Shown piece after piece: positions 1-64,000 of a DNA stretch of 64,000 bases. Location: contig CM056744.1 of the NCBI GenBank assembly GCA_029851415.1, positions 64,102,172 through 64,166,171 of the forward strand. Direction: 5' to 3'. How positions within the stretch are numbered: position 1 is the stretch's first letter; every line of letters starts with the position of its first letter. Both the position numbers and the translations under genes were made by a program. The stretch comes from Eretmocerus hayati. Taxonomy: Eukaryota > Arthropoda > Insecta > Hymenoptera > Aphelinidae. The notes beneath the pieces are model-generated. The model did not search any database. It saw nothing but the letters and a program-made list of their open reading frames with translations, and was not told where the DNA came from.

Positions 1-3000
1 TGGCATGTCTTCCCTCCCAGTGTCATACAATCTAGAGGCTTTTTGAGCAGAAATTGCTTGAATCTCTCGTTTTAAAATCCAATTGCGAGAATTCAATCTG
101 ATTGAATTTAATAATTTAATTTGTATTCAAGTTTGAAAATTTAAATTTTGAATTCAATAAGTTAATTCTTCTGGTCGTTTTAACGCACTTAGAATTGTTT
201 TTCACGAGCACGGGAGTCTAGACCACTCGCTTTACAATACGTCCACGCGTTACGTGCATAAGATGCAAGTGATCTGGTTTTTTAGAAAATTCACAGATCG
301 ATCCACCGAATTCTGTGAGACGACATACATGTCCGGTTGGAATTTCAAATTTTGACCGAGGATTTTTTTTCTCACAATTTCGATGTAATTTTTTGACCAA
401 AACAGAGGGGTTTTTCCGTTGTTCTTCGAAATAATCGATATTCCTCGTGTTGCGAGGCATTTTAACGAGAAAATCTAGAATTTTGGCAGGAAAAAATGTA
501 TATAGTCTGACAGTAATCGATGGATCGGTCTGCAGATTTTTTCTGGTCTGCTTTCTGTGGTTTCGAACGCAATGTCGTATGGGTTCGGTGATCTGGCCGA
601 TTGTACGCGAACTCGGAAATACATATGGATGACGTATTATTTTTCCGAAAAAGTAACTAAGCCATCGTTTTTAGATCGAAAAATACTCATAGATCAGAAT
701 CTCCAACCCCCTATGATTTTTTAGACCAGACTTGAATATTAGGGGTGCACCTCCCCTTGGATGTGTGACTACCAAACCATGATCATTTGCGTACGCTACC
801 CAAGTTAATGGTATTCGCGTATTCGCGTACGCGAATACGCAGAATAATGGACTCCTCCGGAACATTTTACGTGACCAATCAACCATGGATATTCGCGTGC
901 GCTACTGAGGGTGCAGATTAACGTGCGCAAATGCATGAAGTACTCCAACTGAATCACGCGTGTCGCTATTAAATCAATGGTATCCGCGCAAGCTCCCAGG
1001 AACAGGATAATGAATTCGCTCACTCGGATGAGTGAATGTGGCAACTCCTCCTGGTACTTGCGAATGATCACTAGACCATGACCATTCGCGTACGCTACCC
1101 AAGTGAATTTATTCGCGTACGCGAATCCACAAATGAGAGAAATTTTCCTGAAATTCGCGCGTTACTAACTAACGATGGATTCTCGCGTACGCTACAAGGA
1201 ATGCAGATTCGCCTACGCAGAGTCACGCATGTTTCCCATACCATGGATATCTGCGTACGTTCCCAAGAGGATGACGGAATCTTATACGGGCATCAGTGGA
1301 TAGACCCCTTCCTCCTGAAATTGTGTGTAACAACCAGACCATGAGCGTTCGCGTACGCTACTGAAGTGATTTGGATTTGTGAACGCGAATTCGCGTGTGA
1401 CTACCAGAGCATGGATATTGGCGTACAAGCCAAATCATGCTGATTCGCGTACATTACCTGAATGATGCCGATTCGAGTACGCATGTCCTCGTGTGACCAC
1501 CAAATCATGGATGTTCGCGTAGGCTATCGGTGTAAATGATGTTTGCTTATAAAATTTGTGCGTGATCACCCAACTATGGATATCCACTCTTGCTACTAGG
1601 GATACAGATTCGCGTATGCTACACAATTGATTCGGATCCTCGTTTGCCAATTGAAGGTGTGACTACCGAACCATGCATATTCGCTCAATCTCCCAGAAAA
1701 AATATGATACTAGAATTCGCGTACGTGGATAAGTGGGTGCGACAACTTCTCCTGGTATTCGCGTGTCATCACCAGACCATGAGCACTCGCCAAGTGAACC
1801 ATGTTCGCGTACGCAAATACACAAATCAAAAGACTTCTCCTCAAAGTTGTACGTGCCTCACATATCGTGAATCTTTGCGTACGCTACTAGAAATGCAGAT
1901 TCGCTAACATGCCCAGTAGCGTAAGTGGATATTTATGGTTTGGTAGATACCCGCGAGTTCCAGTTAATGCAGTTCTATACGTGCCTCCGCGTTAGCAAAT
2001 CTGCATCGCTAGTAGCGTACGCGAAGATCCACGATGAGTGAGGCACGTACAACTTTGAGGAGAAGTCTTTTGATTTGTGTATTCGCGTACGCGAACATGG
2101 TTCACTTGAGTAGCGTACGCGAGTGCTCATGGTCTGGTGATGACACGCGAATACCAGGAAAAGTTGTCGCACCCACTTATCCACGTACGCGAATTCTAGT
2201 ATCATATTTTTTCTGGGAGATTGAGCGAATATGCATGGTTCGGTAGTCACACCTTCAATTGGCAAACGAGGATCCGAATCAATTGTGTAGCGTACGCGAA
2301 TCGGCATTCCTAGTAGCATGAGTGGATATCCATGGTTGGGTAATCACGCGCCAATTTTAGAAGAATTCCTTTCATGAGCAAACATCATTCACATCAATAG
2401 AATACGCGAATATTTATGGTTTTGTAGGCGATGCGTACTTCAAGAGAAGTAGTTCCATTCGCTAAACTGCGTACGCAAAAATCGATATTTTTGGTAACGT
2501 CCGCGAATATCCATGATTTGGTAGCCACACGTGGTCGGGCGTACCCGAATCGGGATCATTTTGGTAGCGTGTGCGGATCCGCATGATTTGGCTTGTACGC
2601 CAATATCCATGATTTGGTAGTCGCACGCGAACTTGCATTCGCAAATCCAAATGGATTTAATAGCGTACGCGAACGCTCATGGTCTGGTTGTCACACACTA
2701 CTTCAGGGAGAGAGGGTCTATCCGCTGATGGCCGTACAAGATTCCTTCATTCTTTTGGGAACGTACGTAGACATCCATGGTATGGGAATCATGCGTGACT
2801 TCGCGTTGGCGAATCTGCATCTTTCGTAGGGTACGCGAATATCCATGGTTAGTGAGTCCCGCGCGAATTTTACAAGGAATCCTCTAATTTGTGAATTCGC
2901 GTACGCGAATACCATCCACTTGGGTAGCGTACGCAAATGATCATGGTTCAGTAGTCACACATTCGAGCGGAGGTACACCCCTAATTTTCAAGTCTGGTCT

Positions 3001-3700
3001 CGAAAGTCATGGGGGGTTGGAGATTATGATTCATGAGTATTGCTTCGATCTAAAAACGATGGCTTAGTCACTTTTTCGGAAAAATAATACGTCATCCATA
3101 TGTATTTCCGAGGTCGCGTACAATTGGCCAGATCACCGAACCCATACGACATCGCGTTCGAAACTTGCAGACCGATCCATCGATTCCTGTCAGACTATAT
3201 ACATTTTTTCCTGCCAAAATTCTAGATTTTCTCGTTAAAATGCCTCGCAACTCGAGAAATATCGATCATTTCGAAAAACAACGGAAAAACCCCTTCGTTT
3301 CGGTCGAAAAATTACATCGAAATTGTGAGAAAAAAAAATCCTCGGTCAAAATTTGAAATTCCAACCAGACATGTATGTCGTCTCACAGAATTCGGTGGAT
3401 CGATCTGTGAATTTTCTAAAAAACCAGATCACTTGCTTCTTATGCACGTATCGCGTGGACGTGTTGTAAAGCGAGTGGTCTAGACTCCCGTGCTCGTGAA
3501 AAACAATTCTAAGTGCGTTAAAACGACCAGAAAAATTAACTTATTAAATTTAAAATTTAAATTTTCAAACTTGAATACAAATTAAATTATTACATCCAAT
3601 CAGATTGAATTCTCACAATTGGACTTTAAAACCAGAGATTCAAGCAATTTCTGCTCAAAAAGCCTCTAGATTGTATGACACTCGAAGGGAAGAGATGCCA
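1..3700. mobile_element. Large foldback element with GCGTACGC minisatellite core
   Basis: The first bases of the window are the inverse complement of the bases up to 3700, and the match continues inwards over about 780 bp (for example 600-720 against 2980-3110). Between the arms, about 770-2960, lies a degenerate tandem array of roughly 60-75-bp units built around the self-complementary word GCGTACGC and phrases such as CCATGGATATTCGCG. A near-palindrome is centred near 1955 (about 1590-1907 against 1975-2319). Open frames here only reflect repeat translation. No transposase is present. The left end coincides with the window edge, so a target duplication cannot be checked. Confidence 0.85.
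770..2960. repeat. Degenerate minisatellite rich in GCGTACGC
   Basis: Dozens of copies of TTCGCGTACGC and variants occur, in both orientations because the word is its own reverse complement. They recur every few tens of bases beside CATGG and GATTCGCG words. The array fills the interior of the surrounding foldback, and the unit orientation flips near 1955. No conserved open frame runs through it. Confidence 0.85.
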
Positions 3701-3925
3701 AATCACTGGGCTCTCCCCTGAGTGATACTCTACAACTCGTAGAAGAGCAGAAGTTGATCAGATAGGGTATAAAAGAGAAAGCGACGAGGAAACAAAACAA
3801 CACACACACACACGGACAAAGGGCCTCAAAGATTAGTCTATCTCAGGTGTGGGATGCTTCCTGGAGAAGAAGTATTATCTCCAATCGATAGATCTCGGCG
3901 AGAGGAAGAAAATGGTCTAACTTTT
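3690..3925 (+). repeat. Dispersed repeat, copy 1 (related to 12285-12530)
   Basis: Starts near GCCAAATCACTGGGCTCTC, contains a short CA run at about 3802-3812 and ends in GGCGAGAGGAAGAAAATGG. The same order of words, with many substitutions, is found at 12285-12530. It lies exactly between two foldback elements and may be an end module of one of them. Confidence 0.7.
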
Positions 3926-5584
3926 TCATCCGATTCTACGGCCCAAAATAGGAACTTCGGACCACCTATGGGGCCCAAAAGAAATTTCTCCTCTCCATTG
4001 CACGCACATCCGTCAACAGACCGAAAATTTATCGTGTAAGAATCGATGCTCTTTTATTCACGAAAATGGGAATATTGCGAGTTTTTGAATAGCTGTCGAT
4101 TTGCGGGTACCGGCATCTGAAAGGGCATTAAATAACTATCGAAAACGTTGTCGGAAATTCCTTCTCTGTGATTTAAGGGCCTCCTGAAGGCGAAAGAGTG
4201 TTTTTCACTAAAATGTTGATTTCTCAAAGAGCTCAAATTTTTATTCCTTTAAAATCATATATTTGACGTAAAATTTTGCGTTCTTTCGAAGGAAATGGGT
4301 TTTAGAGAAGTTTGAGATGATCCAAGTGACTTATGAGCCATTTTTTGAAAATTCGATTTTTTCGGTTTCAGAAAAAGGCGATTTTCTGCGCATGTGCACA
4401 AACGTAGACTTTCGGGACCACTTTCAATAGAAAGCTGACAAAATTTCGTATAAAATGACTACCCGCAAAGTTGAAATTCATCCACTGAAACGTGATCTGC
4501 AAGGATTAATCATGTCGAATCAAAATCACATGAAAATTCAGCCCATTAACGCCTTCGTGGCGCCTGCTGAGATGACACATTCACGAGATCTTCTCGGGAC
4601 TCGATTTGAGTACGAAATTGACCTGAAAAAGATTCGGACCACATGTTTTCAACGTAAAATTGTATGAACTTTCGAAATATGCGATGACAAACTCCGTTTG
4701 AGACGAACCCGAGGTGCTACATTCAATTTTTCACAATTTTGAATGTGGAATATCGTATTTTCTGGAAAAAAATTGAATGTAGCACCTCGGGTTTGCCTCA
4801 AACGGGGTTTTTTATCGCATATTTTGAAAGTTCATACAATTTTACGTTGAAACCATGTGGTCCGAATTTTTTTCAGGTCAATTCCGTACTCAATTCGAGT
4901 CCCGAGGAGATCTCGTGAATGTGTCATCTCAGCAGGCGCCACGAAGGCGTTAATGGGCTGAATTTTCATGTGATTTTGATTCGACAAGATTAATCCTTAT
5001 AGATCGCGTTTCAGTGCATGAATTTCAACTTTGCGGGTAGTCATTTTATACGACATTATGTCAGCTTTCTATTGAAAGTGGTCCCGAAAGTCTACGTTTG
5101 TGCACATGCGCAGAAAATCGCCTTTTTCTGAAACCGAAAAAATTGAATTTTCAAAAAATGGCTCATAAGTCACTTGAATTACCCCAAACTTCTCTGAAAC
5201 CTATTTTTTTCGGAAGAACGCAAAATTTAATGTCAAACATATGATTTAAAAAAAATAAAAAAAATGGCTTTTTGAGAAATTAACATTTTAGTGAAAAACA
5301 CTCTTATGCCTCCAGGAGGCTCCCAAATCACAGGGAAAGAATTCCCGACAACGTTTTCGATGGGTTTTTTGATGTCCTTTCAGATGCTGCAACCCGCAAA
5401 TCGACAGCTATTCAAAAACTCGCAATATTCCCATTTTCGTGAATAAAAGAGCATCGATTCTTACACGATAAATTTTCGGTCTGTTGACGGATGTGCGTGC
5501 AATGGAGAGGAGAAATTTGTTCTGGGTCCCATAGGTGGTCCGAAGTTCCTATTTTGGGCCATAGAGTCGAATGAAAAAGGTTAA
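3917..5584. mobile_element. Foldback element B, about 1.67 kb
   Basis: Bases 3921-4720 are repeated in inverse orientation at about 4760-5580, with the paired coordinates summing to about 9500 over the outer part. The outer arm pairs ATCCGATTCTACGGCCCAAA with its complement near 5550-5575. The central loop lies near 4735-4760. The arms differ by scattered substitutions, so this is an old copy. No coding capacity is seen. Confidence 0.85.
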
Positions 5585-7195
5585 AAAAGAATCTGAGAGA
5601 TGACCCCTTTCCGTAGGTCGCTTTGGCGTGGAATTCATCATATATAAATCGATATAGATCCATACCCTTTCCAATCGATTCCTCATCGATTCCCTTATAC
5701 TATAATTCAACCAATCGATCCCGATATTCGGAATCGATATTTGCATGTAATGGTAATTACGCGTGTCTATGTCAACGCAGGGTCGAAGCCGCCGAAAAGT
5801 GTCTCGAAGGGGGGCTCTGGCCATCCGAGGGTATATGAATCGTTGCGCAAGCAAAGCTCGCTCTCTTGTTCCTGAAAAGCCAAAGTGGCAATACTTCCGA
5901 AAATCTATATACCCACGAACGAGCAGGTCTCCCCGAGACAAAAGTAAGTCATCGCCCGGATGCGATATTATATTAGAATATAAAGAATTCCACCATAAGG
6001 CATCCTCGAGATGTATTTGGAATGGGATTAGGCAACAATCGCGGCCCCGGTATGAATAAACCTGCATAGACAGGGACGAAATACTTGGGCATTATATTAG
6101 CTCGCGGTGGCTCATAAAACATAAAATCCAGGCACACTGCCAAGCGTGAGTCGGCCGTCTCTTCATCCAGGATGGGGAATTGACTCACGGCCGACCCGCA
6201 TTACCCAGTGCTTATGGATCGTGTAGGTTTTCACAAGTAGGAAATTTTGCCGTGTCCGCGCCAGAAAACCATCTTTTTTATAATTCGAATCTGTGCGATG
6301 AGCCGAAAATCACGCGTCTTTGCGGTGGTCCGAACACCGTCATATAATAATTTATTACACACAAAGTCAATAGGAAATTTGGTAGGAAACAGATCACACT
6401 TATTATATGTTACAGATAGACGAAGCAGTTAATAATTAAATATTGCATATAAAATCTTATAGAATCATGAAACCATCAATATATGGACAATTTCCATTAT
6501 TTTCTATGTACACGGTTGAGACCGTGGTTTGAAATATATTTAGAATCAATAAATGATCAAGTTAATCGAACGACACTCTTTTCATGAGAAATCATCCTGA
6601 TAATTTTCTTCCCCAATATTATTTTGAATATTTTCAGGTCCTCCCTTTTAAAATCAAAATTTTTGCCTGAGTGCCACTTAGGTATATACGATATCGATCA
6701 GAAAGCAGTATTAGATCGATAGATTTCAATTATATATTCAAGGTATCACGATATCCTGCATGCCTGCTCTAAAGATAGAATTTTCATAAAATTAACGTTC
6801 GATCAGGCACACGCATGGGTAAGCCGATTTTTCTGGGCTGAATTATCGTTTGGGCATGTGATATAATCCAGTATCTTCAATTTGAGTCCACATACATATA
6901 GCCATAGCAAAAATTGCCTGTGTACCAGCGTGCGCATCGATTGAAATGTAGAAATTCGAAATTTTGATATAATTCACTTATGAGCTTATCTTGCTTATAT
7001 AAAACGATATATTCATGCTCGAAATAATCTTCTTTGAATAACATGTGGCCATAGCATGCCCTTTCGGCTAGTATAATTCGAATGGATTTCCCCAACAGCA
7101 GCATCCCCGATTCATCGATCGAAAATACGAGGTGTTCGATCGATCCGAGTAACACGTAAGTAGCTGTTCCAGCGCAAGCAGGATAGCAGAGCGGT
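5585..7195. other. Unassigned AT-rich stretch
   Basis: I recognise no gene. Minus-strand open frames at 5549-6067 (172 codons, overlapping the foldback end) and 6877-7200 (107 codons) have no domain or motif known to me and no convincing splice or start context. I treat them as unsupported. Confidence 0.5.

Positions 7196-7200
<5 letters not shown>

Positions 7201-7239
<39 letters not shown>
7201..7239. repeat. AT dinucleotide microsatellite
   Basis: Uninterrupted alternating AT for about 39 bases. Confidence 0.97.
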
Positions 7240-7242
<3 letters not shown>

Positions 7243-8570
7243 GCAAATGGTAAGCTATGCAACTCGTTTGCTCGGCAAATCATTAGTAATATAAGTATAC
7301 TAATATCCCAACCTCGCAAATAACTCAAAATAATCATCCTCAATTTTAATGAAAATTTTTTTGTGAGCTCATTGAAACATGAGAAACACAATGTATATGG
7401 TTCGGTTTCCGCGACGTGGCGCAGAGTGGCACTAAAAATAATTTTCTGGGTTTCATCGTTAAAATTTGTTTTTTAAGATTGTGAATGTGATACTATGATG
7501 CTTTGATGCTATGAAATTTAAGTTTGACACATTTATGATACTCGACTTGTATTATGATTCAACTCACGATAGCTGGGAGTATTTCCTATCTTTCAGATGG
7601 AGTGAATGCAATGAGAAACTGAGAAACAAGGGAGTCAGTCTCCAACGGCTATTAGCATGAATGAAATCGTCCAATTATCGATGCAACGCTTCACAGACTC
7701 GCATAGTACTTACATCACACATGTCTCCGGTCGTGTGACGCGACGAACTTATTGGCGCCGACTTGGTGGTTGTTAGTCAATGTCCACTGATAAATTCCCA
7801 TACATCGAGGATTTGAACATACCGCACGTACATACATGTACCGCGCACTTTGAAGCTTTGTTCCGCGAAAACGACATACCTCTTGAAATATGGAATGTTA
7901 CAATTGTCTCACCATTGTAGTTATAGCTCAAAATCGTGACAGTATTTTTTGAACATACGAGTTGAATATTTGGTCTCGTCGATCTTGAAGGACGTCTCTC
8001 GACGAGACCAAATATTCAACTCGTATATTAACCATCAAGGACGAAAAAAATCTACCAAAATCACTTATGATATCTTTTGAACAGGCACCGAGTTGTGTCT
8101 TCATTTAGCTCGCCAACTCTTCTATATAATGGAGAGATCTTTTAGAATATCAGTTTTTCCAAAACGTCTTAAATGTCCTGATTTCCTCGACATTCAATCT
8201 CCTAGACAGAATTAAGACGCTACTGCACACTCTTGTGACATAAGTTAGGTAATTATTCTCAAAAAATTGTAGTCCAAGACTTTTTCATCAATCTCATACA
8301 TTTGAGCATGGGACTGGTTTCAATTTGTATCGGTGTGACGTCACCCGGCGCTCACCCACTATGGTCACTCTCAAGTCGTCCGACTTTCAAACAATTTGCG
8401 CAAGGTGAAGAAAATTTTTGGGAATTCTTCCTCTAATTGCACAATACTCATTCTAATTTGCTCGAATTTGCCAAACCTTTCTTGAGGGGGGCAAAAAAAA
8501 TGCAAGACCCCAATTAAAAAACTATTTATCAAGAAAGAAATAACAATATTTTCAAAAAGCTAGATTGTTT
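7240..8570. other. Unassigned stretch
   Basis: No coding region recognised. The only structure I see is the perfect hairpin at 7955-8026. Confidence 0.5.
7955..8026. repeat. Perfect 28-bp inverted repeat with 16-base loop
   Basis: The arm at 7955-7982 (ATACGAGTTGAATATTTGG...) is exactly complementary to 7999-8026, separated by 16 bases. Surrounding sequence shows no similar symmetry, so the perfect match over 28 bp stands out. It could be a very young miniature foldback or a structured RNA stem. Confidence 0.9.
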
Positions 8571-8987
8571 GGGCCATCTAGACTGAGGTTTTTTCGATGA
8601 TTTCTATCGTTTGGTTGAGACAGAATTTCGATGGAGTGAGTTTAAAGATGATCAAAATGGAGTTTTTGTTTATCCATAAAAATGTTTCGCTATTTTTTGC
8701 GTTAGTGTTTGGGGAAAGCTTTTAAACGAGATTTGGGCCATCTAGACTGAGGTTTTTTCGATGATTTCTATCGTTTGGTTGAGACAAAATTTCGATGGAG
8801 TGAGTTTAAAGATGATCAAAATCGAGTTTTTGTTTATCCATAAAAATGTTTCGCTATTTTTTGTGTTAGTGTTTGGGGAAAGCTTTTAAACAAGATTTGG
8901 GCCATCTAGACTGAGGTTTTTTCGATGATTTCTATCGTTTGGTTGAGACAGAATTTCGATGGAGTGAGTTTAAAGATGATCAAAATG
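8571..8987 (+). repeat. 164-bp tandem satellite, left block
   Basis: The word GGGCCATCTAGACTGAGG starts at 8571, 8735 and 8899, giving a period of exactly 164 bp and about 2.5 units. Units differ at only a few bases. The array is interrupted by a LINE and continues at 11731. Confidence 0.97.
8982..8987. repeat. Target duplication of the LINE, left copy (AAAATG)
   Basis: The intact satellite reads ...GATCAAAATGGAG.... On the left side the unit breaks off after AAAATG, and on the right it resumes with AAAATGG at 11731. Part of the right copy is indistinguishable from the A tail, so the true length could be shorter. Confidence 0.7.
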
Positions 8988-11730
8988 TGTATTGTGTCTC
9001 AAAATGTGTTTCAAAATGTGTTATGTGTTTGTACGCTATCCAAAATTGGAACTCATAGTCAGTGGAGATTTCAATCTGCCTCACGTCACATGGTGTAACA
9101 ACCCACTAACAGCCATAAGCAATGATGCTCTGCCTGACCATAAAGAGTGTGCCAACTATATTTTACAAATATGCAGTCATCAGGATTTAGTCCAGTTTTG
9201 TGAAGTGCACCATTCCAAAGGCTACTCATTGGATTTGCTGTTCGCCAATGCATCAAATTGGATATACTTGGATCTTGAAGAAGAATTGCTGCCCACGGAC
9301 CTTCACCATTTACCTTGTGTTCTTCAAAGAAATCATGCTGTACCATTAGAGACTTTGCGTAAAAATTGTGTTAAGTTGGACTTCAGAAATGCTGACTACC
9401 CAAAAATTAATGAAATGTTGAATCAAGTTGATTGGGCAGTTGAGCTTTCTGGTGAGGATTTTGAGGCTAGTGTAGAAAAATTTCATGATATACTGAATAA
9501 TATTATATGTCAGTTTGTCTCGCCTAAGAAAACTTATGTTGATACATTCCCACAGTGGTTCAATTATGACTTGAAAAAATTAGTGCGACGCAAAAGAGAT
9601 CTTCTGAAGGCTTGGAAATCTTCCAACAGACTTGAAGACCGTATATCTTACAGTAAAGCTAGGGCAGAATGCAAGAGAGCTACGAGATTGGCCTATAAAT
9701 CATATATTGCCAAAATTGAGTCGAATATTTCGGATGACAGTAACAAATTTTGGTCTTATGCCTCAAATCTTAACAATGATAACAAATTCCCAGCAAGTAT
9801 GTCATATGGTGACAGACAAACTGACTCTCTTGGTGAAATTGTCAACTTGTTCTCAGAAAACTTTGGATCTGTGTTTAGTGATGCAAATCTTCCTGACTTT
9901 GTCCCTGATGCTATTGACTGCCAGGACCTATTAAGTGAAGTGAACATCCCTTCTGAGGAAGTAGAAAAAGCCATCCTAGCCCTTGATGAAAGTTTTACAG
10001 CCGGACCAGACGGTATACCTCCCTATTTTCTGAAGAAATGCTTATCGTCTCTTCTAGTCCCACTTACCCAACTTTTTAATAGATCTTTACAACTAGGACT
10101 AGTTCCCAAAATCTGGAAGGCAGCGTTTGTGCTTCCGATCCATAAAAGTGGAGTAAGGCAGGACATAACAAATTATAGGCCAATCTCAACCATGAATACT
10201 ATACCTAAGCTTCTTGATGAAATCATTGCCAACGTGATCTCTACTTTTTTTGAGCCTAAAATAACAAGCTGCCAACATGGCTTCATGCCTGGTCGATCTA
10301 CGACCACTGATCTGCTTTTATTACAGGATCACATATTAGAATCGTTTCAAGAAGGGAAACAGTTGACGTTGTATACATTGATTATGCGAAAGCTTTTGAT
10401 TCCGTCAATCATAAATTATTGCTTCAGAAACTATGGGCCTATGGTATTCGAGGAAACCTTTGGAACTGGTGTAGATCATACCTCAGTGATCGCACACAGG
10501 CAGTAAGAATTGATGGAGTGTATTCTGTTTTCATACCCATTATATCAGGTATCCCCCAAGGATCCCATCTGGGTCCTATCTTTTTCAATATTTTTATAAA
10601 TGATCTTCCCGTGGTCGTAAAATCCAGTCATCTGTTGATGTTTGCCGATGATGTCAAATTATACAAAAGAATCTCTGGTCATAACGACAAAGCATTGTTG
10701 CAATCAGATCTGGATAACTTAGTAAGATGGTCAGAGGTCAATGGACTGAAACCAAATAAAAAGAAATGCCAGCAGATCACATTTTCCAGAACTTTATCAG
10801 AGCAAACTGGCAACTATAAAATTGAGAATCAATCCATTGCATCGTGTATTGAAGTGAAAGACCTAGGCGTTCTATTAGACTGTGGATTAACGTTCACTGG
10901 CCATCTTGAACAGCTTATCTCTAAAGCCAATAGATTGGTAGGATTAATAAAAAGGGCAACGGTTGATTTCAAGTCAGAAAACACAATAATCACTCTATAT
11001 AAATCTCTAGTTCTCCCGATTCTGACTTATTGTTCGGTAATCTGGTCACCCATGACCTTAGAGCTCTTCAAGTCACTTGAAAGTGTGCAGCATAATGTTA
11101 TACGTTACGCATCCAAAAAATCTCAAAGTCCTATGCATTACCTGGACCATGACTATTCCCCATACTTGGCTAAATATAACTTGCTCACTATCGAAAAATT
11201 GCATACGTATTATGACTACCTTGCGGTGTATAAAATCTTGAAAGGACACACTAAATGCGCAGATCTTAATTCTAAATTCATTCCAAGAGATGTCCCGTAT
11301 AATGTTAGGAATATTAGACCGATCCTGGGCGAAAACGTAAAGCCTCGCTACCTTGCCCATGCCCCTGTTAACAGATTAAGAAGGCTCTGGAATCAATTAG
11401 ATTCCACCACTAGAGATACTGAAAAAATTAGCAGTTTCAAATCAACTGTTAAGGAAAAGCTAATAGTGATAGATTCTCAGTAATTCTCTAATGGACCAAT
11501 GAATTCGTATAAGACAAATTCTTTTATTTTACACCTAATCAAATTCGGAGCAAATCTACCAAGTTTAATTTTGATTTATTGTATAAAGTCTAAAATTGAT
11601 TAATTTTCGTTGTTATTTATAGCTCCAGTAATCTGATCTACTTAAGTTATGAAACCAAAAATATTGTTTATATACACACTTGTAATTGGGCTTCCAGCCC
11701 GTAATTTATTGAATAAATAAAAATAAAAAA
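8988..11730 (+). mobile_element. 5'-truncated non-LTR retrotransposon (LINE)
   Basis: The insertion lies inside the 164-bp satellite. It holds the end of an APE-type endonuclease, a reverse transcriptase, a short 3' UTR and an A-rich tail (AATAAATAAAAATAAAA and more, 11708-11730). The 5' end is lost: the first recognisable motif is near the end of the endonuclease. The 5' junction carries three copies of CAAAATGTG (8981, 9000, 9012), the first overlapping the target site, as expected from template slippage during target-primed synthesis. Confidence 0.93.
9022..11483 (+). pseudogene. LINE ORF2 fragment: endonuclease C-terminus plus reverse transcriptase, frameshifted
   Basis: The protein nicks DNA and reverse transcribes its own mRNA in autonomous LINEs. 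Visible motifs in order: endonuclease GDFN with downstream W (about 9064-9092), the NYRPIS block (about 10168-10186), QHGFMPGRSTT (about 10273-10305), the first catalytic Asp in DYAKAFD (about 10380-10400), GIPQGSHLGP (about 10549-10578) and the catalytic FADD (about 10641-10652). The frame changes at about 10360-10362: the 8992-10506 frame must be left for the 10362-11483 frame, consistent with loss of one base. The N-terminal half of the endonuclease is missing. The motifs fit the Jockey/CR1/L2 group; I cannot decide the clade. The copy is inactive. Confidence 0.93.
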
Positions 11731-12075
11731 AAAATGGAGTTTTTGTTTATCCATAAAAATGTTTCGCTATTTTTTGCGTTAGTGTTTGGGGAAAGCTTTT
11801 AAACGAGATTTGGGCCATCTAGACTGAGGTTTTTTCGATGATTTCTATCGTTTGGTCGAGACAAAATTTCGATGGAGTGAGTTTAAAGATGATCAAAATC
11901 GAGTTTTTGTTTATCCATAAACATGTTTCGCTATTTTTTGGGTTAGTGTTTGGGGAAAACTTTTAAACGAGATTCGGGCCATCTAGACTGAGGTTTTTTC
12001 GATGATTTCTATCGTTTGGTTGAGACAGAATTTCGATGGAGTGAATTTAAAGATGATCAAAATCGAGTTTTTGGT
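11731..12075 (+). repeat. 164-bp tandem satellite, right block
   Basis: Continuation of the 8571 array after the LINE. GGGCCATCTAGACTG occurs at about 11812 and 11976, again 164 bp apart. The array stops near 12075, just after GATGATCAAAATCGAGTTTTTG. Confidence 0.96.
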
Positions 12076-12284
12076 GGAAATTTTGATTTTTTAGGGAATT
12101 TGAGGTACATAGAGAATAAATGAAATTTTGGTATTAACCAATCGATAGATCTCGCAGAAAAAATCATAGTTTAGGTGACTCAACTTGTTGTGAGAGTGTG
12201 TGAGAAAAAGATATTTATGTATTAAAAGTCGAAATTCGAGCACTTTTGCTTGAAAAAGCCCATGGATCAAATTTGACTGGGAGC

Positions 12285-12530
12285 CGAAAGCTGCCAAATC
12301 ACTGGGCTCTCAGAAATTGTATTTTGGACAACTTGTAGAAAGCCAAAAGTCGATAAGGTGACCAGTAAAAGAGAAAGCGTATCCGGTATAAAACGAGAAA
12401 CACACACACACACACGAACACGGACAAAAGGGTGCAAAGATGGGTTTATGGCTGATGTGGAAGACCATTAGGAGGAAAAGTGTTACCCACAATTGATAGG
12501 TTTTGGCGAGAGGAAGAAAATGGTCTAAGC
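12285..12530 (+). repeat. Dispersed repeat, copy 2 (related to 3690-3925)
   Basis: Shares GCCAAATCACTGGGCTCTC, a CA run (about 12402-12414) followed by a CGGACAAA word, and GGCGAGAGGAAGAAAATGG in the same order and spacing as 3690-3925. Confidence 0.7.
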
Positions 12531-13091
12531 TTTTTTTAGATAAACGGAATTTTGTTGAAGGAAATATTGGATTTAGTAGAAAATTTGATCAAAATTTTGC
12601 TGGTATGAAAACAAAGCTTTCTCTTTAGAGAAAGCAAAACAGAACGAGAATCACTATATGTGAAGAAACTGCACAAATCACAACACTGCGCGCAAATTCA
12701 ACACATAACCTTCATGGCGAAACAATAATCATTACATCATAAACACGTGTTTGTTATGTAATGGTTGGGAGGTAAAACATTACGCGTGTGAAGTTGGTAC
12801 CCGCTTCCAAACATTTCAAATGTAATGATTAAGAATCATATTTCTATCAAAAGTTACAAATTCTGACAGCTATTACGAATTTTCACAAATCACTCGTTTG
12901 AAAATACCAATTTTTCTCCCACATCCCGGTTATGGCATGTACACACTTAATGAATCAGACAGTATATATATATATATATATACTAAGGGGGTACCCCTCT
13001 GCTCGCTACGCTCGCCAACCCCCACAATCCCAATCTACATAATCACCTCCGTGGAAACTTTTAAATAACGTGTGCGAGGTTTTACGAGACC
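12531..13091. other. Unassigned stretch with a TA microsatellite
   Basis: No gene recognised. A short TA run lies at about 12963-12982, followed by a small GC-rich segment, CTCGCTACGCTCGC, at about 13001-13014. Confidence 0.5.
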
Positions 13092-13472
13092 TTAAGGTAG
13101 TATTACACGGAGAAACCAAAACGCACTCGCGGGGACGTCGCGCGACCCCGCGTCTGGCTTTGCATGATCGCGTCGGGCAGCGCACGAGATCGGAGCGTCT
13201 AACCCGCCTCGGTGATGTTGTGCACGTTACCGTAGTGACGCGCAGGACAGCGATGTGACCGGCTGCTCGAGACTGTTTTGAGAGCCGCAATGATGTCTTG
13301 ACTTCCTTGTTCTCGTGCCAATATTATGAAAATGGGACCGCGTGTCTTTATCTCGACAATTGATCCCTCATTAGTTTCAGCGCTTCTCAACGAGCGGAGA
13401 GGATAAATCGGTTTGATGGCACTCCAGTGGGACTATTGTTTATATATGACATTCAGAATCGTTTTCGTAACT

Positions 13473-13561
13473 TGTTAATTAGCTCAATGGCACAACACAA
13501 GCCTCGTATTCTGAAGATCGTGGGTTCGAGACCCACCTACGATAAATTTTTTTTTTTTTTT
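13473..13561 (+). other. tRNA-like pol III promoter sequence with T-run terminator
   Basis: An A-box-like TAGCTCAATGG (13480-13490) and a perfect B-box-like GGTTCGAGACC (about 13523-13533) inside a GTGGG/CCCAC T-stem are spaced as in a tRNA. A run of 15 or more T follows (13547 on). The acceptor ends do not pair, so it is not a working tRNA but a tRNA-derived promoter. A mirror copy lies in the other arm. Confidence 0.7.
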
Positions 13562-14103
13562 CCTAATGTAAGGTTTCCAAGTATGCCCTGAATTTCTAAA
13601 TTTTCCATTTTTTGATCATTCGGTGATATATTTTCTATCCAAAGAAAAACGTAGAGATCACTCCACTATAAATATATCAAGCATCGAATTTTTCGTTATT
13701 CAATGTTAGAGCCGTATATGAAATTAGCTTACGTTAGCTATGATGAATTTTATCGACCTCTTGACTTTAAGCGAGATGAGTCAAGCCCAGGTGACTATCC
13801 GTAAGGCTTTGGAATTGATCTGCGTCGGACAATACTCTTCACGCAATTTGAAAAATTGGTTTTTCAAACGAATCTTTAAACACAGTGGTCAGAGGAGTAA
13901 ATAATGAATTTTGCAGGACTGAGGAGATTCAATGCATGATCTATCCATCGTGGAAAGGTATCTGAGTTTTTTTGTTGGAAGAGTATATATTACCCAAAAA
14001 TTGTAACAGGCTCTAGAGTACTGTATTTTCATTCTAAAAAGAGTGGAAAATTTAGAAATTCTGGGAAAACTTGTAAACCTTACATTAAAAAAAAAAAAAT
14101 TAT

Positions 14104-14172
14104 TATTGGTGGGTCTCGAACCCACGATCTTCAGAATACGAGGCTTGTGTTGTGCCATTGAGCTAATTAACA
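14104..14172 (-). other. tRNA-like pol III promoter sequence, mirror copy
   Basis: Inverse copy of 13473-13543, with the T-stem at 14109-14125 and the A box near 14154-14164, preceded by an A run (T run on the minus strand) at 14088-14099. The two copies point towards each other. Confidence 0.68.
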
Positions 14173-15242
14173 AGTTACGAAAACGATTCTGAATGTCATA
14201 TATAAACAATAGTCCCACTGGAGTGCCATCAAACCGATTTATCCTCTCCGCTCGTTGAGAAGCGCTGAAACTAATGAGGGATCAATTGTCGAGATAAAGA
14301 CACGCGGTCCCATTTTCATAATATTGGCACGAGAACAAGGAACTCAAGACATCATTGCGGCTCTCAAAACAGTCTCGAGCAGCCGGTCACATCGCTGTCC
14401 TGCGCGTCACCACGGTAACGTGCACAACATCACCGAGGCGGGTTAGACGCTCCGATCTCGTGCGCTGCCCGACGCGATCATGCAAAGCCAGACGCGGGGT
14501 CGCGCGACGTCCCCGCGAGTGCGTTTTGGTTTCTCCGTGTAGCGGTACTCGAATCGTCGCTCCGAAAATCACGAAAGTTGGCACAGTTGTAGATTAGGGT
14601 CTCAAAATGCTTCAGTTGGAATTTCAGAAGCCTCCAGAGTCGGGAAAAGAAGTTATGAACGTTTTTGTAAAAGCCGTTCAACACGGCGTCTTATGGAAAA
14701 TCACCAGCAGAGTGATACTTGACGCATAGATTTCCATGGCAGTGAATACACAGATGTAAGAATGCACAAAGAACACTCAAGAGCGGTCAGAGTGACGATT
14801 CAGAGCCTACAAAAAAAGATCTGAGCCCAAGTGTCACTCATTCCTGCGGTTTCGGGGTTAGGTCGTCGTCTGTTGCGTGCACTCACTATAACTATATCGC
14901 GGGCGGAAGGGAGTCAAGCGCGGGTATGTTTGGCACTTGACACATCCAGTCCCGCTAATACTACCTTAAAAATTATTATACAAAGAAGGGAGTGAAAATT
15001 TCTCCAGAAAATGAAAACGATTGAACTATCTACTACTGTATTCCTGAAGAATAAAGTCAAAATTGGTGATAAGACTACGTGAGTGAAGATGAGTAATGGG
15101 ATCTATCGAAACTTTAGCGAGTAGAGAGATTTATCATGAATAAACGTGGTTCTCTCACATGCTATCAGCGTGGGATGATTGTTAATTGGTAGAATGATAT
15201 ATAAGTATAGGTTGAGTAACACAAAACAAACGTGCGTTGCAG

Positions 15243-15417
15243 GAAGATAGTGGCTTACGTTGATGAATTCCTTGGAGAAGAGCAATTCACAAAAAAAGAC
15301 AATGTTGAGGTCACAGTCATGAAAATATTATTGAACAACAATAGTGGTATCAAATTGCAGTGCAACTCATATGGTGACAACATACAGGAATTCGAAAAAT
15401 CATTCGAATTAAATTGT
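15243..15417 (+). CDS. Putative internal exon, unknown protein
   Basis: An open frame is bounded by a TTGCAG acceptor (ending 15242) and a GTAAGT donor (15418). The donor lies between codons (phase 0). The encoded 58 residues contain a QFTKKDNVEVTVMKIL segment and end in SFELNC. I do not recognise the family. Support comes from the exact phase match with the next exon-like frame at 15498. It could be a surviving or decayed host gene. Confidence 0.4.
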
Positions 15418-15497
15418 GTAAGTGGTGAACAAATTGATGCATGGATGATTCACCAATTGATGTAGAATATCAATGAATGTTATCCATTTATGTGCAG

Positions 15498-15665
15498 AAA
15501 CTATTACTGGAAAAATGCTCTGTACAGGTATCAAATCAACACTTTACGAAGGGAAATCTTCCTTATGAAATATGTTTGCGAAGTTATTCAACTGTGTTTA
15601 ATTGCGGGGAATTCGGCAAACTATCTGAACCATTATCAATCGATGTACCATTGAAGAATGGATTG
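15498..15665 (+). CDS. Putative internal exon, unknown protein
   Basis: The open frame starts after TTATGTGCAG (ending 15497) at a codon boundary and ends at a GTAAGTAT donor (15666), also phase 0. The 80-bp intron at 15418-15497 is a normal insect size. The 56 residues include VFNCGEF, echoed by LNCGEF in the small frame at 17720-17884. A Tc1-like element lies 54 bp beyond the donor, that is in the next intron. Function unknown. Confidence 0.4.
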
Positions 15666-15718
15666 GTAAGTATCTAGAACATGTACTGATTAGAAGAATG
15701 CAAATGAATATATATATA

Positions 15719-16514
15719 CAGTACCGTGCAAAAATCCTTGAACGGGGGTATGAAATCCTCTCCTGCAAAAACGTCGATTGTTCGATCCCAGATCAACGTG
15801 AAGGAATTTTGAAAAGAGCATCTCGAAGATAAGGAAAAATGCTAACTTTTGAGGATCTTCGATTTTTCTTTCAGCCCTTTTTGGTACCTCAAATAGCTGA
15901 TGTAATTTCAAGGATTTCGAGGAAAAACCCATTTTTACTCTATCGGCTCTAATTTGGACGCGGATAGAGATAGAACAATTTTGCAAAGAGCATTTTGAAG
16001 AGCGGAAAAAATGCCATTTGCAATGATTTCTCGATTATTTTTTACGTCATGTGAATAAGAGTGTGAGAGCTCTCAAAGTAGCCAGATTCTCGGATTTTCA
16101 ATGAAATACGTGTAAAAACAGCAAAAAATGGCAAAAAAACTACGGTTTTGGCTACTTTGAGAGCTCTCACACTCGTATTCATATGACGTCAAGAATAATC
16201 GAAAAATCATTGCAAATGGCATTTTTTCCGCTCTTCAAGATGCTTCTTGCAAAATTGTTTCATCTTCATCCCGGTCCAAATTACAGCTAATAGAGTAAAA
16301 ACGGTTTTTTTCTCGAAATCCTTGAAATTACATCAGCTATTTGAGGTACTAAAAAGGGCTGAGAGAAAAATCGCAAACCATAAAAAGTTAGCATTTTTTC
16401 TCATCTTTAAGATGCTTTTTCCAAAATTCCTCTACGTTAATCTGGGCTCGAATAATCGACGTTTTCGCAAGAGAGGATTTCAAACCCCCGTTCAGGAATT
16501 CTTGCACGGTACTG
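15719..16514. mobile_element. Tc1/mariner-type miniature foldback element
   Basis: Terminal inverted repeats start CAGTACCGTGCAA and are flanked by TA on both sides. The arms pair over nearly their whole length (15719-16080 against 16140-16514), with a short central spacer near 16085-16135. TA duplication and CAG termini fit the Tc1/mariner superfamily. At 796 bp without a transposase it is non-autonomous. The right end abuts a TA microsatellite. Confidence 0.85.
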
Positions 16515-16541
16515 TATATATATATATATATATATATATAT
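16515..16541. repeat. TA microsatellite
   Basis: Alternating TA between two transposable elements. Confidence 0.95.
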
Positions 16542-17626
16542 GGGCGAATCTCAGAATTCGGGCCACTTTCGTTGAAAATTTTGGGAATTTTCCACGTGGC
16601 AGGACATAGCCGGCAAACTTTTTTTGGGTAAAGTAGTGCTCGAACAATGATAAAATAGTCGCGTAACTCATTTTGTAACTTCGCCGCGCACTTGCGGTCA
16701 AATATTGAATATTCCTATGCATTTGAACGGGGGCCTCGTGTTATAATCATCCTCATGAGAATACTTCCTCGCAGAGATGAGGTGACCTTGGTATCAGAAA
16801 AGTGAGAAAATGTCTTAATCAACATTATACGATGCTTCCCAATGGCCTTGTTACGAATTAAAAATACTCTACACTCACAAAAGTGCACGTTTCCGTCAAT
16901 TCTCAACTTGTATAAGCCTCGCATTCCTCCTGGGGTAGATTTACGATCGGGGCAGTTTGTATATTCGTTTTTGTTCTCCTAGAGATTGAATTACACGTGG
17001 TCCTAGGTGCAACGGGATCCACATCCCCATGTCCCACACGGAAAAGACATTTTCAAGGCTGAATTACGCAGAAGCAATTTCTCTTTCCATCGTGACAACA
17101 GCCACCAAGTTTTCATGACATCAATGGGATTCAGCTAGATTTATAGGTTTCTTCATGTAAAATCAGATCCCGTCTCCAAAATTTCATTATTTTTATCGCC
17201 CTGATGACAGGATCGTAAGCGAGAGCGATTCTTTGAAATTACAAAAATTTTGTGACACACCAACAACTTCCGTCAGCTCTCGCATCTCGGCGAGGACGGC
17301 CGTAAGGCAAAGAAAATTCAATTCTTCAAAGTGTAATCTATCACCCATCCGATCCCCAGGATGGTTGATCAATCGCCCTCGAACCTACAAGCTAAGGCGT
17401 GCACCTGGAAATCGTTGTGACAGCCGAAAAAATCGGCTTTTCTCACACAACACATCCCGTATCATTGAGCCAAAGCAAGATATGGACCTCACAAGCATTC
17501 GAAAGTGTTAGGGACGAATAAATTCTCGGAAACTTCCAGTGAAAAACCCCACTTATCGAAAACCATGTCTCCTAAGACATCAAATAGTTCGTAATCACGA
17601 AGTCGCCCAAATTCTGAGATTCGCCC
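16542..17626. mobile_element. DNA element with 21-bp terminal inverted repeats
   Basis: GGGCGAATCTCAGAATTCGGG at the left end is inverted at 17605-17626 with one or two differences. The interior (1.05 kb) has no recognisable transposase. The flanking 8-mers ATATATAT and ATACATAC are similar but not identical, so the target duplication is uncertain. Superfamily not assigned. Confidence 0.7.
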
Positions 17627-17719
17627 ATACATACTGTGTGCATTTTTGAACTTACAGAATTGGTTGGTTATCTGAGAGACGATATTGTGAAGAAGAACAA
17701 TAAGAGCGAAAATGAATGA

Positions 17720-17884
17720 ATGGGATTATCACTGAAACTGAATTTTAATTCGATAAAATGTGAGGATGAGATTTGTCCAGTAATAGAACGTGGGAACAAG
17801 ATAGGACTAATAGGGGATCTTCGAGAGAACGGTAAATTTCAACGATCTATTGACTTGAATTGCGGCGAATTTTGTTCATTATGA
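17720..17884 (+). CDS. Small exon-like open frame, unknown
   Basis: ATG to stop, 54 residues, with CEDEICPVIERGNKIG in the middle and SIDLNCGEF near the end. The FELNC/LNCGEF ending resembles the frames at 15243-15417 and 15498-15665, suggesting a duplicated exon or repeated domain of the same broken gene. Weak evidence. Confidence 0.25.
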   Translation: MGLSLKLNFNSIKCEDEICPVIERGNKIGLIGDLRENGKFQRSIDLNCGEFCSL

Positions 17885-17905
17885 TTCCATTCTTGATATT
17901 TCAAG

Positions 17906-18015
17906 GGGTGACCTATGTTGTAGGAGTAAAATCTGCTGGTTATATAGAATCATCCCCAGATGAAACAATGGCTTTGAAGGAGTTACTTGTCGCTAACGAA
18001 ATTTTTGTGAGAAAG
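17906..18015 (+). CDS. Putative exon, unknown protein
   Basis: The open frame follows a pyrimidine-biased ATTTCAAG and ends at a GTAACA donor (18016) in phase 0. The residues include VVGVKSAGYIESSPDETM and then LKELLVANEIF. Same strand as the frames at 15243 and 15498 and possibly a later exon of the same gene. Family not recognised. Confidence 0.3.
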
Positions 18016-18150
18016 GTAACATAAATCAAGAGGAATCATTTTATCATATAGTATGACTCTCAAAATGTAACTTTCATTTATAAGAAGGTGAAGATGGAGA
18101 CATAGAAAATTGAAGGAGAGTGAGTGGACTTTCAAAAATTATGAGTTTGT

Positions 18151-18652
18151 ATTCATTTTAAAGTTTTTATAAATTGTTTTTATGAATTGGATTCTCTCGA
18201 TATCAAGAGATTGAATCGAAGAGATTGAGACTGGTTCATTCTCGATCTGACTTTTGATATGGCTATTTTGATAAGCAATATTTTTCTTATTCACATTTGT
18301 AGTTCACTTTATTGTTCATCCAATTTTTGATGTTTCTACAAGTTTTGAAAAAATTGTTTGTTTGATCCATATTTTTTTCCGTTCATGGTTAAGAGGATAT
18401 ATTCATTTTAAAGTTTTTATAAATTGTTTTTATGAATTGGATTCTCTCGATATCAAGAGATTGAATCGAAGAGATTGAGACTGGTTCGTTCTCGATCTGA
18501 TTTCTGATATGGCTATTCCGATAAGCAATATTTTTCTTATTCACATTTGTAGTTCACTTTATAAATCATCCAATTTTTGATGTTTCTACAAGTTTTGAAG
18601 AAATTGTTTTGTTTGATACATATTGTTTTCCGTTCATGGTCGAGAGAATATA
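18151..18652 (+). repeat. 250-bp tandem duplication
   Basis: ATTCATTTTAAAGTTTTTAT starts at 18151 and again at 18401. The two 250-bp units differ at few positions, with GAGATTGAATCGAAGAGATT preserved in each. Confidence 0.93.
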
Positions 18653-18734
18653 TTTTTCTCGTCGCAATATCATTGAAAGACCATTCTTTTTTGGGAATGA
18701 AATGGTACAGAAAAATTGGATGAGGTGGATTCGA

Positions 18735-19135
18735 AAAAAAAAAATTGAATCCAGTGGACGTCGGTAGAGTTCGGTGAAATTCGGTGGAATTCGGTGGAAT
18801 AACGGTGGCATATTTGAGAGTTCGGTGTAATCACATTGGAATTCGGAGGATCGCAGGTGGCAGAACGTGCCACTTTCGTCAAATATCGTAAAAACGTAGG
18901 TGAAGAATGGTAATGTTAGGAAGTGGAATCTCAGTGGAAGAACAAAGGAATTCAGTGGCAGCATGATGGAATTCAGTGGAATATCTAATGAGTTCAGTGG
19001 CTTTCGGTGGAAGTCAGTGGGATTCAGTGGAATTCGCACGAATTCGGTGGAAGGTGGTGGCGCTCGGTCGACCTCAGTGGCCCTTGGTGGCACTCAGTGG
19101 AATACAGAGGAATTCGGTGGAATCGCTCAAAAGTT
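18735..19135 (+). repeat. Irregular TTCGGTGGAA / TTCAGTGGAA minisatellite
   Basis: Many 9-12-base units of the form TTCRGTGGAA occur, interrupted by about 100 bp near 18850-18940. They keep both strands open over 150 or more codons, giving proline/asparagine-rich and glycine/serine-rich translations that I regard as artefacts of the repeat. Confidence 0.85.
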
Positions 19136-19392
19136 TTCATTTCAACTATATAATATAGGGAGATATGAAAATATTCATTATATGATGTTTGATATAAGTA
19201 CAGACATAGTAACACATTATCAAGTAAGTATGAGTCCAGTGAATTCGATACAAAAAGGTTCATATTTTCAATTCGCAATTATCAAAAAACTGGAATATAG
19301 CTCGTCAAGCTTTTATGTTGGGCGCGCTGATGAACATCTCCATAGACAGAGGGGATGCTGTCCTAGTGCAACTGAATCATACAAAAGTTTGA

Positions 19393-19578
19393 CTCCGTGT
19401 TCGGAGTGCAAGTGACAGTCATGGTGATTCTATTAAACAGTGTGTGAATGAAGGTAGAGTTATCGCAAAATGGGTCGATACTGAAGAAAATCTAGCTGAT
19501 ATTGGAACAAAACCACATCCTTTTGAAGCACATGAATATTTGACTGATAGAATAATGAAGAACGAGAAATCGAAATGA
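19393..19578 (+). pseudogene. Ty1/copia polyprotein C-terminus (end of RNase H region)
   Basis: A 61-residue frame ends at the TGA at 19576 and contains WVDTEENLADIGTKP. The E-D/N-x-x-A-D-x-x-T-K block is the conserved end of Ty1/copia polyproteins. The upstream part of pol is not recognisable here. An LTR-like segment follows about 340 bp downstream, as expected for the 3' part of such an element. Confidence 0.75.
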
Positions 19579-19915
19579 ATTTAGGAATCTATGAATCTAC
19601 GACTCAAAATTTCGAAATATAATTGATGACTCATACATTCCCTTGTTTACTCTTATATGTTCACAAAAACCAGTGCTTTAGATCAAGACTGAAGTTATTG
19701 TTCATGAAAAACTTCAAATGCTTGTTATAGTGTGATTCTAAGTAGAAAAATTTATCTTTCTGCGATGTTCAAGAATTCTCATGTTCTAGTTACTTTGGAT
19801 TCATAACTTTTGAACTAATTCATTCAAAGATTAATGTGTTCATATCACATTTAAATTTGGTTTCATCGATTCTAATGAAATTACAACCAATATGTAACTT
19901 ATCTAAGGAAGGGAG

Positions 19916-20157
19916 TGTTGGAATTCTTAGATAAGTACAAGACTGATCGAGACGAGAGTCACCTGTTGGTTACCAAAGGCCGTGTTATGACTACGATGCG
20001 GTGCCACCAGCTCTACTCCTTGTGTGAACACGGAGGCTGAAGCATCTCTGCTGAGTCGTGAAGTTAATCGAGTATCTATCCAAGTTAATAAACTAGTTCA
20101 AATCTAGTACGATTGTGACCTGTGTTTTCGAGTAATCTGAGATAAATTTTGGAGACA
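19916..20157 (+). repeat. Probable 3' LTR of the copia remnant
   Basis: A purine-rich AAGGAAGGGAG ends at 19915 and is followed by TGTTGGAATTC, a typical copia LTR start. An AATAAA signal lies near 20087. The end at GGAGACA (20157) is my estimate. No second LTR is in the window, so the boundary and any target duplication are unverified. Confidence 0.55.
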
Positions 20158-20565
20158 GATTTTGAGTTTATGTTGACTCGAGTTCAATGAACTGATTCCA
20201 CCATTGGAAAGCTGAGGAAGAAATACGTCGACGATGAATACGTTAGTTTTTCTTGAGTTGAATGAGTAATCATCCTAGAGCGCTCAAAAGTCCAGCTGGT
20301 TTCTGGAGTAAAAGGTGAATCTGAAGAATAGACATAATTCAGCTTCATTTGCTGTATAGGAGAAGCAGAGATCACTGTGGATCAGAACTAAATCCCTAGC
20401 TTCGTGTATTTTGACATACAGTTCTGAAAAAAATTGCGAGCCAAATTATGCGAGTCCGTACATCCAAGATCTCCAGTAGGGGGAGCGGGAAATCATGCAC
20501 AGAGGTCGAGTTAGGCACACTCAACTCAAGGAAAATAGCTATCCGCAAGCAAACCAACTGTATAA

Positions 20566-21000
20566 GCATCACTCATTCATTATAAACTTCGTCTGTGACA
20601 GACAAAATTTGGCCCACTGAAAGACTGCCTCATATACGCCCAACTCATACATCTTGGAAGGCGCAGTCGTCTAGGTGTTGTGTCTATCAATCCGAAGGAA
20701 CCAGGTTCAAGTCCCCGTAAGTGAAAAACTTTATCATTCAAAATACGTCTTTTCTCTGTCCAGCTACGATATCCGACCACGCGGGATATGCTAAAGCATC
20801 TGAAACAGCTCCAAGTGGAATGTGATTTTTAATAAATAAATTTTTAGTTATCAGCTGATTTATCAACTGAAAATCCATCTGATATTCCACGTGTAAATTT
20901 GGCATGTGAAATCAGTTGAGATAACAGCTGATGTCTCAGCTGAAAAATCAGTTGAGGAATCAACTGAGGAATCAACTGTGATCATAGCTGATTTTTTTCG
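20566..21000 (+). mobile_element. SINE-like repeat with tRNA-like head and CAGCTG tail, copy 1
   Basis: Homologous along its length to the inverse complement of 54970-55420. Shared landmarks in order are GCATCACT-ATTCATTAT, GTGACAGACA, TTGGCCCA, a tRNA-like segment (about 20653-20722) with B box GGTTCAAGTCC, GACCAC, AATAAATAAATT and a tail of degenerate ATCAGCTGATTT words (20840-21000). It is probably transcribed by pol III when intact. The upstream block of about 85 bp before the tRNA-like part is unusual for a SINE. Confidence 0.75.
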
Positions 21001-22269
21001 GCAGGGCATCAAATCACGAAACGTTGCAAATATATGATTTGCACTAAAAAGCTGGTTCTACCACTCAATATCAGCTCTAGTCTTGCGAGATCGAGTTAAT
21101 CAAGAGAATATCAAATAGTAATGTTTGTTAGTCAGAAATTGTTTAAGCCATGTTGGAAGCAATCGAATATCTATAGGCAGTGTCAGATGATATCATCATT
21201 CAAAGGTATAGATTAATGTCTTATCTGTAGAGCCTGTGAGCGCCTTTTGAATCATCATTCATTCCGATAAATGTATTCTATGCACTCGAGGATTCAATCG
21301 TTCATATGGAGCCCCAAATATCAAATGCCAGAATAAGTCAGAATTATTACCAGGAAGCTTGCGGGAATTTATCAACGATATTTTGGTGCAAGGTTTCTGA
21401 GAGATCACCCGTGGAATATTCTCTAGAAAAATGACCGGAATCAATCAGGAAAATTTCTCAAACGTATTCTTATCATAGCTTCTCTCATACGTGACAAATT
21501 GTGATTAGTCCGAATTCAAAGAGGATCAAACAACTTAGGAATTGAATGAGTCTGTATCAACGAGAAGGTACCAGCAGTCCAGCAGTTCCCATTTCATGCA
21601 ATATTCTCATGATTTTGTCTGAATACCGAGCTATCGAGTGTAGAATTATACAATAACAGTAACGCAACAACTTATCTCAAACTTTGTATGATAAAAGTTC
21701 TCACGTAAGATGTGGATGAAACTCCACGGCCGGGTTGAATGGCTACCACGTGTCCATGACACAATGTTCATCTCGTAAGTTGAAGGGATATTGCACAGAC
21801 AAAAAAGGCTCTCTAATAACAAGAGGATGAATTTCGAAAACCATCACAGGCCTTTGCGGTTCTTCCCAATCTAAAACGGTCATCAGAGAATCGTATGCAC
21901 GATATTTCTGCAATTCTGTCTAAACTATTCTCCAGGTACTTCCTGAGAGTCCTGCGATCCTTGGAACCTAGCGAAATTTCGGGAACTCGTCATCATGATG
22001 GAAACATGTCGATGATATTTTCCCCACAATATTGCACTGAAATTTTTCAGAAATGTTGCACAAGTCTTGCAGAAATATTCCAGTGCTAGGTTTCTGAAAG
22101 ATTGAGGATGAAATCCTTTGAAATATTTTCGAAAGCTTCCGGGAAGAATACCCTGGAATATTGCAATGGAACATTCTGGAATATTTTTTGCAATATCCGT
22201 GCGAGCTCCTCAGGTTAATTGAACTGAAAACGTGCCGCATATCGATGGCTTCCGCGAAAAGTAACACTG
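21001..22269. other. Unassigned stretch with degenerate TTTCAGAAATATT-type words
   Basis: No gene recognised. From about 21350 to 21470 and 21890 to 22200, loosely repeated words of the kind AATATTNCAG and TTTCNGGAA recur. They resemble those at 37790-38020 and 38870-39250 and suggest an old dispersed minisatellite. Confidence 0.45.
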
Positions 22270-23486
22270 ACAAGGGGGACCCACGAAGTGCGGGTCACAA
22301 AATCTCACCAAACTTCTTTCACAGTCTCGTACCACCCAGAATATGAAGAATTCAGAGTAATTCCGTCGAATGGGCCTCCTGTTCGGAGCTACAAGCAAAA
22401 ATGTTAGCATTGTCAGTATATGGGTCATTTCGAAGCATTTCGACGAATGCCTGCACCAGGGGGGTCTGGAAAAAATCCGCAAAAATTTTTTTCTGTTAGT
22501 ACTATGTTAATATAGTACAAAAAAAATTTTTCGATACACTGTGCGTAAAAGTGTACTTTGCGCACAGTTTGTTGACTTTTACTCACAGTTTATCGAAAAG
22601 TATAGTTCGATACACGGCCGTAAAACCTATTATTCGCATCCTCGTGATGATTCCGACCCTCGCCTGCGGCTCGGGCCGGAAACCCATCACTCGGACGCGA
22701 ATAAAACGTTTTACGCCCTTGTATCGAAATGTACTATTTTGCAATTTCGTGCGCAAAGTTGTGCGTAAATCCAACTTCTCTTCATTATCAGCAGTGCGTG
22801 AAGTAATGCGGAAAAGACTTGTCGCACAGTTTCACATTTACGCACCGATGAACTGTGCGTGAAATTCATTTCTCGCACAGATTGCAATGCGTAAATGTAA
22901 ATTCTCGCACAAGTCACTTGGCATATCTGTGAGATGTTTGACGATCTCGAGAGTCTTTTCCGATCCATGAAACTGAACGGTCCAAAACGTTCCAAGTTAG
23001 TTAGTCCAAGTTTTAATCAGTTCTCGCCACCATCTAATCACATTCTTTTGATAAGAATGTCCGTGATAGAGATGACTGATGAGTTTATATTCTATTATGA
23101 TGTTCGAAGAGATGTTCAGTTTTCATCAACTTAGAGAAAACTCTGAATGTATGCTCTAATGATGGTGTATACTCAACCAACGAAAACAGATATTTAGTTT
23201 AATACTCAGAACTCTAATCTTGTCTTCAGTTATTTGAATTTTGTAGGTAGGTCAATGAAATCATAAAAATTCTGACTAATCTAATTCAAAGACTTGTTAT
23301 TTAATAACTCACCAAAAAATATCAATTATTGGGAATAATTCTTTTGGAATGATCCAATTATTTATCTGTATACCCTTCAATTTTTGATTATTCAAAAATC
23401 AACTATGGTTGGAATTGTGCAATGTCTACGGAATACTTATGAGAGGAAGACTTTTTTAGACCATTTTCAGAATGTTTTCTTCAGTC

Positions 23487-23538
23487 GGGGGGCTCCGCCC
23501 CCCGAACCCCCCGCACCCCCGCCGGGGCTCCGCCCCGG
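23487..23538. repeat. Pair of GC-rich hairpins with identical loops
   Basis: GGGGGG-CTCCG-CCCCCC at 23487-23503 and CCGGGG-CTCCG-CCCCGG at 23522-23538 have the same 5-base loop and 6-bp stems. They stand out sharply from AT-rich surroundings. Confidence 0.85.
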
Positions 23539-23610
23539 ACCCCGTCTTCCCTGCCCCGATCACAGCTTTCGTAGCCGTAGTGATGCAACTTTGCGCACTA
23601 ATTGCAAAAA

Positions 23611-23857
23611 ATAATATACGCAACACGTGCGAGAAGTTTCCGCACACGTTGCCGACTCGTGCGAGAAGTGAAATTCACGCACAGTTTTGAACTTCACGCA
23701 CACCCAGAAGTACACATTCACGCACGCTCGCGAAGCGAGCGTGCGTAAATGTGCTCTACTGGGTGTGCGTAAAATTCAAAAACTGTGCGTGAATTTTACT
23801 TCTCACACTCGATCGGCAACTTGTGCGGAAATCGCCCTTCTCGCACTTGTTGCGTAA
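23611..23857. repeat. Long imperfect hairpin of CGCAC/GTGCG words
   Basis: The two sides pair around CGCTCGCGAAGCGAGCG (centre about 23734). The arms extend about 120 bp each with small mismatches and bulges, out to CGCAACACGTGCGAGAAG on the left and its complement near 23838-23857. Confidence 0.8.
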
Positions 23858-26039
23858 TGTACTATTTTTGGATTTCTTCGAAGGACCCCGTGGGCCCTAG
23901 GGCCCATAAAAGGGCTATTCTTGGACCCTTTTTAGCCTATTTTGTGAAAATCATAGCTCCGACCTGGTTTAATTTTTTTCAACGTACTTGGGCGCATTTT
24001 TTTCGTCAAAACTAGTACTTTCAAGAAAAAAATTGTCCAAGACCAGAGATTCAGCCTAGCAACTTCTGCAAGCTATTTACTAAAGGCAGATTTTAGCGAT
24101 TTTTAGGCCTTCTTCCAAGTGATCTAGCTCCTACTAGACATGTGATAATCGACTTCTGCAGGTAGTCGTTTTGAAGTTCTTGAAAAACCTACAATTTGAC
24201 CACCTGCAGAAGTCGGTTATCGTACTTTTTATAGGAGCTGTAGCCGATACAAGTTGAGCAGTTTTGTAAAAACGCCAAACTTTGAGCTCAATTTAAAAAA
24301 ATCATTTTTTTTCGAGGTCTAACCTATGAGAAAATGTTCTTAAAAGCCCCAATTATCAACTCCAAGAATAATCTGAGTGGGATATTCAATTCTCGATTTT
24401 ATTCAGCCAATTCAAAACACCCTCTTTTGACTTTTTACTTAAAATGCCAACACAGGCATGGCTCGCATATGCTTCCATCTGAGTTGTTGTGCACCAATCT
24501 GGGTGGAATTACTCCCCAAAGTACCCCCAAATATATGTAAGAACTTCCGGAGGCGAGCCTCAAGCCAGAAGCGAGCTAGAGGTTCAATCCATCAAGTCCA
24601 AAATGGGCATTATTTCGTCTAATTTCGGGCAGGCGAGCGAGGGCTCGATTCCCCGTATTTCTGCTCACAAAAGAGACGAGTGGCAAAAATGGGGATTCAA
24701 ACATGTTTCTCCGACTCAAAATAACCATCTAAACACGATCCCGGGGTCAATTTAGCCCTAAATCATCGTCATTTTGCAGTAGAAGCGCAAAACCTGTTAT
24801 TACGGAGTTTAACGCCGTTTGAGAATTGGATGATATCCTAGGCACGAATTGACCCCGGGATCGTGTTTAGATGGTTATTTTGAGTCAGAAAAACATGTTT
24901 GAATCCCCATTTTTGCCACTCGTCTCGTTTGTGAGCAGAAACACGGGGAATCGAGCCCTCGCTCGCCTGCCCGAAATCAGACGAAATAATGCCCATTTTG
25001 GATCTGATGGATTGAACCTCCAGCTCGCTTCTGGCTCAAGGCTCGCCTCCGGAAGTTCTTACACATATTTGGGGGTACTTTGGGGAGTAATTCCACCCAG
25101 ATTGGTGCACAACAACTCAGATGGAAGCATATGCGAGCCATGCCTGGGTTGGCATTTTAAGCAAAAAGTCAAAAGAGGGTGTTTTAAATTGGCTGAATAA
25201 AATCGAGAATTGAATATCCCACTCAGATTATTCTTGGAGTTGATAGTTGGGGCTTTTAAGAACATTTTCTCATTGGTTAGACCTAAAAAAAGTGATTTTT
25301 TTAAATTGAGCTCAAAGTTTGGCGTTTTTACAAAACTGCTCAACTTGTATCGGCTATAGCTCCTATGAAAAGTACGATAATCGACTTCTGTAGGTGGTCA
25401 AATTGTAGGTTTTTTCAAGACCTTCAAAATGACTACCTGCAGAAGTCGATTATCACATGTCTAGTAGGAGCTAGATCACTTGGAAGATGGCCTAAAAATC
25501 GCTGGAATCTGCCTTCAGTAAATAGCTCGCAGAAGTTGCTAAGCTGAATTTTTGGTCTCGGCCAATTCTTTTCTTGAAAGTACTAGTCTTGACGATAAAA
25601 ATTCGCCCAAGTACGTTGAAAAAAATTAAATCAGGTCGGAGCTATGATTTTCCCAAGATAGGCTAAAAAGGGGCCAAAAACAGGCCTTTTATGGGCCCTA
25701 GAGCCCACAGGGGCCTTCAAAAAAATCCAAAAAAAATTTTTCTGTACTATATTAACATAGTACTAACAGAAAAAAATTTTTGCGGATTTTTTCCAGACCC
25801 CCCTTGTACAGGCATTCATCGAAATGCTCCGAAATGGCCCATATCTATATATATCACTTTTTAACATGGGCCTATATGGGCAATGCTAATGTCATACGCT
25901 GTAACTTCGGATAGAGGACCCATTTGACGGAGTTACTCTGGATTCTTGATATTCTAGGTTGTACAAGGCTGTGAAAAAAGTCTGGTGAAATTTGGTGACC
26001 CGCACTTCGTGGGTCCCCCTTGTGAGCTACTTATTAATG

Positions 26040-27300
26040 ACGGAGATTAAGAGACTTTTTTCTGAAGGATGAAGAGCAACAGATTCTTTCGGTGATCGGT
26101 AGAGAGTTAGGGAATTCCTCAATAACGATGAAAAGTAACAGATTTTCTTATGGATAACGAAGAGTAACAGATTCTCTCATCATCGACGACGAATAACAGC
26201 TTTTCTCGAGTTTGAAGAGAGAGTGAATAGTTTCACTGTACGATCGACAAAAAACGTTTCGTTTTTAGAGGGAGATGTTTTATCCTTCAATAGTCTTGAC
26301 AGCTTGACAACAAGTATAGCATAGTACATCAAAAACTTGATTGAAGAGCATTGTGAAGCTCATCGCATTGGTACTTACATCTAAAATTGAAAGTGAAAAT
26401 GTCGACATCTCAACTTGTAATTATGAAGCAATTCAAGATACCCAGCGGTATTTATTTTGATGTATCCTGTAACAACCTCACACTGTAGGCAATAATATGC
26501 CTGTATTGGGTAATTCTCACGACTTCTGCTAGACTCATTTGTCACATATTAAGAGTCACCCAAAAGACCCATCGATCGATTTTGATATGAGCTATACCAG
26601 TACCAACTTTAAAGCCTAACTAACATGGAACTTCTTTTTCTGTTTCCATAATGCCACTCGGGGTTCACATATGCATGACCATGATGATATTGGATAACTT
26701 TGCAGTTGCAAACAGTGATTGAACTTAGTGCTCAGCCAGTGGTTAAATTTCGAACTGGATGGTGAATGAACTTTGAGGGCATTTATGACGGTTTATGTGA
26801 AGGTCGAACAAGGACATTATTCCCACGTCCGTCAATCATGATTGATCAAAAATAACAATACTATTCCCCCCATCAACCAGGGTTGATAGTATCACTTTTC
26901 GATCAACACTCAAGTGACCTGTAGCACTTCGTCGTTGATGAGAAATTCTCTTACTCTTTATCGATTATAGAAATAACCCATTACTCTTCGTCGTTCATAA
27001 GAAAAAGTGTTAGTCTCCGTCGTTCATAAGAGAATCTGTTGCTCTTCGTTGTTGATGAGGAAATTTGGTTACTTTTCGTCGTTCACAAGAGAATCTGTTA
27101 CTTTTCGTCATTTATAACAAATATCTGTTACTCTCTGTCGTTCACTGGGAGAAACTGATACTATTCGTCGATCATGAGGAGAGAGTGTTAGTCTACGTCG
27201 TTCATAACAGAGATCTGTCACTCTTCGTCGTTTATAAGAAAATCTGTCAAGTTCCATGGATTCACAAAAAAGTGTTACTCTTCGTAGAAGCCGTCAATAT
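26040..27300. repeat. Inverted pair of about 30-bp minisatellite arrays
   Basis: About 26935-27290 holds roughly ten units of about 30 bp resembling GTTACTCTTCGTCGTTCATA. About 26050-26210 holds units of the complement, such as AACGAAGAGTAACAGATTCT. The 0.7 kb in between carries no recognisable gene. The arrangement is again self-complementary. Confidence 0.75.
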
Positions 27301-29237
27301 GATAAGCAGAGAAAAAATTATTGCAAAGAATATCCAATGATGTCGTCGATCCCCACTCACGACAAAAGTTCATTCCACTATAAAAATGATCGCTGCGACT
27401 TGGGAAACTGTATTTCCCCCTTGCCTAGGTTGGATTGAATTTCGTATGGTTTCGACGCTTCTTCATAAGTGTCGTGTTAAGATTCGCACAATGTGATTGA
27501 GTGAATAAAAGCGTTTTCCTTAGGGAAATCAAATCTTATCTCTAAAAACCTCCTGAGATTCGCTCAACACATTGTCTATCCAAACAGTCAGAGTAATTCT
27601 TTAGTTAGAACGAGGGCAATGAGTATCGGTACGAAGATTCTTATGTTCCAAAAAAGCTCGAAGAGTCCAAAAATCCACCAATGGAATCCAAAGATTCCCA
27701 AGAGAAACTTTTATTTCGAAATAATTATACTTGAGCTGCCTTCGTGCATGAGTGGATGATTCCAATGAAACATTCATCATCCCAAACGTGCAAGAGTGCT
27801 GTCATACATTTTCTCCATTTCATGAGTCATGGGGTTTGTATTCTGCCTAGATTCTTGTCAACCCGTCATTCGATTTCGAGGTCATACTTCCAACGCCTCC
27901 GTATCGTTTAATCAAATCGATTCGACTATTAAAAATCATATCGTTTGATCATGATTACATCAGTCTACTCCAACAATGGATCAAAATTTGAAAGAAAAAT
28001 TCTGACGATCGTTAGTGTGATCGGGGAGCAAAAGCTCATGGGATGGATCATCGCGACAACGAGTGGTGGTGTGAGTGAGTCCATTCAATCATTTATAGAT
28101 GTGGGTGCAAGATAACTCACGTCTAAAATATTACAGGGATCGGACTCCGAGCCTCCTCTGAATTTCTGTAAAATCTTTAGGTGCCTTAGGCGAGTAACTC
28201 GATATGATTCGTCACTGTTGACAAAGATTGTGTACCCTCGGACACCCCGCATGCGCTGGCAAGAAAGTGAATCGATAAGGTAGAGAGCTGACATGGTTGT
28301 AATATGCATATCTCAAGGATCACGTAGAGCTCATGACATTCTGAGCTCGAACATTTTGATTTGTTCAACTTGGAGAATGTTCTTTACTCAGTCATGGAGA
28401 TGAAGTACTAATGGGAGGATATTTCGTGATTCATGTTTCAATTATGGGACACTCTCTGACGTGAATAAATAGCTCATTAGAATTCAGTCACAAACCCAGA
28501 ATACCAGTCATCGCCCATTTGAAAATGATCCAAGAGAAATGGATAGCTCGAAGCGACTCTTCGGAAATAAATCGTTGCGAAGATTTGAAAATCATTCCAA
28601 CATTCGACGTACCATTAAGTTCCTCTTCCTATGTTTAAAAATGTGAAATATGATTTCCAATCGAATTTTCGAACGAAACATCTTCAATGCGTCACTTCAA
28701 ATGAATCGGTCCTGATTACTTCTCAAATGAGTCGTCCCTAGTGTTCCAAATCTCTGAGTTATTTCTATCGAGTCTCTTATTTCGGGCAGAGTTGTAGGAG
28801 TCCTTCGGGTATGAATCTTACGGGGAAAATTATCTCATGAATTTGAATGTATTCACTAGAAATAAAATGAACTCCACTCAGAGTCGAGATGAACGAACTT
28901 TTTTCCAATCTCTCAAGAATTTGAATCACTTGTACGGAACAAATGAAGAAATGAATCAATCAGTGCGCGCAGAAATTTCAAATCAAACCAACAAGTTCAA
29001 TAACACACCTTGATTTTTAATCCCATGGAAGTTCACCGCATCCTGTAACATAAGATTGATCAGCCAAGAGCCGTCTTCAATCAGAACCATATCATTTTGT
29101 TGAGTAAGGTCGATAAGGCCAATGTAATTGTCGTTATATCCAGGTATGATAACATTACTGGCACATCTGCGATGTTACATAGTATGGAGAACTGAGATGG
29201 ATTATTTCTCTCGCTCGGAAGTGTCTGTATATTCTAA
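27301..29237. other. Unassigned stretch
   Basis: No gene, repeat or RNA recognised. Open frames are short and without motifs. Confidence 0.5.
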
Positions 29238-29723
29238 CGCATCGCCAGAAGGTATATTGAAGAATTTTTGTTTTTTGGATACACCTCAGCGAGGTATAAC
29301 TTTGAAAGTATGGCAAGGTGACCCTACATTTATCAAGCACAACCTCCAAAGAGAGATTTCGATTATGAAAAGTTCCCTAAATATATTCAGGCACAACTTC
29401 TTGACATTGAAGTGACAATTGAATAATTATATCAATATGAATCGATGTCAACCAACAATTGATGCACGACAGCTCGATAGAAGGTATACATCTTTACCAG
29501 CATTACACTCGTGTTATAAAGACAGACACCGGCCTCAAGCAGGACGCGTTTCCATCGAATACACCTCACCGATGTATTTTTGGAAGGACGGCGACGCATC
29601 ACCACGAAAATTTTTTAACAAATCCGTAAGAATTAAGCGATATGTTGATTAATTATGCAACGTTCCATCAAAATTCAACTAATATTCCAAACACGCAGCA
29701 AGCAAAGAAATGAAATCTGACAA

Positions 29724-30200
29724 CAGGTTTCAAGTCTGGTGCGTCGTTCCAATACAATATTGTGCTCACAGTTATTAAATTTATTCAGATAAAACGATTT
29801 TCCAAAAAAATTACGCAATGTTCGATCAGAAATCAACTAACCGTACAAACGGGCAGCAAGGAAAGGAATCAAATCCAACAACAGGTCTCAAGTCTGGGGC
29901 GTCGTTCCAATTCAATATTGTGCTCACAGTTATTAAATTCATTTGCAAAAAATGGATTTCACAATAATTACGCAATGTTCCATCAAAAATCAACTAACCG
30001 TCCAAACGAGCAGCAAGGAAACAAATGAAATCCAACAACAGGTCTCAAGTCTGGGGCGTCGCCCCCAATACAAAATTGTGCTTAAAGCTATTAAATTTAT
30101 TGTTACTTGGTATCATTTTGGGAGTATGGACAGGACCAGTTACCTATTGCTAACTAAATTGACGAATCAAAACTATAGGCACTGTGATATTAAATCTGAA
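29724..30200 (+). repeat. About 158-bp tandem repeats in foldback D, left arm
   Basis: CAGGTYTCAAGTCTGG occurs at 29724, 29882 and 30039, giving a 157-158-bp period. The mirror array lies at about 35109-35585 on the minus strand. Repeated ATCAACTAACCGT-type words cause the similar open frames seen here. Confidence 0.88.
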
Positions 30201-31050
30201 TGTACATTTGCGATTGAATAGTCATGCAAGGGATGCCTGGAAAGTATGGTTGGGTTTATAGTCCGAGAGCCAGTGAATTTTTTCGTGCTGCTATTTATCA
30301 ACGATAAAAATTGTGGACTATCATCATTTGAGGTCCAACGAAAACAAAAACCGATTGCTGCAAGTCGGAGGTTGGGGGCCTGCTCGGTAATCGCGTTTGG
30401 GACTTGTCGTAAAATATGACCTCCCGACAGAAATTTATCAACGCTAGAACTTATTTTTCCTTGCTATTTGAGCAAAGTTGAGATGAAAAAAACATTGCTG
30501 CAGCCCCGTAGCCGGGGTTAACCTCTACTGCCAGCAGTGCAAACATGTAAAAAATGAAGCTGATCTGCTGTTATTTATCATAGCTGGAATTTTGTGTAGA
30601 GCTAGATCGTACCTCAAAGATCTCAAAAATACTTTGCTGCAAGCTCTTTGGTGGGGGAGAACGGATGCTGCAGCTCCTAAAAGTGGTACCTACCCAGTGT
30701 AGCTGTAGGTTTGTTTACTGCATTTCGCAGTTGTATCCTTCTTCAATCGGATGCAGAAATGGATATCCCGAAGTAAATTTCGACGCTCAATCAGAATACA
30801 AGACTATCTTTCACATTGGAAATCTCCCGAAGTGCAAATCTTACAATTTTTCCTCATTTATCGGGTCGCAGTAGAATTCTAACACGTCAAAAAAATTTTT
30901 GCCAACATCTTTGACTGGCATCGATTTGTTCGAATGTAGGCGACGAAGTCAATTCTGCAAATTTAAGTCCCTGGATTGGCGAGCAAAACATCTTCCTTAG
31001 TACTCAAGGGTGCTGAGTATGAACTCGAGACCATATGAATGCAAATTTTA

Positions 31051-31976
31051 CACTACCGGTCAAGAGTTCAAGCTCACCCAAAATTTTTTTTTAATCTCGT
31101 GAGTTGAACCACTTGGCTCTATTCGAACGTGGAGGGCCCTTCTAGAGCTCATTTTGAAGGTTTTCTCACGTACTCTGAGATGGCATTATCCATTTTTATC
31201 CACGCGGATCGAGATCTTTACAATTTGAGCTTGAAGGAGTGTCAATTCCGACGATTTTTGAGAGAATCTTTTGGCTCATGCCAATTTGAGCCAAAATGAA
31301 TGTTTCAATATGAAAATTGTGAGATACAAAAGGACAAGTCTAGATCTTCAAAATTCGTTTTTCAACGTCCCTCTACGCCACCTCTAGTCCGACCTATGAC
31401 ATTTACTGTGAGGGGAGATTTCTCGCAAACAATAGCATTCCAATTCGAGAGAGATACAGAGGTGCATATTTTATGGAGTATAATTATCATTTCTATTATT
31501 TATCATCTATATCTTGATCAACAAAACGAGAAATCTTTGAAATATGCGCCAAAAAGTGAATTTACTCGTCATTTTCTTTAATACAGGTGCTAGTCTTTGC
31601 GAAAAATCTTCCCTCAGAGAAAATGTCATAGCTCGGACTAGAAGTGGCGTAAAGGGACGTTCAAAAACAAATTTTGAAGATCTAGACTTATACTTTTTGC
31701 TCTCACAACTCCCATATTGGAACATTCATGTGGCTCAAATTGGCACGAGCCAAAAGATTCTCTCAAAAATCGTCGAATTGACACTTTTCCAAGCTCAAAT
31801 TGGAAAGATCCCGAGTCGTGTTGATAAAAATGAATAAAGCCATCTTGGAGTACGTGAGAAAACCTTCAAAATGAGCTGTAGGAGAGTCTTCTACGGTCAA
31901 ATAGAGCCGAGAGTAGCTCAACTCGCAAAGATGAAAAAAAAAGTTTTGGATGAGCTTAAACTTTTGACCGGTAGTG
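31051..31976. mobile_element. Tc1/mariner-type foldback nested in foldback D
   Basis: The ends CACTACCGGTCAAGAGTT and its complement (TTTGACCGGTAGTG, ending 31976) are flanked by TA (31049-31050, 31977-31978). The arms match over most of the 926 bp, for example 31300-31440 against 31590-31730. TA target site and CACTACCGGTC ends fit the Tc1 group. No transposase. Confidence 0.85.
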
Positions 31977-32098
31977 TAATTTCAATAATTCTCTGAGCAA
32001 TCCATCGTGGTGTCCAAACTCACTGAATAATCTATCAAGGATCTCTCTTAGAATTCTGCGGAAACCATATGAGATTCGTTGATCGTTATAAAGCATCT

Positions 32099-32650
32099 GT
32101 ACCCAACATGCCCTCATATATCGATCTCAGGAGTGGGCATTCGTTGACCCCCCTTCCCCCTCCACAAATTCCCTCACGTTTGTCATGTTACGATATAAAG
32201 CAATAACGAGCTTGAATGATTTCTAGACGTCCCAGAAAATTAATAGTGAGTTCTCTTCTCTTTTAATAGCTAAGAAATCACCAAGGAAAATGCTTTTAGA
32301 AAAACCGGCGCCAAAAATTTTTGATTCGACCGATCTTGAGTTACTTTACCGCATTGAACTCTTTTTTATAAGACCTTCGAATTCCCTTCCCTGAATTTGC
32401 GAATCTTTGGATTCGAGGCTATTCTGTGCGAAAATGCGAAGATCGTTTGCATGTCATGACGGCCAAAATTGGTGTGTACTCAACATGTCCCCATGTAGTT
32501 ATCTCGAAAGGAAGTCTAGTACGACTGATTTACCACTCACAACGTGTTCAACACGCCAAAATAGGTCAGAAATAGAGTTTTGGATCGTCGAAAATCTGGA
32601 AATGTCGTTGTCCGGCGCTCAGCGAGCAATCGAGGCGCATTCTTGGTATT
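32099..32650 (+). repeat. Copy of the TGTACCCAAC TIR family (partial)
   Basis: Begins TGTACCCAACATGCCCTCAT and follows the same order of words as 38044-38560, including GTGTACTCAACATG at about 32473-32486 and a TATCTCGAAAGG block. The right terminal repeat is not found, so it is truncated or interrupted. Confidence 0.7.
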
Positions 32651-33059
32651 TAACGCCTATTCTTTTAGGTAGCTGCTAGCGACCAAGACTTTGTTTTGAT
32701 TTGTCTCTATGCGGTGGTAGGAACAGATGAAAGCGATCTTATGCACTTTATCGACGATTTACATTATTCTCTTTGTTCTTTTCCTTCGAGGAAAATTCAG
32801 ACATTTCGCTCATTTTCAAAGTCTCGAGGCAAGCATTCTAAAGAAGATCCTTGATAGAATATTCAGCGAGTTTGGATGCCACGATGGACTGCTCAGAAAA
32901 TTATTGAAATTAAAATTCGCACTCAGAAGGTCTCGAGTTCAAACTCGTAATAGGTAGTTAAATTACCCTCGAAATTCGATCACTAAGTGGCTAAACTCAG
33001 TACAACACGACGTTTGTGGGTTCAAACCATAGGTAATACATTCAATGTTCGATATTAAC

Positions 33060-33840
33060 AAGAATTATTGTTTAAAAATTGGGGCGCGGTATAAATAAAC
33101 AATGAAAACATGCATTTTTTGACCTTTTTCTCGGTTTTTCCACCATAAGTCGGAAAATATCAATTTTTTGAGAAAATTAGTAGAATAACTTTTGGTAGAT
33201 CTTTCAAAGATCTACAAAGTTGATCTGGACACTTTTCCTCGCAAACTGTAACCCTTTGGAGTTATTCTTCATCAAAGTCAAAATCGAATTTGTTTAAACA
33301 AATCCACTGAAATTGTTTGTAACGGTCTCAAACCATTTTTCTAAGATAATTCAGCGAATTTGGAGCAAAAGAGATCTCTAGATATTTTTGCCTAAACTTG
33401 ATCGTTTTCGAGTAATGGGAATGGCCAATTCCGCGACTCGCAACCCTCAATGCGGCGCTTTCATGAATGCACTTAGGGCTGCAAGTCGCGGAATTGGCCA
33501 TTCCCATGACTCGAAAACGATCAAGTTTAGAAAAAAATATCTAGAGATCTAATTGCTCCAAATTTACTGAATTATCTGAGAAAAATAGTTTGAGCCCGTT
33601 ATGAACAAATTCGGCGAATTTGTTTAAACAAATTCAATTCTTACTTTGATGATGAATAACTCCAAAGGGTTGCAATTTATGAAGAAAAGTGTTCAGATGT
33701 ATTTTGTAGATCTTTCAAAGATCTACAAACTTATTTTCACGAATATTCGATATTTTCCGACTTATTTTGGAAAAACCGAGAAAAAGGTCAAAAATGCATG
33801 TTTTTATTGTTTATTTACACTGCGCCCCAATTTTTAAACA
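33060..33840. repeat. Central hairpin of foldback D
   Basis: AAATTGGGGCGC at about 33076 pairs with GCGCCCCAATTT at about 33821. The stem runs in to GGCCAATTCCGCGACT, and the loop is about 33447-33480. Arms of about 380 bp have scattered mismatches. Confidence 0.9.
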
Positions 33841-36071
33841 ACAATTCCAGTTAATATCGATTATTGGAATGTATTAACTATTGTTTGAACCCACAAACGT
33901 CGTGTTGTACCAAGTTTAGCCACTTTCTCGCGCCAGGAGCGTCTTTTGGAAGATAATTTAACTACCTATCAGCACCCTTGAGTACTAAGAAAGATGTTTT
34001 GCTCGCCAATCCAGGGACTTAAATTTGCAGAATTGACTTCGTCGCCTACATTCGAACAAATCGATGCCAGTCAAAGATGTTGGCAAAAATTTTTTTGACG
34101 TGTTAGAATTCTACTGCGACCCGATAAATGAGGAAAAATTGTAAGATTTGCACTTCGGGAGATTTCCAATGTGAAAGATAGTCTTGTATTCTGATTGAGC
34201 GTCGAAATTTACTTCGGGATATCCATTTCTGCATCCGATTGAAGAAGGATACAACTGCGAAATGCAGTAAACAAACCTACAGCTACACTGGGTAGGTACC
34301 ACTTTTAGGAGCTGCAGCATCCGTTCTCCCCCACCAAAGAGCTTGCAGCAAAGTATTTTTGAGATCTTTGAGGTACGATCTAGCTCTACACAAAATTCCA
34401 GCTATGATAAATAACAGCAGATCAGCTTCATTTTTACATGTTTGCACTGCTGGCAGTAGAGGTTAACCCCGGCTACGGGGCTGCAGCAATGTTTTTTTCA
34501 TCTCAACTTTGCTCAAATAGCAAGCAAAAATAAGTTCTAGCGTTGATAAATTTCTGTCGGGAGGTCATATTTTACGACAAGTCTCAAACGCGATTACCGA
34601 GCAGGCCCCCAACCTCCGACTTGCAGCAATCGGTTTTTGTTTTCGTTGGACCTCAAATGATGATAGTCCATAATTTTTATCGTTGATAAATAGCAGCACG
34701 AAAAAATTCACTGGCTCTCGGACTATTAGCTGAATCGGCAAAGTTCAGCGTCGTGTTCGCGCGTGAACGCCATTTTGCAATCAATGTCAATGTGATTTTT
34801 CGTGAAAATTCTATTTTTTTTCTAATTTTTGATATACATCGGGCCGTGAATAAATTCCCCTCGTCGGTATGTGGTACTAGGGTAAGGTTCCGCTAGGTTG
34901 GGCCGTATAAAAATTATTGTGTAAATTGTATTATATGTGTATAATTAGCATTATTGATTAGAAAACGAGCTTCAAAAAATTTTTAAACTTTGTTGATCAT
35001 TGATCAATTAACCATCAAACAAATGAAGAGCATGATAGATAGATATGTTATTTTATTTCCATATATTGGTTTCGTATTAGAATTATTTCTCATCGTAACG
35101 ACTTCTGAAAAATCTTCACTATTGAGTCCAAAAGTGGATGCACATACAATGCATGATATTTGAAATTCGAAGTATTTCGATAACTCCCTCGTTATCTGTT
35201 TTATCCAAATAAATTTAATAGCTATAAGCACAATTTTGTATTGGGGGCGACGCCCCAGACTTGAGACCTGTTGTTGGATTTCATTTGTTTCCTTGCTGCT
35301 CGTTTGGACGGTTAGTTGATTTTTGATGGAACATTGCGTAATTATTGTGAAATCCATTTTTTGCAAATGAATTTAATAACTGTGAGCACAATATTGAATT
35401 GGAACGACGCCCCAGACTTGAGACCTGTTGTTGGATTTGATTCCTTTCCTTGCTGCCCGTTTGTACGGTTAGTTGATTTCTGATCGAACATTGCGTAATT
35501 TTTTTGGAAAATCGTTTCATCTGAATAAATTTAATAACTGTGAGCACAATATTGTATTGGAACGACGCACCAGACTTGAGACCTGTTGTTAGATTTCATT
35601 TCTTTCCTTGCTGCGTATTTGGAATATTAGTTGAATTTTGATGGAACGTTGCGTAATTAATCAACATATCGCTTAATTCTTAAGGATCTGTTAAAAAATT
35701 TTCGTGGTGATGCCTCGCCGTCCTTCCAAAAGTACATCGGTGAGGTGTATTCGATGGAAACGCGTCCTGCTTGAGGCCGGTGTCTGTCTTTATAGCACGA
35801 GTGTAATGCTGGTAAAGATGTAAACCTTCTATCGAGCTGTCGTGCATCAATTGTTGGTTGACAGCGATTCATATTGATATAATTATTCAATTGTCACTTC
35901 AATGTCAAGAAGTTGTGCCTGAATATATTTAGGGAACTTTTCATAATCGAAATCTCTCTTTGGAGGTTGTGCTTGATAAATGTAGGGTCACCTTGCCATA
36001 CTTTCAAAGTTATACCTCGCTGAGGTGTATCCAAAAAACAAAAATTCTTCAATATACCTTCTGGCGATGCG

Positions 36072-36304
36072 GTCGCCGTGAACGATGAAATTTGTTCCCA
36101 AACCTTGCAAAATGTTTTCCGATTTGGGTTAAACAACGATTTACCCAGGCTTTCTCAGCATCTAACATAGCCCGGATAACTCTTCGTTGAGCCAAAATTG
36201 GAAAAGATGTCGAGATTGTTAAGAACGAAAATGTGCCTATTTGTAGGTTAGAATTAACCGCGGGCGAGTTATTTTCGTTCATTATTGCTAGTCTTGTGAT
36301 TGGT
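36072..36304 (-). other. Flank of foldback D with an unexplained open frame
   Basis: A minus-strand frame from 36282 runs into the foldback to 36049 (77 codons). It contains AQRRVIRAMLDAEKAWVNRC, followed by basic residues. No family recognised; it may be a decayed fragment. Confidence 0.3.
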
Positions 36305-36990
36305 GATCAAATACACGATTCATATCATAAATCACGAATCAGAGTTTAACATAATATAAGTGGTTCCCATGCTCTTGGGATTCCTTCAAAGTCTCAATGC
36401 TCGTAGTTGAATTCACGAAAAATGAGATTGAGTTTTAATTCCTTTTTTCGATATCATTATTCTCTTTGCGTATTTTTCAAACATTCAATTAACAATTGAA
36501 AGAAATGTTATTTTCGTATATTCTAAAATAAAATTCATTCAAGTTGGGCCAGGTTTAGAGCGATTGAATTTTCTTTTCGTGGTCTGGTAACTCCTCTGAC
36601 TGTACTTATAACGAGCTTTTTCCGAAAAATTGTGATTGACTCATCGCCATACTTTCAAAGTTGTACCTCGTTGAGGTGTATTAGATAAAATAATGTTTTA
36701 GTGAAACGTCATCTCATATTTATGTTCTGGATTCTTAAAATCAAATCATTAACATGTTCTAGACCTGATATCTGTTCCGGAAGAGACTTGTGATTCGAAA
36801 AAATTGAATAAATGATATCGATGGAGAATCCAGTACAATACCATTGTTTGTATGATATCAAATACACGATTTATAGCACAAATCACGAATCAGAGTTTAA
36901 CATAATATAAGTTGTCCCCATGCTCTTGGGATTCCTTTCAAGTCTCAATGCTCATAGTTGAATCCACGAAAAAATGGGATTGAAGTTTTA
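36305..36990 (+). repeat. Direct repeat pair of about 135 bp
   Basis: 36305-36440 and about 36857-36990 share CACGAATCAGAGTTTAACAT and CATGCTCTTGGGATTCCTT in the same order with a few differences. Between them, near 36650-36685, is a short segment related to the outer arm of foldback D (ACTTTCAAAGTTGTACCTCG). Confidence 0.85.
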
Positions 36991-36999
36991 GTGATATAT

Positions 37000-37790
37000 T
37001 CCATACTTGGGTCCTTTTTGAATATAGTCTTGAAAAAATTCAATCATGAAGAGAGCTGACTCCATGATTAAGAATTAGCAGGAATATGAGACATTGTCTG
37101 TGGATGAAATATTTGGAATTGCAAATAGATATAGGTTTTCCACGCTCGAGGTAGTGAACTCGACAAATCGAAAAATCCGTGTAGAGAAGAACAGTACTGT
37201 AGCTGACCACACAGCACAGAATCATTTTAGGAACGTTTCAGAATCATTTCATGAAAAATTCATAATATTTTAGAAACATGATTCCGCGGCTGGAAATGTT
37301 TGTGAAAGCTCTCATGGAAATATTTGCGTGTATTCGAGATTATGAATATTCCGACGACTGAGCCAGAAAAAATTATTTTTCTCATATTGGACGTACACTC
37401 GGGATGTATTACAATATTGGTTTTTTTGTTGGAAAATTGATATTGGTGTAATCATCGATGTTTATATGATAATACTTTCCATGAGTGTCGCCGCGCGCTG
37501 GTAGAGTTCGTACCCGGGTCTTTCGGGTTACGGAGCTGCGACGTTGTTCACGAAACTATCGAAAAATGTAATTTTGATTTTTCTGATATCTGACTCTTGT
37601 CCGAGTGAGATGGACTTTCACTCGGAATCCGAGTGAAAAATCTCACCAGGAGAAGTTAAGAGAGTACACTCTATGTCCTAAAACGTCTATTTGGCCAAAC
37701 GCAAGTGTTTGTGATGTGAGAATGAGATGATTATTGTAAAAAATCACCTCCGGATCAAGATTACTGACGGATCACCTGTAAAATATTGCC
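37000..37790. other. Unassigned stretch
   Basis: No gene or clear repeat recognised. Confidence 0.45.
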
Positions 37791-38026
37791 GAAATAGTTG
37801 AGAATGATATTGAAATTCCTGAAAAACTTCAAAAAAACTTCCACGAAACTCTCAGAATATTCCAGAAACATTTCGGGAACCTTTCAGTAACGTTTCAAAA
37901 ACGTCTCAGAATCATTTCAGAAATCTTCCAGAAACCTTTCAAGAATCTTTTAAAGAATATTGATGAAGAGTTGAATCTGCAGGATATTGCAGGAATATTT
38001 GAGAATGGTTCCTTTGATAAGGTAAA
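37790..38026. repeat. Degenerate CTTTCAGAAACNTTCC-type minisatellite, left block
   Basis: Loosely repeated words such as CAGAAACATTTC, GAACCTTTCAG and AACGTTTCAAAAAC occur every 10-20 bases. Similar words continue at about 38870-39250 beyond the inserted TIR element. Confidence 0.6.
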
Positions 38027-38853
38027 TGTACCCAACTTGCCTCTGTACCCAACTTGCCCCCATATGCTGATCTCGAGAATGGTCACTTCTTGGCTCCCCG
38101 GTATTTTTTTTTACGTTTGTTATGTTAAAATATGGAAAAAATAAGTACTTTACGTCGACCCCGAATCATTCCTGCGTACTCCAAAAAATTTAAAGTGATT
38201 CTTCTATTCTTCGTGATTGCTTAGCTAAGAAAGCATCGAGGGAATTGCTTTCAGTAAAATTAGTGCCAAATTTTTTGAGTTCAACCAATCTCAACGTACC
38301 TTAGCGCATTCCTTGTTTCAAAATCTTCAAAATCCGTTCTTCAAAAATGCAAAATTCGGATCCAGAGCTAATTTATGTGCAAAACACCGAGACGATTTGT
38401 AAACAGGAATCCCAACATCGGAGTGTACTCAACATGCCCCCATATGTTTATCTCGAAAGGGAGTGCAGTACGACTTTTTTCACCACTCAGAACGTGTTTA
38501 TCACGTCAAAATGGGTCGGAAAGAGTGTTTTGGACCGGCGAAAAGCTCCAAATGAGATTGCACGCTGATAAAAACACTCGGAATATAAGTCTACCGGAAA
38601 ATATTGAGGTAGACCAGAGTTGTTGGGGAAATGGCTTAATGGGGGCAAGTTGAGTACACCATTTTGTAAACTGTAAAAAATTACTTTCTGTAAAAATAAA
38701 GACAGCTTGGCTTCGGTTGATCGAATTTGAACGTACTTCGATTCATTCAAAAGGTGTTGACACAAGCTTCAAAATGAGCTCAAGCACGTTGGAAATTGTT
38801 GAGGTAGATCAAAGTTATTAAGAAAATGGCTTAATGGGGGCTAGTTGGGTACA
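38027..38853. mobile_element. TIR element with TGTACCCAAC ends
   Basis: TGTACCCAACTTGCCCCCAT at 38044 (preceded by a shorter duplicate at 38027) is inverted at the right end (ATGGGGGCTAGTTGGGTACA, ending 38853). Internal copies of the same motif occur near 38415 and 38637-38660. It interrupts the CTTTCAGAAAC minisatellite. No transposase. It is related to 32099-32650. Confidence 0.75.
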
Positions 38854-38869
38854 CTTAGCTTATGTGACA

Positions 38870-39250
38870 ACGTAACTTTTCTGGAAATTTCAAGAAACCT
38901 CCAAGTATTTTTAAGCATAAGGTTGATGGAAAATTGTGAAGGGAATCTTGATGGGAAATTTCAAGAGTCATAGTTTGGGATATCGCTCTGAGAAAATCTT
39001 CGAGGCAGCTCTCAGAATTCTTCCGAAGATCTCTCGACGCAATATTGCTGGAGAATAATTGTGCAGTATTGCAGAAACAATTCGGGATCATACTTTTGGA
39101 ATATTGCGCCAAAATTTCTCTGAATCATTCAAGTAACATTCCAGAAATGTCTCTCAGAATCGTCTCGAAAGTCTTTCAGTAACTTCTGAAGGAGCTTTTA
39201 GGAGCCTTCCAAAGAGCTTCCAGCGATCTTTCAAAAATTTTGCATGGCAA
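38870..39250. repeat. Degenerate CTTTCAGAAACNTTCC-type minisatellite, right block
   Basis: Same word types as 37790-38026 (for example AACATTCCAGAAATGTC, AGTAACTTCTGAAGG), continuing up to about 39250. Bases 39250-39517 show nothing recognisable. Confidence 0.55.
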
Positions 39251-39517
39251 GATCTATGAAGATTTGTGCATATAGAGTTTTGCAGGATTATATGAAATCC
39301 AGGTATTCGGGATAGATTTCTCCTTCGCGGAGAGTTCAAACTCAAGAGTACGGGATTTCGCAGCTTGGATCGCTTTTTTGCGTTTTCAAATGAACATTTC
39401 CATGTCAGAATCATACAAAATCCGAATTTGAAAAACGACCAAGGATTTACAATCATTCTGTATCTGCCTCACATTTGTGTTGGAACTCATGAGAGACTGT
39501 GCATACTGATATTCAAG

Positions 39518-39523
39518 CCTACT
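39518..39523. repeat. Polinton target site duplication, left (CCTACT)
   Basis: CCTACT directly precedes the element terminus AGTAGTAATGG and is repeated exactly after the right terminus at 54026. Six-base duplications are the rule for Polinton/Maverick integration. Confidence 0.93.
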
Positions 39524-39769
39524 AGTAGTAATGGTACCCAATGTCCAGACAGAGGGGTGGGGGAAGTCACGTGGTATTGTGGGCGTGGCGACGGGGGTGT
39601 TAACCCGTTACCCGTGATTGATCGATCTTTGGGGGGATTAAGAGGGGTTATTAATGGGTCGATCAATCACTTTTGACGCACCCTACTTTTTTTTTTTTTA
39701 AAACAAAAATAAATGAGAGGATGTGCTTATGCACGCATTAGCTATACATAGCTTGTCGCGTGCATACAC

Positions 39770-39772
<3 letters not shown>

Positions 39773-39853
<81 letters not shown>

Positions 39854-39869
39854 TTTCTCTCTCTCTCTC
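39773..39869 (+). repeat. CT microsatellite in left arm
   Basis: About 40 CT units followed by mixed CCCTCTTTCTCTCT. The right-arm counterpart (about 53680-53775) differs by a T insertion and about one fewer unit. Leu/Ser-repeat open frames here are artefacts. Confidence 0.95.
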
Positions 39870-40170
39870 ACTCTTACCTTCCTATACTTCTCTTCGGCAG
39901 CTGCACTGGCACTCGGGGATGTTGGCGGGAAAGCGGCGTCGTCTTTTCGCGCCGATGCTGGACGCGTGTTACAGCCTAAACCTCTATTTCTCTCTCACTC
40001 TGTCGCACTCACTCTACCTACCTAACTTACTATACTCCTCTTCGTGCGGGCGAGCTGTGGTGCGCTATATACGTTGACGCTTGATGCTGGAGGGAAAGCG
40101 AGGAAAGCGGCGTCGTCTTTTTGCGTCGATCTTGGACACTTGGCTACCCTACGTTGCTCATCTCAGCTAT

Positions 40171-40187
40171 GCGCGCACATCCACACC

Positions 40188-40227
<40 letters not shown>

Positions 40228-40228
40228 C
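40171..40228 (+). repeat. CA microsatellite in left arm
   Basis: CACACA run interrupted once by AAACAC. Its mirror GT run is at about 53322-53379. His/Thr-repeat frames across it are artefacts. Confidence 0.93.
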
Positions 40229-40689
40229 CTCCTCGTGTCCTGTACCCAAATTTCTCTCTTTCCTCGTGTCATTGCATAACTAAGCTCATGCCGTGCGGCA
40301 AAGTTACGCACTCTATATTTTCAGAGCGCGCCCGCACACTGTAGGTTAGTATACTGCGGATCTTTCTCTTTCTATACAATACTCTATGCAGCGCGCATCT
40401 ATGCTATAGGAATTGAAGTGGCTGACGGGAAAGCGGTGCAGTTTGCGGACCGAGGGGTTTTTCGCACCGAATTATACCGTCGCGCATCTTATACATATAC
40501 GCATACGTATATTCTCTCTCTTTCTTGCTCGCTCCTTCGCATGCCTTCTCGCTCTCGCTGTGCCGACCTTTCTCACATTCGTAAACATTGCGATATTTGT
40601 GAGGGCGGACGGGAGTCAGAGTGCGTGTACGTGACGGACGGCAAATTTTGCGCGCATCTCGATCCCTTGGCTAGAATATCGACATAGCA

Positions 40690-41760
40690 GGTAAGTATAT
40701 CTTATGCATGTACGAAATAGATGTCGCATAGTTGGAGCAAAAGTAAGTATATTTCAGCAAAGGACGAGTGATGCATGCGTTGCTTCACGGTCAGTTGCAC
40801 TTATTTTCGCAAAGGTCAGTATAGGATCGGACATCCGTAAGTGTACAGCGGAAAAGTATAGTGTGAAAATAAGATGAGCAGCAGCAACAGCACGGCAAAG
40901 GCATCGACGCTGCTCCAATTTGACCTATTTGGGGAGGAAAAACGTGATACATGAGATACAAACCCGTTTATTCCTGCACCGTCGAGGGGTGTGAGAATCG
41001 AGATGGGGCCCATGTGGTCGAGCCCGCTTCGTGGGGTGAGTGACAGCAACACGTGGGCGCAAGAGCTCTCGATCGCCCGATCGATGCGCTCGTGAGCAGT
41101 AGATCATGCGTACCACCTTGATTTATGTTTAACGGGTGTGCAGCCAAGTAGCTCTCACGTAGCATCGACGTTATTTGAGAAGTCACCATGGCACGTCGAG
41201 TGCTCATTTATTTTAAGTAAGCTTTGACGTTAAATCTAGGATGTCTCTCGATCGAGATTAATGGTTACTAGTGAAACTACTGCATCCATATACTGCAAGT
41301 TTTATTTTTGAACTTTTTAACGGATGCATTGGGGTGAGCATCGCTAGGGGTACAGGACACTTTCAATCACAAATATATCAACGGATGCGTCCTTTGAAAT
41401 TTTAGTTAAATCCAAAATGTCTTTCGAGTGAGATTGATGGTTACTCGTGAATTACTGCTTCTATGTACTACGAGTTTTATTTCGAATCTTGTAACGAGTG
41501 CATTGGGTGAGCATTGCTAGCGGAGGGGACGCTTTTAATCACAAATATAGTAACGGATGCGTCTTTTGAAATTTTGAACAATATTTAATGCACACCGACG
41601 TAAAATTACTGAAACAAGTTCAACTTTTGTGAATTTTCTATTAATCAATGGCATAAATTTTCTTCGAAAATGGTGAATGAAATTTTGTATGATGAATGAG
41701 AGATGTATAAGGATAAATGAAAATCCAACACTGTGATTCATTTAAATATCGTCGTTATTA
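40690..41760. other. Terminal non-coding region of the Polinton arm with 176-bp duplication
   Basis: Within 41225-41580 two diverged units about 176 bp apart share ATGTCTYTCG, TGATGGTTACT-like and CACAAATATA words. No gene is convincing between the terminus and 41762. Short open frames at 40816-41207 overlap each other on one strand without motifs. Confidence 0.65.
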
Positions 41761-41761
41761 T

Positions 41762-42604
41762 TCACATTTCTTGAGATTCTTCGATACAATATAGCTGAGC
41801 ACAGCGATTATGAAATACAGCGTAATGGTACAGAATCATTTCATAAAATACGATTTCAAAAATATCTCTCACAGTGGGATCGCGAGTATAATCGTATTTT
41901 TTCAAAACATCACCTCTAATTTGCTCTTTTTTCTCGCTGAACAAAGTCCGCACGACGTCTAAGCTGTTGGATGCGTGAAAGTCGACCTGCTGCTGGATCG
42001 TATCCCTAGTGACCTCGTGGATCATATGTCTCATGTTGTTGACGTCGATCACTAAATTTGTCAAGCGCTTGTACTGCTCCTTGATCAATATTTGGATACG
42101 TCGTAACCCCTTGAATGTCACCTCTTGCATAGTGATTGTTGATTTGAGAGATTTCCTCCTCTTTTCTTCTGGGCTGTATGCCTCGTCCAAATTGTCATCT
42201 TCCATAGTAAGAACCACGCTCTTGCGCGAATAAGTTGTCGTCAAAATAATATCGAAGTTCGACATCTGAATCTTAAGAGGCATCACCTCAGACGGCGTCG
42301 ATTTACGGCTGAAGAAATCGGCAATTTCTCCGAATTTCTTCTCGAACTCTTCCCAGCTTTCAAAATTGAATCTCACTCTTGACGTACCAGTCTTGCTCAC
42401 GATCAGAATCACTGGTCTGTATTGGGCAGTTGCACTAGTAAGGCCGAAGTCCTCGAGTCCAATCATGACTCTCTTGGAGCCAGAATCGTTGAGATCATAT
42501 GAGCTGCACAGCAATAGAGGCAAATCCACATCTTTCACTGGGAGAGATGTACACATCGGAGACACTCGGGCACTCTCTTGTTGTTGAAGCATCGCTTCAG
42601 CCAT
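41762..42604 (-). CDS. Polinton-encoded protein of unknown function, left copy
   Basis: A 280-residue intronless frame, ATG at 42604 to stop at 41762, transcribed away from the polymerase gene across a 480-bp shared upstream region. I do not recognise the family. Visible features are a central FNFESWEEFEKKFGEIADFF segment, a charged EEKRRKS stretch near residue 155, and a helical, aromatic C-terminus (FYEMILYHYAVF). No signal peptide, zinc finger or catalytic motif is evident, and it does not look like capsid, ATPase, protease or integrase. An intact reading frame in both arms suggests recent function or recent duplication. Confidence 0.8.
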   Translation of the reverse strand: MAEAMLQQQESARVSPMCTSLPVKDVDLPLLLCSSYDLNDSGSKRVMIGLEDFGLTSATAQYRPVILIVSKTGTSRVRFNFESWEEFEKKFGEIADFFSRKSTPSEVMPLKIQMSNFDIILTTTYSRKSVVLTMEDDNLDEAYSPEEKRRKSLKSTITMQEVTFKGLRRIQILIKEQYKRLTNLVIDVNNMRHMIHEVTRDTIQQQVDFHASNSLDVVRTLFSEKKEQIRGDVLKKYDYTRDPTVRDIFEIVFYEMILYHYAVFHNRCAQLYCIEESQEM

Positions 42605-43082
42605 TTTCTACACAGATTTCACTAGGGTCACTGTACAATAACAATTGACTATAGCTTTCCCGGCGGAAGCCCGTTTGTGACAAGCGAAAGGGTATGATGT
42701 GGTATAGGCGGCTCCTAGTCAGAGACTGGACCCCCATGGCGTTAAAGAGTTCGTTGGCATCTCTCAATTCAAACTATTAGGGTACAAAGGGGTGGGAGGA
42801 AATTTGATCCAGTCGGAAAAGTCGTGGGCGGAGCTTCCTAGGTCCATGACACCAGGGGTTGGCGCTCGTAAAAATAGGAAATTGATCAAGATCCATATGA
42901 GAGTAGCGTTACGACGTGGTAGTGGGGGTAAGAGGACTAGGCAAGCGCGCTCTCATTCGTATGCCATATGAGGGTGTGAGGGGTGTACAAATTCGTGAAT
43001 GAGATAAACTTATTGAGATGCTACTTGGCTCAAAGAGGGCGAGTTCACTTCAAGTTGAGCTTTCTTACTGATAACTTCGATC
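42605..43082. promoter_or_regulatory. Divergent intergenic region between the two Polinton genes
   Basis: About 480 bp separates the start codons of the 280-residue gene (minus strand) and the first polymerase-gene exon candidate (plus strand), so both promoters should lie here. I see no unambiguous TATA box. The mirror copy is 50468-50945. Confidence 0.45.
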
Positions 43083-43417
43083 ATGGATGATTCTCAACAG
43101 GACGAGAGTCTGCTGCGCGAGCTGGGCGAGTATTACGCTATGCGTGAGTATTCTACGTTTAATATTCATCTTGAATCGAAAGACGGATTGAAACACGAAT
43201 TTGCTACAATATCCAATCATGTGCAGGCCGTGAAGATGGGATATACAATGTGACCCATACTCCCGAACCCCAAGACGAGGACCGTCAAGTTGAGGAGTCT
43301 TATTTCCAAGACTTTGCTGATATTTCTTTTCTCCAATCAGGCGACGGTGATAACATCGCCGCTGACCAAAGTTCAACATATCAAGGTGAATTTCCAACGC
43401 AGCGATGTCTGTTGTAG
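43083..43417 (+). CDS. Candidate 5' exons or upstream ORF of the polymerase gene
   Basis: ATG at 43083, donor GTGAGT at 43144, acceptor GTGCAG ending 43226 (83-bp intron). The spliced frame then stays open to a TAG at 43415. It overlaps the ATG at 43405 of the next frame by 13 bases in another phase. It is either a small acidic protein of about 83 residues, an upstream ORF, or the true N-terminus if a 32-base segment (43386-43417, GT...AG, phase-compatible) is removed, which would be unusually short for an intron. The mirror copy is at 50133-50467. Confidence 0.45.
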
Positions 43418-44221
43418 CCGATAACGAACAACTCCTAATTTATGCGATTGACTTAGATTTCAGACCTCTATTGATCAGCTCGCCAGAACGCTCAGATTTC
43501 ATACCGATCTCCGACAGCGAACTGCAAGATCGCATTCATGCGTCGAGACGGGTACTCTATGAGAGGGTACCAACTCCGACCTTCGAAGACCTCCTGCCGA
43601 TCCTCACGCCCCCAGGGTTCCCTCCGTCTACTGCCGGAGACCAAGTGTCAAATTGTGCCTGGCTTAGTGAGAGTGGTGGAGTTTCAACTTGTGACAGTGC
43701 GGTATTTACTCAAGATAGGGTGTGTCAAAATGAATGTGAATCGCAAAGTGCTGTGGGTGAATCAACGGAGCATCCACCGGCAAAGAGGCGAAAAAAATCC
43801 TCGGGCGATGACTCTTCAAAGGGATGCAACGACTACTGTGATGATAATAACGAATCGATGAGCGGCGATTATTCAATGGAAATCGACAACGAGGCTTCGG
43901 CTGGAAATTCGTCAATGGATATCGATACCTCTGTTGCTGAACCCGAGGAGGAGGAGGCAATGTCGTCCGCTGTTGCAACTCAATCGCAGGAAGCGATGGA
44001 TATCTCCACCATCGATAGCATCAGTGATAACCAAGACACGACGAATGGCGATCAAAATTACGAAAGTGACCAACCCGAAGCAAATGAGTCGATGGGTGTC
44101 CAAGAAGGGCAAAACGAAGTGACGGACTCAAGCTCCGATGACACGCACAGTGGGAACCCCGGCGATGCGAGTGATGCGTCTGTGGTACTACTTCATGAGG
44201 AAGACGAAATCGACATCAACG
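43405..44221 (+). CDS. Acidic N-terminal exon spliced to Polinton polymerase, left copy
   Basis: The frame from ATG 43405 has about 272 codons before a perfect donor (AACG|GTGAGT at 44222), where it otherwise stops at 44238. The protein is rich in Asp, Glu and Ser, with a basic patch PPAKRRKKSS that looks like a nuclear localisation signal. The phase-1 donor matches the acceptor TTCTTTCGTTCAG ending 44443, joining it in frame to the polymerase exon. This points to one long mRNA that encodes an acidic leader region plus polymerase. The role of the leader is unknown; in protein-primed systems a terminal protein often precedes the polymerase. Confidence 0.65.
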
Positions 44222-44443
44222 GTGAGTCATTTTATTAACTGATCGGCATGTATTGGGGCACGCGGTTGTAGATTATAATGGGGAATTTTTAATTTTCAAG
44301 ATCTTCCCGATTTGGAGAGAACCGAGGAGTTTGAGGCTTTTCAATTACTCTTAGCACTTTTCTAGAAAAACAATTCCCATGGATGCTGTAGCTTTCGTGT
44401 ATCATTCAAGATCGTATATCAATTGCGTTTTTCTTTCGTTCAG
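44222..44443 (+). other. Intron in Polinton polymerase gene, left copy
   Basis: 222 bp from GTGAGTCATT to a pyrimidine-rich CTTTCGTTCAG. Donor and acceptor are both phase 1. The mirror intron is 49107-49328. Confidence 0.7.
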
Positions 44444-47352
44444 TACATTCAAATGAGAGATCGAGCGATCGCGCCGACGGTGCTAATGAACCAGAAATGC
44501 CTCAACAACAAGTACAAGAGCCAGTACACCAAGAGCAACAACAACGACCCGTTATCCCTGTCATCCAGGCTGGTGGTGGTGGAGGCATGGAATATCGATA
44601 TATAGATATAATAAGTAGCGCTCCGTGTTTCAATAGACTATTTCGTACTTCTGCAGAGCAAGTAAGATTCCGATTCAGACCATCGATATACGATGACGGT
44701 CGTCCATACGAAGCTCTCGCGGAAGGGCTCAGAGAAATTCATCATAGAATTACTAATGGTTTTGCAAGCAACGATTGGATAGGTATAACAATGAATTCAA
44801 TCACGTTTCGGTACGGTGAGGCGTGGTTTGTCTTTCGGAGAGTTCAAGATTTTGACTATCATGATATATGGGCACTGTTCTATAGCATAGCACAGAGTAA
44901 TGAGGGTTTTCGCATAGATGGCACTGTAGAATTAATTGCAACGCGAGTGCAGGAACCACGCGGCGCCGGTGCGAGCGATAAAGTTAAGATCGAAGTACTG
45001 TCTAAACATTCGGTATTGTTCATTAGAAACTTTGACGATGATTTGTGTTTACCTAGAGCCATCGTTTGTGGATTGAAATATAATTGCCAGAAGTCGAAAG
45101 ATTTGAAGAGAAACAAAGAATGGGGTAATTTTGCCAGAGATGTACGCGGTGTACAGAAACGCGAAGCGCAGAAATTGTGCGACGATGCGGGTGTTGCCGT
45201 ACCACAGGGCGGTTGTGGGTACGATGAATTCGAAAAATTTCAAGAGCATCTTCAGAGAGTTCATAATGCAGCGCTCGTGGTGTGGATGAAGCCGAGCATC
45301 GCTAACCAAGAGACGCTTTGGTTCGACGGTCGGAAAAAATTCGTGGATGAATCAAAACTTTGGAGCGAACGGGTCGATGTGCTTTACAACGGTGAAAACC
45401 ATTTTGATTTGATTCTGAATCTTGCAGGAATGGTTACTCGTGATGGAAGGTCTAAGTACTACTGTTATCGATGTAGAAAAAATTACCGTGCACCGTTTTC
45501 TCATGCATGTCCGGCAATATGTTCGGGTTGTCACAGCGTGCCGCAGTGTGCAGTCGGTCAAAAAACTCCGTGTAAAGATTGCAATCGAACGTTTGTCAGC
45601 CACGATTGTTATTTGAAACACAAGATACCTGGATCGTATAGCGCTCGTCGGACCAAGAGGGCTCGTAAGACTATATGCGACAATGTCCAGTGGTGTAATG
45701 AATGCATGTACCGATGGGACAAAGCTATTGACAAAAAACACGAATGTAATGCTCGTTATTGTGAAAATTGTAAAACCAAACACAGCAGTAACGCTCAATG
45801 TTATATCCGTAAGCTACAGCCAAACGACGGCCAGAATAATTTGTATGCGTTCTACGACACGGAAACGGAAAGCGAAGAATTAGTCCGCGTGAATCCCGAC
45901 GGTTCGAGTGTTTATCGACATAGGGTAGTTCTCGCTGTTGTCCAATTCGCTTGTAGCAGATGTTTGAACAATCAAAATTTGGATGAGACTTGCGGTGGAT
46001 GTGGCAAACGTCAGCATGTTATAGTCGAGAGAAACGGTAAATCTGTGATGGAGCAATTTCTCGACCTTCTTTTGCGCACACAGAATGGTGAGACGGGTCC
46101 TAACGGCGAAACCATAGCCGAAAAAACGAAATTTAACAAGATTATTGCGGTTGCGCATAACTCAAAAGCATTTGACGGTCAATTTGTTCTTCAAGAATTA
46201 ACGAAACGCCTCGTGAAAGGAGTAACGGATACTCCCCAAGTCATTATGAACGGCCGTAAGATTCTCATGATAGAGTGGGGCAAGTTGCGCTTCATAGATA
46301 GCCTCAGTTACATGCCTATGGAACTGGCTGCACTGCCCAAAGCGTTTGGTTTGACGGAAACGAAAGGATTTTATCCGCACAAACTGAAGTCGACCGATGA
46401 GCGCGGAAACGATGGCCGTTACCCCGATCCCGAAGCTTACGATCCTGGTAGAATGAGCCCCGAGAAGCGCGAAGAGTTCTACACGTGGTACGCTAGCGTG
46501 AGCCACTTGCCTTTCTGCCCAAAAACCGAGTTAGAAGAATACTGCAAACGCGATGTGACCGTCTTACGGCAAGCCTGTATCAAGTTTCGGGAAATATTCA
46601 TGGACGCCACGGGCGTATGTCCCTTTTCGAAGCCGATAACGATCGCCGGTGCATGTTTTGACGCGTATCGAACTTCATTCATGAGCGACCAAGTGATAGG
46701 CGTTCTTCCACGCAGAGGGTACGTGCATGCCGATGAGCAGAGCAAGAAAGCTCTGCAGTGGCTTCTGTGGAGGGAGAAGGAGGATGGGCTGCAGCGCCCG
46801 ATGTTGCACGCTGGGAGGGGGCGAGAGCGTCGAATCATCAAAAATCTGCGCGTCGATGGGTATTATGATCGCGAAATCGATAGAGAAAACGGTTTGGACG
46901 TGAAAGACATCGTGTATCAATTCCACGGGTGTTATTGGCACGGGTGCACAAATTGCTTCGCGAATCGTCAAATGACGTTGCACGATCGACGGACAATGGA
47001 TGCCAGGCGCGAGAGAACAAGGAATATTTCGAGCGAAATAAAAAATTCGGGAAAATACGAATTAGTAGAGATCTGGGAGTGTGACTTCGACAGGACGATC
47101 GCAAAAGATCCACGCTTCAAAGAATTCATGAAACTTCCCCACCCTTGTCTCTCAAAAGTAACGATAAATCCGCGCGAGCCGTTCTACGGCGGACGTACGG
47201 GTAATCTTGTAACGATACGAGAGACGGACGACGACGAGAGTATTCATTATTACGACGTGTGTTCGCTGTACCCGTGGGTTTGTAAATACGGCAAATTTCC
47301 GATCGGTCATCCGCAAGTGTACATGGGCAGAGACTGCTTCGAAATCACATAA
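44444..47352 (+). pseudogene. Polinton-type DNA polymerase B, truncated after motif A, left copy
   Basis: The exon opens in frame from 44444; the first internal Met is at 44497 (951 residues to the stop). This polymerase would copy element DNA from a protein primer. Landmarks by residue from 44497: a DDLCLPRAIV block near 180-190, two Cys/His clusters (about 323-375 and 393-436), exonuclease motifs FYDTETE (452), AHNSKAFDGQF (553) and EYCKRDV (681), a HGCYWHGC block (810) and polymerase motif A DVCSLYP (920). Motif B and the motif C DTDS, which lie further downstream in the family, are missing because the arm junction at 47350 cuts the gene. It probably keeps no polymerase activity. Confidence 0.92.
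46201..47349 (+). other. Unique central segment of the palindromic Polinton
   Basis: 1,149 bp present once, coding in full for the middle of the left polymerase copy (Exo III to just past motif A). At 47350 the sequence turns back into the inverse complement of 46200. The bases TAATTC are shared by both sides of the junction, but the parental sequence beyond is unknown, so I cannot say whether microhomology was used. Confidence 0.9.
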
Positions 47353-49106
47353 TTCTTGAAGAACAAATTGACCGTCAAATGCTTTTGAGTTATGCGCAAC
47401 CGCAATAATCTTGTTAAATTTCGTTTTTTCGGCTATGGTTTCGCCGTTAGGACCCGTCTCACCATTCTGTGTGCGCAAAAGAAGGTCGAGAAATTGCTCC
47501 ATCACAGATTTACCGTTTCTCTCGACTATAACATGCTGACGTTTGCCACATCCACCGCAAGTCTCATCCAAATTTTGATTGTTCAAACATCTGCTACAAG
47601 CGAATTGGACAACAGCGAGAACTACCCTATGTCGATAAACACTCGAACCGTCGGGATTCACGCGGACTAATTCTTCGCTTTCCGTTTCCGTGTCGTAGAA
47701 CGCATACAAATTATTCTGGCCGTCGTTTGGCTGTAGCTTACGGATATAACATTGAGCGTTACTGCTGTGTTTGGTTTTACAATTTTCACAATAACGAGCA
47801 TTACATTCGTGTTTTTTGTCAATAGCTTTGTCCCATCGGTACATGCATTCATTACACCACTGGACATTGTCGCATATAGTCTTACGAGCCCTCTTGGTCC
47901 GACGAGCGCTATACGATCCAGGTATCTTGTGTTTCAAATAACAATCGTGGCTGACAAACGTTCGATTGCAATCTTTACACGGAGTTTTTTGACCGACTGC
48001 ACACTGCGGCACGCTGTGACAACCCGAACATATTGCCGGACATGCATGAGAAAACGGTGCACGGTAATTTTTTCTACATCGATAACAGTAGTACTTAGAC
48101 CTTCCATCACGAGTAACCATTCCTGCAAGATTCAGAATCAAATCAAAATGGTTTTCACCGTTGTAAAGCACATCGACCCGTTCGCTCCAAAGTTTTGATT
48201 CATCCACGAATTTTTTCCGACCGTCGAACCAAAGCGTCTCTTGGTTAGCGATGCTCGGCTTCATCCACACCACGAGCGCTGCATTATGAACTCTCTGAAG
48301 ATGCTCTTGAAATTTTTCGAATTCATCGTACCCACAACCGCCCTGTGGTACGGCAACACCCGCATCGTCGCACAATTTCTGCGCTTCGCGTTTCTGTACA
48401 CCGCGTACATCTCTGGCAAAATTACCCCATTCTTTGTTTCTCTTCAAATCTTTCGACTTCTGGCAATTATATTTCAATCCACAAACGATGGCTCTAGGTA
48501 AACACAAATCATCGTCAAAGTTTCTAATGAACAATACCGAATGTTTAGACAGTACTTCGATCTTAACTTTATCGCTCGCACCGGCGCCGCGTGGTTCCTG
48601 CACTCGCGTTGCAATTAATTCTACAGTGCCATCTATGCGAAAACCCTCATTACTCTGTGCTATGCTATAGAACAGTGCCCATATATCATGATAGTCAAAA
48701 TCTTGAACTCTCCGAAAGACAAACCACGCCTCACCGTACCGAAACGTGATTGAATTCATTGTTATACCTATCCAATCGTTGCTTGCAAAACCATTAGTAA
48801 TTCTATGATGAATTTCTCTGAGCCCTTCCGCGAGAGCTTCGTATGGACGACCGTCATCGTATATCGATGGTCTGAATCGGAATCTTACTTGCTCTGCAGA
48901 AGTACGAAATAGTCTATTGAAACACGGAGCGCTACTTATTATATCTATATATCGATATTCCATGCCTCCACCACCACCAGCCTGGATGACAGGGATAACG
49001 GGTCGTTGTTGTTGCTCTTGGTGTACTGGCTCTTGTACTTGTTGTTGAGGCATTTCTGGTTCATTAGCACCGTCGGCGCGATCGCTCGATCTCTCATTTG
49101 AATGTA
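47152..49106 (-). pseudogene. Polinton-type DNA polymerase B, truncated after Exo II, right copy
   Basis: Mirror of the left gene: the exon starts at 49106, internal Met at 49053. The first 568 residues are identical to the left copy. At 47350 the frame enters the antisense strand of the unique centre and reads about 65 unrelated residues to a stop at 47152. Exo I and Exo II are present; Exo III, motif A and everything beyond are lost. It is clearly non-functional as a polymerase but could still make the N-terminal zinc-finger-like part. Confidence 0.92.
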
Positions 49107-49328
49107 CTGAACGAAAGAAAAACGCAATTGATATACGATCTTGAATGATACACGAAAGCTACAGCATCCATGGGAATTGTTTTTCTAGAAAAGTGCTAAG
49201 AGTAATTGAAAAGCCTCAAACTCCTCGGTTCTCTCCAAATCGGGAAGATCTTGAAAATTAAAAATTCCCCATTATAATCTACAACCGCGTGCCCCAATAC
49301 ATGCCGATCAGTTAATAAAATGACTCAC
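49107..49328 (-). other. Intron in Polinton polymerase gene, right copy
   Basis: Mirror of 44222-44443 with the same donor and acceptor. Confidence 0.7.
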
Positions 49329-50145
49329 CGTTGATGTCGATTTCGTCTTCCTCATGAAGTAGTACCACAGACGCATCACTCGCATCGCCGGGGTTCCCAC
49401 TGTGCGTGTCATCGGAGCTTGAGTCCGTCACTTCGTTTTGCCCTTCTTGGACACCCATCGACTCATTTGCTTCGGGTTGGTCACTTTCGTAATTTTGATC
49501 GCCATTCGTCGTGTCTTGGTTATCACTGATGCTATCGATGGTGGAGATATCCATCGCTTCCTGCGATTGAGTTGCAACAGCGGACGACATTGCCTCCTCC
49601 TCCTCGGGTTCAGCAACAGAGGTATCGATATCCATTGACGAATTTCCAGCCGAAGCCTCGTTGTCGATTTCCATTGAATAATCGCCGCTCATCGATTCGT
49701 TATTATCATCACAGTAGTCGTTGCATCCCTTTGAAGAGTCATCGCCCGAGGATTTTTTTCGCCTCTTTGCCGGTGGATGCTCCGTTGATTCACCCACAGC
49801 ACTTTGCGATTCACATTCATTTTGACACACCCTATCTTGAGTAAATACCGCACTGTCACAAGTTGAAACTCCACCACTCTCACTAAGCCAGGCACAATTT
49901 GACACTTGGTCTCCGGCAGTAGACGGAGGGAACCCTGGGGGCGTGAGGATCGGCAGGAGGTCTTCGAAGGTCGGAGTTGGTACCCTCTCATAGAGTACCC
50001 GTCTCGACGCATGAATGCGATCTTGCAGTTCGCTGTCGGAGATCGGTATGAAATCTGAGCGTTCTGGCGAGCTGATCAATAGAGGTCTGAAATCTAAGTC
50101 AATCGCATAAATTAGGAGTTGTTCGTTATCGGCTACAACAGACAT
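49329..50145 (-). CDS. Acidic N-terminal exon of Polinton polymerase gene, right copy
   Basis: Mirror of 43405-44221 and identical in translation, including the basic PPAKRRKKSS patch and the acidic serine-rich remainder. Candidate upstream exons mirror at 50133-50467. In this arm the joined polymerase exon is even shorter, so the main product would be the leader plus zinc-finger and partial exonuclease regions. Confidence 0.65.
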
Positions 50146-50945
50146 CGCTGCGTTGGAAATTCACCTTGATATGTTGAACTTTGGTCAGCGGCGATGTTAT
50201 CACCGTCGCCTGATTGGAGAAAAGAAATATCAGCAAAGTCTTGGAAATAAGACTCCTCAACTTGACGGTCCTCGTCTTGGGGTTCGGGAGTATGGGTCAC
50301 ATTGTATATCCCATCTTCACGGCCTGCACATGATTGGATATTGTAGCAAATTCGTGTTTCAATCCGTCTTTCGATTCAAGATGAATATTAAACGTAGAAT
50401 ACTCACGCATAGCGTAATACTCGCCCAGCTCGCGCAGCAGACTCTCGTCCTGTTGAGAATCATCCATGATCGAAGTTATCAGTAAGAAAGCTCAACTTGA
50501 AGTGAACTCGCCCTCTTTGAGCCAAGTAGCATCTCAATAAGTTTATCTCATTCACGAATTTGTACACCCCTCACACCCTCATATGGCATACGAATGAGAG
50601 CGCGCTTGCCTAGTCCTCTTACCCCCACTACCACGTCGTAACGCTACTCTCATATGGATCTTGATCAATTTCCTATTTTTACGAGCGCCAACCCCTGGTG
50701 TCATGGACCTAGGAAGCTCCGCCCACGACTTTTCCGACTGGATCAAATTTCCTCCCACCCCTTTGTACCCTAATAGTTTGAATTGAGAGATGCCAACGAA
50801 CTCTTTAACGCCATGGGGGTCCAGTCTCTGACTAGGAGCCGCCTATACCACATCATACCCTTTCGCTTGTCACAAACGGGCTTCCGCCGGGAAAGCTATA
50901 GTCAATTGTTATTGTACAGTGACCCTAGTGAAATCTGTGTAGAAA

Positions 50946-51788
50946 ATGGCTGAAGCGATGCTTCAACAACAAGAGAGTGCCCGAGTGTCTCCGATGTGTA
51001 CATCTCTCCCAGTGAAAGATGTGGATTTGCCTCTATTGCTGTGCAGCTCATATGATCTCAACGATTCTGGCTCCAAGAGAGTCATGATTGGACTCGAGGA
51101 CTTCGGCCTTACTAGTGCAACTGCCCAATACAGACCAGTGATTCTGATCGTGAGCAAGACTGGTACGTCAAGAGTGAGATTCAATTTTGAAAGCTGGGAA
51201 GAGTTCGAGAAGAAATTCGGAGAAATTGCCGATTTCTTCAGCCGTAAATCGACGCCGTCTGAGGTGATGCCTCTTAAGATTCAGATGTCGAACTTCGATA
51301 TTATTTTGACGACAACTTATTCGCGCAAGAGCGTGGTTCTTACTATGGAAGATGACAATTTGGACGAGGCATACAGCCCAGAAGAAAAGAGGAGGAAATC
51401 TCTCAAATCAACAATCACTATGCAAGAGGTGACATTCAAGGGGTTACGACGTATCCAAATATTGATCAAGGAGCAGTACAAGCGCTTGACAAATTTAGTG
51501 ATCGACGTCAACAACATGAGACATATGATCCACGAGGTCACTAGGGATACGATCCAGCAGCAGGTCGACTTTCACGCATCCAACAGCTTAGACGTCGTGC
51601 GGACTTTGTTCAGCGAGAAAAAAGAGCAAATTAGAGGTGATGTTTTGAAAAAATACGATTATACTCGCGATCCCACTGTGAGAGATATTTTTGAAATCGT
51701 ATTTTATGAAATGATTCTGTACCATTACGCTGTATTTCATAATCGCTGTGCTCAGCTATATTGTATCGAAGAATCTCAAGAAATGTGA
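50946..51788 (+). CDS. Polinton-encoded protein of unknown function, right copy
   Basis: Identical 280-residue product to the minus-strand gene at 41762-42604, in the mirror position. Both copies are complete from ATG to stop with no disabling change, in contrast to the polymerase. No family recognised. Neighbouring terminal region and divergent promoter are likewise mirrored. Confidence 0.8.
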   Translation: MAEAMLQQQESARVSPMCTSLPVKDVDLPLLLCSSYDLNDSGSKRVMIGLEDFGLTSATAQYRPVILIVSKTGTSRVRFNFESWEEFEKKFGEIADFFSRKSTPSEVMPLKIQMSNFDIILTTTYSRKSVVLTMEDDNLDEAYSPEEKRRKSLKSTITMQEVTFKGLRRIQILIKEQYKRLTNLVIDVNNMRHMIHEVTRDTIQQQVDFHASNSLDVVRTLFSEKKEQIRGDVLKKYDYTRDPTVRDIFEIVFYEMILYHYAVFHNRCAQLYCIEESQEM

Positions 51789-53322
51789 ATAATAACGACG
51801 ATATTTAAATGAATCACAGTGTTGGATTTTCATTTATCCTTATACATCTCTCATTCATCATACAAAATTTCATTCACCATTTTCGAAGAAAATTTATGCC
51901 ATTGATTAATAGAAAATTCACAAAAGTTGAACTTGTTTCAGTAATTTTACGTCGGTGTGCATTAAATATTGTTCAAAATTTCAAAAGACGCATCCGTTAC
52001 TATATTTGTGATTAAAAGCGTCCCCTCCGCTAGCAATGCTCACCCAATGCACTCGTTACAAGATTCGAAATAAAACTCGTAGTACATAGAAGCAGTAATT
52101 CACGAGTAACCATCAATCTCACTCGAAAGACATTTTGGATTTAACTAAAATTTCAAAGGACGCATCCGTTGATATATTTGTGATTGAAAGTGTCCTGTAC
52201 CCCTAGCGATGCTCACCCCAATGCATCCGTTAAAAAGTTCAAAAATAAAACTTGCAGTATATGGATGCAGTAGTTTCACTAGTAACCATTAATCTCGATC
52301 GAGAGACATCCTAGATTTAACGTCAAAGCTTACTTAAAATAAATGAGCACTCGACGTGCCATGGTGACTTCTCAAATAACGTCGATGCTACGTGAGAGCT
52401 ACTTGGCTGCACACCCGTTAAACATAAATCAAGGTGGTACGCATGATCTACTGCTCACGAGCGCATCGATCGGGCGATCGAGAGCTCTTGCGCCCACGTG
52501 TTGCTGTCACTCACCCCACGAAGCGGGCTCGACCACATGGGCCCCATCTCGATTCTCACACCCCTCGACGGTGCAGGAATAAACGGGTTTGTATCTCATG
52601 TATCACGTTTTTCCTCCCCAAATAGGTCAAATTGGAGCAGCGTCGATGCCTTTGCCGTGCTGTTGCTGCTGCTCATCTTATTTTCACACTATACTTTTCC
52701 GCTGTACACTTACGGATGTCCGATCCTATACTGACCTTTGCGAAAATAAGTGCAACTGACCGTGAAGCAACGCATGCATCACTCGTCCTTTGCTGAAATA
52801 TACTTACTTTTGCTCCAACTATGCGACATCTATTTCGTACATGCATAAGATATACTTACCTGCTATGTCGATATTCTAGCCAAGGGATCGAGATGCGCGC
52901 AAAATTTGCCGTCCGTCACGTACACGCACTCTGACTCCCGTCCGCCCTCACAAATATCGCAATGTTTACGAATGTGAGAAAGGTCGGCACAGCGAGAGCG
53001 AGAAGGCATGCGAAGGAGCGAGCAAGAAAGAGAGAGAATATACGTATGCGTATATGTATAAGATGCGCGACGGTATAATTCGGTGCGAAAAACCCCTCGG
53101 TCCGCAAACTGCACCGCTTTCCCGTCAGCCACTTCAATTCCTATAGCATAGATGCGCGCTGCATAGAGTATTGTATAGAAAGAGAAAGATCCGCAGTATA
53201 CTAACCTACAGTGTGCGGGCGCGCTCTGAAAATATAGAGTGCGTAACTTTGCCGCACGGCATGAGCTTAGTTATGCAATGACACGAGGAAAGAGAGAAAT
53301 TTGGGTACAGGACACGAGGAGG

Positions 53323-53362
<40 letters not shown>

Positions 53363-53699
53363 GGTGTGGATGTGCGCGCATAGCTGAGATGAGCAACGTA
53401 GGGTAGCCAAGTGTCCAAGATCGACGCAAAAAGACGACGCCGCTTTCCTCGCTTTCCCTCCAGCATCAAGCGTCAACGTATATAGCGCACCACAGCTCGC
53501 CCGCACGAAGAGGAGTATAGTAAGTTAGGTAGGTAGAGTGAGTGCGACAGAGTGAGAGAGAAATAGAGGTTTAGGCTGTAACACGCGTCCAGCATCGGCG
53601 CGAAAAGACGACGCCGCTTTCCCGCCAACATCCCCGAGTGCCAGTGCAGCTGCCGAAGAGAAGTATAGGAAGGTAAGAGTGAGAGAGAGAGAGAAAGAG

Positions 53700-53779
<80 letters not shown>

Positions 53780-54025
53780 GTGTATGCACGCGACAAGCTA
53801 TGTATAGCTAATGCGTGCATAAGCACATCCTCTCATTTATTTTTGTTTTAAAAAAAAAAAAAGTAGGGTGCGTCAAAAGTGATTGATCGACCCATTAATA
53901 ACCCCTCTTAATCCCCCCAAAGATCGATCAATCACGGGTAACGGGTTAACACCCCCGTCGCCACGCCCACAATACCACGTGACTTCCCCCACCCCTCTGT
54001 CTGGACATTGGGTACCATTACTACT

Positions 54026-54031
54026 CCTACT
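54026..54031. repeat. Polinton target site duplication, right (CCTACT)
   Basis: Exact repeat of 39518-39523 directly after the right terminus. Beyond it the sequence (GATTTCTCAAACTC...) differs from the left flank. Confidence 0.93.
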
Positions 54032-54969
54032 GATTTCTCAAACTCTGAGGAATTATGATGAATTCAAGAAATTCTAGCATAAAATGAAATTCTGACTGGA
54101 TGCTGAATCAAGCTGTAGACAGTTTCACCTCAATCAGGATAATGAATTGGTTCTGAAGCAATAAAAAAGTGCGCATGCATGATCCTTCGCCTGCTTTTTG
54201 GCACAAAATCCAATCTGACACGCTGCCCCAGTATAACAACCACTGAAAATTTCCCACTGACTCCAGCACATGTCATAAAAAATGCAGTAGAGAATAGACT
54301 TGGATTATGATATTCAAACACCAAAAATCACATTAATTCCATGAAAGAAGCACGGTTTCTGCTTTTGCTCAACTTTTGGTATGAAAAGTGCTGCTTTCCA
54401 ACCAAGTAACGAGTCAACCAATACTTAAGTTCTCAACTAAAGAAGGATTGCATGGAGCATTCAAGCTTGAATATTCAGCTTAAGCTCAATGAATCAGGAG
54501 ACACAGTAACTCAAGACATGGCATCTATATCATTCTGTTCAAAGTTCATCACTTGGGAGCGGAATTGGCACTCTGAGAACTATTTGTATAAGACAGAATG
54601 CAGGAAAGACCTCATAATTATTCTAGGGTCTGATTTTCAACACTGAAAAAAAGTCATTCTCATGTTCTGAAGGCTTCCATCAAATACATAAGACTTGATG
54701 CACTGATTATGACAATATAACATAACTATCGTCATGAGAGAATTTCTGACTCGTTATTGATGAATTAATTTCTCAAGCTGAGCACGAGTCTTTCCAAACC
54801 AACTTGAGTCACAAAATTGAAATTTGAATGATTTGATCATCCATGTACTGTATAAACACAGCCTGCAAGCACTCATTCTCACATTCCTCATCCCAAGCTC
54901 ATAACCTGATAACTGTTGGATAGGAATTGAAAATTCAACCCATCACCAGAATACCATACCCTATCAGAA
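54032..54969. other. Unassigned stretch
   Basis: No gene recognised. Two 64-codon frames (54130-54324 minus, 54452-54646 plus) lack motifs. Confidence 0.5.
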
Positions 54970-55420
54970 AAAATCAGCTGATTTATCAGCTGAAAAATCA
55001 CCTGATAAATCAACTGATAAATCAGCTGAAAAATCAGCTGATATTTTGGCCGATGATAAATCAGCTGATTTTTCACATTTTTATTGATTACTGGACTTTG
55101 AAAAATCAGCTGATTAATCAGCTGATTTTTTATAATTTATTTATTGAAATTTTTATTACATTTACCACTTCCCAAGCTACTTTCGCATGTTGCTTGTGGT
55201 CAAGTGTCGTCTATGTAATGAGAAAAAACGTAATCCATTAATTAAAATTTTGTACTTACGGGGATTTGAACTTGGATCTTCGAGTTTGTAGACACGACAC
55301 TCAACCAACTGCGCCATTCGAGATGTGTCAGTCAACAGTACAAAACAAGTATATGGGGCTCTCTTTCGTTGGGCCAACTTCTGTCTGTCACCGACAAAGT
55401 CGATAATGAATTAGTGATGC
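54970..55420 (-). mobile_element. SINE-like repeat with tRNA-like head and CAGCTG tail, copy 2
   Basis: Minus-strand partner of 20566-21000 with the same module order. The tRNA-like part is at about 55251-55320 (A-box-like AGTTGGTTGAG, B-box-like AGTTCAAATCC), and the tail of AATCAGCTGATTT words is at 54970-55130. Better preserved tRNA-like promoter than copy 1. It could be misread as a real tRNA gene; the stems are too poor for that. Confidence 0.75.
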
Positions 55421-55666
55421 GAACTCACTTGATTTGCTTGGAGGGATACTGTTATCGAGGAAAGTGGGCCTAATTTGCCCCCTGTGCATAATTTTCCTCA
55501 ACCAAAGATCTTTTGCGAGTTTTCTCATACAATCTCAAATTGCCCTCAACTCTTTGAACTAAATCTGCGTGCTCGGTGGTTCCCGAAAAACTACATTTCG
55601 GACGGGGCTGGTTGAGTAAACTCTGTTTGACTGGATTGCCGTTTCCAAATGAAAGTTTGTTGACCT
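55421..55666. other. Unassigned stretch before LTR element
   Basis: No feature recognised. ACCT at its end is part of the target duplication of the following element. Confidence 0.5.
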
Positions 55667-56009
55667 TGTGACGTGGTGAGTCTTGGGCCCCTTGCCCGCG
55701 CCTCACCCCGCCCCATGACGGTTCACCGGCGACGGCTCCGCGAACCGCGCAACACCCTTGCGCTGCTCGATGTCCGTCGCAGGTGCACCGTCAGCGTTTC
55801 TGACGGCGCATCGCGCCTTCCCCCTGAGGTACTAGTTTGCGGTGCGACCCGTCGTCGTGGACGACGAGCCGCGCAGCGGGCAGACCGCTCTGACCAACCT
55901 TAACACTCACTTCACTCTCTCTCGAGCCCTCAAATTATCCTTCTGATTAAAAGTCCATCTATTACATATTTATTCGTGTTCTTTCCGGAAACCCGTTACC
56001 CACGTCACA
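55667..56009 (+). repeat. 5' LTR
   Basis: 343 bp. The first 230 bp are very GC-rich, then the composition falls to the window average. It contains ATTAAA near 55945 as a possible polyadenylation signal. A possible primer site, TGGTGCTAGGTGGGG, begins a few bases after the LTR (56017), but I cannot match it to a specific tRNA. Confidence 0.9.
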
Positions 56010-56903
56010 TCTCTTCTGGTGCTAGGTGGGGTGGTTTCCCACGAAAAATTTTTTTCTCCCTAGTTTGGGAAAAAGTGAAATCTCCGTTTTTTTTTTGAAA
56101 AGTTTGCTGTTGGTGAATATTTGCGAGGGTGTTGTGACCGATCGGACTTCAGAAGATGAAGAGCTCGAGACAAACAGCCAGCAGCACACAGCAACAACCT
56201 GCCATGACCGGCTACTCAACAGCAGGAGATATCCAGCCAACGAGCTGATCAAAACCCCAAAAAGCAGGGAAGATGACTAACCGGGTCATCTTTACCAACT
56301 TGAGCTCAAGGATTGACTATTCAAGAAGTGAAGAAACGAGCAACCACCATTAATCTACTCATCGCATCAGCACACAGCAGCGAGGCATCAAGTAAAGTAC
56401 TGTCATCAATTTCAAGCACAAAATGTGTGAATTTTGCATTCAAAGCGAGCCAAATCTGATAATGATTCCATGTTGCCGTAGCAAAAATATTCTGAATCAA
56501 TGATGAGGCATGAAATCGTACGGAGCGATCTCGTGTATTCAACGGATTTGATTGGTGAAAATAATGATATGATGTGCGGTATGCTCATTCTCAATTTGTT
56601 GAAAAGAAACAACGTGCTCAATTTAGTGTGTCAACTAAAGACTATTTGTTAATATGAATGACTATATGTATGTCAATGTGAATGACGTGAAGTCACTATT
56701 GAAGGCACAGGACTGATGAGAGTTACTCCGCTGTGACCATATTGACATAACATTACTAAAAGTAAGGAATTATTGACATACGAACGAATATGCACGTTAA
56801 GTTTCATAAATTGCTAAGAGAATTGAGGATCGAATTACAATACCACATGCCAGTCGAATCGAATTAGTTGAGAGTACAAAAAGCACAAATTTGCCCGAAA
56901 ATA

Positions 56904-58685
56904 ATGAGAAAAATGGAAGAAATCGAAAAATACTGCGCTTGGTATTGCAGCCAAGCTATAGATTTCGATGGCTCGTACGAGCAGGTATCTTTATTTTATT
57001 CCAACGTTCGCCAAATCGCAAAAGATTGTGGATGGAGTAACCATCGAATAGTGCTACGAGCAATATCAAATAATTTAAAAGGCAGAGCAAAATACGTTTT
57101 TGAACCGATCATGATGGAATACCCTACAGTACATGCATTCTTGATGGATATTTGCTTCAAATTTGAAACGCTGCCAGCTTTTGTCGATTGCTTATATCGA
57201 TTGAAAAATTTACGTAGATACCCACGAGAATCGCTCTTTGACTTCGAAAGGAAATTGGATGAATTTCATCACTTGGCGCAATATAATCCTATTATCGAGG
57301 GATTCCGAAACCCCGCAGAGGAAAAGTCATTCAACAGTGGGATCGATCACATTACAATCAACAAATATTTGGAAAATATGCGACCACATTCGGCATGGCT
57401 AGTTCAAATACGTTGCCCAAAAACCTGGGGTGATGCAAAAATATTGGCTCGGGAGTATGCAAGAGATGAATTCCATGTTGTGAAGGATTGTTCCATTGAA
57501 CGAGTTGATCGTGCATATCATGAGACTGTGGATTCACATCAAGGGATTTCTGGTAGTTTATCACAAGTATCTTATCACAGGAATGAGATCAACAGACAGC
57601 CAAAACCCGTTATCGCTCGGCGAAGTTCGCAAGAGCACAGCTCAAATTGTCACAATTTTTCAGATCTAAAATATCAAACTCACAAAATTCATACTGAACA
57701 AGCGATAGAGCCAAAATCCAAAAAAGTGGTGTATGACCATGAGTCTGGGAAATCTGAGATTAATCTTTCAAAAGCAACCATTTCGAGTGAAAATATCAAA
57801 ATTGAGGAAATACAAGAATTTTTCATCGACAAACTAGTATATGAGCAATGTCAAGTAGTTTTTGAAGCGCCGTTAGAAGTTGCAATACAAAACCACTCGC
57901 CTTTCGTTGAAAAAGCAATAGTCATCAATGTAGAATCTGAAAGTATGCATGAGAATATTTGCATCGAAATCTCAGAAAATTCGAAAAACGACCCGTTGTG
58001 CTGCACAGATCTTTTGAATTTACATGAGCGTATCATTCTAGCTCATGATGATACTGTTGAAGAGCCACAGCTTACTGAAAACTCCCAAGTCAACCAGTCT
58101 ACTCATGAGAATAATTTCTGTCTCAATGCAAAATTCGAGAACTTATGTGTACCTCGAGTCGGAAAAGATCCAACTGAGCTCATGAGACAGAGCGAAATCC
58201 AATCCATACTTTTGGAAACTCGAGCGGGGAAAAATGCGAGTATGATCTTGAGCATGAATGAAATTCAATCGGTGAACTTGCACACCTCAAGAGTGAATGA
58301 TGAGTCATCCGACTCAAGCATTAGGGAAACAGTCGTGGCCAGCGAATGTCAGCAAGAATTGCGCGATGGTGAGATGGATGAGAGCATGGGTTGCAATGAT
58401 GACATTCCGCAGCAGTCCAATCTGCTTCAACTTGCGATCGTTTTTGCCCCCTTGCTTATCGGTGCGAAACTTGCAATTCAAAAAATGCACAAGATCTTCT
58501 TACTTCAAGTACAGCAGGTAGTCTTTCGGAAAGATGATAGATTACAAAATCATGCCTATATTCTCCTGAAAAATCGGCCGCCTCGAGAAAAACCTCCGTG
58601 GATATTAACTTTTGAGAGGAGCTTCCACCTTTCTGCGAATTTGCAAGGAAGCATTGCTCAGTTCCAACGGACGTCGGGTGATTAA
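56904..58685 (+). CDS. Gag-like protein of LTR element
   Basis: 593 residues from the ATG at 56904 (an earlier in-frame stretch from 56868 lacks ATG). Gag forms the particle that packages the element RNA. Residues about 20-190 follow the capsid pattern of Ty3/gypsy Gag: an LKGRAKYVF block, an FETLPAFVDCLYRL block and RESLFDFERKLDEFHHLA. The remaining 400 residues are hydrophilic, and I see no CCHC zinc knuckle or protease. A hydrophobic stretch occurs near the C-terminus (LAIVFAPLLIGAKLAI). An intact long frame in an element without pol suggests selection or youth. It could also be a domesticated-type Gag, but the LTRs and target duplication show a mobile element. Confidence 0.75.
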   Translation: MRKMEEIEKYCAWYCSQAIDFDGSYEQVSLFYSNVRQIAKDCGWSNHRIVLRAISNNLKGRAKYVFEPIMMEYPTVHAFLMDICFKFETLPAFVDCLYRLKNLRRYPRESLFDFERKLDEFHHLAQYNPIIEGFRNPAEEKSFNSGIDHITINKYLENMRPHSAWLVQIRCPKTWGDAKILAREYARDEFHVVKDCSIERVDRAYHETVDSHQGISGSLSQVSYHRNEINRQPKPVIARRSSQEHSSNCHNFSDLKYQTHKIHTEQAIEPKSKKVVYDHESGKSEINLSKATISSENIKIEEIQEFFIDKLVYEQCQVVFEAPLEVAIQNHSPFVEKAIVINVESESMHENICIEISENSKNDPLCCTDLLNLHERIILAHDDTVEEPQLTENSQVNQSTHENNFCLNAKFENLCVPRVGKDPTELMRQSEIQSILLETRAGKNASMILSMNEIQSVNLHTSRVNDESSDSSIRETVVASECQQELRDGEMDESMGCNDDIPQQSNLLQLAIVFAPLLIGAKLAIQKMHKIFLLQVQQVVFRKDDRLQNHAYILLKNRPPREKPPWILTFERSFHLSANLQGSIAQFQRTSGD

Positions 58686-60281
58686 TCCTTCCTAGATGAG
58701 ACTTTTGTGAACCAATTTTCACGAAGCGCGAAGAGATGATCCGCAATAGAATTAGTACGCGTGTGTTTGTCAATGGACCTCTAAAATATTTGTATGCATC
58801 TCAATTTTATTCAATCACACGGCATGATTGTTTTTCGACAATATTATATTATGGATAGTATAAGAATGAGACATGTTGCGCACATACATTTATCATGTAT
58901 CTTCAGAATTCGTTGTATGAAAGATGAACTGCGAAAAGGATATAAGAACTTGCAATGCACTCATCCGTAGCCGTCGGATACTCCGGCCCAGGGACGAGGC
59001 ATTGAGGAATTTCACAACGTGTCTACAAATTTGGACGATCGGGTTATTCGAAGCATTTCTTCGAGTTGATATTGTGTTCTAAAATGAGAGTTGGGGATGC
59101 ACAGTAACTCGTCCTCGGCCGTTGTAAGATACCCCGGTCCAAGGACGAGGCACTTCAGAATTTTGTGAGCCCTTGTATGAGAATGAGAATTTCATGTCTA
59201 ATTAGATACGCCTTTGAGAGTTTGATCATGATTCGATTGAAATATCGCCTGGTTAGCGAAAAAATCCCAAGAAACGCAACATTTTTGCCAAAAATTCGAG
59301 GTCATGGGGAAAACCCAACAAAATTGAATTCCCAGTAAAACTTGATGATGAGAATGGGAACAGAAGTAATTTCAGACGCATATCCAACGATCTTAAATTT
59401 GAGAAAAATCCCAGACAAATCAAAGAAAAACACCAGGAAAATTCCAGAGAAACCCTAGAGCAATCCCAAATAAATCCCAGAAGAATTGAAAAATTGTAAT
59501 TTGGCAATCCTAAAATTTCATAAACCCAGCAATCGAAAGAGACGTTTGGCGAATACAACCTCCAACATTTCATCGCGCAATCGTTGCAAAATCTTTACCA
59601 CTTATTCAAGGTCAATATTCTAAACTCATTCGAAATAGAAAAATATTCCTTATTGCTGATGGATCATAATCCCACAGCTGCAAATGATACAATTTCATTC
59701 CAGTACTTGATCAAGGCTATACATAGACATTTACACCAGTGTAATAATGATAAGCGAAGGAGAGAAAGTAATAGGTGACGATTGAAATACTCGTGCCCCC
59801 TTGCATTTGAATATTTTCATAAAATGAACCTTGCTCGGCAAATATATTTCAATCAATCTGAGGTGAAGGACCTCATTTGGATAATGATAGAACAATGGAA
59901 TATTATTTACGAACAATTTATTGTTAATAATTTTTGGAAAATGTTATTTTGGACATTTGTATAATTTTGTAAAGGGATATCGAACATGTTTGTAGTTACG
60001 ATTGATCAGATTGTGAAAAACTAGGATTAAGAGCATGAAACTATCTAAGTTGAAAAAAAACGATTATACCGAGGGAGAGATCGCGAAAAATATGTATATC
60101 CGCGATACACATGAACAACGACACTCTCGCTCTTCCACTATATCACACACACTAATACGTACAAGCACTCACACGAGCGAGCGCCACATATGAAGATTGT
60201 ACACCATGGCCAAGGCCATTTGAAAATTGTAACACATGGGTTATCGCATCGGGACGTTGCGAATCTCCGGCCAGGGACGCA
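58686..60281 (+). other. Non-coding 3' part of the LTR element with repeated CCGGCCCAGGGACG boxes
   Basis: No coding region. A box of about 60 bp containing CCGGCCCAGGGACGAGGCA (58981-58999) recurs at about 59104-59165 with changes, and a shorter version (CCGGCCAGGGACGCA) lies directly before the 3' LTR at 60267-60281, where a polypurine tract would be expected. Confidence 0.6.
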
Positions 60282-60624
60282 TGTGACGTGGTGAGTCTCG
60301 GGCCCCTTGCCCGCGCCTCACCCCGCCCCATAACGGTTCACCGGCGACGGTTCCGCGAACCGCGCAACACCCGTGCGCTGCTCGATGTCCGTTGCAGGTG
60401 CACCGTCAGCGTTTCTGACGGCGCATCGCGCCTTCCCCCTGAGGTACTAGTTTGCGGTGCGACCCGTCGTCGTGGACGACGAGCCGCGCAGCGGGCAGAC
60501 CGCTCCGACCAACCTTAACACTCACTTCACTCTCTCTCGAGCCCTCAAATTATCCTTCTGATTAAAAGTCCATCTATTACATATTTATTCGTGTTCCTTC
60601 CGGAAACCCGTTACCCACGTCACA
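60282..60624 (+). repeat. 3' LTR
   Basis: 343 bp, matching the 5' LTR with about seven substitutions and no length change that I can see. Followed by ACCT. Confidence 0.9.
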
Positions 60625-60779
60625 ACCTCAATGTTGAAAATATATTCTCGGCCATAATATCCTCAATGAGATCTCCTTGCAAAAGACTGTCTCGGCTGTC
60701 GATGAGATTAAATCTTGATGATAGTGAGGAAACTTGTTTACTGCGAGAAATAGTCGGGTTAAGTCATTAATAATCCAAA

Positions 60780-61290
60780 AAAATTTCAGTTTATACCGTT
60801 CTAACCCGGAAATTTTCGCCACCATTTTCCCGCTAGAATTGGTATAATAATTGGTGAATAATTCGTGTGAATAAGTCCATACTTTTTTAACGTTTTTCGA
60901 CCTTGAAAGTTGAAACTCATAGTTTCTCGACAGTTTTCATTTGAGATGGTAGAGATCCATAATATTGACTATTTCTCCTGATCTAAACTGATAAAAGTAA
61001 AATTTTTCAAAAAAAGTGGACTTATACCGTTCTGATCCGAGAAAAAATCGGAGAACTTTTCCGGATCAGAACGGTATAAGTCCATTTGTTATTGCAAAAT
61101 GAGATGTAAAAACCATGAAAAATTGAAAGTCATGGCGCCCCATGCAGAGACTGTCGTAAAGACACACTCATTACATCATAAATGAAGTATAATTACTAAT
61201 AATGATAATCCGAATTTTCTATATCACAAAAACTTTGAGGTGAATTTCTCAGAAATAGAAGAAATGGACTTACACCGTTCTGATCCGAAG
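60780..61290. repeat. Dispersed TATACCGTTCTGATCCG motifs with hairpin
   Basis: GGACTTATACCGTTCTGATC at about 61018-61037 is inverted at about 61064-61083, forming a stem of about 24 bp around a 20-base loop. Further copies lie near 60792 (TTTATACCGTTCTAACCCG) and 61264 (GACTTACACCGTTCTGATCC). Probably ends of an old TIR element family. Confidence 0.7.
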
Positions 61291-61654
61291 CCGCCCATAT
61301 ATAACAATAAAGTTTCAGTATTCTTTCTACCAAATATATACTTCTTGAACCCGATTAGAGATACGGAGAGGAGATATTGGTCTTGAAAAGTTGATTCTAC
61401 GGTCGGAGATGGTTTTATTGGGAATAAGAGTGAAAAACTCAGAAAAATCAATTCCCCAAAAACCCAACTCCTTTACTGGAGATCTGATATTTGAGGTGAA
61501 ATGTTGTCTTCAGTCAGGAAAAAATTATTTCAAAATCCGTTTCTCGCGTTCTAATGCCCCTTTTTGCTATTTTTACACATTTAATCTTCAGATACTTGGA
61601 AATTGTCTGTTTATAGCACATGCGCAGATGTTCAGATCCCCAAAACCAATTCCA

Positions 61655-61950
61655 TAATTAAGCTAAGAAAATTTCAATTTCCTTCAAATAGTGACCACTT
61701 GGCGAAGACAAACTCATCATTAAACTTGTAGCTGCATCGTATCAAAGATAAACCCTCATATACCGAGTGTGGCAAGCTGGCAGATGCCATCGGTCGGGAA
61801 TTTCCCTCATCGCTGTCCCCAGTGCCTCCGATCCACCACTTGATATAGTTAGCGAGATTCAGCGGTCATCTGGACCCTGTAGTTCTGGCTCAAGTGCATG
61901 AAATTGACTTTGCCAAGTGGTCATCTTGAAGGAAATTTCTTTGGCTTTCC
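61655..61950. repeat. Small diverged inverted repeat
   Basis: About 61676-61706 (with AGTGACCACTTGGCGAAG) pairs with about 61905-61935. The symmetry continues outward weakly (CCAATTCCATAATT against AATCGTATGG...). Likely remnant of a 300-bp foldback. Confidence 0.55.
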
Positions 61951-62168
61951 CATACGATTGGTTTCCGGAATTCAAATTCTTGCACATACGCAGGAGACAC
62001 GATTTCCAATCCCCGGAAAGAAAGATTTGTAAAGATTAACCAAGATGACTTCTTACAACGCAGAAAAAGTAATTCAGGACCAATTTTTTTAAAATAAAAC
62101 ATGCTTTTTACATCAAATATCACATATTTAAGGATCTACAAACTTGAGTTTCTGAATGACTATTTTTT

Positions 62169-62200
62169 TTCTTTCTCTCTCTCTCTCTCTCTCTCTCTCG
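62169..62200. repeat. CT microsatellite
   Basis: About 16 CT units in the region just upstream of the LINE-type ORF1. Confidence 0.9.
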
Positions 62201-62636
62201 GTGAGTGTTATTACACGCTTTCTTCAGTGCCTCTTTGTATCTCGCCACTTTTCCTGCCGCAAGGTGCCTCCGGGCTTCTCTTTTTCAGACTCTTGCACGC
62301 CAAATCTTGCAAGGATTCGTTGGATTCATATATCTCTGTGAATCTACTCATCCTGCAAGGAATTCACCTGACTTTTCATTAGCACGTCTTCGGATTTTGA
62401 GGTTAGATTGCACGCCGAATTGAGCCTGGTTCGCTGGATCCACCAACTTCTATCGTCAGACGCTAGATGGCAGAAGTCTCAAACAGATTCCTGCATTATC
62501 AACTTCAAGCCTGATTCACACGGGTTCCACCTTACGTGTTTTGCCCAAGTGAGCTGCCTGATCAACACCTGCATACTTCGACATCAGTGACAGCTGATTC
62601 GATTCTGTATTGCCGTATTGTTGCAATATCTTTACC

Positions 62637-63455
62637 ATGACACCAAATCCACTCACAGTGAGTTTTTCTCAACAAAATCAAGTAATTTCATGTGAATCGC
62701 GCGAATCTGATGCTAGTGTCGGGAGTGCTGATCATTTATGTGAAATGCCACCATATTTCAAAGTGTTTATATCTCATCTTGACGCTTGTCAAGAAAAACT
62801 TTTTGCGAAATTGAATGAAATTGAGATTAGGATGGAAAATCGAATAACTGCGCTTGAAAAAGATGTTTCAGAAATCCGTGATAAGCTTGTTCAGTTTTCT
62901 CATCAAACCACGTTAGTCGATTCAGCTGAAATTATTCTAACGGATATTCCTCGTAACATGAATCTTTCGAAAACAGAGATAGTAAGTAGAGTTCTTGATG
63001 CTATTGATGAGCCAGAGCTTCAAAATTCTGTGATAAATATAAGAGAATGGAAAGGTCCTAGTTTTCATAAGAAGTGTTCTTCAACTTCAAGCTTGAGTTT
63101 GACCTCTGAAAAAACCGGCAATGTAGACTCACTCCAAGCAATTGTTATTCAATTATCATCGACTATAGTCAGGGATAAAATTATTTCGAGTTCAGCTAAA
63201 TTGAGGAAGAAAACGATAAAAGATATTTTTGGCTATGAAAATGACTCTAAAATCACTTGCAGACCACTGTGGCCTAAAGAAGTGCATAACCTTTTCAAAA
63301 AAGCCCATTCTGTGAGTGTCAAATTGAAATACCAAAGTCCAGTGGTGAAAAATCTGATTGTATGCATGAGGCGTTCGAGGGATGGACCTCTTATACCTAT
63401 TTCCTCAGATCTTGAGCTCGATAATTTTGCAAACAGCGTATCGACAAACATTTGA
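62637..63455 (+). CDS. LINE-type ORF1 protein (RNA-binding chaperone)
   Basis: 272 residues from the ATG at 62637; the in-frame extension to 62610 has no ATG. ORF1 proteins coat LINE RNA. There is a coiled-coil-like segment with heptad pattern (NEIEIRMENRITALEKDVSEI), then a half resembling the RRM/C-terminal part of LINE ORF1p: ILTDIPRNMNLSKTEIVSRV, AIVIQLSSTIVRDKIISSS and a C-terminal VVKNLIVCMRRSRDGPLIPI strand pair. No CCHC knuckle is seen. The frame is intact. No ORF2 follows. Confidence 0.72.
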   Translation: MTPNPLTVSFSQQNQVISCESRESDASVGSADHLCEMPPYFKVFISHLDACQEKLFAKLNEIEIRMENRITALEKDVSEIRDKLVQFSHQTTLVDSAEIILTDIPRNMNLSKTEIVSRVLDAIDEPELQNSVINIREWKGPSFHKKCSSTSSLSLTSEKTGNVDSLQAIVIQLSSTIVRDKIISSSAKLRKKTIKDIFGYENDSKITCRPLWPKEVHNLFKKAHSVSVKLKYQSPVVKNLIVCMRRSRDGPLIPISSDLELDNFANSVSTNI

Positions 63456-63912
63456 CTCTGAACAGTATTTAAATCATTTCAAATCATTCACACCAATAAA
63501 TAAATTTTCACGAAGGCTATCTCAAGCTGCAACGTATGCTGAATGTTCACGAATTTCAATTTCAATATCTGCTCCACTAAAAACCTCAGTTTCATGCGCA
63601 CTCATAATAAAAATAAGATTATTGTTAACTGTTCTTGATCCTAACTTACTCACTGCACTGCATAACAAATCCAGTTTTGCTCTTCTCATTTTCTCTCATC
63701 TTTTCTCACTCAAGTATATCAAAGTGGCATTAATCGTAATTCAAATTATAATTCTTCGTATATGCTTAACATCACTGCAAAAATTAATAGCTATATTATA
63801 CTCATCAGACGAAACGACCTTCATACTCCTATATTGTATTTTATTATATATGTTAACTGAATATTTGCTAAATGTACCAGATAGGGTTATACCCCAAGGT
63901 ACCAAAAATAAA

Positions 63913-63940
63913 CCAATCTACAATCTACAATCTACAATCT
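63913..63940 (+). repeat. CAATCTA 7-bp tandem tail
   Basis: Three direct copies followed by a CT run. It marks the probable 3' end of the ORF1-only LINE. Bases 63941-64000 show nothing further. Confidence 0.8.
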
Positions 63941-64000
63941 CTCTCTTTAGCTCTATAAAACCACCCATGACCTCAGGATCAACTTCACAAGATCGATTCT

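Follow-up and report, generated by a model that had tools for sequence, protein, structure and literature searches.

A palindromic Polinton derivative in Eretmocerus hayati consisting of a half-genome and its mirror image between target-site duplications

Polinton relatives and copy-back genomes

Vertebrate Mavericks have terminal repeats of 46-1,447 bp, with a mean of 402, and lengths of 12.7-24.6 kb (PMC8097293, in the part of the paper used here). The element at positions 39524..54025 of the window, the stretch of 64,000 nucleotides that was analyzed, resembles the Polinton/Maverick elements of that text in its (AGT)2//(ACT)2 ends, its 6-bp target duplication, its PolB gene and, in a full-length copy of the family, an integrase, and its 14.5 kb falls within their length range. 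It differs from the elements in the same part of PMC8097293 in having 6.7-kb terminal repeats and in carrying one half-genome twice and the other not at all. Because its terminal repeat measures 6,676 bp, outside the range that its relatives share with other Polintons, from tens of bases to about 1,450 bp, the palindrome is a Polinton derivative and not a standard member.

Symmetric adenovirus genomes, among them Ad12 SYREC, are linear, protein-primed and helper-dependent, and they carry the same end at both termini; adenovirus genomes derived from inverted repeats were reportedly described by Steinwaerder in 1999. Whereas these genomes are free, and some come from engineered inverted repeats, the palindrome is chromosomal, is bordered by target duplications and has a natural blunt join. 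The copy-back (snap-back) defective interfering genomes of RNA viruses consist of a terminus and its complement as a stem, with a unique loop. Our element is likewise one terminus plus its inverted copy around a unique loop, with a full-length parent family present and essential genes lost, but it is integrated DNA, and any interference or amplification on its part would be conjectural. A copy-back defective genome is a known kind of molecule that is new for Polintons as far as the literature was searched; among the papers listed, none had a title on a palindromic Polinton.

Architecture and coding content of the palindrome

The left arm (39524..46200, + strand, 6,677 nt) and the right arm (47350..54025, - strand, 6,676 nt) are inverted copies with 99.985% identity. 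There are no substitutions between them, and their sole difference is a 1-nt indel at 39847, within a CT tract (39775..39874, +; mirror tract 53676..53774, -). Between them lies a single-copy spacer of 1,149 nt (46201..47349, +), for a total of 14,502 bp. Both termini read AGTAGTAATGG..., giving the ends AGTAGT...ACTACT, and the target duplication CCTACT stands on either side, at 39518..39523 and 54026..54031. This agrees with the earlier note, which had described near-identical arms around 1,149 unique bases, with element ends and a 6-bp target duplication.

The symmetry of the arms is far beyond chance. Zero divergence, length and the exact duplication rule out both coincidence and an ordinary fold-back MITE. 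The window holds six further self-palindromes of at least 800 bp, which are 80-92% self-complementary, and four shorter ones. When boundaries were allowed to move by as much as 8 nt, a 6-bp duplication directly at the ends was seen for the palindrome and for none of the eight other inverted-repeat loci scanned; one of the eight showed matches of 6-8 nt within an AT run with shifted ends, and another a 4-nt match with ends shifted by 1.

The loop is the middle of the PolB gene. The PolB reading frame (44497..47352, +) matches PF03175 (E=1.7e-20) but is truncated at codon 951, where the first codon beyond the junction is a stop; in two full-length copies the frame continues for 447 codons past the break site. 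By its sequence, the family polymerase would qualify as a protein-primed-type DNA polymerase B. A second copy of the PolB 5' part (47152..49053, -) comprises the first 568 codons followed by the antisense of the loop. Two further reading frames, neither with an assigned function, occur once in each arm: one of 280 aa (41762..42604, -; mirror 50946..51788, +) and an acidic, fast-changing one of 277 aa (43405..44238, +; mirror 49312..50145, -). The former had no homologues at E<=0.001, and its predicted structure had a mean pLDDT of 45 and was not usable. A profile search returned the same four proteins and no further lead, and searches of viral contigs, phage collections and solved structures gave nothing useful. 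Since the palindrome has lost essential genes, with 447 codons of PolB and the half that carries the integrase missing, it would need a helper.

Full-length relatives and a single recent progenitor

The same genome contains full-length members of the family, as the earlier note had proposed to look for, and they have short terminal repeats. Five of the seven measured are 18.8-19.0 kb long, and the repeats span 223-303 bp in the five copies with enough sequence read (the left-end search scored the best 40 of 64 candidates). Identity between left and right termini is 88-98%, two of the seven values being limited by piece length. The 6-bp target duplication is perfect in six of seven relatives; the seventh has no match at that boundary, but assigning a further AGT to the element gives a shared ATGCA. 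PolB occupies the left half of the family genome and the integrase the other half, and some copies have long open PolB frames. One full-length relative, E, encodes an rve integrase of the retrovirus type (E=7.4e-12) with a chromodomain and the C-terminal part of PolB (E=2.8e-16). For a packaging ATPase it offers a weak Pox_A32 match (E=0.016) below the cut-off; as regards capsid proteins and protease, 5 of its 10 reading frames had no Pfam match, and the one of these five that was compared by sequence with solved structures gave no match.

Eight copies run uninterrupted across the break site into the rest of PolB. The left arm of the palindrome corresponds to the left end of the family genome in the orientation of the full-length copies, and the right arm stands where those copies have the 3' part of PolB and their remaining half-genome. 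The outermost stretch of the left arm (39524..39750, +) matches both ends of full-length copies, being their terminal inverted repeat, and is of the left type; so is the stretch at the right end (53799..54025, -). In other copies a left-type tag marks 6/6 left ends and a right-type tag 7/7 right ends. The earlier readings of the locus as a Polinton, and as a half-genome joined to its mirror, are borne out by these features. The earlier note had also said that a family whose normal members carry 6.7-kb terminal repeats would contradict it, and because the full-length relatives have short repeats, this objection falls away. Such a family found no support among the copies examined in this genome and is refuted for them: in each of the seven copies with sequence from both termini, similarity of the right end to the left end of the arm is confined to bases 1 to 227-277, and eight copies continue through PolB. 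We give it practically no weight.

The arms also share a private history. Twenty-one arm substitutions are absent from four close copies, and all 21 are present in both arms. The palindrome carries T13 at a run that has 7-10 in six other copies, and its longest CT runs are 72 and 74 nt, versus 18-52 in six other copies. Because both arms share the substitutions, T13 and the long CT tract, the palindrome comes from one progenitor that was mirrored recently, within roughly the final 7% of its private branch (95% bound). Fusion of two different family members is unlikely, since every private arm change is common to both arms. PolB holds 2 of 22 private changes, both synonymous, versus 8.1 expected by length (P=0.004 in a post hoc test). 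From this pattern the progenitor looks to have been functional and full-length until recently, which would make it unlikely that the element had long sat in the genome as a dead insertion or persisted as a lineage lacking PolB.

The earlier note had proposed that the element parasitizes full-length Polintons and had suggested a search for further palindromic copies. The inner arm occurs at 21 loci, of which the palindrome is the sole inverted one (all 23 candidates scored), and no close inverted pair was seen among the 50 PolB matches listed (the best 48 of 639 candidates scored), a search that covers distant families in part. With a single inverted locus, and with a progenitor that seems to have been full-length until recently, a parasitic lineage is not supported, and mobility as a palindrome would be conjectural.

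The junction and the route to a palindrome

The element was likely already a palindrome when it integrated. Our leading though tentative explanation is that it arose before integration by fold-back template switching and was inserted by an integrase acting in trans. A functional full-length member of about 18.9 kb would have been replicating as linear DNA, a form that we infer from the family. As strand-displacement synthesis proceeded from the left end, the nascent strand would have come off its template inside PolB, after 7,826 nt, switched to the strand displaced from that molecule at a point 1,149 nt closer to the left end, and been extended back to that end. The product would have a left end at each terminus. 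Because the sequence common to both ends is limited to the terminal repeat (about 230 bp), two left ends would be enough for integration; a full-length copy would supply the integrase, and insertion would leave the usual 6-bp duplication.

The phi29 polymerase is a protein-primed PolB. In vitro its joins are mostly inverted (406/475; PMC1855051, in the part used here), and in T7 reactions switching of the nascent chain to the displaced strand was judged dominant (PMC9484634, likewise in part). Another copy of the family (C1:84816675-84835429) also carries two switch-like joins, one of them with 5 shared bases. The inverted chimeras of phi29 MDA resemble the palindrome in their inverted join, which in the same part of PMC1855051 arises when a strand re-anneals to a displaced one, in most cases within 10 kb. 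However, those chimeras are in vitro artefacts that usually have complementarity at the join (93.5% of inverted joins <10 kb), whereas the join of the palindrome has none. The T7 switches are tied to short inverted repeats in the part of PMC9484634 used here, and the 1,149-nt loop is no short inverted repeat.

The same site in two full-length copies shows the junction to be blunt, with 0 nt shared and 0 bases added, which rules out a join via short shared sequence. A blunt join is atypical of re-primed fold-back and fits end joining better. A close rival is that two sister linear genomes, broken 7,826 and 6,677 nt from the left end, had their left halves fused head to head by the host before integration, the product then replicating or integrating as described above. 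Sisters from one replicating pool are expected to be identical, as the arms are, and one of the two joins in the rearranged copy at C1:84816675-84835429 is also blunt. Fusion nevertheless requires two breaks and a joining in place of one switch, between molecules identical along 6.7 kb, with the same T13 and a CT tract that agrees to within 1 nt, and we regard it as somewhat less likely than the switch.

Both pre-integration readings seem likelier to us than a change on the chromosome or an assembly error. A normal copy could have inserted and then broken inside its right terminal repeat or close to it; with its right part gone, it would have been repaired by copying of the left arm via the shared repeat. 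Such a conversion would leave the two termini and the duplication intact, and the shared terminal repeat could start the repair; fold-back repeats are also frequent in the region. However, it would involve the loss of about 11 kb and the copying of 6.7 kb, and must have followed insertion soon because private changes in PolB are scarce and both silent; with 0/20 other inner-arm loci inverted, it seems improbable. A fold-back chimeric read or a graph error could also have put the mirror of the left part in place of the right, and inverted chimeric reads are common in amplified libraries (PMC9484634, in the part used). Yet the right flank is unlike the left one, begins precisely where the element ends and carries the matching 6-bp duplication. 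Left-type sequence extends for 6.7 kb before that flank, the arms differ by 1 nt, and the 692-Mb assembly has only 17 contigs. An artefact is thus very unlikely.

We return to template switching before integration for what it would mean. That Polintons replicate as free linear DNA has been inferred from their genes and, to our knowledge, never seen. A half-genome palindrome with target duplications may be a fossil of such a free stage, and it would imply a linear free form. If mirroring preceded integration, the right-type end is dispensable for integration. With some hesitation, we suggest that Polintons make copy-back genomes in nature as linear protein-primed replicons, that their integrase accepts two left ends, and that palindromes mobilized by full-length copies are possible defective interfering elements in animal genomes. 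The palindrome would then predict helper-dependent defective Polintons, and it may record a by-product of the way in which Polinton DNA is copied and inserted.

Structure of the palindrome and its full-length relatives

Alignment of the two arms of the Polinton derivative (39524-46200 and 47350-54025) shows that they are inverted copies: their 6,676 aligned bases match without exception, and a single 1-nt indel, at 39847 within the CT tract, is their only difference. The loop between them (46201-47349) is 1,149 bases long, and the whole element is 14,502 bp. The arm and loop coordinates of the earlier note are exact to the base in this alignment. The 6-bp target duplication that it claimed is borne out as well: the sequence reads AGTAGTAATGGTACC inward from either end, and CCTACT flanks both sides.

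Two ORFs lie in the left arm, one of 280 aa on the minus strand and an acidic one of 277 aa (43405-44238); the arm also holds the beginning of a DNA polymerase B (PolB) gene that continues through the loop. This PolB matches PF03175 (E=1.7e-20) and, at 35% identity, a polymerase of 1,192 aa from the wasp Trichogramma kaykai. The first codon beyond the right junction is a stop; the cut falls after the motif A stretch and before the part with motifs B and C in longer aligned relatives.

The earlier note had proposed a search for full-length Polintons with the same terminus, and the same assembly (692 Mb in 17 contigs, C1-C4 among them; the window is C4:64102172-64166171) holds them, with short terminal repeats. 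With 40 of 64 candidates scored, the arm's first 877 bases are found elsewhere in the genome as single left ends; at least 11 of these can be paired with an opposite-orientation match that lies at a distance of 16-33 kb and covers only about bases 1-227 or 1-277, and two of the paired left ends hold internal insertions. Lengths are 16.2-19.0 kb for the seven copies whose two ends were read (18.8-19.0 kb in five); an eighth copy, which contains an insertion, extends over 21.1 kb. Left and right terminal repeats are 223-303 bp long and 88-98% identical in five copies; in two more, the left pieces compared ended at 194 and 221 nt. Six of the seven full-length copies have perfect 6-bp target duplications. 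At the boundary of the seventh, C3:170219039-170237895, there is no matching duplication, and ATGCA is common to both sides with one extra AGT counted to the element; its flank thus suggests that one end has three AGT units where two are usual, and slide-back priming might add one.

Among ten ORFs from the other half of one copy, one encodes an integrase core with a chromodomain and another encodes the C-terminal portion of PolB. Matches to Tudor and to the Pox_A32 ATPase are weak and under the cut-off, and five of the ten have no Pfam match. The palindrome lacks this integrase-bearing half of the family's genome. Judged by its ends, its duplication, its PolB and the family's integrase, it derives from a Polinton. 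Its terminal repeat is outside the usual length in vertebrate Mavericks, which is 46-1,447 bp (PMC8097293). Among the papers listed in our literature searches (47 of 156 hits, overlaps included), from a library with most subscription papers missing, none shows a palindromic Polinton.

The junction and its occurrence in the genome

At the break site (47349/47350, marked here by a slash) two full-length copies read ATCACA/GGCGAG, whereas the palindrome reads ATCACA/TAATTC. Nor do the inner-side bases pair, and the junction thus has neither shared nor added bases. Five of 13 further stretches near other copies cross the break site unbroken, one has part of the region, one has outer-arm sequence only, and six have none of it (one of them simple CT repeats only). 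The half-copy L014 starts 43 nt before the break site and continues into the PolB tail. Eight copies in all, including the first two compared, continue through the site, and two of these have an open PolB frame for a further 447 codons.

The inner arm has 25 matches at 21 loci (all 23 candidates scored), and it occurs in both orientations at the window's locus only (1 of 21). Other palindromic copies, which the earlier note had suggested looking for, were absent from the other 20 inner-arm loci. For the junction to recur, an inverted inner arm would be needed, and the inner-arm search showed none beyond the window's locus; in the loop search, all 34 candidates were scored. A PolB protein search (48 of 639 candidates scored) gave at least 50 matches, including distant PolB genes at 38-65% identity, and among the matches listed no inverted PolB pair besides the window's lies closer than 50 kb. 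The distant genes, many with long open frames, probably belong to other Polinton families or relatives.

The window holds other repeats. Six fold-back palindromes without a spacer (1499-2425, 3921-5579, 15708-16525, 23865-25733, 31048-31979 and 32950-33969) are 80-92% self-complementary; we take them to be palindromic MITE-type repeats, two of the six with Tc1/mariner-like ends. A large inverted repeat in two blocks (29238-31016 and 33969-36071; 98.4% and 99.3%) has two fold-back repeats between its arms. Direct repeats of 343 bp with 98% identity (55667-56009 and 60282-60624) flank a 605-aa ORF with no Pfam match, an arrangement that looks like a putative LTR retroelement. At 8568-12073, a 164-bp tandem repeat forms two arrays that lie on either side of reverse-transcriptase ORFs and match each other at 97-98%.

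One progenitor and the time of mirroring

The left and right ends of the family differ just inside the shared terminal repeat. The left tag is present in all six left ends with enough sequence (two more left pieces are too short to reach it) and the right tag in all seven right ends; in the palindrome, both ends show the left tag. Nine further stretches have the left tag (four), the right tag (two) or neither (three).

Relative to four close copies only, the palindrome has private bases at 22 of 7,782 positions; 21 of these lie in the arm, and so in both arms, and one in the loop. At three of the outer positions compared across fourteen stretches (40212, 40271 and 40364), the palindrome's base also occurs in one other copy, a more distant one in two cases. 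A T13 run is common to both arms (7-10 in six other copies), and the longest CT runs of the arms are 74 and 72 nt, against 18-52 in six other copies. The closest of the compared copies, C2:124498093-124519195, differs by 33 substitutions across the left part. The arms come from one progenitor, recently mirrored: with 21 changes before and none after, mirroring falls in roughly the last 7% of the branch (95% Poisson bound, any later conversion between the arms disregarded). Repair in the chromosome following a normal insertion, a less likely route to the palindrome, would have to fall in the short time left by the private changes.

PolB has 2 of the 22 private changes against 8.1 expected by length (P=0.004, in a test picked after the data had been seen), and both are synonymous, as is the sole change in the 280-aa ORF. 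Nine fall within the 834 bp of the 277-aa ORF (five replacing, four silent), which is fast-changing compared with PolB, and eight within the outer 0.93 kb. Read most simply, the changes arose while the element was functional and of full length. PolB would not be spared if the element had long been a dead insertion, or if its lineage had been palindromic and its PolB broken. Another conceivable source of the pattern is that the two hot stretches underwent local hypermutation or recombination.

Formation of the palindrome

Our analysis covers one locus in one genome, as assembled sequence. An assembly error is very improbable, because it would hardly yield two distinct flanks with the same 6-bp duplication together with a right end of the left type. 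We consider it probable that the palindrome formed before integration, either by template switching or by end joining of sister halves. Fold-back switching during strand-displacement replication would take one event in one molecule, with the jump distance setting the loop length, and we slightly prefer it to end joining because it is a single step.

In how it works, the palindrome resembles the symmetric defective genomes known from adenoviruses. Adenovirus vectors that carry inverted repeats are reported to undergo replication-induced recombination (PMC2518115). With phi29 polymerase, 406 of 475 chimeras had inverted joins, with one molecule favoured (PMC1855051), and in T7 reactions the switch was judged to be mainly from the nascent chain to the displaced strand, frequently where short inverted repeats occur (PMC9484634). 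End joining that fused two sister left halves comes close behind template switching. The blunt join of the palindrome argues for this route, since complementary bases are present in 93.5% of the inverted phi29 joins of less than 10 kb (PMC1855051).

In another copy of the family, of full-length size (C1:84816675-84835429), about 1.04 kb of the right end is present a second time in direct orientation and replaces about 1.1 kb of internal sequence. One of the two joins is blunt; the other lies 4 bases from the terminus and has five shared bases, ATTAC. This rearrangement suggests that switching joins occur in this Polinton family.

The enzymes for integrating the palindrome would have come from full-length copies; among the matches listed, the genome holds copies with long open PolB frames. 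Under either switching or end joining, integration would have joined two left ends, so that right-type sequence would be unnecessary for integration.
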